Origin: a candidate division WOR-3 bacterium | GTDB taxonomy: Bacteria; Hydrothermota; Tepidihabitantia; Tepidihabitantales; JBDRVQ01 | Reading direction: 5' to 3' | Assembly: GCA_039801905.1 (NCBI GenBank) | Contig: JBDRVQ010000016.1 | Location: 1 to 38,915 of the forward strand | DNA: 38,915 nucleotides | Part shown: piece after piece, positions 1 to 38,915 of the stretch | How positions within the stretch are numbered: the stretch's first letter is position 1 | Layout of the letters: the number at the start of each line of letters is the position of its first letter | Notes under the pieces: model-generated | Database searches by the model: none | Told to the model about the DNA's origin: nothing | The model's input: the letters and a program-made list of their open reading frames with translations, nothing else | Made by a program: the position numbers and the translations under genes

Positions 1-455
1 GCTTTCTCTCCTAATAAAATTTTTAGCGCCTCTCGGAAATCACCGCTCGATAAGCCGTAGAGGTATAATTCCGGAAAGGTTTCTAAAAGTTTAGGGCTGG
101 TTCGCATATATGGGGGTAAGATTTGGGATGCAAATGGCTCTGAACTATCACTTACCCGGGGCATCTTTATTTCTATGTGACCGCAACCAAGATTAACACT
201 CCTCCGACTATATCCGTTTCGATAACCCCGAAATTTCTCCTTGGGAACCCTTTCGTGCCTCTTTCGGGCTAAAAATTCATCCCGCTCCAATTTTAAGGCT
301 TCCTCAATTGATTCCTTAGCTCCGTTCCTCGCTATCTCGTCAAGGATACTTTTTAGCCAGAGCCTATTTTTTTGAAGGAGCCTCCGTCTTCTCTTTTGCT
401 CTCGGCGGTTTCTTTTAACCCTTGATTTTTTAGAGATTTTAAGAAAAATACTCAT
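1..455 (-). CDS. IS256-family (mutator type) transposase, N-terminal part, cut by window edge
   Basis: About 151 codons are visible, from the ATG at 455 to the left edge with no stop, so the C-terminal part including most of the DDE catalytic domain lies outside. The visible part has a very basic N-terminus (many Arg/Lys in the first 35 residues), then the segment YRNGYSRRSV, then the IS256 hallmarks HIEIKMPR, LPPYMRTSP and LYLYGLSSGDFREALKILLG, which match the conserved N-terminal DNA-binding and first catalytic region of mutator-type transposases. An AAGGAG Shine-Dalgarno lies a few bases before the ATG. It would cut and paste the insertion sequence that carries it. Whether the element is intact cannot be judged here. 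Family assignment is firm; activity is unknown. Confidence 0.88.
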   Translation of the reverse strand, partial: MSIFLKISKKSRVKRNRREQKRRRRLLQKNRLWLKSILDEIARNGAKESIEEALKLERDEFLARKRHERVPKEKFRGYRNGYSRRSVNLGCGHIEIKMPRVSDSSEPFASQILPPYMRTSPKLLETFPELYLYGLSSGDFREALKILLGEK

Positions 456-469
456 GGTGTGTCTCCTTT

Positions 470-498
470 GGCGGGTGCTGATTTTGGTGGCACCCGCC
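470..498. promoter_or_regulatory. Perfect stem-loop in transposase 5' leader
   Basis: GGCGGGTGC (470-478) and GCACCCGCC (490-498) are perfect 9-bp inverted arms around an 11-nt loop. On the minus strand the stem ends immediately before the transposase Shine-Dalgarno, and the predicted transcription start falls inside the outer arm. Read-through transcripts from outside would therefore carry the complete hairpin, while self-initiated ones would carry a shortened one. Such structures limit read-through expression in several IS families. On the plus strand the stem is followed by TTTTATT, so it could also act as an intrinsic terminator. The structure is seen; both roles are inference. Confidence 0.6.
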
Positions 499-502
499 TT
501 TT

Positions 503-531
503 ATTATAATCAAATATAACTCCTCTTTCAA
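503..531 (-). promoter_or_regulatory. Promoter for the IS256-family transposase
   Basis: On the minus strand TTGAAA (526-531) is followed by a 17-bp spacer and a perfect TATAAT (503-508). The transcript would start near 496, within the stem-loop, about 40 nt before the transposase ATG. Confidence 0.65.
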
Positions 532-549
532 TTTTCCACATAATTTGAA

Positions 550-765
550 TATATCTCCCAGTTAAACCCTCCCTTACCTTCCCGATACGGCTCGGGATTA
601 CACCCCCTATTAGACCCTCGGTTAGACTCCCAATTACACCCTCTATTATATCCTCCATTAAACCCTCTATTAGACCCTCCATTAAATCCAGGATTACACC
701 CTCCCTTAAACCTCCCCTTACGCCCCCTATTAAATCCCCTATACCGCTCCCTATATCGCCCCCCA
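550..765. repeat. Degenerate tandem repeat, exact 12-bp period, 18 units (array A)
   Basis: The stretch divides into 18 consecutive units of exactly 12 bp with no length variation. Most units begin TTA (14 of 18), followed by a purine or C, then ACCC or a close variant and a pyrimidine-rich end. Examples are TTAAACCCTCTA, TTAGACCCTCCA and TTACACCCTCTA. No two neighbouring units are identical, so it is an old or selected array rather than a fresh microsatellite. The last two units start TACC and TAT and are followed by CTTTTTATAAA. The complementary strand has a G-run in nearly every unit. The minus-strand reading frame across it yields only a four-residue Gly/Glu/Leu/Ile repeat and is not taken as a gene. 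The same repeat occurs at 23252-23491. Confidence 0.85.
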
Positions 766-997
766 CTTTTTATAAAGATAAAACCATCCTTTCTTACCCT
801 TCATCCTCTTTCCTTTGGATTTTCCCTTTTGGGATTAGTTATTTTGGAGGACCTCCGTGATTATCAATAAGACCCCCTTTATTAGACCTTTATTTTCTGC
901 TCGGTCGCTTTGGGAAATTGAAAGCCAAATCTTTGGTGGTATCTTTCCCAACCCCTCTCAAATCTCTTAATTGGGTCTTTCTTCTTTATCTTTATTC
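766..997. other. Intergenic region without a gene
   Basis: I see no convincing gene. The stretch starts with the CTTTTTATAAA flank of the 12-bp array, contains a short palindrome GGAGG-A-CCTCC (846-856) and one or two stray repeat units around 870-893 (TTAGACCTTTAT at 882-893). The rest is pyrimidine-rich without clear structure. Confidence 0.5.
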
Positions 998-1372
998 TCA
1001 TAACTCCTCCGGTAAAATGATCCCAAAGATATCAATCCGAATCCTCTTTAAGATTTCTAAATTTAAGCCCCTTTTGTGCCATTTTTCCTCTTTAAGGCGG
1101 ATCTCTCTAAATAGGGGAAGCCCGGCATATTTATTGGAGAGGCGGTATAACTCTCGGGCGTAACAGAGATAGAAAGGGAAATTTGAGACTGGGCAGTCGT
1201 ATTGGGAGAGGGTGGCTTTGGTCTTTATCTCAATCTCTGTGATTTGGGCGAAGTAGGAACTAATCTGCTCCAGCATTGATCTGCCGAATCGGGTGTATCT
1301 CTTCTCAATCACATTCGGGTCTAAATTGGACTCATACTTTTTGACTCTCTTTAAGGCATCTCTTACTCCCAT
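998..1372 (-). CDS. Small hypothetical protein
   Basis: Not recognised. The product is about 124 residues if translation starts at the ATG at 1372, chosen because GGAGG lies 6 nt upstream (GGAGGCAAATATG); the frame stays open to an upstream ATG at 1408, which has no Shine-Dalgarno. The protein is basic and predicted helical, beginning MGVRDALKRVKKYES, with no signal peptide, membrane segment or metal-binding cluster that I can see. It ends with a hydrophobic IFGIILPEEL. It stands alone, divergent from the propeller gene at 1479 and downstream of the repeat array. Its position between an insertion sequence and a repeat fits accessory DNA, but no function can be inferred. Confidence 0.55.
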   Translation of the reverse strand: MGVRDALKRVKKYESNLDPNVIEKRYTRFGRSMLEQISSYFAQITEIEIKTKATLSQYDCPVSNFPFYLCYARELYRLSNKYAGLPLFREIRLKEEKWHKRGLNLEILKRIRIDIFGIILPEEL

Positions 1373-1445
1373 ATTTGCCTCCATATAATATAACACCCAA
1401 AAAGGCAAAAACCTTAATAAAAACTTGCCCTCAAAATCTTAGGGG

Positions 1446-1473
1446 TTGACTTTTCCTAAGAATCAGTTATGAT
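1446..1473 (+). promoter_or_regulatory. Promoter giving a probably leaderless mRNA for the gene at 1479
   Basis: TTGACT (1446-1451), a 16-bp spacer and TATGAT (1468-1473) are followed after only 5 nt by the ATG at 1479. Transcription would begin at or next to the start codon, and no Shine-Dalgarno is present. Confidence 0.7.
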
Positions 1474-1478
1474 AAAAA

Positions 1479-2396
1479 ATGTTAGGGATAATTTTAAGTA
1501 TCTTTGTTTTTAACCTAAATTTAGAATTAGTGCAAGTGGAAAAGGTTCAAGAAGAACCTTTCCTTTATTCTGCGGGCGGTCAATTTCTCTACCAGATTGA
1601 ATACGGAAGAGAAGCAGTCGGTGAAATTCCCGTAAAAAGATTTTCCCTTTATGATAGAAAAGGAGACCTTCTCTGGTTTAAGGAGTTTCCCGAAGAAGAA
1701 GCCTTCTTCGTCTCCGATCTCGGTTGGGTCGTTGGTGTCTTTGGTTCCCATCCCAAAGCCCGGCTCACCTTCTATGACGGAAAAGGGAAGATTAAAAAGA
1801 GGTTGGAGATAGAATATCCTTATGGCTATTCCTTTTCTCAAACTGGTAATTTCTTTTACGCCAATACCGCGCGAGGGATTTTGGCTTTTAACCGAGAAGG
1901 AAAGGTTATTCGGAATTTTGGTTTCGGCGGACCATTTTTCCCTTCGCCTGATGACAAATTCTTCGCGGTAAGAAGAGAAGACTCCCTCTTCCTTTTTAAG
2001 GAAGGGAAAAATTTTGGCAAATTTCCCCTCGCCTCTTTAATGTTTAGAGACCTCGCCTTCTCTTCGGACAATAAACTTTTGGCGGTGGCAGAGAAACATC
2101 ACATCTCCCTCTTCTCTCTTGAAAAAGATATCCAACTCCTCTGGCGCAAGGAATTTGACCGTGCCACCTCCCTTTTGCAAGTGGCGGTTGATGATAAGGG
2201 CACTGTTTATCTGGGAGGGGAAACGGAAAGAAGAGAAGGCTTCTTATCCGTTCTTAAAGAAGGCGAAGAGAGGGAAAGGGTTAAAATTTCTTATCTCGCC
2301 CCTTACGAAACGATTTTAGAAATTTTTTTATCCCCCAATTCCGTTTCGGTTCGGACAACCGAACAAAGGTTCCATTTCTCAGTGAGTGGTGATTAG
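1479..2396 (+). CDS. Secreted WD40/YVTN-like beta-propeller protein
   Basis: The product has 305 residues. A hydrophobic N-terminus (MLGIILSIFVFNLNLEL) is followed by repeated short blades built of beta strands with turns such as FYDGKGKIKKR, AFNREGKVIR and FSSDNKLLAVAEKHHISLFSL, which resemble WD40/PQQ-like propeller blades. No catalytic residues are evident and, unlike its neighbours, it has no sorting domain at the C-terminus, so a periplasmic location is likely. It overlaps the next gene by 11 bp, so the two are probably translated together. The start ATG lies 5 nt after a strong -10 and lacks a Shine-Dalgarno. The propeller fold is inferred from the repeat pattern; the ligand is unknown. 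Confidence 0.7.
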   Translation: MLGIILSIFVFNLNLELVQVEKVQEEPFLYSAGGQFLYQIEYGREAVGEIPVKRFSLYDRKGDLLWFKEFPEEEAFFVSDLGWVVGVFGSHPKARLTFYDGKGKIKKRLEIEYPYGYSFSQTGNFFYANTARGILAFNREGKVIRNFGFGGPFFPSPDDKFFAVRREDSLFLFKEGKNFGKFPLASLMFRDLAFSSDNKLLAVAEKHHISLFSLEKDIQLLWRKEFDRATSLLQVAVDDKGTVYLGGETERREGFLSVLKEGEERERVKISYLAPYETILEIFLSPNSVSVRTTEQRFHFSVSGD

Positions 2397-5300
2397 AAAA
2401 GTAAGATTTTTCTTACTTCTCCTTTCCTTTTTCCCATTTCTCCTTCTGGGTATTGGCTGGCCCTTGCCACCAGGAGATTCGGTCTATCCCTTAGGAAATA
2501 ACTGGGGAAATTTTCAGGATTATGGCGGTGGGCCTTACTTCCATAACGGAATTGATGCCATAACTGTTGGGCAACACAACCGACCGGTGATTGCGGTTAG
2601 TAAAGGTTGGGTTAAAGCCTGGCTGACGATTGAAGCCGAGCTCCACTGGCGATTGGCAATCTGCGATTCCAATTTAAGTTTTACCGGAAGGGCGCCGGGT
2701 TGGCTCTATGCCCACATTGACCCGAATCGCTACCACAAGCAGGAAGGTGATTCAGTTCTCCCCGGGGATACGATTGGTTACCTTGTCTATTGGTCGGTAT
2801 CCGGTTTTGACCATATCCATTTTGCCCGGATCTCTGATACTGGTAGTCTCTGGCGCCGAGGAAGTTCCCAACCCCAAAATCCCACCTGGTGGTTCATCCA
2901 AAACCCTTTAACCATCATCCAACCTAATACCGACACTGTGAGACCGGTATTTGAAAATGCCCGAACCGGACAACTCTTTGCCTTTTGCCGGAATAATTCC
3001 TCCACCTATTTTAATGACCTAAATAATCTCAATGGGGATGTTGATATTATCGCCAAGATTTACGATAAGACTGGCTTTTCAACTGGAAACCCCACCTGGG
3101 ATAAATTAGCCCCTTACAAGATAAAATATTCTATTCGGGGGAGATATGCCCGAATTCCCGAAACCTTATCTTTAATCTTTAAGTACGGGCTTCCGCCCAG
3201 TGGCAGTAACGAAATAAGGGTTGTCTATAAAGACGATGCCACCTGTAACAGCCGGGGTGATTACAATAATCGGGATTATTATTTCATTGTGACAAATACC
3301 GATGGCGATTCTCTAATTGAGATGTCCGATACCACGGGTAAGTGGCGGACGCAAAACTTTCCGGATGATTACTATTGGGTAAAGGTAATCGCCGAAGATG
3401 TCTGTGGCAATTGGCGGGCGGAAAGTATCTTAGTAAAAACTAATAATAATAACCCGATAAGGGATGTTGGAGTCACTAAGATTCTGAGCCCAACCGGAAT
3501 GGTTGATTCGGGGACGGTTATCATCCCGGCCTGTTCTCTTTATAACTACGGGGGAGTGAATGAAAACTATCGGGTGCGGATGAAGATTGGCAACTTTTAT
3601 AATGATACTGCCCGGATCACCAACCATTCACCCGAAACCTACCGCTATTTAACCTTCCGCCCCTGGGAAGTAAAAGAAGTGGGCAACCATCCCGTCTCCT
3701 GCTCCACGGAATTGGCTAATGATATGGATTTAACAAACGACAAAAAATCCGATTCGGTCAAGGTGCAAAGACCGGTGATTAGGGATGTCGGCTGTCAAAA
3801 GATTTTAGCCCCAACCGGGACAATTGATTCGGGGAGTAGCGTTATCCCTGCCTGCTCGGTTTATAATTATGGTAACACCCAAGAAAGTTATTCGGTGCGG
3901 ATGAAGATTGGGGATTTCTATGATGAAGTCACTTCCGTCTCTAACCACCTACCCGGCACCTCCTACTACCTCACATTTCCACCCATCACCTTTAATTATC
4001 CAAGGGGAAGTTATTTCCTCTCTTGTTCCACTCAACTCTTTTCCGATACCAATCCCGCCAATGACAAGAAGGTTGACTCCTTAAAGATTATAGTTAAGGA
4101 TGTGGGAACAATCTCTCTTCTCCTGCCGAGTGTAATTGACTCCGGATGTTTTATCACCCCTGCCTGCTCGGTTTATAACTTTGGAGACCAGATGGCAAGT
4201 TATTGGGTTAGATTAAAAATTGGTAATTTTTATCTTGATACGGTCTGGGTGGCAAACCACCAACCAGGAATTCCCCTTTACTATACTTTTTCCATGTGCC
4301 AGATGAATGAGATTGGCACCCACCTGGCTTCTTGCTCCACGGAACTTACCGGTGATATGCACCCGGAGAATAATAAAAAGGCTTTCGCCATTAATGTCCA
4401 GAGGGGAGATTTTCCTGATGTCGGGGTGAAGGTGATTGTGGCACCCAAAGGGTTAATCAATTTGGGAGAAGAAGTTATTCCCGCCTGTACCGTTTTCAAT
4501 TATGGTAACACCCAAGAAAGTTATTCGGTGCGGATGAAGATTGGGGATTTCTATAACGAAGTCACTTCCGTCTCTAACCACCTACCCGGTACTTCCTACT
4601 ATCTAACCTTTCCTCTTTGGCTTGCTAACCAAAGCGGTGTTTATTTAGTCTCCTGCTCCACAGAACTTTTTAGCGATCGGCATCCGGAAAACGACCGAAA
4701 GTCTGATACCGCCTTGGTAATAAAACCAAGTATGCCCGCAGGCTGGATTAAAATTGGGGATGTGCCATTAGAACCGGATGGAAAGAAGATAAAAAGTGGT
4801 GGGGCGATAGTGGTGGTTAATGAGACCCTTTACCTCATAAAAGGGAACAACACCCGCAACCTCTATAAATACTTCTTTTATACGACCCCGCCTCCTGATC
4901 CATTCGCCCAGTTAACTGATTCCCTACCCCTTGGTCCTTCGGGAAAGAATGTGAAGAAAGGGAGCGCGATGACAACCGATGGCCGTTATCTCTATATCGC
5001 CAAAGGGGCCAACACGAAGGAGTTCTACCGTTATGATACAAAGAGAGAGGAGCCAATTTGGGAAACACTACCGCCAATAGAAGGGGAAAGAGGGCTTAAA
5101 GGGGGCACAGGTCTTGCCTATCTCAATGGATATATCTATCTTCTGAAAGGTTCTAATACGAAGGAGTTCTACCGATACCATATCCAAGAGAAGTTTTGGG
5201 AAAGGAGAAGGGATGCTTTGGGAATAAAGGGATACGGTGACGGTAGTTCTCTCGTCGCTTATGATGACACATCAATCTTTCTCCTCCAGGGTAAATATAA

Positions 5301-5895
5301 TAACTTCTATCGCTACCATCCGGAGAAGGACTCTTGGTACGAGAAGAGCCCCCTCCCTTTCTACCATCCGCAACTCAATCGGAAGAAAAAGGCAAAGGAA
5401 GGAGCAGCGCTTGCCGGATTTAGTGGTCTGGGCAGCATCTTTGCCTTTAAGGGCGGAAATACTAATGAGTTCTGGAAATACGAGCCAATTCGTGATACTT
5501 GGATTGGGCTTGAGACAATCCATTTGGGTCCGGAGAGGAAAAGGGTTAAAGGGGGTGGTAGCCTCTGTGCCAGTGGCTCAGAAAACTTTATAAAAATTGG
5601 TGCCCTAAAAGGTAATAATAGTACAAGCATCTGGGGATTTTTCATCCCCGACCCGGAAAGAATCGCTTCTCACCCAGGAGTAACTCCTGAGAAACCCTTG
5701 CCTCCTCAATCTCTCAACCTTTCCATCACTTCCTCCCCCGCTCCCCAATTTCCATCGGTTAAAATTTATAATGCTCTCGGCTTTTTAATCGGAGAGAGGA
5801 AGTCAAGAGGACTAAATCTTCCTAATGGTATTTACTTCTTAGAAGTAAAGATGGGGAATAGAATAAAAAGGCAAAAGATTATCTTTATAAAGTAA
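2386..5895 (+). CDS. Secreted M23-type peptidase with CARDB repeats, Kelch repeats and T9SS sorting domain
   Basis: The product has 1169 residues starting at a GTG inside the previous gene. The order is: signal peptide (about 1-24); LytM/M23 metallopeptidase domain with the zinc-ligand motifs HNGID (H53, D57) and HIHF (H143, H145); four tandem CARDB-like Ig domains (about 360-780), each starting DVG and containing PAC..YN(Y/F)G; five or six Kelch-like blades with the signature KG(N/G)NTxEFYRY (about 785-1095); and a C-terminal T9SS type A-like sorting domain with VKIYNALGFLIGE and LPNGIYFLEV ending in a basic tail. M23 enzymes cut peptidoglycan cross-links or Gly-rich peptides. The repeats and sorting domain imply export through the outer membrane and display or release at the cell surface. 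The combination of domains is unusual. fabH starts 1 nt after the stop. Confidence 0.85.
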   Translation: MVIRKVRFFLLLLSFFPFLLLGIGWPLPPGDSVYPLGNNWGNFQDYGGGPYFHNGIDAITVGQHNRPVIAVSKGWVKAWLTIEAELHWRLAICDSNLSFTGRAPGWLYAHIDPNRYHKQEGDSVLPGDTIGYLVYWSVSGFDHIHFARISDTGSLWRRGSSQPQNPTWWFIQNPLTIIQPNTDTVRPVFENARTGQLFAFCRNNSSTYFNDLNNLNGDVDIIAKIYDKTGFSTGNPTWDKLAPYKIKYSIRGRYARIPETLSLIFKYGLPPSGSNEIRVVYKDDATCNSRGDYNNRDYYFIVTNTDGDSLIEMSDTTGKWRTQNFPDDYYWVKVIAEDVCGNWRAESILVKTNNNNPIRDVGVTKILSPTGMVDSGTVIIPACSLYNYGGVNENYRVRMKIGNFYNDTARITNHSPETYRYLTFRPWEVKEVGNHPVSCSTELANDMDLTNDKKSDSVKVQRPVIRDVGCQKILAPTGTIDSGSSVIPACSVYNYGNTQESYSVRMKIGDFYDEVTSVSNHLPGTSYYLTFPPITFNYPRGSYFLSCSTQLFSDTNPANDKKVDSLKIIVKDVGTISLLLPSVIDSGCFITPACSVYNFGDQMASYWVRLKIGNFYLDTVWVANHQPGIPLYYTFSMCQMNEIGTHLASCSTELTGDMHPENNKKAFAINVQRGDFPDVGVKVIVAPKGLINLGEEVIPACTVFNYGNTQESYSVRMKIGDFYNEVTSVSNHLPGTSYYLTFPLWLANQSGVYLVSCSTELFSDRHPENDRKSDTALVIKPSMPAGWIKIGDVPLEPDGKKIKSGGAIVVVNETLYLIKGNNTRNLYKYFFYTTPPPDPFAQLTDSLPLGPSGKNVKKGSAMTTDGRYLYIAKGANTKEFYRYDTKREEPIWETLPPIEGERGLKGGTGLAYLNGYIYLLKGSNTKEFYRYHIQEKFWERRRDALGIKGYGDGSSLVAYDDTSIFLLQGKYNNFYRYHPEKDSWYEKSPLPFYHPQLNRKKKAKEGAALAGFSGLGSIFAFKGGNTNEFWKYEPIRDTWIGLETIHLGPERKRVKGGGSLCASGSENFIKIGALKGNNSTSIWGFFIPDPERIASHPGVTPEKPLPPQSLNLSITSSPAPQFPSVKIYNALGFLIGERKSRGLNLPNGIYFLEVKMGNRIKRQKIIFIK
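3865..3980 (+). repeat. Near-identical CARDB segment, copy 1
   Basis: About 116 bp inside the M23 gene, nearly identical at DNA level to 4498-4613 (only a few third-position and a few other changes), while the other CARDB repeats of the same gene have diverged. It encodes the core that begins YGNTQESYSVRMKIGDFY. Confidence 0.8.
4498..4613 (+). repeat. Near-identical CARDB segment, copy 2
   Basis: Partner of 3865-3980. It encodes the same stretch, with one clear amino-acid change (D to N after the FY pair). Conservation of silent sites points to recent duplication or gene conversion between the second and fourth CARDB units. Confidence 0.8.
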
Positions 5896-5896
5896 A

Positions 5897-6877
5897 ATGA
5901 AAAGGATAAAAATTATTGGCACCGGTTCCTACCTGCCGGAAAAGATTATTAATAATTTTGATTTAGAAAAGATGGTGGACACAAGCGACGAATGGATTAC
6001 GGAAAGGACCGGGATTAAAGAGAGGCACATCGCCCGGGAAGACCAAGCAACTTCGGATTTGGCTTACGAAGCGGCAAAGAGGGCACTAACGATGGCGGAT
6101 GTTAAGGCAAGTGACATAGATACGATAATCGTTGGCACGTCTACCCCGGATACTGTTTATCCTTCAACCGCCTGTTGGCTCCAAAAAGCATTGGGAGTTA
6201 AGGGAAGTGCTGCCTTTGATGTCAGCGCTGGTTGTTCCGGCTTCCTTTATGCCTTAGAGATTGCCTCGAATCTCATCGCGCAAAAAAGCGCCCAGAAAGT
6301 TTTGGTCGTGGGCGCCGAAGTGATGTCAAAAGTGGTCAATTGGGAAGACCGGGCAACCTGCGTTTTATTCGGCGACGGTGCCGGAGCCGCGGTTATTGTT
6401 CCCGCGGAAGGGAATTCCGGCATTCTTGCTTCTTATTGGGGGGCGGATGGTAATTTAGCCCCTTTACTCTATCAACCCGCTGGTGGCACAAGACTACCCG
6501 CTTCTGAGGAAACCGTGAGGAAAAGACTCCATTCGGTCCATATGGAAGGAAGGGAAGTCTTCAAGTACGCGGTCATCTGGATGGGGAAGGCAGCGCTTAA
6601 GGTTTTATCCGAAGCCAATTTGACGCCAGAAGAGATTGCCCTCTTTATACCCCATCAGGCAAATATGCGGATTATTGATGCCACCTTAGAAAAGGTGAAG
6701 ATACCAAAAGAAAAGACCTACTTAAATTTGCCCAGATGCGGCAATATGTCCGCCGCCACGATTCCGGTCGCCCTGGATGAGGCTTATCGGGAGGGAAGAA
6801 TTAAAGATGGTGACTATATCTTACTCTCCGCCTTTGGCACCGGTTTTACTTGGGCGGCGATGGTATTAAGGTGGTGA
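5897..6877 (+). CDS. fabH: Beta-ketoacyl-ACP synthase III
   Basis: The product has 326 residues, the normal FabH length. It condenses an acyl-CoA primer with malonyl-ACP to start fatty-acid synthesis in the cytoplasm. The thiolase-fold triad is complete: C113 in SAGCSGF, H253 in PHQAN and N283 in GNMSAAT. The N-terminal [10 protein letters not shown] and the [14 protein letters not shown] segment are typical. It starts 1 nt after the preceding stop with no Shine-Dalgarno; TATAAA (5886-5891) ends 5 nt before the ATG, so a leaderless internal start is possible, though no good -35 is visible. The porG gene follows 2 nt after its stop. This linkage suggests that its primer may be an acyl-CoA made by the oxidoreductase (inference). 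Confidence 0.95.
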
Positions 6878-6879
6878 AT

Positions 6880-7425
6880 ATGATTGAGATTAGATTCCAC
6901 GGTCGGGGAGGTCAAGGGGCGGTGGTCGCCTCCGAGATATTGGCGAGCGCCCTATTTCGGGAAGGAAAGTTTGTTCAGACATTTCCGGAATTCGGCGTGG
7001 AAAGGAGGGGAGCTCCCGTCCAAGCCTTCCTTCGCTTATCGGACAGTCCAATCAGGGTTCGCTATAAGGTTTATCACCCGGACCACATTGTCATCTTTGA
7101 TAAAGTCCTGATCAACCAGGTACCCATCTTTGAAGGTTTGAAAAAAGGGGGGTGGGTCTTAATCAACACCAACTCCTCTCCCCAAGAATATAAATTTCCG
7201 GATTATCACACTGCTACTTGCGATGCCACAGGAATTGCCATCAAGTATAAGTTAGGACCAAAAACCGCACCTATCGTCAATACCGCAATGTTGGGTGCCC
7301 TCTTACGCATTTTGCCTCTGGTGCAAATTGAAACCTTAGAAGAAAGTATCAAAGAATACATCAAGAAAAGAGCGGAAGATAATATCTTGGCGATGCGGGA
7401 GGCTTATAATGAGACAAAATTTTAA
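6880..7425 (+). CDS. porG: 2-oxoacid:ferredoxin oxidoreductase, gamma subunit
   Basis: The product has 181 residues from the ATG at 6880, chosen because AAGGTGGTGA lies directly upstream; an in-frame ATG at 6850 lies inside fabH. The N-terminal [19 protein letters not shown] is the hallmark of the gamma (PorG/VorG) domain, and the [16 protein letters not shown] segment is also typical. In the complex it helps bind the CoA substrate while the alpha/beta subunits oxidise a 2-oxoacid to acyl-CoA, CO2 and reduced ferredoxin. The next gene overlaps by 17 bp. Pyruvate is the commonest substrate, but a branched-chain 2-oxoacid (VOR) cannot be excluded from sequence alone. Confidence 0.9.
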
Positions 7426-9082
7426 AGAGATGAGAATTGAAGACTATCCGGTTTGTGCCATCTCCTTGGAGACAACCCTTCTCAATAAAACCGGCACCTG
7501 GCGCATCTTTCGGCCGGTATATGAGAATAAAATCCCACCCTGCCGGGATGCCTGCCCCGCGGGTGAAGATATCCAAAGATACATCTACCTCTGCCAAAAA
7601 GGAGAATACGAAGAAGGATACCGGACCATTCTGAAAAGTAACCCTTTCCCTGCCATCACCGGTCGGGTCTGCTTCCACCCCTGTGAAGATGCCTGTAACC
7701 GAAGGGAATACGACGAGCCAATCGCCATTCATCACATTGAGAGATTTCTGGGTGATTACGGGTTGGAAAAGATAGAAAAGAAAGATTCTACTCGGCGAAA
7801 GGGGAGAACGGAAGTGGGACAAAAAGCGGCGGTAATCGGTTCGGGTCCCAGCAGCCTTGCCTTCGCTTATTACCTCTCCCGGGAAGGTTTTAGTGTCACA
7901 ATCTTTGAGAAAGAAAGCCTACCCGGTGGTTTATTAAGAACCGGTATCCCCGCCTACCGCCTGCCCAAAGATGTGTTAGACAAAGAGATTAAAAAATTGG
8001 AAAGATGGGGAGTGAAATTTATTACGAATACCTCTTTCCCGAAAGAGGTTTCCCTTTCTGATCTGAGAAAAAATTACGCCATCATCTTTTTTGGCATTGG
8101 CGCCCAGAAGGAGCGAAGGTTGGATATCCCCAATGAGGATTCAGAAGGTGTCTTAGAAGGGATCTCCTTTTTAAGGATGATAAACTTAGGGAAAAAGCCA
8201 AGGATTGGGAAAAGGGTCTTAATAATTGGTGGTGGCAACACGGCGGTTGATTGCGCCCGAGCTGCCAAGAGGTTGGGAAAGGATGTCACTATCCTCTACC
8301 GCCGGACCAAAGAAGAGATGCCGGCTTCCCCAGAAGAAATCCAGCAAGCCGAAGAAGAAGGGGTAAAGATTCATTATTTAGTCGCTCCGGTAAGGGTCTT
8401 AACCACTAGGGATAAGAAAGTAAAGGGTTTAGAATGTATACGGATGAAACTGGGCTCTCCTGATAGTTCGGGCCGGAGAAGGCCAATTCCGATTAAAGGC
8501 TCCAACTTCTCAATCCCCGGGGAAACCGTCATTAAAGCGATCGGCGAGATAGTAGAGATGGAAATCCTTCCCAAAGAACTGGAGAAGACCCCTTGGGGGA
8601 TAAAGACCGACCAATTTGGGAAAACCAACCTTCAAGGCATCTTTGCCGGGGGGGATTGCGTGACCGGCCCGCAGACTGTGGTTAAAGCAATCGCTTGGGG
8701 GCGAAGAGCCGCAGAAACGATTCTGGGGAAGAAAACAGAAGAAATAAGAAAGGAGATTGTCAATTTTAACCTTTTGAATACTTTCTATTTTGAGAAAATG
8801 GCGAGGGTTAAGATGCGCTCCCTCCCCTTAAAAAAGAGGAAGACCTTCCAGGAGATAAATCTTGGCTATAACGAGGAGGAACTTTTAAGGGAAACCGGAA
8901 GATGCTTTTCTTGTGGAGTCTGTAACCAATGTGACAACTGTTATGTCTTCTGTCCGGATTTAGCGGTAAGGAAGAAGGAAGACGGTTACGAGTTTGACTA
9001 TGACTATTGTAAGGGGTGTGGTGTCTGTGCCCGGGAATGTCCCCGGTGTGCGATAACTATGTATCCGGAGGCGGAAATATGA
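7409..9082 (+). CDS. NAD(P)H-type flavoprotein (GltD-like) fused to PorD ferredoxin subunit
   Basis: The product has 557 residues. The N-terminal part (about 45-115) is the Cys-rich Fe-S domain of the glutamate-synthase small-subunit family (CRDACPAGEDI, GRVCFHPCEDACNR). Next come an FAD Rossmann motif (VIGSGPSSLAFAYYL, about 145), an NAD(P)-binding motif (LIIGGGNTAVDCARAA) with the following YRRTKEEMPA, and the GIFAGGDC motif. The C-terminal 60 residues carry two 4Fe-4S clusters of the PorD type (CFSCGVCNQCDNCYVFCP and CKGCGVCARECPRC). The fusion places a flavin and pyridine-nucleotide site in the oxidoreductase complex, so electrons may pass between ferredoxin and NAD(P)H. Start chosen for GGAGG at 7398-7402. 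porA overlaps by 4 bp. Confidence 0.9.
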   Translation: MRQNFKEMRIEDYPVCAISLETTLLNKTGTWRIFRPVYENKIPPCRDACPAGEDIQRYIYLCQKGEYEEGYRTILKSNPFPAITGRVCFHPCEDACNRREYDEPIAIHHIERFLGDYGLEKIEKKDSTRRKGRTEVGQKAAVIGSGPSSLAFAYYLSREGFSVTIFEKESLPGGLLRTGIPAYRLPKDVLDKEIKKLERWGVKFITNTSFPKEVSLSDLRKNYAIIFFGIGAQKERRLDIPNEDSEGVLEGISFLRMINLGKKPRIGKRVLIIGGGNTAVDCARAAKRLGKDVTILYRRTKEEMPASPEEIQQAEEEGVKIHYLVAPVRVLTTRDKKVKGLECIRMKLGSPDSSGRRRPIPIKGSNFSIPGETVIKAIGEIVEMEILPKELEKTPWGIKTDQFGKTNLQGIFAGGDCVTGPQTVVKAIAWGRRAAETILGKKTEEIRKEIVNFNLLNTFYFEKMARVKMRSLPLKKRKTFQEINLGYNEEELLRETGRCFSCGVCNQCDNCYVFCPDLAVRKKEDGYEFDYDYCKGCGVCARECPRCAITMYPEAEI

Positions 9083-10257
9083 AACTTCAGGAGATTACCG
9101 GAGTGAAAAAGGTTGTCACGGGCAACCATGCGGTTTCCTACGGTGTCCTTCTGGCACGGGCTCAGGTGATTGCTGCCTATCCCATTACCCCTCAGACACA
9201 GATTGTGGAACTCCTTTCCGAATTCTGTGCTACTGGTCTCTTAAAGGCGAAATTCATTAAAGTGGAATCCGAACATTCGGCAATGGCTGCCTGTGTCGGT
9301 GCCTCCATCAGTGGAGTCAGGGCATTCACCGCTACTTCTGCCCAGGGCTTAGCCCTAATGCATGAGATGTTGCATTGGGCGGTTGGTGCCCGCCTACCAA
9401 TCGTTGTCGCCAATGTCAATCGGGCGATGGGCCCAGGCTGGTCGGTTTGGACCGACCAGAACGATTCCCTCTCCCAAAGAGACGTCGGGATGATTCAATT
9501 ATACTGCGAATCAAACCAAGAGGTCTTGGATACAACAATTCAATCTTTTAAGATTGCCGAGAAAGTCCTTTTACCAGTAATGGTTATCTTGGATGCCTTT
9601 GTCCTTTCCCACACCTCAGAACCGGTTGATATTCCGACCTTAGAAGAAGTTGACTCCTTCCTCCCTCCTTATCAACCGAGGCATTACTTAGATATCAATA
9701 ATCCTCAGGCATTTGGTGGCTTAACCAGTCCTGACCATTACTACGAAATCCGGATGAAAATTGAACTAGCACACCAAGAGGCATTAAAAGTGGCAAAAGA
9801 GGTTGATGAAGAATTTAAAGAAAAATTCGGTCGGGGTTATGGATTAGTAGAACCTTACCATTGTGATGATGCCAAAGTGATTCTTGTCACCTCCGGCACA
9901 ATCACCGGCACCGCCCGAGAGGTAATTGACGAAGAAAGAAGAAAAGGGAGAAAGGTTGGTTTATTAAAAATTCGGCTCTTTCGTCCCACTCCAAAGGATG
10001 AGATTAAAGAAGTTCTCTTACGAGCGGATAAGATCGCGGTCATTGACCGGAATATCTCCTTCGGTCATTCTGGAATATTCGCCCAGGAGATTAAGTCAAT
10101 CTTCTATAATGCCTACCGGAAACCACCAATCTTTGATTTCATCATCGGTTTGGGTGGTCGCGATGTCCGAAGCGAAGATATCAAAGAGATTATTGACTAT
10201 GTCTTCAAAAAGGATTATCCAACTGAAGACGCAATCTTTAAGGGGGTGAGACTATGA
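9079..10257 (+). CDS. porA: 2-oxoacid:ferredoxin oxidoreductase, alpha subunit
   Basis: The product has 392 residues from the ATG at 9079, which overlaps the preceding stop as ATGA and follows a GGAGG. An upstream in-frame ATG at 9016 would lie within the ferredoxin domain of the previous gene and is rejected. The motifs NHAVSYG, AAYPITPQTQIVE, KVESEHSAMAACVGAS and GVRAFTATSAQGLALMHE are diagnostic for the alpha subunit (pyrimidine-binding domain of the thiamine diphosphate site), followed by the domain II region with VTSGTITGTAREVID. It works with PorB to decarboxylate the 2-oxoacid. porB starts within its stop (ATGA overlap). Confidence 0.93.
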   Translation: MKLQEITGVKKVVTGNHAVSYGVLLARAQVIAAYPITPQTQIVELLSEFCATGLLKAKFIKVESEHSAMAACVGASISGVRAFTATSAQGLALMHEMLHWAVGARLPIVVANVNRAMGPGWSVWTDQNDSLSQRDVGMIQLYCESNQEVLDTTIQSFKIAEKVLLPVMVILDAFVLSHTSEPVDIPTLEEVDSFLPPYQPRHYLDINNPQAFGGLTSPDHYYEIRMKIELAHQEALKVAKEVDEEFKEKFGRGYGLVEPYHCDDAKVILVTSGTITGTAREVIDEERRKGRKVGLLKIRLFRPTPKDEIKEVLLRADKIAVIDRNISFGHSGIFAQEIKSIFYNAYRKPPIFDFIIGLGGRDVRSEDIKEIIDYVFKKDYPTEDAIFKGVRL

Positions 10258-11147
10258 GAAGGTGGCAAGAGGCAAACCGAACCGAAGAACTGATGAACTC
10301 AGGACATTTTGCCTGTCCGGGTTGCGGCGGTGCCTTAGCGATGCGCCTTGCCTTAAAGGCACTCGGTAAGAAAACGATTGTTGTCATTCCCGCCTGTTGT
10401 TGGTCAATAATTGATGGGCCATTCCCTTTACACTGTCTTAAGGTTCCGGTCTACCATACCGCTTTTGAAACCGCGGCGATTATGGCGAGTGGGATAAAAG
10501 CGGGATTGGAGATACAGGGGAAAACCGATATCCAGGTTTTAGCGTTTGCGGGTGATGGTGGTACTGCCGATATTGGCATCCAAGCCCTCTCCGGGGCTTG
10601 CGAAAGAAATGACGATATAATTTATGCCTGTTATGACAACGAAGCCTATATGAATACTGGTATCCAGCGTTCTTCGGCTACCCCACTTTTTGCCTGGACC
10701 ACAACCACCCCCGAAGGGACACCAAAGGGAGAACCAAAAAAGAATATGGTGGAGATTGTTGCCGCCCATCGGGTTCCCTATACCGCCACCGCCTCGGTCG
10801 GTTTCCCTGAGGACCTAATCGCCAAATTTAAGAAGGCGAAGGGAATTAAAGGACTAAAATATATCCACATTTATGCCCCTTGCCCGACTGGTTGGCGAAT
10901 GGCGCCGGAGCTTTTAATTAAAGTTTCCCAACTGGCTACCGAAACCTGCATCTTTCCTTTATACGAAATTGAAGATGGCATAAGATATAGGATAAATTAC
11001 TACCCAAAAGAGAAATTACCGGTAAAAGAGTATATTAAAATTCAAGGGCGTTTCTCCCATCTCACTGAGAAGGAAATCGACCTTATCCAAAAGAAAGTAG
11101 ATTTTGAATGGGAATTATTAAATAAGAGGGTAGCAGCAAAGTTTTAA
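10254..11147 (+). CDS. porB: 2-oxoacid:ferredoxin oxidoreductase, beta subunit (thiamine diphosphate-binding)
   Basis: The product has 297 residues. It shows the Cys pair of the internal 4Fe-4S cluster (ACPGCGGALA), the CCW segment, the thiamine diphosphate motif beginning AGDGGTADIG and continuing to CYDNEAYMNTG, then GIQRSSATP and the late Cys of APCPTGW. These are the conserved landmarks of PorB/VorB. It closes the operon fabH-porG-flavo/porD-porA-porB, all on the plus strand with overlaps. Only 23 bp separate its stop from the stop of the convergent metalloprotease gene, with no clear terminator hairpin; that gap contains one unit resembling the 12-bp repeat (AACCCTCCCTTA). Confidence 0.94.
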   Translation: MRRWQEANRTEELMNSGHFACPGCGGALAMRLALKALGKKTIVVIPACCWSIIDGPFPLHCLKVPVYHTAFETAAIMASGIKAGLEIQGKTDIQVLAFAGDGGTADIGIQALSGACERNDDIIYACYDNEAYMNTGIQRSSATPLFAWTTTTPEGTPKGEPKKNMVEIVAAHRVPYTATASVGFPEDLIAKFKKAKGIKGLKYIHIYAPCPTGWRMAPELLIKVSQLATETCIFPLYEIEDGIRYRINYYPKEKLPVKEYIKIQGRFSHLTEKEIDLIQKKVDFEWELLNKRVAAKF

Positions 11148-11170
11148 CCCTCCCTTAAAATTATTTCATT

Positions 11171-13903
11171 TTATCGGGAGATGAGGAAAACTTTCTTCAC
11201 TTTTCGGTTTTTTCCCTTTCCCACCTCAACCAGATAGACCCCAGCCGGTAAATTTTTAAGCGCTTCCTCCTTCTCCGCCACCAATCTTCCCAAAGGATTA
11301 TAGACCTTCACTTCCAGAAAGGGAACTCCTATCTCGGAGAGGATTGGTTGGGAAGTTCCTCCGAATTCTTCGCTTGAAAAGTTTTTTGCCAAAAATTCAT
11401 CTCCGGTGCCTCCGGAATAGCGCCAGAGACCAGTGGTATTATTTCCTTTCAGAGCAAAGATATAACCATTTTGGTAAACTAAGAAACCGCCACCCTTAAC
11501 CCCTTTATTTTCGCTTCCCGAAGGTAAAAATGGAGCAGGACTCCAATTATTGGCACCAATATCATATACCCAAAACTCATTACTATTCCCACCCTTAAAG
11601 GCATAGAGTTTATTGTTCGCAAAAACGATTGCTCCCCCTTCCTTCACATATCTTTTCCTACCAACCGTTGGATGAGTAAAAGGTAGAATTGAAGAGAAAC
11701 CACTAACCCAGGCATCACTGGTAATGTCGTATTTATGTAACTCGTTATACTTTGCCCGCAGACAATAGATTGTTTGATTACCATCAAAGGTAATCGCACT
11801 CCCAATCTGATAACCTTTATCCGGAGAACTGTAAGCCGGTGCTGATTGCTTCACTTCCCAAGTATTATCCATCACATCGTAGAGATAAAAATCCTTCGTC
11901 TTTGAACCCTTTAGTAGATAAATACATCCCCGGCCATTCTTCTCACAGTAGACCATTCCGGTGCCGCCTTTTAATGCCACCCCAGGGATTTGGCTTAATG
12001 ATGTTAAACTTAAAGGATTTGTCTTTGGTGCCCGATAGAAAAGACTTTTATTACCACCCGGAACAATATAGATATAATCGCCACCTGCTAAGATAAAACC
12101 ACCTTTCTTTATCTTTAAATCCTCGCCCCCGTAACGAAGATTACCAATAAAGGCGATGCCATTAGTTAGGGGATTAAAACGATAAAGGCTCGGCTTATTA
12201 TTTCCTTTCAGAACGAAAATCGTTGTATCATCAATCACCGCTAAACCGCCACCGCTCTTCACCGCCTTACCATCCGGACTGAATGGCACATCCGCTACTT
12301 TCTCCCAACCAGTGATTGGCGAATAAATTTCCAGATTCTTTGCCAACTCATCGTTTCCGGAATTTTCATCCCCGCTTAAGGCGGTGTGAGCACTAATCGC
12401 ATAAAAGCCAATTATAGGAATTGAGACCTGAGGAAAGGAAATCTCCTGCCACCCATCCGGTGGTAAGTTATTAACCGAAGCCGTCTCCTTATAGATTGTC
12501 TCCGCTGGTGGTCGGACAATAATAAACCAGACCGGAAAAGAAGCGCTATTCAACCCGTAATTTTCCACCCTAATTTTAGGAGAAAATAGACTATCCTTCT
12601 TTACCCGGTTGGGTGGCGAGAGAATCTCTGCCACTCCGACATCCCAATTATAAACCACAGTCCGAAGACTGCACTTATAAGTAAAGGTTAAATTATTGGC
12701 TGAACCCTGCCATTGCGTAACAGTAACGGCGAGAGCGATATGGGAATGACCAGAAAAAGAGACCGTCTTTATACCGCGATTCCAAGGATACGGCAAAACG
12801 AAGCCATAAGTATCCGAAGGAGGGGTTTTATAACCAATCGCGTATCCTGACCAGAGATAATTATCTTCGCCATCAAAAACCATTCTCAGATAGTTTGTGC
12901 CGCCAGCCGAAAATTGAATGTAATTCGTCCCACCCGGACCCGAAGGATAACGATTGCCTTGATCACCTGTAGCCGGATAAGAATTATGATTCCGAAGCAC
13001 CGAAGATGGCGGCCAGAGGTTAGATTCGGAAAAATAATGAGTGGGATCGGCCCGCGTACCGGTGAAATAACGCCAGAGTCCGTATTCCTTTAAGGCATTA
13101 GTTAAGTTGCTGGCAAAATTGCCAAGGGCATCATTTATACCGGAAAGGGTATTCTCTCCGGAAACTTGTCCCATCCTTTCCCAGGCTCTCCTTGGGCAAC
13201 TTATTGCGTAGCACTCCGCAAGAAACATCGGCCAGAGACAACCCGCATATTCATAAAGGTCTTCATCACAGGTTATCGGCTTGTGCGGAGAATCTAAGGG
13301 GTCTATTGACCAAGAGAGATAATCCATATACTGATTTTCATTATCATAGCAGACATCTTCCATCCAGGTGGCGCAATTCTCCTGCCACCAGTCATCTTCT
13401 AAATAACTATAACGAAGTTGGGAAGCGTGATTAAACTCATGGGAAGAGACAACCCTTAAATCACGGAAAGAGAGCCCCGGAGCAATTTCCATATAACTTG
13501 TGGCACCGTCAGGATAGGGATTGGTATAGAGATACTCTCCCACTGTCCTTCCCATCACATAGAGACCGAGGTCTCGGATATAGACATCATACCGGTCATC
13601 CGGACCTGCCCCATCCGGTGGTGGAGATGCCCAACCTAAGGTATCAATCTGTTTTGCCCAAGAATACTCCATATACTTAGAAAGCGATTCCGCATAAGCC
13701 CGAGTGGTCGCATTCGTTCCGATGGTATCAAAATGGATAATGAAATGGGTAGAATAGACATATTTCGGCCCATCCGGGGGCCTTGGGATCTTTTCTCCCA
13801 TCCTAAAAACCCTTAAAGCCTCTTGCGTACCGCACCATTCCTTCTTCTCCGCCCATAAAAAAGCAATAAAAATTAAGAATAAAAAGATTGTTATCTTCTT
13901 CAT
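11171..13903 (-). CDS. Secreted HExxH metalloprotease (MXAN_6640-like) with CARDB, Kelch and T9SS sorting domain
   Basis: The product has 910 residues. Order: signal peptide (1-18); zincin domain with YDVYIRDLG, the active-site motif HEFNH (H155, E156, H159) and the downstream ENCATWMED (E175/E182) that could supply the third ligand; one CARDB-like domain starting DVGVAEILSP (about 425-530); Kelch-like blades starting GWEKVADVPFSPDG with KGNN and KGGNSNEFWVYD signatures (about 530-820); and a C-terminal sorting domain with VKVYNPLGRLVAE, LPAGVYLVEV and a basic tail. The catalytic region resembles the secreted MXAN_6640 family. The CARDB-Kelch-sorting portion is closely similar to that of the M23 protein at 2386, so the two enzymes share one carrier. 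It has its own consensus promoter and an AAGGAG Shine-Dalgarno. Confidence 0.85.
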   Translation of the reverse strand: MKKITIFLFLIFIAFLWAEKKEWCGTQEALRVFRMGEKIPRPPDGPKYVYSTHFIIHFDTIGTNATTRAYAESLSKYMEYSWAKQIDTLGWASPPPDGAGPDDRYDVYIRDLGLYVMGRTVGEYLYTNPYPDGATSYMEIAPGLSFRDLRVVSSHEFNHASQLRYSYLEDDWWQENCATWMEDVCYDNENQYMDYLSWSIDPLDSPHKPITCDEDLYEYAGCLWPMFLAECYAISCPRRAWERMGQVSGENTLSGINDALGNFASNLTNALKEYGLWRYFTGTRADPTHYFSESNLWPPSSVLRNHNSYPATGDQGNRYPSGPGGTNYIQFSAGGTNYLRMVFDGEDNYLWSGYAIGYKTPPSDTYGFVLPYPWNRGIKTVSFSGHSHIALAVTVTQWQGSANNLTFTYKCSLRTVVYNWDVGVAEILSPPNRVKKDSLFSPKIRVENYGLNSASFPVWFIIVRPPAETIYKETASVNNLPPDGWQEISFPQVSIPIIGFYAISAHTALSGDENSGNDELAKNLEIYSPITGWEKVADVPFSPDGKAVKSGGGLAVIDDTTIFVLKGNNKPSLYRFNPLTNGIAFIGNLRYGGEDLKIKKGGFILAGGDYIYIVPGGNKSLFYRAPKTNPLSLTSLSQIPGVALKGGTGMVYCEKNGRGCIYLLKGSKTKDFYLYDVMDNTWEVKQSAPAYSSPDKGYQIGSAITFDGNQTIYCLRAKYNELHKYDITSDAWVSGFSSILPFTHPTVGRKRYVKEGGAIVFANNKLYAFKGGNSNEFWVYDIGANNWSPAPFLPSGSENKGVKGGGFLVYQNGYIFALKGNNTTGLWRYSGGTGDEFLAKNFSSEEFGGTSQPILSEIGVPFLEVKVYNPLGRLVAEKEEALKNLPAGVYLVEVGKGKNRKVKKVFLISR

Positions 13904-13925
13904 ATCTTCTCCTTTTTAACTTAGA

Positions 13926-13953
13926 ATTATAAGAATAATTTCTCTTTTGTCAA
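13926..13953 (-). promoter_or_regulatory. Consensus promoter for the HExxH metalloprotease
   Basis: TTGACA (13948-13953), a 16-bp spacer and TATAAT (13926-13931) match the sigma-70 consensus at all 12 positions. A leader of about 15-20 nt with AAGGAG follows, so unlike several other genes here this mRNA is not leaderless. Confidence 0.85.
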
Positions 13954-14006
13954 AAGAAAGATCTCTTTAAATAAAGAGGGTATTTTTTTAATTTCCTCCT
14001 TATCCC

Positions 14007-14027
14007 AAAATAGACTCCTTCTATTTT
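14007..14027. repeat. Inverted repeat at the end of the three-gene minus-strand operon
   Basis: AAAATAGA (14007-14014) and TCTATTTT (14020-14027) form a perfect 8-bp stem with a 5-nt loop. It overlaps the stop codon of the gene at 14026-15549. No T-tract follows on the minus strand apart from the TTTT of the arm itself, so a terminator role is only possible. Confidence 0.4.
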
Positions 14028-15549
14028 AATTCAATAAAAGAACTTTCTTCTTGATATCAATTTTCGGGCCAAAAATTTGCAGAAAATAGACACCTCTCCT
14101 TAACTTTTTAGACACCTCTACTTCTATTGTCCCATTAACCTCTTCTTCCCTCTCCTCCAAAAGGCGGCCATTAGCAGCAAAAAGCCTTAACTTTATCCGC
14201 CCTTCTAGCCCCTTAATTAAAATTCTCTTCGGAAGGAAACTGATGACGGAAAACTTTTGCTCCTCCGTTAAAGCAACACCCATAACGAAAAAGGAATCGG
14301 ACGCGGTGGAAACACGATATTCACCGTCACTAAACTCAAAATGAAACCGATGCCAACCCGGAGCGAATCCGGTTTGGGAGCGGATAAAAATTGCGCCATC
14401 TAAATAATAGTGGTCAGGAGAACCGATACGGTAGGGAGTGCCGTCAATATAAATATTTCGGATAAAAGGGAGGTGGTTATTAGTATCTTTATAAAGAACC
14501 GAAAAGTGAAAGGTATCTTCGGGTGCGCCACTCCTTGGTATAACTTGTCCGTTAGTTAAAACCGGTGGGTTATTGGTTCCGATGGTAAAGTTATGAGTAT
14601 TCTGGTAGAACCGGCAAGGTTGGGTACCATCGGCAAAGGTAAATTCGCCACTCAAGCTCACCTGCGCCGTGGCACCAGTGATGGCAATCAAACCTTCATA
14701 GGTCTCAAACTGAGGGTCGTTAATTAAATCATTCAGGCGAAAGCGAATGTCCAACTGATTTCCGGATATTGACTGGTCAATGCTACTAATCCGGGTAAGC
14801 GTTCCTAATGGGTCATCCACGTGGAGTCGGTAGAGTCCCGGTTCAACATTGATCACCCCTGGGATATTAATACTGGCCCTTATCGCTAAATAGACATAAT
14901 CGGTATCGCGTATAAAGGGTCGCGGGTTGATTATTGCCGCTCCGTAAATAAACCAAGGACCGAGAAGCCCAGCACTATAAGGCCAACTGGTGCTATTATT
15001 GATGAGCCTGATGTAGATATACTCTGCTGAATAGCTAACGAAAAAGTCTCGCAATTCCAAATTTGCCCTTCCCCCAATTTGGCAGTCATTATCCGGCTCA
15101 TCACCCGTGAAGGCTAAAAGGTTGGCGGTGGGAGGCCAGGTATTATTCACATTCTTTGGGCTTTCCGTAGCAAAATTTAAAGAATCCCTATCAATCGCAA
15201 AGCAGTAATAGGTGATCGTCCCAGAAGAAGGGAGGATTCTCATATTCTCCCAGGTTTCTTCATAAAACCGCTCACCCATTCGGGAAAGAGGAAGACTTTC
15301 CCAGGTCGCTTGATTATCCCTTGAATATTTTAACCAAACGGAAAGAACGGAATCTAACCCGATTGGGTTCCCTAAAGTGTCCTTTATTGTATCCGGAGGG
15401 GCATCAAGATGAAAAAGACAGGTATCGGTACCAACCGGTGCCGAGCTTGTGATATTTTTTAGATAAGGAGCGGTAATGCTAAAATTTTCAAATTGTCCTG
15501 AAAGGTAGAAAAAGACAGCACTACTTAAAAAAATGACTAATCCTTTCAT
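14026..15549 (-). CDS. Secreted protein of unknown function with T9SS-type sorting domain
   Basis: The product has 507 residues. It has a signal peptide (MKGLVIFLSSAVFFYLSG) and a long region of beta-rich sequence without a recognised catalytic motif. A segment near residues 140-290 (GDEPDNDCQIGGRANLELRD onward, ISGNQLDIRFRLND) resembles DOMON/carbohydrate-binding-like sandwich folds, and an Ig-like segment follows (NNPPVLTNGQVIPRSGAPED). The C-terminal 75 residues show the sorting-domain pattern (LRLFAANGRLLEE, LRRGVYFLQI, KKKVLLLN). It is the last gene of a three-gene unit with the SBBP protein (14 bp gap) and the S15 hydrolase, preceded by GAGGAGGAG. The domain guesses are tentative. Confidence 0.75.
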   Translation of the reverse strand: MKGLVIFLSSAVFFYLSGQFENFSITAPYLKNITSSAPVGTDTCLFHLDAPPDTIKDTLGNPIGLDSVLSVWLKYSRDNQATWESLPLSRMGERFYEETWENMRILPSSGTITYYCFAIDRDSLNFATESPKNVNNTWPPTANLLAFTGDEPDNDCQIGGRANLELRDFFVSYSAEYIYIRLINNSTSWPYSAGLLGPWFIYGAAIINPRPFIRDTDYVYLAIRASINIPGVINVEPGLYRLHVDDPLGTLTRISSIDQSISGNQLDIRFRLNDLINDPQFETYEGLIAITGATAQVSLSGEFTFADGTQPCRFYQNTHNFTIGTNNPPVLTNGQVIPRSGAPEDTFHFSVLYKDTNNHLPFIRNIYIDGTPYRIGSPDHYYLDGAIFIRSQTGFAPGWHRFHFEFSDGEYRVSTASDSFFVMGVALTEEQKFSVISFLPKRILIKGLEGRIKLRLFAANGRLLEEREEEVNGTIEVEVSKKLRRGVYFLQIFGPKIDIKKKVLLLN

Positions 15550-15563
15550 ATCTCCTCCTCATC

Positions 15564-17138
15564 TTATTTAGGGATTATTATCTTCTTTCTTTTTCCTGTT
15601 TCTGATTTTAGGATATAAATACCCGAGGGAAGATTTCTAAAACTTTCCCCTTTTCCTTCCTCTAATTTCTTCCCAGAAAGCTCTCTTAATGCCTTGATTT
15701 TTCTCCCCGTAATGTCATAAATTGTCCATTCGGTTAACCCATCTTGCTTTTGGGAAAAGTGAAGCCCCCTCTCTTCCAAAGCAATAAAATTCCAATAGCA
15801 AGCGATATAATAATCGTAGTAACTACCTCTACCTTCACTCCATCCGGCAACACCATACTCCGGATAAGAGGCTCTATCGGTACCGGTAGCGGCAAACCCG
15901 TAGTCATTCCTTCCCGCTGGTCCGTCATAGAAATGACGGAATCTCTCCCGACCCGTAAAACCGAAGTAAAAGAGAGAAATATAGTCATAATCACCCCGGT
16001 TGCTTTGGGTAGTGCCGGTAACTAAAAGGTAGCCGCTAGAAAAGGTTAAACCGAAGGCGAAATCGTCTCCACCACCATCATAAATCTGGCGCCAGCGCTC
16101 CACCCCATTTTCATCATAGCATATGCTTAGGATATCATAACCGGAGATTGGAGAGTAACTATATCCGGTGACGCAAATAAAATCCCAAGTCCTGGTCCAT
16201 TTTATTCCCCAGGCGTGGTCATCCCTTCCTCGGTCAACGCGCCTTGTCCATAGGGTCTCACCCGAGGGCGAGAGTTTCAGGAGCCAGTAATCGGCGTTTT
16301 CTCCATAAGAAGTGCCAACAATATAAATATTCCTATTCTCATCGGTAGCGATTCCTGCCGGATAATCGTCGTCGTTTCCCGGTCCATTGAAGCGCTTTTG
16401 AAAAACCAAGTTTCCGTTTTGGTCATATTTCAAAACGAGGTAGTCAAAATTATTTCTCCCACCCCAAGAATAGAGTGCTAAGATGATGTTGCCTTCCTGA
16501 TCAATTGTGAGCGCGCGGGGAATATCGTCACCGTTTGAATCATTATTAAAAATTCTGGTCCATAAGGTTTCGCCCTCCCCGTTATATTTTACAAGTAAGG
16601 CATCGTATCCCCTGTGAACGTCAAAGAAAGAAATGCCTGCAACATAAAAATTCCCTTCTCCGTCTATCTCCGAACAATAAGGTAAATCATCAGAATTCCC
16701 AGGACCGTTAAGCCTCTTTTCCCACAAGAGTTCGCCATCTGCTCGGTATTTGAGAATTAAAAAATCATACCCACTCCTCACTTGGCTGTAACCGATGACA
16801 AAAGCATTCCCTTCCCGATCAACTCTTAAATCCGTGGCGGCGTCGTAACCGTTAAACTCTGAGTTATACCTTCTCGCCCATAAAACCTCTCCGCGTTCAT
16901 TATATTTTATCGTGAGAAAATCGTAATAAGAAGTATCTCCATAACTTTTTCCTGTCACATAGACCAAAGCCTCATAATTACAGGGGAAAAGCCGGATCGC
17001 GGCTGGATAATCTGCCCAGTTTCCCGTTCCGTTATATCTCGCCTCCCAAAAGGTCTGAGAGTGAAGGAAGGAAATTAGGATGGGGGAAAAGAGGAAAAGG
17101 ATAAAAATTTTCCTCTTTAAAAAATTTATAATAGTCAT
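15564..17138 (-). CDS. Secreted SBBP-repeat beta-propeller protein with T9SS-type sorting domain
   Basis: The product has 524 residues. After a signal sequence (KIFILFLFSPILISFLHS) it contains about seven repeats of roughly 52 residues with the pattern D(E/Q)EGNxYVxGxSxxxxxYDxLxxKYxxxGExLWxRxxNGxGN, which is the SBBP seven-bladed propeller repeat. The C-terminus (TIYDITGRKIKAL, LPSGIYILKSETG, KKIIIPK) is a sorting domain. It is predicted to be a surface or secreted propeller, perhaps a binding scaffold; no active site is seen. AAGGAGG lies before the ATG, and it follows the S15 hydrolase gene after 10 bp. Confidence 0.85.
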   Translation of the reverse strand: MTIINFLKRKIFILFLFSPILISFLHSQTFWEARYNGTGNWADYPAAIRLFPCNYEALVYVTGKSYGDTSYYDFLTIKYNERGEVLWARRYNSEFNGYDAATDLRVDREGNAFVIGYSQVRSGYDFLILKYRADGELLWEKRLNGPGNSDDLPYCSEIDGEGNFYVAGISFFDVHRGYDALLVKYNGEGETLWTRIFNNDSNGDDIPRALTIDQEGNIILALYSWGGRNNFDYLVLKYDQNGNLVFQKRFNGPGNDDDYPAGIATDENRNIYIVGTSYGENADYWLLKLSPSGETLWTRRVDRGRDDHAWGIKWTRTWDFICVTGYSYSPISGYDILSICYDENGVERWRQIYDGGGDDFAFGLTFSSGYLLVTGTTQSNRGDYDYISLFYFGFTGRERFRHFYDGPAGRNDYGFAATGTDRASYPEYGVAGWSEGRGSYYDYYIACYWNFIALEERGLHFSQKQDGLTEWTIYDITGRKIKALRELSGKKLEEGKGESFRNLPSGIYILKSETGKRKKIIIPK

Positions 17139-17148
17139 AATACCTCCT

Positions 17149-19083
17149 TCAATTTATAATCACCAACTTCTTCATTAGATTCTTTTCTCCGATGTTCAAA
17201 TTTAAGAAATAGACGCCCGCTGATAATTTAGCATTTTCCTTAAATTGGTGTTCTCCCGAAGAGAGAAAACCCTTATAAATCTCTCTCACTTTTCTACCAG
17301 TCTGGTCAAAAAGGTATAAGGAAACTTTTTCTTCTTTTGGTAAATAGAAAGAGAAGGCTAAGTATCGCGCTGGGGAAACAATTTGGATAGGAATTTGTCT
17401 AATGTTCGGCGTCCAAGAAAGAATCGGGAGATAAGAAGAAGCATCCGGTACCAAAAGATGAGAAGGTCTTTCCGGGTCGTGGTAGATAAAATTAGTGGCA
17501 ACTAAGGTGTTAAGGGTATCGTTTCGCCGAAAGGGTGCCCCGGTATTCGGATTCCTCTCAAACCTTGGGTAGTTGGATGAAGTGATACTCACCCTTAATC
17601 TATGACCGGTATTAAAGACATAAGCAGTTGACCAGAGGTCAATTTCAAAGGTATCAACCTCATAAGGTGTGAGGAGGTCTTCTCGGTCAAGTCCATGCCT
17701 TTTTCTCGCCATTAAGATATTGTCGGTCAAAAGAATACTCCTTCCATCCGGATAGACATCCGAGACCCTCACCACCCAATCAGTATCAAGCCGGTTAGAG
17801 GCACCAAAAAGGATAAGTCGCAACTTACCGCAAACCATCACGGGCGAAGGAAAAGGCGAGGTCGTCCAAACTAAGACATCACTCCTTGCCTCAATTGGTC
17901 GCTGGTCTCTCGGACCATATCCCCCCGGAATGCCGATGTATTCTCTCCCACCGATCGTCGGGCAAGGATTTCTTGGGTCATAAAAAAAAGAATCTGGCGG
18001 TGATGGAGAAGGTAAAGTAGTATCTAAAATTCCGCCCGGCTGAAGATAATATCTCTTCTCCACCACCTGCGGCAAGGGCCAGGTGTCAGCAAGAACCCAG
18101 CGATTCCAAAGGCTCGTATCCGGAGTTGTCACATCGCCCATAAGATAAAATCGCACCTTCGGTTCCTCCATAATCCCTGTAGAATCGCCTCTTAACCAGT
18201 AATCATACCAACGGACCACCTCCATAATCTGTTCTTCTTCGGACATCTCCGCATTGGGCGGGAATGTGAGTTCTCCTTGGCGGCGACTTCCCCAGGCACC
18301 ACCATGTCCCCAAGGTCCACAAAATAACTTTTGATTCCGAAACCGCGCCTGTAATTCCGAAAATGCCAAAAGTTGTCCGTCGGTATATAAGTCAAACCAA
18401 CCAGTAATATGAAACATCGGATAGGGAGCGGAGTCCCAGCGGGTGGTTAAATCAACAACCTCCCAGAAGGGAGAATAGTTAGGATGGTTAGCGACCGAAT
18501 CAATGAGCCAGGGTGTGCCGACACCAGAAAGCCAAGTCTCAACTAACGCCTTCCGAAAGACGCCACCGTTATAGGCGACATAATGATACATACTCGGGCC
18601 GGCAACAATCGGGGCAAAACAACGAACCCGAGGTCTTGTCCCAGCAGCGAGATATTGGGTCATCCCGTGTGCTGATGCCCCATACATTCCAATAATTCCG
18701 GAACACCAACCTTGAGATAAAAGCCACTCAATCGCATCATAACCATCTCGTAAATCTCCCCAACCATCAGTCAAAAATACCATCGGCTCCCCTTCCGAAC
18801 CGTGATACCCGCGTAGGTTTTGAATAACGAGCGCATAACCCTTAAAATCGCATAAGAGATAAGCAAATATTGAATCTAAATCTCGCTCGTCATAGGGAGT
18901 TCGGTTGAAGAGCGTCGGATAAGGAGGTGGGAAGGTAGTAGGGAGATAGACGGTAGTTGCCAATCGGACACTATCCCGCATCGGGACCATAAAATTAAAT
19001 TTAATAAATGAATAGAGAGAGCCGAGAGGTATTAAAAATAATAAAAATAAAGCAGGAAAAAGATGGTAGGAAATTCTCCTCAT
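17149..19083 (-). CDS. Secreted S15/CocE-type alpha/beta hydrolase with T9SS-type sorting domain
   Basis: The product has 644 residues. After a signal peptide (about 1-25) the alpha/beta-hydrolase domain carries the expected triad: S137 in GMYGASAHG, D231 in GWFDLY and H260 in GPWGHGG. The family usually has GxSYGG around the Ser; here it is GASAHG. The segment IQNLRGYHGSEGE supplies the usual Arg-Gly loop. A PepX C-terminal jelly-roll follows (about 330-560; NTGHRLRVSITSSNYPRFERN), then a sorting domain (VSLYLFDQTGRKVRE, LSAGVYFLNLNIG). Relatives are X-Pro dipeptidyl-peptidases, glutaryl-7-ACA acylases and cocaine esterases; the substrate is not predictable, but a peptidase role fits the neighbouring proteases. 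First gene of a three-gene operon with its own promoter and an AGGAGGAG site. Confidence 0.88.
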   Translation of the reverse strand: MRRISYHLFPALFLLFLIPLGSLYSFIKFNFMVPMRDSVRLATTVYLPTTFPPPYPTLFNRTPYDERDLDSIFAYLLCDFKGYALVIQNLRGYHGSEGEPMVFLTDGWGDLRDGYDAIEWLLSQGWCSGIIGMYGASAHGMTQYLAAGTRPRVRCFAPIVAGPSMYHYVAYNGGVFRKALVETWLSGVGTPWLIDSVANHPNYSPFWEVVDLTTRWDSAPYPMFHITGWFDLYTDGQLLAFSELQARFRNQKLFCGPWGHGGAWGSRRQGELTFPPNAEMSEEEQIMEVVRWYDYWLRGDSTGIMEEPKVRFYLMGDVTTPDTSLWNRWVLADTWPLPQVVEKRYYLQPGGILDTTLPSPSPPDSFFYDPRNPCPTIGGREYIGIPGGYGPRDQRPIEARSDVLVWTTSPFPSPVMVCGKLRLILFGASNRLDTDWVVRVSDVYPDGRSILLTDNILMARKRHGLDREDLLTPYEVDTFEIDLWSTAYVFNTGHRLRVSITSSNYPRFERNPNTGAPFRRNDTLNTLVATNFIYHDPERPSHLLVPDASSYLPILSWTPNIRQIPIQIVSPARYLAFSFYLPKEEKVSLYLFDQTGRKVREIYKGFLSSGEHQFKENAKLSAGVYFLNLNIGEKNLMKKLVIIN

Positions 19084-19098
19084 ATCTCCTCCTGATAA

Positions 19099-19127
19099 AT
19101 AATAATACCAAAAAATTCTAATGTCAA
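19099..19127 (-). promoter_or_regulatory. Promoter of the S15 hydrolase operon
   Basis: TTGACA (19122-19127), a 17-bp spacer and TATTAT (19099-19104). A second TATTAT in the same TAT-repeat sits 3 bp closer. A short leader with AGGAGGAG precedes the ATG at 19083. Confidence 0.7.
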
Positions 19128-19151
19128 CTTCAACTTGGCTATAATGTTTCT

Positions 19152-19176
19152 GCCAAAATCGGAAAAAGATTTTGGC
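19152..19176. repeat. Perfect inverted repeat upstream of the S15 operon promoter
   Basis: GCCAAAATC (19152-19160) and GATTTTGGC (19168-19176) form a 9-bp stem with a 7-nt loop. It sits about 25 bp upstream of the -35 box of the S15 operon and downstream of a possible small open frame on the minus strand. It could be an operator or a terminator; no T-tract follows on either strand. Confidence 0.5.
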
Positions 19177-19191
19177 TAAGTTTGGTCTTAT

Positions 19192-19350
19192 CTAAAGATA
19201 CCCTCCGCCAGAGGCGAGAAGAAATAAACTGATGACATATTTTATCTCTTTCCCATAAGGGATATAAAATATTCGCCATCCATCTGTCAAAAGCCCTAAA
19301 CCATAAGCGATAAACCAAAGCCAAATGCGAATATCAATAATAAACCTTCC
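19192..19350 (-). CDS. Possible small two-helix membrane protein or gene remnant
   Basis: An open frame of 52 codons without ATG, GTG or TTG runs from 19350 to a TAG at 19192-19194. From an ATT triplet 6 nt after AGGAAGG it reads IDIRIWLWFIAYGLGLL, a loop with TDGWRIFYIPYGKEIK, then YVISLFLLASGGGYL. Two hydrophobic stretches around a charged loop look like coding sequence. It could be a small protein with a rare ATT start or the relic of a longer membrane gene. No function can be assigned. Confidence 0.2.
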   Translation of the reverse strand, partial: GRFIIDIRIWLWFIAYGLGLLTDGWRIFYIPYGKEIKYVISLFLLASGGGYL

Positions 19351-19561
19351 TTAATAGAAGATGGCGATAGGCTTCACTAAGTCTTAAGGTCCAGGCGGTT
19401 TTTGAAATATTTCTTCCGGTTGGTTTAAGACGGGTTTAGCCATAATCTTAAAGATTTTGCCAAAGTTTTTGGTGGTCCACTAATTTGAAGAGCCTTTGGA
19501 TATTCCCAAATCTGAGATCTTAGGTCTTAGAGTGATCATTTTTAACTCTTGCCTCTAAATA
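19351..19561. other. Intergenic region without a gene
   Basis: No open frame, tRNA-like fold or repeat was recognised between the possible small membrane frame and the lolA promoter. Base composition is like the neighbourhood. A relic of a lost gene is possible. Confidence 0.4.
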
Positions 19562-19589
19562 TTGACTTATCCTTGAAATTTCTTAAACT
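19562..19589 (+). promoter_or_regulatory. Promoter giving a probably leaderless mRNA for the lolA-like gene
   Basis: TTGACT (19562-19567), a 16-bp spacer and TAAACT (19584-19589), followed after 5 nt by the ATG at 19595. No Shine-Dalgarno is present. The -10 matches consensus at 4 of 6 positions. Confidence 0.55.
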
Positions 19590-19594
19590 ACTTG

Positions 19595-20182
19595 ATGTTA
19601 AAGATAAAGATGAAATTTGGTTTGGAAATGATTGTTTTCTCTCTTCTTTTATCTTTATCTTCTCTTTTCGGCACTCAGAATCTCTGGTTAAAGATAAAAG
19701 AGAAGTATAAGAAAGTGAATACTATTCAGGGGAATTTTAGCCAAAGGGTCTGTTCAGAAGCAGAGGGAACTTGTGAAGAATTCCAAGGTTATTTCTATGC
19801 CCAAAAGCCAAATCTCTTACGGGTGGAAGTGAAAAAACCAAAAAAACAACTCATCATCGCCGACGGCGAATCACTCTCTATTTCCGTTGAGGGAAAAGAA
19901 GTGAGTAAAGTTCCCCTTACTGAGACCCCACCTTTCCTTTTATTCTTTGCCCTCCTTAGGGACTCTTTTAATGTTCAGGTAAACCCGAATAAAAACCGGG
20001 TCCTACTCCAATTAACACCCGTTGACACTTCTTACTATTCCCTCTTTTTGGGAGTTAATCAGAAAAACCTTTTAATTGAAGAAATTAGATTTGAGGATTG
20101 GGAAGGAAATCGGACGGAAATCTTCTTTACCAATTTAATGATTAATAAAAGGTTATCCAAGAAACTATTCCAAAGGAAGTGA
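19595..20182 (+). CDS. lolA: LolA-like outer-membrane lipoprotein carrier protein
   Basis: The product has about 195 residues from ATG 19595; a second ATG at 19610 would also leave a good signal peptide (IVFSLLLSLSSLFG). The mature part has the LolA pattern of a half-barrel lipid carrier: YKKVNTIQGNFSQRV, then FQGYFYAQKPNLLRVEVKKP and LIIADGESLSI. LolA takes lipoproteins from the inner-membrane LolCDE complex through the periplasm to the outer membrane. Family members are divergent, so a related carrier role (LolA-like, DUF4292-like) is possible. It is first in the unit lolA-thioesterase-rimO-MFS; the next gene overlaps its stop as TGATG. Confidence 0.8.
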   Translation: MLKIKMKFGLEMIVFSLLLSLSSLFGTQNLWLKIKEKYKKVNTIQGNFSQRVCSEAEGTCEEFQGYFYAQKPNLLRVEVKKPKKQLIIADGESLSISVEGKEVSKVPLTETPPFLLFFALLRDSFNVQVNPNKNRVLLQLTPVDTSYYSLFLGVNQKNLLIEEIRFEDWEGNRTEIFFTNLMINKRLSKKLFQRK

Positions 20183-20580
20183 TGGTCAATAAGGATTTAG
20201 TAAAGTCAAGTGATTATTGCTTTGCCTGTGGGAAAAAAAATCCCATCGGTTTTCATTTAGAGATAAAAGAGGAAGGCGAAGGGGTGAAGACAACCTGGCA
20301 AATGAGAAGAGAATACGAAGGCTATCAAAATATCGCCCACGGTGGTATCATCGCCACCCTCTTAGATGAGATGTGTGCCTGGGCTTGCCGGAAGAAAGGT
20401 TATCTCGCCCTCACCGGCGAGTTGAAAGTCCGGTTGAAGAGACCGCTCACCGTTGGAGAAAGTGTCAAGATTACGGGACGCATCCTGGAAAAGAAAAAAA
20501 ATCTTCTCCTCTGCCGGAGTGAGATGAGAAACGAAAGAGGAGAACTGGTCGCCTTCGCCGAAGCGAAGATGGTCCTTTAG
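20182..20580 (+). CDS. PaaI-type hotdog-fold thioesterase
   Basis: The product has 132 residues from the ATG at 20182, which overlaps the lolA stop; AAAGGA lies 5-10 nt upstream, and a GTG one codon earlier is an alternative. The sequence shows a Cys pair near the N-terminus (CFACGKKNPIGFHL) and the hotdog core AHGGIIATLLDEMCAWA with the HGG turn and the helical Asp/Glu used in catalysis by this family, then LTGELKVRLKRPLTVGE. Such enzymes hydrolyse acyl-CoA thioesters in the cytoplasm. The exact substrate is unknown. The stop overlaps the rimO start by 1 nt. Confidence 0.87.
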   Translation: MVNKDLVKSSDYCFACGKKNPIGFHLEIKEEGEGVKTTWQMRREYEGYQNIAHGGIIATLLDEMCAWACRKKGYLALTGELKVRLKRPLTVGESVKITGRILEKKKNLLLCRSEMRNERGELVAFAEAKMVL

Positions 20581-21911
20581 TGAAAAAGGTTTCCGTTATC
20601 TTTTTGGGTTGTCCCAAAAATTTTATTGATACAGAGGCAATCTTAGCCACCCTCTACAAGGGTGGGTTTAATCTCGTAAATGATCTAAGAGCAGCAGAAA
20701 TTGCTATCCTCACCACCTGCGCCTTTATTAAAAGTGCCCGCCGGGAGACAAATAGGAAAATCCGAAAACTCATCCGCTTAAAAAAGGAAGGGAGATTAAA
20801 AAAAGTTGTGGTCTTCGGTTGCCTTGTCCAGCAGGCGAAAGAGAAACTTTTAAGCCAATTCCCGGAAATTGACCATTTCGTTGGCCTTGATTATATCACA
20901 AAAATTCCCGAGATGCTCAAAGGGAAAGAGCGGATTGTGTATAAATTGAAGCCAACCTATCTTGCCTTTGACCGTTTCCTCCAAACCAAATCTTATGCCT
21001 ATCTAAAAATCTCCGAGGGGTGTTCTAATTTCTGTGCCTATTGCCAAATTCCGAAAATCCGGGGAGATTATCGCTCCCGACCAATGGAGGAGATTCTTGA
21101 GGAGGCGAAGGCAATTGCCCAAATAGGAATCAAAGAGATAATTTTAGTCTCTCAGGACTCAACCCTCTACGGTACTGACCTCTATCGCTCCCAAAAACTC
21201 CATCTCTTATTGAAGGAGTTGACAAAGATTAAAGGGATTGAATGGCTCCGTCTTCTCTATACCCACCCCGCCCATTTCTACCCTGAACTTCTGGAAATTA
21301 TCAAAAATGAAGAGAAGATCTTAAAATACATTGACTTCCCCCTTCAACACATCTCCGATAAGATCCTCTACCTAATGGGTCGGGGATATTTAAGAGAAGA
21401 TGTGGAAAGAATTCTTGATTTCCTATTTCGGATCCCAGAAATGACAATCCGGACAACCTTCATCGTTGGCTTCCCAAAAGAGACCGAAGAAGACTTCCGA
21501 GAACTCCTTGATTTTACCAAAAGCGTGAAGTTTGACCATATCGGTTGTTTTCTTTACAGCCGGGAAAGGTTCACCCCGGCTTATTACCTTTCTCCCCAAA
21601 TTCCCTACCGCGTGAAAAAGGAGAGGCAAAGGCTCCTCCTCTCCTGTCAGAAGAAAATCTCAGAAGAGAAATTGAAATCTCTCATTGGTAAAGAGATGGC
21701 GGTAATGGTTGACAGAAGGGTAAATGGAAGAAGATATTCCTATCTCGGGAGAACCTACCGGGAAGCCCCAGAAATTGACGGATCAGTCTTAATCCGGGGC
21801 AATAATTTAGCCATCGGTAAAATCTATCCGATGAGAATAGTTGCTGCTACCGCCTATGACCTTTATGCGGAAATGGCGCCACGGGGATTTGAACCCCGGT
21901 CGCAAGGTTGA
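20580..21911 (+). CDS. rimO: Ribosomal protein S12 methylthiotransferase RimO
   Basis: The product has 443 residues with a GTG start at 20580. RimO is a radical-SAM enzyme that adds a methylthio group to an Asp of ribosomal protein S12. The N-terminal UPF0004 domain has its three cluster cysteines (C11 in GCPKN, C47 in TTCAFI, C81 in FGCLVQ); the radical SAM motif is CSNFCAYC (C148, C152, C155); a TRAM domain closes the protein. Related MiaB enzymes differ in the motif context; GCPKN and the DRRVNGRRYSYLGR tail favour RimO. The protein should end near AYDLYAE as in relatives, but the frame has no stop there and adds MAPRGFEPRSQG, read from the antisense strand of the tRNA-Glu gene. The overlap with the tRNA is 38 bp. 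Confidence 0.92.
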   Translation: MKKVSVIFLGCPKNFIDTEAILATLYKGGFNLVNDLRAAEIAILTTCAFIKSARRETNRKIRKLIRLKKEGRLKKVVVFGCLVQQAKEKLLSQFPEIDHFVGLDYITKIPEMLKGKERIVYKLKPTYLAFDRFLQTKSYAYLKISEGCSNFCAYCQIPKIRGDYRSRPMEEILEEAKAIAQIGIKEIILVSQDSTLYGTDLYRSQKLHLLLKELTKIKGIEWLRLLYTHPAHFYPELLEIIKNEEKILKYIDFPLQHISDKILYLMGRGYLREDVERILDFLFRIPEMTIRTTFIVGFPKETEEDFRELLDFTKSVKFDHIGCFLYSRERFTPAYYLSPQIPYRVKKERQRLLLSCQKKISEEKLKSLIGKEMAVMVDRRVNGRRYSYLGRTYREAPEIDGSVLIRGNNLAIGKIYPMRIVAATAYDLYAEMAPRGFEPRSQG

Positions 21912-21948
21912 GAACCTTGTGTCCTAGGCCAGCCTAGACGATGGCGCC
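21874..21948 (-). tRNA. tRNA-Glu (anticodon CTC)
   Basis: On the minus strand the 75-nt sequence starts GGCGCCATCGTCTAGG. The 7-bp acceptor stem GGCGCCA/TGGCGCC is perfect, the anticodon arm is CAAGG-TTCTCAA-CCTTG with CTC at the anticodon, and the T arm is CGGGG-TTCAAAT-CCCCG. The CCA end is not encoded. The 5' half resembles Glu tRNAs (ATCGTCTAG). It lies antisense between rimO and the MFS gene and overlaps the rimO end. Confidence 0.95.
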
Positions 21949-21956
21949 GGAATTCA

Positions 21957-21984
21957 ATTTTAATGAGAAAATGGACGAAGTCAA
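21957..21984 (-). promoter_or_regulatory. Promoter of tRNA-Glu, inside the 5' end of the MFS open frame
   Basis: On the minus strand TTGACT (21979-21984), a 16-bp spacer and TAAAAT (21957-21962) end 8 nt before the first base of the tRNA. The same bases lie at the start of the MFS frame on the plus strand. Confidence 0.7.
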
Positions 21985-23245
21985 TTCCAGAGGCGAATTA
22001 AAAGAGAAGAGGCCTTCCTTCGCTTCCGTTCTCAAGATAAGAAACTTTCTCTTCCTCTCCCTTTCCGGTGCCGTCTCCCAACTCGGTGACCGGTTCACCC
22101 ATATGCTCTTAATCACCCTCATTGAATTATATAAACCAAAGAGTAGTTTCGCCTATTCCCAGGCATCGCTCACCTTCACCCTCCCCAATCTCCTCTTAGC
22201 CCCGGTGGTAGGTGTTTTGGTTGACCGATGGCAGAAACAGAGGATAATGATTAAAGCCCACTATCTCCAAAGCCTTATCCTTTTTTCAACTCCTTTTCTC
22301 ATCCATCTCACCAAAAGTTTCTTCCCGGTCTTTTTCGTCCTCTTCCTCTTCTTCGGCATTGATCTATTTAATAATAGCGCCAAACCTTCCCTCATCCCAG
22401 TGGTGGTGGCGAAAAGAAAACTTTTATTAGCCAACTCCTTAGACCTTACCTTTACCCGACTGGCGACAGTTTTGGGAATGGTGATTGGTGGTTTCTTAAT
22501 CAAATGGACTGGTTGGCGCTTGGGTTTTTTCCTCAACGCCCTAACCCACTTCACCGCCGGCAGTTTAGTCTTAGGGATGAAACTCCCCCCTTCCCCAGAG
22601 GTAAAAAGATCTAAACCATTGAAAGAAGAGATTCTCTTCGGTCTTCGGGATTTCTTTTATAAAGTGAAAGAACTCCTTTCTTATCTCTTAAAAGAAAAGA
22701 TTGTTCTCTTTGTCATCTTCTCCATTTTCATTTTAGCCGCTCTTGCCAGTTTCTCCTATGCGGTTCTCATCTTCCTAATCCAACAGGTCTTAAAATTGGG
22801 AACTAGTGGTGTGGGAATTTTTGCTGGTATCTTGGCGATTGGGATGATTAGTGGTAGTCTTTTAATGAGTTTTCTAAAACCATCGGCTAATAAGAAACTC
22901 TTAATTGTCTATTCCTTTATCCCCTTCTCCCTTCTATTTTTTCTGGGCGGTTTCTTTATCAAGATTTGGTTTATGGTTCTGGTGGGAATTGTCGCTGGTA
23001 TCCTCTTTTCCGTAATTACCGTCTGTCAGAATACAATCTTACACGAAGAGGTTCCCGAATTTATCCGGGGAAGAATCTTTGCCACCAAAGAGTTCTTTAA
23101 TAATTTAGCCTTCCTTTTAACCGTTATGCCGATCGGCCTTTTAAGCGACCTCACCTCCTACCGGACGATGCTTATCTTGTCTGGCTTTTTTCTCCTCTTC
23201 ATCTCCATTTTAGGCCTCATCTCCTTAAAGCGATGGGAAAGATAA
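21971..23245 (+). CDS. MFS transporter (MFS_3/EntS-like permease)
   Basis: The product has about 424 residues from the ATG at 21971; the frame is open to an ATG at 21941, but that lies within the tRNA-Glu gene. Neither start has a good Shine-Dalgarno. About twelve hydrophobic segments are visible, starting at LFLSLSGAVSQLGDRF, with the MFS loop motif GVLVDRWQKQRIMI between helices 2 and 3 and FIRGRIFATKEFFNN later in the chain. This pattern fits the MFS_3 branch (EntS-like exporters). The substrate is unknown. It is the last gene of the lolA unit, and the second 12-bp repeat array begins 6 bp after its stop. Confidence 0.85.
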   Translation: MDEVNSRGELKEKRPSFASVLKIRNFLFLSLSGAVSQLGDRFTHMLLITLIELYKPKSSFAYSQASLTFTLPNLLLAPVVGVLVDRWQKQRIMIKAHYLQSLILFSTPFLIHLTKSFFPVFFVLFLFFGIDLFNNSAKPSLIPVVVAKRKLLLANSLDLTFTRLATVLGMVIGGFLIKWTGWRLGFFLNALTHFTAGSLVLGMKLPPSPEVKRSKPLKEEILFGLRDFFYKVKELLSYLLKEKIVLFVIFSIFILAALASFSYAVLIFLIQQVLKLGTSGVGIFAGILAIGMISGSLLMSFLKPSANKKLLIVYSFIPFSLLFFLGGFFIKIWFMVLVGIVAGILFSVITVCQNTILHEEVPEFIRGRIFATKEFFNNLAFLLTVMPIGLLSDLTSYRTMLILSGFFLLFISILGLISLKRWER

Positions 23246-23251
23246 CTCGGG

Positions 23252-23491
23252 TTCTACCCTCTTTTAAGCCCCTAATTACTCCCCCAATTAAACCCCAGAT
23301 TAAACCTTAAATTAGACCCCTTATCCGATCTATGATTAAACCCTTTATTAGACTTTCCATTATTCCTATTATTATCCCCTTTATTAATAATCCAATTACC
23401 CTGATTCTTAGACGCCGATTTAGGGCAAGAATTAGGCTAATTGTTAAATCTTCTATTAGACCCCTGATACCATCCCCTGTATGGTATACCC
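23252..23491. repeat. Degenerate tandem repeat, exact 12-bp period, about 20 units (array B)
   Basis: From 23252 the sequence can be cut into about 20 consecutive units of exactly 12 bp. Nearly all of the first 18 start with TT, and most with TTA; well-preserved ones are TTAAACCCTTTA, TTAGACCCCTTA and TTAGACCCCTGA. The last two units begin TACC and TAT, as in array A, and are followed by CATTTTATAAA, which resembles the CTTTTTATAAA after array A. An inverted repeat TACCAT/ATGGTA (23468-23486) lies in the last two units. Units are more diverged than in array A. The plus-strand frame through it gives only a low-complexity Ile/Pro/Arg peptide and is not accepted as a gene. Confidence 0.8.
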
Positions 23492-23605
23492 CATTTTATA
23501 AAAATGAGCCTCTCCCTTTTAAGGGAATAGAACTAATTATTTATTTAGTTTATTTTATTTATAGAATAATTTTAGAAAATGTCAAACCAATTTACCACCT
23601 TCTTA

Positions 23606-23633
23606 TTGATAATCATAATTTTTATGGTATCTT
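23606..23633 (+). promoter_or_regulatory. Probable promoter for the gene at 23654
   Basis: TTGATA (23606-23611), a 16-bp spacer and TATCTT (23628-23633). A short leader with GGAGG (23645-23649) follows. The preceding 23492-23605 is very AT-rich and holds no gene. Confidence 0.45.
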
Positions 23634-23653
23634 GTCTTTTACTTGGAGGAATT

Positions 23654-24493
23654 ATGAAAAGACTTCTCTTAATTCTTATCTTTTTCTCTTCCTTTCTTAT
23701 TCTCTGCCGAGGAAAGGGAGATGCCGAAGCCGATCGAGAGGCGATCCTCCGCCTCATCAGGCAGGATACAGTTTGGTTTAATGCCAATACCGAAGTTGAC
23801 TCGACCGATACGACAATGATTGCCCTCAACGATACCCTATTAATCTGGTGGCGGGGAGCCCAAACCCATTCCGAGCCAATAATTTATGTTGGCGTGCACG
23901 GAGATTCGGCTTTCGTCACCTGGGCGCGGGCAAATTTCGGTCCTTTCTACCTTTTAATTAAGCCACCAGATACCACCTGGCTTTTCTGGACAAAAAATGT
24001 CTCGGAGACGGCAAAGATTCAGGCGGTATTTAGAAGAACCGGAGATATCAATGATACTGTAACCCGAGGTTGGCAGTTGAAGAAGATTTCCCTTGCCTGG
24101 GGGCAATCGGATTCGGTCCACACTGTGCGGATTGATAGTTTAAGGATTCAATCAAGTTCCTATCCCAACCTTTTAATCACCAACCCCTTGGAAAATTTCT
24201 TTTCCCTTGATAGTTTAATCGCCTTCTCTCCGGGAGAGTTAGTTACGATAACCCTTTATACCAATGCCACTAATGCCGATGCCTTCCTCCATACCTTCAT
24301 TCTGGCTTGGCCCTTTTATCTCCGGGTACCTTTTAATAATTTAGGCAATGGTGTCTTCACCGGCACTTGGCACGTCCAACTAATCCCCTTTCCAAGATAT
24401 GCCTTCTTTGACCTCTTAAATCATGCGACCCTCTTCACTCCGGATTATAAATATGATTTTAACGGTTGGCTTTTACCTTATCGGATAAAATAA
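23654..24493 (+). CDS. Exported protein of unknown function, possible lipoprotein
   Basis: The product has 279 residues from the ATG at 23654, chosen for the GGAGG 5 nt upstream; the frame is open to 23579 but that part has no Shine-Dalgarno. The N-terminus MKRLLLILIFFSSFLILCRG is a signal sequence with a Cys at the end, possibly a lipoprotein site, though Leu just before the Cys is unusual. The next part (ADREAILRLIRQDTVWFN) resembles the first helix of SnoaL/NTF2-like folds; the rest is beta-rich (TWLFWTKNV, WQLKKISLAW). No catalytic motif is seen. Its stop is one base from the stop of the convergent DUF5916 gene. Confidence 0.7.
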   Translation: MKRLLLILIFFSSFLILCRGKGDAEADREAILRLIRQDTVWFNANTEVDSTDTTMIALNDTLLIWWRGAQTHSEPIIYVGVHGDSAFVTWARANFGPFYLLIKPPDTTWLFWTKNVSETAKIQAVFRRTGDINDTVTRGWQLKKISLAWGQSDSVHTVRIDSLRIQSSSYPNLLITNPLENFFSLDSLIAFSPGELVTITLYTNATNADAFLHTFILAWPFYLRVPFNNLGNGVFTGTWHVQLIPFPRYAFFDLLNHATLFTPDYKYDFNGWLLPYRIK

Positions 24494-24494
24494 T

Positions 24495-26573
24495 CTAAAA
24501 GAGAAAGAGCCACTTTATCTTCGTCGCATAGATTCTCTCTTTCGCTTCCCATTTTTCTTCGGGAGAACGGAGTTCGTTTAAGACCAAATAAAAATGGGAA
24601 CGTGGTTTAATCTCCCAATTGAAATATAAGGCAAATCTTATTCTTTCCATTTGCCATTTTCTCTCTTCATAGGATAATACCGGGCTTGGGCTAAATGTTA
24701 GGGAAGCAAAAGGGGTGAAACAATACCTTAGATAGACCGAACCGGAGGCTGTGGTTTTCAAGTGGAGACCATTTGGTTGATACTCAACCCAAGAATTGAA
24801 AAAAGGGTTAATTGAGAGGCGGTGGGTTAAGGGAAAAAAGAAGCCACCCCAGGTTTCTACCTGTCCGGCTAAAAAGTCCCTTAAATAATTCCAGGTGTAA
24901 TTATATGAAGCGCCACAATAGACTTCCCATCTCTTTATCAGAAAATAAAGGTTAGAAGAAAGACCTTTTGTCCGATAGCCGCGTTTCTCTTCGTATTCCT
25001 TCCCTAAGTTAAGATAAAGGTAATAACTGATTTGTGTCGGTTCCCGAAAGGAGAGATATCCTTCTAAGAAATTTTTCCTTGACCAATCCCAATCTTCTAA
25101 TTCTTTTTCCGTCTTCATCCCAACCGAGAAAGAATAAGAAGAGATAGGTCCGGTGGTTGGTGATTGGGTAATGCCGCTTAAGATAGTTAATGACTTACTA
25201 CCGGGTGAGACCGGAGCATATCCCATTCCACTGATATCAAATCTTTCTCCGGTATATTTAGTAGCAAAACCGCTAAAGAGATTTTCCGTAAGATAGAGAA
25301 GACCACCGGAATGAAGGGCAAAATTGGAATTTTTACTCTTACCAAAAACCATTTGCGCGCCAATCTCATTCCTCTGCCAGCGGAAAACACCATCAAGGGA
25401 AGAGGCTAAATCCCAATTCCTTTCCTTGAAATCTCTTTTGGCGGTTTGGAGAAAGCCAACCTCTGAGTTCTCAAAGAAATAGCGCTTTATCCGAAAGACA
25501 TTCCAAGAGGTCTTAAAGGTACTATCCCAAGTGCCAAACTTATCTCCGGTAAGACAGGTTAAAATCCCTATTTCATTTCTTGACAACTTTCCGGCATATT
25601 TTGCCCCAAAGAGAATTGGCACATCACCCGAACCATCCCGCAAGATTCGCCCAATCCTTCGGGAATAAAAGACCTTAATTGGCGAATAGAAACTTCCGGA
25701 AGCCGGTTCAAATATCTCTTTGCCCGTCAAAAAGAAAGGTCGCCTTTCCGAATAATAAATCTCATATTTACTCAAACTCATCGTGAAAGGGTCAGATTCA
25801 ATTTCGGCAAAATCCGGCAAAAATGTTAAGTTAACGGTAGATGCCTCTTTCTTATAACTGAAATCAAAGCCCGCCCATGGGAAAAATCTTTCTGTATATT
25901 TTATTAAACCAACTGGATAAACCTCTATTCCTTTTCCCTCGCCTTTTCCTTCTACCCCTTTTAATATGCCGAACTTGGAAACTTTAAGACCTTCTTCCTG
26001 ATCCGGCAGAATCCAAAAGGAAGTTTCCCTTCTCTTGGGATGATAGGTCTTTACCTGAAAACCCCATTCCTTTTTCTTTCTATCAAACCTTAATGTCTTA
26101 AAGGGAATCTTCACTAATGCCCGAATTTGCCAGTTGCCTTCTTTTTTTTCTATCCGGATTGAACTCTCCCAGACCCCATCCCAAGAGTTATCATAAACCC
26201 GACCATCAGAGAGAACTAAGCCATCATTTCTTCCGCCGGAGGAATAAATAGTAAAATAATAGGCGGAAACTCGGGAAAGGAGGGGGTCTAAATATATCGT
26301 ATAATATTCGTTAAAACCGGATAGAGCAGTGCTTGGCTTATCCTTACCAAAATCGGTATTCAAGAGAAAATAGAGGTTATTTTCATCCTGCAGGACTTTA
26401 ACTCTTGTCTTATAGGTTGTGGGAGAATTATAATTCGGCGAGAATTGCCTTTCCATTAAAATGGAATCTAATCTCTGAAAGAAGGTATCATCTAAACCAA
26501 TCTCAAATCTTTCTACTCTTGCCACGGAGAGTGTTTCTGGGGTGAGAGAAAAAAGGAAGAGGAGGGAAAGCAT
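24495..26573 (-). CDS. DUF5916-type outer-membrane protein with N-terminal CBM9-like domain
   Basis: The product has 692 residues. A short hydrophobic N-terminus (MLSLLFLFSL) precedes a CBM9-like sandwich (about 20-200: TRVKVLQDENNLYFLLNTDF, YYTIYLDPLLSRVSAYYFTI, KIPFKTLRF). The DUF5916 part follows, with the typical YSERRPFFLTGKEIFEPASG and YSRRIGR segments, then many amphipathic strands with aromatic residues that suggest an outer-membrane beta-barrel, ending in WLFLF. The family is common in Bacteroidota-like bacteria; its function is not established. The ATG lies 9 nt after a TATACT box with no Shine-Dalgarno, so the mRNA may be nearly leaderless. It is convergent with the gene at 23654. 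Confidence 0.82.
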   Translation of the reverse strand: MLSLLFLFSLTPETLSVARVERFEIGLDDTFFQRLDSILMERQFSPNYNSPTTYKTRVKVLQDENNLYFLLNTDFGKDKPSTALSGFNEYYTIYLDPLLSRVSAYYFTIYSSGGRNDGLVLSDGRVYDNSWDGVWESSIRIEKKEGNWQIRALVKIPFKTLRFDRKKKEWGFQVKTYHPKRRETSFWILPDQEEGLKVSKFGILKGVEGKGEGKGIEVYPVGLIKYTERFFPWAGFDFSYKKEASTVNLTFLPDFAEIESDPFTMSLSKYEIYYSERRPFFLTGKEIFEPASGSFYSPIKVFYSRRIGRILRDGSGDVPILFGAKYAGKLSRNEIGILTCLTGDKFGTWDSTFKTSWNVFRIKRYFFENSEVGFLQTAKRDFKERNWDLASSLDGVFRWQRNEIGAQMVFGKSKNSNFALHSGGLLYLTENLFSGFATKYTGERFDISGMGYAPVSPGSKSLTILSGITQSPTTGPISSYSFSVGMKTEKELEDWDWSRKNFLEGYLSFREPTQISYYLYLNLGKEYEEKRGYRTKGLSSNLYFLIKRWEVYCGASYNYTWNYLRDFLAGQVETWGGFFFPLTHRLSINPFFNSWVEYQPNGLHLKTTASGSVYLRYCFTPFASLTFSPSPVLSYEERKWQMERIRFALYFNWEIKPRSHFYLVLNELRSPEEKWEAKERIYATKIKWLFLF

Positions 26574-26582
26574 TAAGTTTTA

Positions 26583-26609
26583 AGTATATTAAAGTTTTAG
26601 ATGTGTCAA
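26583..26609 (-). promoter_or_regulatory. Probable promoter of the DUF5916 gene
   Basis: TTGACA (26604-26609), a 15-bp spacer and TATACT (26583-26588). The ATG at 26573 follows after 9 nt, so the leader would be only 2-3 nt. Confidence 0.6.
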
Positions 26610-26619
26610 TATCCCTTTC

Positions 26620-27255
26620 TCATTCTTTGGCAAACTGGGAGAACTCTTTAATTGCCTCTTCGGAGAGGGGATGATTGCCCAGGGCGATAATTAAATCATA
26701 AGGAAGGCTGAGATGAGAAGCACCAGCAAGGACTGAGCCGATCGCCTCATCTGGTGTCTTAATACTTGCCGCCAAAATCTCCGTCTTACTTCCCAAGGTC
26801 TCAATCACCTTTCGGATTCTTCTCACCAAAGAGATGCCGTCCCCTTGAAGTCGGGTTGAGCGGTTGACATAAGGGATAATAAATTGGGCACCAAGTTCAC
26901 AAGCCAGATAAGCCTGGTATTCACTGAAAACTGCGGTTACGGCACAAGGTATTTTATCACGCAACTTCTTTATGAGACTCAAATAGGTAGTGCGGGCAGG
27001 AATTTTTAGAGCAATCTTTTTGGGTGCGATCTCATAAAATTCATAAGCCTCCCTCTCCATCTCGGAAACAGTCTCCTTGGTCAACTGGTAAAAGAGATAG
27101 CCGGGAGAAACTTCCGCCAATTCTTTAATCACCTCTTGGGCTGGTCTTTTGGTCTGGGCAAGGAGTTTGGGATTGGTTGTCACCCCATTTATTAGTCCCA
27201 AATCTGCCAGTTTTTTTACCTCCTCTTTAATTGCGCTGTCAATAAAGAGAGCCAT
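26620..27255 (-). CDS. Transaldolase/fructose-6-phosphate aldolase family protein
   Basis: The product has 211 residues, the size of the short FSA/TalC type. It is a cytoplasmic TIM barrel; the Schiff-base Lys is K84 in IALKIPA, equivalent to the family's VKIP motif. Other landmarks are MALFIDSAIKEEV, GLINGVTTNPKLL, CAVTAVFSEYQAYLACELGAQFIIPYVNR and ILAASIKTPDEAIGSVLAGA. It either transfers dihydroxyacetone units (transaldolase) in the non-oxidative pentose phosphate pathway or cleaves fructose 6-phosphate; the two cannot be separated by eye. It follows the SpoIID gene after 9 bp with GGAGGAG before its ATG, so the two are likely co-transcribed. Confidence 0.92.
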   Translation of the reverse strand: MALFIDSAIKEEVKKLADLGLINGVTTNPKLLAQTKRPAQEVIKELAEVSPGYLFYQLTKETVSEMEREAYEFYEIAPKKIALKIPARTTYLSLIKKLRDKIPCAVTAVFSEYQAYLACELGAQFIIPYVNRSTRLQGDGISLVRRIRKVIETLGSKTEILAASIKTPDEAIGSVLAGASHLSLPYDLIIALGNHPLSEEAIKEFSQFAKE

Positions 27256-27264
27256 ATCTCCTCC

Positions 27265-28386
27265 TTAATAAATCTTCTCAATCTTTACCCCTTTATAATA
27301 ATGTTTTAAGATGGCAGTATAAGAATAACCCCTCCTTGCCATCTCTAAGGCACCGGTTTGGCACATCCCCCAACCATGCCCCCAACCCCGGCCTTTAATT
27401 TCTACTTCTTTGCCAATAATTCTTAAATCAAAAAAATTTGTTTTTAACCCCAATAATTTTCGGAACTCTTCTCCGGAAAGGGAAAGGTTTCCCTTTTTGG
27501 TCTTTATCTCAACCCTTCTCACCCTTTTTGTCTTCCTATCTTTTTTAAGGAAAATCTTCTTTATCCCTTCCTTTTTTACAATATTTTCCAATTCCTTCTT
27601 TTTTATCTTCAACTCCCAAGAGAAATGGTGGGAAGAGGCACAGAAAGGTTTTCTTCCCGGGGAATGTCCTGGGCTATCAGGAAGAGACTTCAAGTAGGGT
27701 TTATCTTTGGAGTTAGTAAGCCCACCGCAGTTGGCATGGTAATAGGCGATGATTGGTCTACCCTTAAAGGTGAGAACCTCTCCCCTTGTCTCCTTTACCG
27801 CGCGCCTGGTCAATTCCGTCTCCCAATTCTTTCCTTTATATGCTTGGTCCTTTGCCGGTGAAGCATAAATATGATAAAAATTTCCTGCGTTATCAAACAT
27901 CCGATAAATAGCATAGGTCCGAGCGGCAACCGCCTGGGCTTTTGCCGCAGAGAAGTTTTTCTCATTCAGAGGGCCGATCTCACAACCGACAACCGAATAG
28001 AGATATTCTTCTAAGGGTAAGACATTTAAGATATAAATCTTATCCTTCTCTTCCCTTAAAACCACCTCCCCCCTTAATACCAAATCGCCAACCCTTAAAT
28101 AATCTTTTCCGAGTGGAGTAATTTTTACTTCTTTCTCTTTCCCGAAAATCCATTTGGGAAATACTTTTGGCTTTAAGACAATCTTCTCACCTTTCTTCAT
28201 TCTAATTTCACCTAACTGAAAACCCTCTGGCGCGGTGATAATTAAAGAATCGGTAATTTCAGAAAAGAGCAAGACCCGGATTAGAGGCTCCTCCTTAATT
28301 TTTGGGGTAATATAAAAACGGGCACAGGTGATTAAGAAAAGGAGAAAAGAGATAAGGCTTAATTTAGATGTGATTATTCTCACCAC
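27265..28386 (-). CDS. SpoIID/LytB-domain protein (probable peptidoglycan glycan-strand lytic enzyme)
   Basis: The product has up to 373 residues with a GTG start at 28386 or at the next codon, 28383. The N-terminus (KLSLISFLLFLITCARF) is a signal sequence with a Cys that could be lipidated. The SpoIID domain shows LEEYLYSVVGCEIG with the catalytic-type Glu, AAKAQAVAARTYAIYR, ASPAKDQAYKG, IAYYHANCGGLTNS and the late GRGWGHGWGMCQTGALEMA. In sporulating Firmicutes SpoIID cleaves denuded glycan strands; in other phyla such proteins are thought to act in wall remodelling or division. Nothing here suggests sporulation. The start codon lies 4-7 nt after a TATAAT box, so the mRNA is probably leaderless. 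Confidence 0.9.
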   Translation of the reverse strand: MVRIITSKLSLISFLLFLITCARFYITPKIKEEPLIRVLLFSEITDSLIITAPEGFQLGEIRMKKGEKIVLKPKVFPKWIFGKEKEVKITPLGKDYLRVGDLVLRGEVVLREEKDKIYILNVLPLEEYLYSVVGCEIGPLNEKNFSAAKAQAVAARTYAIYRMFDNAGNFYHIYASPAKDQAYKGKNWETELTRRAVKETRGEVLTFKGRPIIAYYHANCGGLTNSKDKPYLKSLPDSPGHSPGRKPFCASSHHFSWELKIKKKELENIVKKEGIKKIFLKKDRKTKRVRRVEIKTKKGNLSLSGEEFRKLLGLKTNFFDLRIIGKEVEIKGRGWGHGWGMCQTGALEMARRGYSYTAILKHYYKGVKIEKIY

Positions 28387-28390
28387 GGGT

Positions 28391-28418
28391 ATTATAGTGA
28401 GGAGGATGAGAAAGTCAA
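28391..28418 (-). promoter_or_regulatory. Promoter giving a probably leaderless mRNA for the SpoIID gene
   Basis: TTGACT (28413-28418), a 16-bp spacer and a perfect TATAAT (28391-28396). The GTG-GTG start lies 4-7 nt downstream and no Shine-Dalgarno is present. Confidence 0.75.
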
Positions 28419-28462
28419 AATGATATTAGGAGAAAATAAGGATCTTAGTAATAGTTTAACCC

Positions 28463-28490
28463 TTGCCTTTTTTCCTTTGCCAATTATAAT
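28463..28490 (+). promoter_or_regulatory. Promoter giving a probably leaderless mRNA for the activase gene
   Basis: TTGCCT (28463-28468), a 16-bp spacer and a perfect TATAAT (28485-28490), with the ATG at 28497 after 6 nt. It is divergent from the SpoIID promoter. Confidence 0.7.
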
Positions 28491-28496
28491 AAGAAT

Positions 28497-29447
28497 ATGA
28501 AGGTTCTTTTGGGGATTGATGTCGGTTCTATTTCCACCAAAGGTGTCATCTTAGATACCAATTATCGGGTTTTAGCCAGTGAGTATTTAAGAACCTTGGG
28601 TAATCCGATAAGCGCAATCCGGCAGGTTTTAAGAAAGTTAAAAGAGAAAATCCCAGAGGATTTAGAAGTGATTGGTGTCGGAACCACTGGTTCCGGCCGG
28701 AGATTGGCTGGAGTAATCGTTGGGGCGGATATCGTGAAGAACGAAATTATCGCCCATGCGGTTGCCGCCTCCACTTTCTATTCGGAATGCCAGACCATTA
28801 TTGAGATTGGCGGTCAGGATTCAAAGATTATTATCCTCCGCAACGGCGTTCCGGTTGACTTTGCGATGAATACGGTCTGTGCTGCGGGCACCGGCTCATT
28901 TTTGGACCATCAAGCCCAAAGGCTCAATATCCCGATTGAAGAGTTTGGTAAGATTGCCCTATCGGCGAAAACCCGGGTGAAGATTGCCGGCCGGTGCACG
29001 GTCTTTGCGGAAAGCGATATGATTCATAAGGCACAATTAGGACTACCAACCGCGGATATTATCGCCGGCCTCTGCGATGCCATTGTCCGCAACTATATGA
29101 ATGTTGTGGCTAAGGGAAAGGATATTAGACCTTTAATTCTCTTTCAGGGTGGGGTCGCGGCAAATGAGGGGGTAAAAGAGGCGTTCGTCCGGGAATTAAA
29201 GTGTGAGATTATCGTTCCGGAATACTTTTTGGTGATGGGGGCAATCGGCGCCGCAATTTTAGCCTTTGAGGAGACAAACGGGAAAGGGAGTAAATTTTCT
29301 GGTTTTCAAGTGGCGGATATGAAATTTGAGACTCGGGCTTTTGAATGTAATTTCTGCCCTAATCAGTGCGAGGTGATTGAGACCTATCGCGGAGAGGAGT
29401 TGATTGATATCTACGGGGACCGCTGCGGCAGGTATTCGGGAAGTTAG
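28497..29447 (+). CDS. Acyl-CoA dehydratase activase (BadF/HgdC-type ATPase)
   Basis: The product has 316 residues of the ASKHA fold: phosphate loop IDVGSISTKGVI, second loop EIGGQDSKI, and the cluster cysteines C128 (NTVCAAGTGSFLDHQ) and C167 (AGRCTVFAESDM), which bridge one 4Fe-4S cluster between the two subunits in HgdC. These ATPases inject a high-energy electron into 2-hydroxyacyl-CoA dehydratases or benzoyl-CoA reductase-type enzymes. The C-terminus carries an extra Cys set (CNFCPNQC, DRCGRY) that in long family members leads into a DUF2229 domain; here the gene stops. No dehydratase gene is adjacent, so the partner is unknown. The stop codon overlaps that of convergent purA. Confidence 0.88.
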   Translation: MKVLLGIDVGSISTKGVILDTNYRVLASEYLRTLGNPISAIRQVLRKLKEKIPEDLEVIGVGTTGSGRRLAGVIVGADIVKNEIIAHAVAASTFYSECQTIIEIGGQDSKIIILRNGVPVDFAMNTVCAAGTGSFLDHQAQRLNIPIEEFGKIALSAKTRVKIAGRCTVFAESDMIHKAQLGLPTADIIAGLCDAIVRNYMNVVAKGKDIRPLILFQGGVAANEGVKEAFVRELKCEIIVPEYFLVMGAIGAAILAFEETNGKGSKFSGFQVADMKFETRAFECNFCPNQCEVIETYRGEELIDIYGDRCGRYSGS

Positions 29448-30727
29448 GAGAATAAATTAAATCCTTCTTTAATGATTGTCTCTTCCCTTCTCTCTCCAAT
29501 TGAGATGCCAATCACTTCGGTCTCGGTTCTTTCAGCGATAAAGTTAAGATAATCTATCGCCGGTTTTGGTAAATCAGAAAACTTTTTTGCTTTTTTGATA
29601 CTCTCCTGCCAACCTTTCAGTTTCACATATTTTGGTTTTAGTTCCCAAACCCTTTCCGGGTCAAAATCTTCTACCTCTCCGTCATTGGTCAAATAACCAT
29701 CCGCCACCAGAATCTCCGGCATCTCATCTAAGACATCAAGTTTGGTGATGAAGAGTTTATCAAAGCCATTAACCCTTTTGGCATAGCGGATGATTCCCAA
29801 ATCAAGCCAACCGATCCGCCTCGGCCTGCCGGTTGTCGCTCCGAACTCCTTTCCCACTTCCCGCAATCTCTCTCCCAACTCTTCCTTAATCTCTGTTGGG
29901 AAAGGTCCTTCCCCAACCCGAGTGGTATAAGCCTTAGCCACACCAATCACATCCTTAATCGCCTTCGGACTAATCCCCAGTCCAGAAGGGATTGCCCCTA
30001 CCGTGGTGAAAGAGGAGGTGACATAGGGATAAGTTCCATAATTTAGGTCCAAAAGGGTTCCCTGGGCTCCCTCAAAAAGAACCCTCTCCCCTCTCTTTAG
30101 GGAAGAGGAGATAATCTCTGAGGTATCGGCAATTAAGGGCAAGAGGTTAGGGAGTTCACTCTCTACCTCTTCAATGATTTCTCTCTCGTTTAAGGGTTCG
30201 CCGTCATAAACGGTCATCAGATAGAAGTTCTTAAAGGCGATATTCTTTTTTAACCGGCTTTCAAATTCGCCCCAGTCTTTTAATTCACCGAGGCGAATCC
30301 CAATGCGGGCTGATTTATCCTCATAAGCCGGCCCAATACCCCGACCGGTGGTACCAATCTTCGCCCTCTTCTTTTCCCGAATTTGGTCAATCGCCTTGTG
30401 GTAAGGAAAGATGAGATGGACCCGATAATCAATAAAAAGCCTATCTTTTATTTCAACCCCCAAGTTTCTTAAAGAATTTATCTCTTCTCCCAGAACTCCA
30501 ATGTCCAAGACACAGCCGCTACCGATAACCCCTTTCGTTTTTGGGTTTAAGAGCCCACAAGGGATCTGATGGAAGACAACCGGCTGATTTTGATAAAGGA
30601 CCGTATGACCGGCATTCGGTCCGCCATTAAAACGGGCAACTATCTCCGCCTCCCGGGCAAAGAAATCAATAACCTTTCCTTTCCCTTCATCTCCCCACTG
30701 ACAACCAATGACCGCAATTCCGGGCAT
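29444..30727 (-). CDS. purA: Adenylosuccinate synthetase
   Basis: The product has 427 residues, full length. It joins IMP and aspartate using GTP, the first committed step to AMP. The motifs are complete: QWGDEGKGKV, FNGGPNAGHT, IGTTGRGIGPAYEDK, LFEGAQGTLLDLNYGTYP, TRVGEGPFPTE and GATTGRPRRIGWLD. It overlaps the preceding PorV-like gene as TAATG, so it is translated from that operon. Its stop TAA overlaps the TAG of the activase gene on the other strand (shared TTAG), leaving no room for a terminator. Confidence 0.97.
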   Translation of the reverse strand: MPGIAVIGCQWGDEGKGKVIDFFAREAEIVARFNGGPNAGHTVLYQNQPVVFHQIPCGLLNPKTKGVIGSGCVLDIGVLGEEINSLRNLGVEIKDRLFIDYRVHLIFPYHKAIDQIREKKRAKIGTTGRGIGPAYEDKSARIGIRLGELKDWGEFESRLKKNIAFKNFYLMTVYDGEPLNEREIIEEVESELPNLLPLIADTSEIISSSLKRGERVLFEGAQGTLLDLNYGTYPYVTSSFTTVGAIPSGLGISPKAIKDVIGVAKAYTTRVGEGPFPTEIKEELGERLREVGKEFGATTGRPRRIGWLDLGIIRYAKRVNGFDKLFITKLDVLDEMPEILVADGYLTNDGEVEDFDPERVWELKPKYVKLKGWQESIKKAKKFSDLPKPAIDYLNFIAERTETEVIGISIGERREETIIKEGFNLFS

Positions 30728-31806
30728 TACATCTTGTAAGAAAGGGAAATCTTCCAGTTGGAAGTGGGAAAGGAATAAATCATATAGTCAAAGCCCAAAT
30801 CAATGGAAAAGTTCTTTACCCCCAAACCGAAGCCATAGCAGAGACCAAGTCTTTTCACACTGGATTTTGGGCCAAAGAGCCAGGAAATGATTGATTTTAC
30901 TTCACTCTCTTCCTCTCCCCCCTTTGCGGTTTCCACCCCTCCGCGCCAGCCATGGACATCTTCAAAATAACCGATCCGGGCATGAACTATCTTAGCAAAA
31001 GAGATCTCAATCCCTAAACTCTTCCAGGCATCCTCAAACTCATAACCTAAGGAGTCCCACTTAAATGTTGTGAGACCGATGTCCATCTCAATCGGGATAT
31101 TTAATTTCACATTCTCTTTCTCTATGGGGATAAAATTTACTCCGAGACGGAGCATCCTCGGGATGGGGTCGGATTCCCCAGAAGCGGTATAAGAAATATT
31201 AGGACCGAGATTGGCAACACTTGCCCCACAATTGAGCCAACGGAGCGGTTTATAGAGAAGACCAAAATCAAATCCCCAAGTGATCCCTGTGCCACCAGAG
31301 GTTATCCCTAACTCGGGCATTGCTGCCCAGACCCACTCCGGAACCAAAAAGGAATAGATAAATTTCCAGGAAAGACCAGCGCCGAGTTGGGGAAGAAATC
31401 GGTAGCCATAAGATAAAGTAAAGGCTAAATCAAAGGTCGTATATTCTCCCAAATATTCACCCCGACTGTTTATCACCTCGGTCTTACCGGTATTAAGATA
31501 GATGATATTGCCACCGATTGTTCCTTTGGGTAAGGAGTGGGTAACAGCCAAGAACTCATAATACATACCCGGATATAAGCCAGGTAGCCAATTGCAATGC
31601 ATCAGGGTGGCATTCAAGGAGTTCTGGAAGGATTGACCTGCTGGATTGTAATAGGTCGCTGAGGCATCATCGGAGATCGCAACAAAGGCACCGCCTAAAG
31701 AGGTAGGACGGGCGGCGGGCCAAATCATCAAAAATACCGCTCCCGGATACTCAAAGGCACCAAAGCAAGCGGTAAAAAATAAGGTTATGGTTAGGAGTCT
31801 CTTCAT
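30727..31806 (-). CDS. PorV/PorQ-family outer-membrane protein
   Basis: The product has 359 residues. It has a signal peptide (MKRLLTITLFFTACFG), then the hallmark of the UPF0164/PorV/PorQ group, ARPTSLGGAFVAISDDASATYYNPAGQ, followed by alternating aromatic beta strands to a barrel end (WKISLSYKM). PorV is the outer-membrane shuttle that takes T9SS cargo from the translocon to the attachment complex, and five T9SS-type cargo genes are in this window; whether this copy serves them or is one of the many uncharacterised paralogues is unknown. It has its own promoter at 31829-31856, with a short leader lacking a Shine-Dalgarno. purA overlaps its stop. Confidence 0.83.
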   Translation of the reverse strand: MKRLLTITLFFTACFGAFEYPGAVFLMIWPAARPTSLGGAFVAISDDASATYYNPAGQSFQNSLNATLMHCNWLPGLYPGMYYEFLAVTHSLPKGTIGGNIIYLNTGKTEVINSRGEYLGEYTTFDLAFTLSYGYRFLPQLGAGLSWKFIYSFLVPEWVWAAMPELGITSGGTGITWGFDFGLLYKPLRWLNCGASVANLGPNISYTASGESDPIPRMLRLGVNFIPIEKENVKLNIPIEMDIGLTTFKWDSLGYEFEDAWKSLGIEISFAKIVHARIGYFEDVHGWRGGVETAKGGEEESEVKSIISWLFGPKSSVKRLGLCYGFGLGVKNFSIDLGFDYMIYSFPTSNWKISLSYKM

Positions 31807-31828
31807 AAAACATTAAAGTGCATAACTA

Positions 31829-31856
31829 ATTATAAAAGATTTTCCCCCTATGTCAA
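31829..31856 (-). promoter_or_regulatory. Promoter of the PorV-like/purA unit
   Basis: TTGACA (31851-31856), a 16-bp spacer and TATAAT (31829-31834), full consensus. The -35 overlaps the stop codon of the DUF5683 gene. The ATG is 22 nt further on, with no Shine-Dalgarno. Confidence 0.8.
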
Positions 31857-32230
31857 GGAAAATTTATGGTTAAGCCAATATTCATAGGTGAGGTTTTTAT
31901 CCCAATCCTTTTATTCTTCTCAAACTTATAGAAATGGGCGGAGACATAGGCATCAGCGATGTTGAAGATATGAAATGCCACACTCCACCAGACCAAATCA
32001 CTTTTCCGCTCTCGGTCTTTCTCCTTAATTGTCCAATAAAGAAGAAGCCCTTCCGCCCCAGCAAAAATCATCCCCTTTAAGTAATTCTCCGTATAAATCT
32101 GACCCCCACCGGGAAAGAGGGCAGAAAAAATTATCGCCCGGGTTGGCGATTTTTCGTAAATCGGCAAACTCTCTCTTTCCGGAACCGTGTCGCTTGCCAT
32201 CAAGAGAAAAAGAAAGGGGAAAATTTCCAT
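31853..32230 (-). CDS. DUF5683-domain protein
   Basis: The product has 125 residues. A hydrophobic start (MEIFPFLFLLMASD) is followed by the DUF5683 signature: PTRAIIFSALFPGGGQIYTENYLK, a membrane segment (MIFAGAEGLLLYWTI), a charged stretch and a second hydrophobic helix (SDLVWWSVAFHIFNIADAYVSAHFY). It is a small envelope protein of unknown role found in FCB-group bacteria. Its ATG directly follows the stop of the OmpA/MotB-like gene, so translation is coupled. Confidence 0.8.
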   Translation of the reverse strand: MEIFPFLFLLMASDTVPERESLPIYEKSPTRAIIFSALFPGGGQIYTENYLKGMIFAGAEGLLLYWTIKEKDRERKSDLVWWSVAFHIFNIADAYVSAHFYKFEKNKRIGIKTSPMNIGLTINFP

Positions 32231-32746
32231 CTATTTGAGAAAAATCTCACAAACCCGCTCCAACCTCTCTCCTTCCGAAGTGATCTTTTCCAAACCGATG
32301 ACCAGATAAAGCCTCTTTTGGGGAATACCATTGAGAATCAAATAATCGGCGATTACCTTCCCTTTGCGCCAAGTGAAATCCCAAGGGCTGGAATAACTCT
32401 TCAATAAATTTGGGGAAAGGGAAGTAGGTCCGTAGTTATAAATATAGACATCGCTCGTCTCTTTCACCGCCTCGGAGATAAAAGAGAATAACTTCTCTTT
32501 TCCCTCCTCTTTTAAGAAAAAGACCTCATCCTTGGGAAAGAGATCGTCCCAAGAGAGAAGAATACTCATTTTTTCCTTTTCTCCCTCCCCCATCTTTCTC
32601 TTCAATTCTCCAATTTCCTCCTGCCACATCCGATTCTCATCATAAAGGCGCAGGAAACTATCGCGCAGGGGAACATATTTTAGGTTATAAAAGATTAAGA
32701 AGGCGAAAAGGGTGATTAAAAAGAGAAAGGTCATTAGGTATTTCAT
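32231..32746 (-). CDS. Divergent OmpA/MotB-like protein with N-terminal membrane anchor
   Basis: The product has 171 residues. One N-terminal membrane helix (LMTFLFLITLFAFLIFYNL) is followed by a short coiled coil (LYDENRMWQEEIGELKRKMG) and a region that resembles an OmpA/MotB domain: SWDDLFPKDEVFFLKEEGKE at the start, and WRKGKVIADYLILNGIPQKRL corresponding to the family's SxxRAxxVxxYLxxxGI. The usual GHTD motif reads YNYGPT, so peptidoglycan binding may be lost or altered. It overlaps the valS stop as ATGA and is followed at once by the DUF5683 gene. Confidence 0.6.
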   Translation of the reverse strand: MKYLMTFLFLITLFAFLIFYNLKYVPLRDSFLRLYDENRMWQEEIGELKRKMGEGEKEKMSILLSWDDLFPKDEVFFLKEEGKEKLFSFISEAVKETSDVYIYNYGPTSLSPNLLKSYSSPWDFTWRKGKVIADYLILNGIPQKRLYLVIGLEKITSEGERLERVCEIFLK

Positions 32747-35352
32747 TTCAGATAGAATAGGTTATTTTCTAATCTCTGCAACTTTTCCGATAGTTCTCTC
32801 TTCCGCGCCTCTTCCTTCTCCTTCACTTCGGCTTTTGCCTTCTTTAAGAAGTTTTCATCCTGAAGGCGCATCTCAATTTTTTCTAATTCCTCTTTCAGAG
32901 CGGAGATCTCCTTTTTAATCCTCTCTTCCTCTTTTTTCACATCAATCACTTCGCCCAAAGGGAGATAGAACTCAAAATCCTTTGTGGAATAGGAAGATGA
33001 TTGGGGTGGCCTCTTCTCATCAAATTTAATCTCTTTAATCCCCGCCAAGTTTTTTAAGTGTGCCATATTTTCCAAAAAGAACTCCTGCAATTCCTTTTTC
33101 GTAAGCGAAGGGTTGATGATTAAGGTAAGTTCCACCTTGGGGTCAATCCGCATCTCACTCCGAATCGTCCTTATCCCTTTAATCAAATCTAAGAAGGGAT
33201 AGACCATCTCGCCTTTTGGGGAAAGGGTGAGGGGGATTTCCTCAGGCCATTTCTCCTCTAAGACACTCTTCCCAAAATTAAACCGCTGATAGATCTCTTC
33301 GGTGATAAAAGGCATAACCGGATGTAAAACTTTTAGGTAGTTGCTAAATACCGAATAAAGGACACTGAGGCAGGCTCCGTCTCTTTCTTTAAGCCTTTTT
33401 TTAGAAAATTCCAGATACCAGTCGCAGAAGGTGTGCCAGAAGAACTCATAAAGGGAATTGGCATAACCAGAAAAGTTATAAGATTCAAGATAGTGATTGA
33501 TGGTATTTAAGAATTTATTAAATTCGGTGATGACCCATTCGTCAATTGGGGTTAAAGGATATTCTTCCTTTTTTGTTTTGGCATCTTTGAGATAGGGATA
33601 AATTAACCTTGCCGCATTCCAAATTTTATTAGCAAAGTTTCTTCCTAAGAGGACCCGCTCCTCCCAGAAACGGAAACTCTGGGATTGGGTCTCCAGATAA
33701 GTTAAAGTAAATCTTAAAGCATCGCTTCCGTATTTTTCAATCAATAAATTTGGGTCAACCCCAATCCCCCGAGACCGACTCATCCGCTCCCCGGATTGGG
33801 TCAAGACCGTGGAATGGATATAGACCGTATGGAAGGGGATCTCTTTCGTGAAAAAGAGACTGGAAAATATCATCCTCGCTACCCAGAGGAAGATGATATC
33901 CGGATCGGTGACTAAGACATCAGTTGGGTAGAAGAATTGGAAATCCTCGGTCTTTTCGGGCCAACCCAAGGTAGAAAAGGGCCAGAGGGCAGAAGAGAAC
34001 CAGGTATCAAGGATATCTTCTTCCTGTCTTATCTTTTTACTTTGGCATTTTGGGCATTCCTTCGGGTCAGTGCGGCTCACGATTATCTCCGAACAATCTT
34101 CACAGTAGAATACCGGAATTCGGTGTCCCCACCAGAGTTGTCTTGAGAGACACCAATCTTTAATATTTTCCATCCAATCCAAATAGACCTTTTCCCAGCG
34201 CCTGGGGAAAAATCTCACCCTCCCTTCCTTTACCACTTTAATCGCCGGATCTGCCAATTCCTTCATCCTTAAAAACCATTGTAAGGAGAGGAGGGGTTCA
34301 ATCGGCGTCTCACACCGGACACAAATTTTTAATGGTAAGGTATAATCCTCTTCTTTAATTAAAAGCCCTTCTTTTTTTAGGTCCTCTAAGATTTTATTTC
34401 GGGCTTCCTCCCGGCTCAGACCATAATAATTTCCTCCCTCCTTAGTAATTTTCGCATCTTCGTCAATCACCTTAATGAAAGGTAAATTATTCTTCTTACC
34501 AATCTCAAAATCAATCGGGTCGTGGGCGGGTGTCACCTTAACCGCCCCGGTGCCAAATTCCTTATCCACTAAGGAGTCAGTAATGATGGGAATTTCCCTT
34601 GCCATCAAAGGCAGAATAACCTTCTTGCCAATCATCCCCTGATACCGCTCGTCACTTGGATTGACCGCTACCGCGGTATCACCAAGCATCGTCTCCGGTC
34701 GGGTGGTAGCGACAATGATGCCATCTTCCCCATTTAACCCCGGATAACGAATGAACCACAATTTCCCCGGAATTTCTTTTGCCTTCACTTCCAAATCGGA
34801 TATTGCCGTCTTGCATCTCGGACACCAGTTAATAATCCTATAATCCCGATAAATTAAACCTTCTTCGTAATACCGGACGAATGCCTCCCTTACCGCTTTG
34901 GAACAGACCTCATCCAGGGTGAAGCGGAGTCTCTGCCAATCGCAGAGACAACCAAGACTCTTTAACTGATTGATAATCTCCTTTTCATATCTCTCCTTCC
35001 ACTGCCAGGCAAATTCTAAGAACTTCTCCCTTCCCAAATCAAACCTCGTCTTCCCTTCCTTCTTTAAGGTCTTCTCAATCTGATTGTGGGTGCCGATGGA
35101 GGCGTGGTCGGTTCCGGGAATCCAGAGGGCGGAGAAACCAGCCAATCGTTTCCTCCTGATTAGGATATCCTGTAAGGTATTATTTAAGGCATGGCCAATA
35201 TGTAAAGAACCTGTGATATTGGGTGGGGGGATGGCGATTGTGAACTTCTTCCCTTTTCTCTCCGGGTGGCAATAGCCATTCTCTTCCCAAAAAGAGTAGA
35301 TTCTCTTCTCTACCTCTTTGGGATTATAAACCTTATTAAAATCTCCACTCAT
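32743..35352 (-). CDS. valS: Valyl-tRNA synthetase
   Basis: The product has 869 residues. It charges tRNA-Val. The class I HIGH motif is intact (GSLHIGHAL, residues 51-54); KMSKS reads RMSRS (about residue 522). The editing domain (IIVATTRPETMLGDTAVAVNPSDERY, GTGAVKVTPAHDPIDFE) and several zinc-ribbon Cys pairs (CPRC, CVRC, CEDC, CPKC) are visible, and a C-terminal coiled-coil tRNA-binding arm ends the protein (KKEEERIKKEISALKEELEK). The ATG is 6 nt after a TATACT box, which predicts a leaderless mRNA. It heads a unit with the OmpA/MotB-like and DUF5683 genes. Confidence 0.97.
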   Translation of the reverse strand: MSGDFNKVYNPKEVEKRIYSFWEENGYCHPERKGKKFTIAIPPPNITGSLHIGHALNNTLQDILIRRKRLAGFSALWIPGTDHASIGTHNQIEKTLKKEGKTRFDLGREKFLEFAWQWKERYEKEIINQLKSLGCLCDWQRLRFTLDEVCSKAVREAFVRYYEEGLIYRDYRIINWCPRCKTAISDLEVKAKEIPGKLWFIRYPGLNGEDGIIVATTRPETMLGDTAVAVNPSDERYQGMIGKKVILPLMAREIPIITDSLVDKEFGTGAVKVTPAHDPIDFEIGKKNNLPFIKVIDEDAKITKEGGNYYGLSREEARNKILEDLKKEGLLIKEEDYTLPLKICVRCETPIEPLLSLQWFLRMKELADPAIKVVKEGRVRFFPRRWEKVYLDWMENIKDWCLSRQLWWGHRIPVFYCEDCSEIIVSRTDPKECPKCQSKKIRQEEDILDTWFSSALWPFSTLGWPEKTEDFQFFYPTDVLVTDPDIIFLWVARMIFSSLFFTKEIPFHTVYIHSTVLTQSGERMSRSRGIGVDPNLLIEKYGSDALRFTLTYLETQSQSFRFWEERVLLGRNFANKIWNAARLIYPYLKDAKTKKEEYPLTPIDEWVITEFNKFLNTINHYLESYNFSGYANSLYEFFWHTFCDWYLEFSKKRLKERDGACLSVLYSVFSNYLKVLHPVMPFITEEIYQRFNFGKSVLEEKWPEEIPLTLSPKGEMVYPFLDLIKGIRTIRSEMRIDPKVELTLIINPSLTKKELQEFFLENMAHLKNLAGIKEIKFDEKRPPQSSSYSTKDFEFYLPLGEVIDVKKEEERIKKEISALKEELEKIEMRLQDENFLKKAKAEVKEKEEARKRELSEKLQRLENNLFYLK

Positions 35353-35358
35353 CTTCCC

Positions 35359-35386
35359 AGTATACTAAAAAAAAATTATCGGTCAA
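35359..35386 (-). promoter_or_regulatory. Promoter giving a probably leaderless mRNA for valS
   Basis: TTGACC (35381-35386), a 16-bp spacer and TATACT (35359-35364); the ATG at 35352 follows after 6 nt. Confidence 0.7.
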
Positions 35387-35421
35387 CTAAAAAGGAAAAT
35401 ACTTTTGATAAAAATTCTAAT

Positions 35422-36720
35422 TTAAAATCCGAGTAAAGAGCGAAGTTTTAATAAAAGGATGTGGAAAAGGTAAGCGATTGGGATTAATAAAATAAGCCTT
35501 AATTCCCAAGAAAGGTTGGCTTCAAATACATCAAGAAGCGCCCAAGAGGAGAGGATCCCAATCAAAAGATTGGTATACCGGTCCCATTGGCTATCCCGCA
35601 ATTCCGTTATCTTATGAAGTGAATCTAAGGTGGAATCTACAGATTCCTTCGTTAGCCAATAGAAATGTAAATGGGTGTTTAGTTGCTCTTTGGTAAATCT
35701 CACATCTTCTAACCAAATTTTTGCCAAGGCTTCTTCATTATCTTTCAACTCCTTTTTCCTCAGGAGTTTTTCCAGCCCTTCTTGAATAATTTCTATCTCC
35801 TTTATGTATCCTTTCAAGGTTATGAGGTTTTGAATATATTCTGAGCGAAGAGCACTTATTTCAATTGTCCTTGCTTCCGTCTTTTTTAAGATTTTCACAT
35901 CAGTTTCCCCTTTTGGTCCTTTTACCCTGATCAATTCTCCTATACCCAAATCTCTTATCCTCTTCTCTTGGTCATTGAGGTCTTTTCTTAGAAAAAGGCA
36001 GGAGTTGATAGCATAATAAAACTTGTATCGGTTTAGAAAGAGAAAAGGGAAAATTTTATGGATAAGTTCAGCAATAAGCCATATATTTTTATCCTCTTCC
36101 CAGTAAAGGACTACTGGTTTTTCCTTCCTTTCTAAGTTTATTGCCAGATAGCCCCAAGGGAATGAAAACAAGTTAATCTCATCTTCGGGATAGTGAAGAG
36201 ATTCCATAATTTCTGAGGCAATTGTCTTTGCCACTTCTTCTTCGCACTTTTCAATTTCTGCCACTGGGTAATAGGTTTCGCCAATGTAAGCATGCTGACC
36301 ACTGGATGTATTTTGTAATCCCGCGGTGTCTAAAATCTCTTTTTCCAGCAAAGAAAAAATCTGAGGGGAATGTTCACCTTCCAAACAATAACCGATTTGC
36401 ATTCGGAGAGCGTCATCATAAGCCCGAGTCCATAATTCCAATTTCTGATTAGGATTTACCACTTGCCAACCGGTGCTCAATATTCGGACATCCATAAATA
36501 AATCTTCTCTTCCCTCCTGGCCAAAGATAATTTTTTTAGTTCTTTCTAAAAACTCTTCAACTTCTTCTTGGGGAAATGGTTCGTTCGGTTTTACTTTTTT
36601 CCAGCCGGCGGAAAGAAATTCTCTGATTGCTTTCTTATGCCATTCAAATTCACTTTCTTTCTCTAATCCGTGCCAGCGAAAAAGAAAAATGGATTGATAA
36701 ATTGTTGGGTCCTTAACCAT
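35422..36720 (-). CDS. Unknown protein with coiled coil and two C-terminal membrane helices, CHAT-cluster gene
   Basis: Not recognised with certainty. The product has 432 residues: a mixed alpha/beta N-terminal part (about 1-290) with IYQSIFLFRWHGLEKESEF, WHKKAIREFLSAGW, FMDVRILSTGW and KPVVLYWEEDKNIWLIAELI; a helical, probably coiled-coil part (about 300-385); and two membrane helices at the end (YTNLLIGILSSWALLDVF and LRLILLIPIAYLFHILLLKL). The large soluble part probably faces the cytoplasm, anchored by a hairpin. It ends a four-gene unit with a TPR-CHAT protein. The overall plan recalls the large partner of described CATRA (caspase and TPR-repeat-associated) conflict systems, but I claim no sequence match. 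It has no Shine-Dalgarno; TATAAT (36728-36733) lies 7 nt before the ATG without a good -35. Confidence 0.65.
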   Translation of the reverse strand: MVKDPTIYQSIFLFRWHGLEKESEFEWHKKAIREFLSAGWKKVKPNEPFPQEEVEEFLERTKKIIFGQEGREDLFMDVRILSTGWQVVNPNQKLELWTRAYDDALRMQIGYCLEGEHSPQIFSLLEKEILDTAGLQNTSSGQHAYIGETYYPVAEIEKCEEEVAKTIASEIMESLHYPEDEINLFSFPWGYLAINLERKEKPVVLYWEEDKNIWLIAELIHKIFPFLFLNRYKFYYAINSCLFLRKDLNDQEKRIRDLGIGELIRVKGPKGETDVKILKKTEARTIEISALRSEYIQNLITLKGYIKEIEIIQEGLEKLLRKKELKDNEEALAKIWLEDVRFTKEQLNTHLHFYWLTKESVDSTLDSLHKITELRDSQWDRYTNLLIGILSSWALLDVFEANLSWELRLILLIPIAYLFHILLLKLRSLLGF

Positions 36721-36728
36721 AAGATATA

Positions 36729-37100
36729 TTATAAAGTTTCTGCTCTTTTAATAATTTCCTTTATCCGCTCCACCAAATTTCTTTCAAATTCCTTAGGCGA
36801 TAAAACCTGTCCTGTGGGGAGGCCAGGGGTTTCTTCCTTTCGCCCGACCATTTCCTCAGATGGTATCCCTCGGGTAGGAACCTTTGTTTCCACTCCCAAA
36901 ATTAGGCCTGTAGTGAAAGGGTGTCTTTGAAAAAGGGAAATAACTTCTTCCGTCCATTTGCGAAGGGATTCTTTCTCTGGGATTAAATTCTGAGAGGACT
37001 TTTTCAGACCTTCTCGGAAATCATTCCAGGAATCACCGAGATTTTTTTTAATCTCCCCTAACCTTTCTTCTAATAAACTAACGAGTGTTATTGCCTCCAT
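36729..37100 (-). CDS. Small charged helical protein, CHAT-cluster gene
   Basis: Not recognised. The product has 123 residues. The first 60 residues are helical and charged (SLLEERLGEIKKNLGDSWND, REGLKKSSQNLIPEKES), followed by RHPFTTGLILGVETKVPTRG and a Pro/Gly-rich linker (RKEETPGLPTGQ), and a final charged helix (FERNLVERIKEIIKRAETL). No signal peptide, membrane helix or Cys is present. GGAGG lies 5 nt before the ATG. It sits 13 bp after the zf-TFIIB gene and 8 bp before the membrane protein gene, so it is probably a cytoplasmic adaptor or inhibitor of the cluster (inference). Confidence 0.6.
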   Translation of the reverse strand: MEAITLVSLLEERLGEIKKNLGDSWNDFREGLKKSSQNLIPEKESLRKWTEEVISLFQRHPFTTGLILGVETKVPTRGIPSEEMVGRKEETPGLPTGQVLSPKEFERNLVERIKEIIKRAETL

Positions 37101-37113
37101 TTTTCCCTCCTTA

Positions 37114-37566
37114 TTATTTCTGCCAATAATTCCACAACTTCATAAAAATTCCTTTTTTTATTTCGCCCTCTTTTATCTTCGGCAAATACGGTTCCACATA
37201 TTGATAAGCCTTTTTTAATTCTCCGTCATCAAGCCATACCCCACATCCCTTCGGACAACCATCAATAAGAAAAGTCTTATTCTTTTCCGCACAATACCAA
37301 TAGTTAGAAAGTCTATTGCCACAACGGGGACATTGATAACTTCCTTCCTTTCCCCTCTCAACTCCTACACTTCCTTCCCAACTCTTTTTCAATTCCTCCG
37401 GTAGATTATCGTATCCCCTTTTAAGGATTTCTAAAAGTTCTTGCCCCTTAAAATCAAACCAGACACCTTCGCAATTGGGGCATTGGTCAACTATTACCGT
37501 CTTAACTTTAATCTCCTTCAAAGGGAATTTCTTTCCACATTTGGGACAACCTAACATTCCTTTCAT
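37114..37566 (-). CDS. Double zf-TFIIB zinc-ribbon protein, CHAT-cluster gene
   Basis: The product has 150 residues with two zf-TFIIB-type zinc ribbons. The first is CPKCGKKFPLKEI...DQCPNCEGVWFDFKGQELLEI (about 7-46), the second CPRCGNRL...LIDGCPKGCGVWLDDGELKKA (about 79-117); both keep the four Cys and the (V/I)W(F/L)D turn. Such ribbons bind zinc and occur in small proteins of unclear role that may bind nucleic acid or protein. The second ribbon has an extra residue inside its CPxC knuckle (CPKGC). A consensus promoter overlaps the end of the CHAT gene and places the ATG 6 nt after the -10, so this gene and the two below it can be expressed apart from the CHAT gene. Confidence 0.85.
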   Translation of the reverse strand: MKGMLGCPKCGKKFPLKEIKVKTVIVDQCPNCEGVWFDFKGQELLEILKRGYDNLPEELKKSWEGSVGVERGKEGSYQCPRCGNRLSNYWYCAEKNKTFLIDGCPKGCGVWLDDGELKKAYQYVEPYLPKIKEGEIKKGIFMKLWNYWQK

Positions 37567-37572
37567 ACTTTA

Positions 37573-37600
37573 ATTATATTCAATTTTTCCTTAATGTCAA
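37573..37600 (-). promoter_or_regulatory. Consensus promoter giving a probably leaderless mRNA for the zf-TFIIB gene
   Basis: TTGACA (37595-37600), a 16-bp spacer and TATAAT (37573-37578), all 12 positions consensus. The -35 overlaps the CHAT stop codon and the ATG at 37566 follows after 6 nt, with no Shine-Dalgarno. Confidence 0.85.
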
Positions 37601-38915
37601 TCGGCGCCGAAGCATTGAAATCCTGCCCAGTGATAGGGATGGGAAAAGGGCTTATCCTCAGAAAATTGAGAAAGGGAACCGGTTAATAACCCTAAAAGGT
37701 ATCCTGACTTTCCCTTTGCCCAATCTAATAATTCTTCCTTTGTCGCTTCCTTTAACCATAACTGGGCTTCCCTTAATGCCCCTCCCTTACCCATATTCTT
37801 ATTAAATATATTGTCATAGGTTCTTATCATTATTAAGGCAGTTGAAATATCAGAAACTGTCCAAAGACTACCAATCACCGTTGGTGCACCGGCATAAAGA
37901 AATCCTGTATGTAAACCGATACTCTCATCGGCAATATCCCGAAAATCAATTAAACCAGTCTCACAAGCAGAAAGGGAAACAAGCCAACTATTGGGAATTT
38001 TTCCTTTGTCAAAAATTTCATAAAGTTCTAAACATTCATTATTCCCTAATAGCAAACGGGAACTTAAATCCGAGCCTAAAGAATATTCCCCATAGGTTGA
38101 AAGATGGATTATATTAAATTGACTTATCCTTTCCAATAAATAACTCTTATCAACTACTTCTCTAATGTGGGTCTCTTTCATCGCAAATCCCTTTTCGATC
38201 TCTTGCACCTCTACTTCTGAAAATAGAAGGGGAAAAGGAGAAGGCGGATTGGCAATGGCAAAGAGACTATCCCTACTTTTTCTCTCTTCTTCCCTTCTAT
38301 AACATAAGTCCAAAAGGGTGCAGTTTGGGGCATAGGTTATCTCATACTCATCAATAAGATATCTCCCATCTTCTTTTTGACAGGCATGAATTGGTAAGAT
38401 ACTTAACCCTTTATTGGGAATGATTACAATCTTTTCACCTTTCTCAAACCTTTTCTCTTCAAAGACCTTTGCCAATAAGTCCTCATATAAGGGTTTTAAG
38501 TTATTAAACCAATTTTTCTGCTCCTCCACCACTACTTTTTCTGTCTCTTCCTTTCCCTTTTCCAAAACGAGTCTCCTAAAATTACCAACTATATTTTTAT
38601 AATTAAAATAACGATAGACCCAACCATCAATTGGCTTATTTCCATCAAACTTCACCAAAATCTCCCTTAACCTCTTATCATTAAATCCTGGAACATTTAT
38701 AAATTCAAAACCATTCTTTGGTTTTATAATAAATACATAAGTCTCTTTATTAGTGACCCGGAATAAAACAATTGTCCTTCCAATCCTATTTGCCAAATCC
38801 TTAATTCTTTCAAAGTTTAGTGGTTTTTTAATCTCTTCCTCTTTTTCTCTCTCTATTCCCTTATAAATAATAAAGTCTAAAATTGTCCTCCCTTTCCCCC
38901 TTTCCGAATATTCCA
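37597..38915 (-). CDS. TPR-CHAT caspase-like protein with Tyr in place of the catalytic His, 5' end outside window
   Basis: At least 438 residues are visible and the frame is open to the right edge, so the start is outside; the TTG at 38796 is an internal codon. The first visible residues (EYSERGKGRTILDFIIYKGI) resemble the last TPR-like helix that precedes CHAT domains. The CHAT domain follows: KIVIIPNKGLSILPIHAC, YEITYAPNCTLLDLC, NIIHLSTYGEYSL, WLVSLSACETGL, GFLYAGAPTVIGSLWTVSD and the C-terminal HPYHWAGFQCFG. CHAT proteins are caspase-fold Cys proteases with a His in the first core motif (xxxHG) and Cys in SACET. Here the Cys is present (codon 37963-37965), but the His position reads Tyr (TYG, codon 38092-38094). 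It may be a weak or inactive protease, a regulator, or use another His. Confidence 0.88.
   Translation of the reverse strand, partial: EYSERGKGRTILDFIIYKGIEREKEEEIKKPLNFERIKDLANRIGRTIVLFRVTNKETYVFIIKPKNGFEFINVPGFNDKRLREILVKFDGNKPIDGWVYRYFNYKNIVGNFRRLVLEKGKEETEKVVVEEQKNWFNNLKPLYEDLLAKVFEEKRFEKGEKIVIIPNKGLSILPIHACQKEDGRYLIDEYEITYAPNCTLLDLCYRREEERKSRDSLFAIANPPSPFPLLFSEVEVQEIEKGFAMKETHIREVVDKSYLLERISQFNIIHLSTYGEYSLGSDLSSRLLLGNNECLELYEIFDKGKIPNSWLVSLSACETGLIDFRDIADESIGLHTGFLYAGAPTVIGSLWTVSDISTALIMIRTYDNIFNKNMGKGGALREAQLWLKEATKEELLDWAKGKSGYLLGLLTGSLSQFSEDKPFSHPYHWAGFQCFGAD

What the first reader, a model, noticed from the sequence alone, without database searches (positions are those of the whole stretch)
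35422..38915. Candidate membrane-linked CHAT-protease conflict or signalling system
Four consecutive minus-strand genes, separated by 8-30 bp, encode a TPR-CHAT caspase-like protein, a double zf-TFIIB protein, a small charged helical protein and a 432-residue protein with a large soluble part, coiled coil and C-terminal two-helix membrane hairpin. CHAT proteases paired with uncharacterised partners are known from conflict systems (for example CATRA-type systems and the TPR-CHAT partner of type III-E CRISPR). The zf-TFIIB gene as a partner and the small charged protein are, to my knowledge, not described in that setting. No family match is claimed for the 432- and 123-residue proteins.
Basis: partly seen in the sequence, partly recalled or inferred. 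Interest (0 to 1): 0.75.

Follow-up and report, generated by a model that had tools for sequence, protein, structure and literature searches.

The report
CHAT gene beside caspase-linked membrane module
At the end of a contig from an uncultured WOR-3 bacterium, a probably inactive caspase-like gene sits beside a small protein and a membrane protein whose relatives are found next to caspase-type genes, which suggests a cell-death or defence module that resembles, but does not match, the known CATRA systems.

Summary
The four genes are real, with the reported coordinates and gaps (30, 13, 8 bp). They share low GC3 (0.33-0.37; 22 neighbours 0.41-0.53), so they look like one acquired block. Three corrections. 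(1) The CHAT gene runs off the contig, so its TPR part is not in the window, and the catalytic His is Tyr274 (His in all 15 other CHAT proteins aligned); as sequenced it is probably not an active protease. (2) A perfect sigma-70 promoter (TTGACA-16-TATAAT) lies between CHAT and the zinc-ribbon gene, so one operon is not supported. (3) Relatives of the zinc-ribbon gene were not found beside CHAT genes.

The last two genes are a conserved pair. The 432-aa protein has relatives in two more genomes of the phylum, each preceded by a small gene and by a short gene homologous to the start of a WD40-caspase. A probable distant relative follows a TPR-CHAT gene and a small gene. The large protein may be CorA-like without the GMN motif (weak evidence). 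Pfam CATRA-N, CATRA-C and CATASP do not match. Best reading: a divergent caspase/CHAT-linked membrane module that works like CATRA systems, with the protease lost or inactive here.

The parts
37597..38913 (-). CHAT-domain gene, 5' end off the contig (438 codons present)
   Evidence: PF12770 E=1e-46 over residues 141-436; only CHAT gene in the genome; 48% identical to G007 TPR-CHAT
38092..38094 (-). Codon TAT = Tyr274, at the position of the catalytic His of CHAT proteases
   Evidence: alignment with 15 other CHAT proteins of the phylum, all His here; aligned to the His of the CHGE motif of Csx29, whose catalytic residues are H615/C658 (PMC10028731)
37963..37965 (-). Codon TGT = Cys317, catalytic Cys position, retained (SACETG)
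37573..37600 (-). Perfect sigma-70-type promoter TTGACA-16-TATAAT; -10 ends 6 bases before the zinc-ribbon ATG
   Evidence: one of three 12/12 matches in the window, each just upstream of a gene
37114..37566 (-). Double TFIIB-type zinc-ribbon protein, 150 aa
   Evidence: PF13453 E=4.7e-18; relatives in 28 other genomes at E<=0.001, in unrelated neighbourhoods where read
36729..37100 (-). Small charged protein, 123 aa; positional counterpart of the 107-114 aa genes in G080 and G077
   Evidence: same place directly upstream of the large gene; AGGAGG ribosome-binding site; sequence similarity to the counterparts is not significant
35422..36720 (-). Large protein, 432 aa: soluble part, long helices, C-terminal two-helix membrane hairpin; possibly CorA-like without GMN
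   Evidence: relatives G077 (E=2.5e-6; BLASTP 7e-7) and G080 (BLASTP 5e-6); CorA-like evidence
35449..35568 (-). Membrane hairpin (helices at residues 385-403 and 406-424)
   Evidence: hydropathy
35359..35386 (-). Promoter-like site of the next gene (valS), 10/12 match, -10 ends 6 bases before its ATG: downstream boundary of the group

Best explanation
A foreign block that carries a caspase/CHAT-linked membrane module. The core is the small + large gene pair: the large protein is membrane-anchored and probably a CorA-like two-helix protein, and the small helical protein is its partner or gatekeeper. In related loci the pair follows a repeat protein fused to a caspase-superfamily protease (TPR-CHAT) or the remains of one (WD40-caspase). 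Inferred mechanism: the repeat part senses an invader or damage; the protease, directly or through the small protein, releases or opens the membrane protein; the membrane is permeabilised or depolarised and the cell dies or stops growing. In this genome the CHAT probably lacks protease activity (Tyr for His), so the module is either regulated without proteolysis or decaying. The zinc-ribbon gene is probably a passenger or local regulator that shares the pair's promoter. Shown: conservation of the pair, linkage to caspase-superfamily genes, Tyr in place of His, the promoter sequence, the compositional block. Inferred: all function, complex formation, pore formation, defence role.
For: Large-protein relatives in G077 and G080, each with a small gene directly upstream that overlaps it by 4 bases. 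Upstream of both lies a short gene; the G080 one is 62% identical over 47 residues to the start of the 954-aa WD40-caspase of G078. G116: TPR-CHAT, then a 148-aa gene, then a 473-aa gene with a C-terminal hairpin that outscores 1000 shuffled decoys against the 3-member profile, E=0.001. G078: CHAT, 136-aa and 511-aa two-helix protein in a tight operon, and a relative of that large protein in G080. Shared low GC3 of the four window genes. CorA-like: Pfam CorA E=0.012 in the G080 member; the first 16 PDB fold matches of the G077 model are all CorA or MRS2, best E=0.009, probability 0.97; collinear C-terminal motifs IE(E/Q)NR and PEL(S/K)W against E. coli CorA. CorA-family membrane proteins are established effectors in type III CRISPR defence (PMC10600005).
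Against: No other locus has the same four genes. The two clear relatives of the large gene lack a CHAT neighbour, and their caspase-derived gene is only 67-80 codons long. A promoter separates CHAT from the pair, so co-regulation is not shown. The CHAT here lacks its catalytic His. CorA similarity is weak: models have mean pLDDT 41-48; the window protein's own model does not rank CorA on top; hhalign of the 4-sequence alignment with E. coli CorA is not significant; a 3-member profile does not rank CorA above its shuffles, and 15 of 500 shuffles reach the pairwise G080 score. The neighbours whose families were looked up are housekeeping or secreted-type genes, not a defence island. No PADLOC match for the pair.
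Confidence: 0.45

Rival explanations
1. It is a divergent true CATRA system: CHAT/caspase + CATASP small protein + CATRA-N/CATRA-C large protein.
For: Same component list, order and sizes as I recall for CATRA (caspase/TPR protein, about 100-aa small protein, about 450-aa partner); PMC8195603 calls CATRA a caspase-dependent ternary conflict system.
Against: Pfam CATRA-N (PF20269) and CATRA-C (PF20270) give no match over cut-off in any of 147 genomes of the phylum, and CATASP (PF20271) none in four key genomes; none falls on the small or large genes. No NCBIfam match. I could not obtain a genuine CATRA sequence for a profile or fold comparison.
Confidence: 0.25
2. Chance neighbourhood: a truncated CHAT gene at a contig end next to an unrelated transcription unit (zinc ribbon, small, large).
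For: Perfect promoter between CHAT and the zinc ribbon; zinc-ribbon relatives not CHAT-linked; the G007 CHAT stands alone.
Against: The pair is linked to caspase-superfamily genes in G077, G080 and probably G116; the four genes share an unusual GC3.
Confidence: 0.2
3. A decaying locus: once a working CHAT or caspase system, now losing its protease (Tyr for His here, protease body missing in G077 and G080). It can be true together with the best explanation.
For: Tyr274 at the catalytic His position; short WD40-caspase-derived gene upstream of the pair in two genomes, with its tail in another frame after a T run in G077.
Against: The rest of the CHAT frame is intact and codes well; the pair and the short WD40 gene are conserved between two genera (69% identity of the short gene; 54% of the large protein).
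Confidence: 0.25
4. A type III-E (Craspase) component: the CHAT is a Csx29.
For: Best NCBIfam hit is Csx29, E=4.5e-17; the PDB sequence matches are CHAT chains of the Craspase type.
Against: 62 bits against a required 300; none of the three neighbours matches a Cas protein. This is general CHAT similarity.
Confidence: 0.01

Closest known systems
CATRA ternary conflict systems (CATRA-N PF20269, CATRA-C PF20270, CATASP PF20271)
   Same: Caspase-superfamily protease, small protein and about 450-aa partner in a row (sizes and order from my own knowledge)
   Different: No match to any of the three Pfam models; zinc-ribbon gene added; CHAT active site incomplete
CorA-family effectors of type III CRISPR (SAM-AMP system, PMC10600005)
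   Same: Large soluble N-terminal part plus a C-terminal membrane domain of CorA type, next to a defence-type sensor
   Different: No CRISPR genes in the group; no GxN motif; sequence similarity to CorA is weak
Type III-E Craspase (Csx29 TPR-CHAT; PMC10028731)
   Same: CHAT fold, catalytic Cys position kept
   Different: No Cas proteins in the group; Csx29 has catalytic His615, here Tyr
WD40-caspase proteins (G078, L190 1111-3975)
   Same: The start of this protein is homologous to the short gene upstream of the pair in G077 and G080
   Different: The window has CHAT, not a WD40-caspase

Membership tests
CATRA system | Large protein matches CATRA-N (PF20269) | tested here: not met
   no match over cut-off in 147 genomes, none at the large gene; none
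CATRA system | Large protein matches CATRA-C (PF20270) | tested here: not met
CATRA system | Small protein matches CATASP (PF20271) | tested here: not met
CATRA system | Caspase-superfamily protease with repeat domain in the same operon | tested here: inconclusive
   CHAT adjacent but separated by a promoter; TPR part off the contig; Tyr in place of His
CATRA system | Same fold as known CATRA proteins | not testable with these tools
   no genuine CATRA sequence reached and models of low confidence
CHAT domain protease | CHAT domain profile | tested here: met
   PF12770 160 bits, cut-off 24
CHAT domain protease | Catalytic His-Cys dyad | tested here: not met
   Cys317 kept, His replaced by Tyr274; sequence error not excluded
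CorA superfamily | Two C-terminal transmembrane helices with a short tail, after long helices | tested here: met
   first helix marginal in the window protein
CorA superfamily | GxN motif at the end of the first membrane helix | tested here: not met
   absent in window, G077, G080, G116, G078; present in E. coli CorA
CorA superfamily | Profile or fold match | tested here: inconclusive
   PF01544 E=0.012, below cut-off; Foldseek E=0.009 on a low-confidence model; hhalign negative
Type III-E Craspase | Csx29 profile over cut-off | tested here: not met
   62 of 300 bits

The most novel reading that the evidence does not exclude
A CorA-like, GMN-less membrane effector with a small gatekeeper, switched by caspase-superfamily proteins whose protease activity is dispensable: the CHAT here acts as a pseudo-protease sensor or scaffold, and in two relatives only one WD40 blade of the caspase protein remains. 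That would be a membrane-effector module distinct from CATRA that works without proteolysis.
Probability: 0.12. Interest if true: 0.75.

Novelty: new variant of a known kind. Interest (0 to 1): 0.5.

Why it matters
Bacterial caspase-like proteases are being found to control cell death and immunity, but few of their membrane partners are known. A conserved small + membrane pair that travels with CHAT and WD40-caspase genes, and may use a CorA-type membrane domain, gives a concrete candidate for the executioner, which can be tested directly by co-expression.

Tried and rejected
Direct family searches of the 432- and 123-aa proteins: nothing. Relatives in plasmids, viral contigs and named genomes with the single protein: none; with the 3-row alignment only the two contigs already known, which gave names. 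Weak hits of the large protein in other genomes (L004-L011): only L005 was read; it is an enzyme of the pyruvate/indolepyruvate oxidoreductase type by my reading. Type III-E membership: rejected on score. CATRA by profile: not met. A real CATRA protein from CHAT-bearing actinobacterial, cyanobacterial and chloroflexotal plasmids: none found (where no control rang, so absence is not shown). Homology of the G078 large protein to the window family: no support. Homology of the small proteins of the window and G077/G080 by sequence: not significant; position only. Structure models: low confidence, so the fold search is only a lead; the viral library gave nothing.
Full report
What is there. The window is one whole contig (G000:C16, 38,915 bases) of a 1.70 Mb, 58-contig genome. 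Its phylum is that of WOR-3 / Candidatus Hydrothermota, by the record titles of two genomes of the same phylum. At the right end lie four minus-strand genes: CHAT (37597-38913, open at the contig end), zinc ribbon (37114-37566), small (36729-37100) and large (35422-36720), followed 69 bases on by a valyl-tRNA synthetase gene, by my reading of the sequence. All four code in frame. Their GC3 is 0.326, 0.364, 0.371 and 0.372, while 22 other genes of the contig range from 0.41 to 0.53: the four look like one block of foreign origin.

The CHAT gene. PF12770 matches at E=1e-46. It is the only CHAT gene found in the genome. The closest relative, a stand-alone TPR-CHAT of 874 aa in G007 (same order), is 48% identical over the part present. 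Any TPRs would lie beyond the contig end here. In an alignment with 15 other CHAT proteins of the phylum the catalytic Cys is kept (Cys317), but the catalytic His is Tyr274 (codon TAT), with His in all 15 others. The same position aligns with the His of Csx29; mutating the Csx29 pair H615/C658 abolishes cleavage (PMC10028731). One base separates TAT from CAT, so an assembly error or a polymorphism cannot be excluded.

Transcription. In the 30-base gap between CHAT and the zinc ribbon lies a perfect TTGACA-16-TATAAT (its first bases overlap the CHAT stop), whose -10 ends 6 bases before the ATG, so the message would be nearly leaderless. The window has only three 12/12 matches, all just upstream of genes on the correct strand, and several other genes, valS among them, have good matches at the same short distance. 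This is a sequence prediction, not a mapped start, but it argues that zinc ribbon-small-large can form their own unit.

The pair. A single-protein search of 147 genomes found one clear relative of the large protein, in G077 (E=2.5e-6; BLASTP 7e-7). A two-row profile found a second, in G080 (54% identical to G077; BLASTP to the window protein 5e-6). Both have a small gene (114 and 107 aa) directly upstream, overlapping by 4 bases. The two small proteins resemble each other (41%), but similarity to the window's is not significant, so that link rests on position. Upstream of both small genes is a short gene that starts like a WD40-caspase: one WD40 blade, 69% identical between the two genomes, and 62% identical over 47 residues to the start of a 954-aa WD40-caspase in G078. 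The residues PNKLQDFPFFEI near its end are shared by both genomes (in G077 in another frame after a T run) and resemble the last strand of caspase domains, by my reading. So the pair lies next to what looks like the remains of a caspase-superfamily gene in two genomes and next to CHAT in the window.

More distant loci. G116 has TPR-CHAT, a 148-aa gene and a 473-aa gene with a C-terminal hairpin; the last scores above 1000 shuffled decoys with the 3-member profile (E=0.001), modest support for homology. G078 has CHAT, a 136-aa and a 511-aa two-helix protein with a 3-base gap and a 4-base overlap, but no detectable sequence similarity to the window family. CHAT genes occur in 38 of 147 genomes; among the loci fetched these two are the only other CHAT-small-large layouts I saw.

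The zinc ribbon. Relatives occur in 28 other genomes at E<=0.001. In the eight best loci read, no CHAT or pair gene was found nearby (for G018 and G026 my ORF filter did not display the zinc-ribbon gene itself, but the neighbours carry no match). It is thus a widespread small protein family, linked to the group only here.

What the large protein may be. It has long helices and two membrane helices that end 8-12 residues from the C-terminus in the three members, as in CorA. Pfam CorA hits the G080 member at E=0.012, below cut-off. The G077 model, although of low confidence (pLDDT 48), matches CorA and MRS2 structures in its first 16 PDB hits (best E=0.009). The G080 C-terminus aligns collinearly with E. 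coli CorA: IEENR with IEQNR before the first membrane helix, PELSW with PELKW in the loop, and the GMN motif falling in a gap; 15 of 500 shuffles score as high. Against: the window protein's own model (pLDDT 41) does not favour CorA, hhalign is negative, and a 3-member profile does not rank CorA above its shuffles. I rate a CorA-like domain as somewhat likely (about 0.55) but not shown. GxN is absent in all members, so it is not a Mg channel of the usual kind.

Comparison. CATRA systems are caspase-dependent ternary conflict systems (PMC8195603); their component sizes and order, as I recall them, fit. The three Pfam models do not match. I therefore do not file it as CATRA; that it works like CATRA stays open. 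CorA-family membrane proteins are type III CRISPR effectors needed for immunity (PMC10600005), which makes a CorA-like executioner plausible.

Verdict. A real, probably acquired, caspase/CHAT-linked membrane module, seen in few genomes, with an apparently inactive CHAT in this one.

Noticed in passing
window 31829-31856 and 13926-13953, minus strand: Two further perfect TTGACA-16-TATAAT promoters, upstream of the genes at 30727-31806 and 11171-13903; several other genes have 10-11/12 matches with the -10 ending 4-9 bases before the start codon, which suggests common leaderless transcripts.
   Followed up: partly
L012 (G077:C115) 2041-2241 and L098 (G080:C95) 2798-3040, minus strand: Short gene made of one WD40 blade plus a conserved tail, apparently a WD40-caspase without its middle; in G077 the tail is in another frame after a run of T.
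   Followed up: partly
L190 (G078:C2) 1-8512 and L191 (G078:C76): Clusters of WD40-caspase and stand-alone caspase-like genes with large secreted-looking proteins in one genome.
   Followed up: no
G046 and G034: Ten and seven CHAT matches in single genomes of the phylum; those surveyed have no small + membrane pair next to them.
   Followed up: no
window 2386-5895 and 11171-13903: Two large proteins with Kelch-motif matches on the same contig.
   Followed up: no
L096 (Herpetosiphon aurantiacus plasmid pHAU01) 2733-6299: A large CHAT-like protein followed by a 116-aa gene, with no large membrane gene listed right after it.
   Followed up: no
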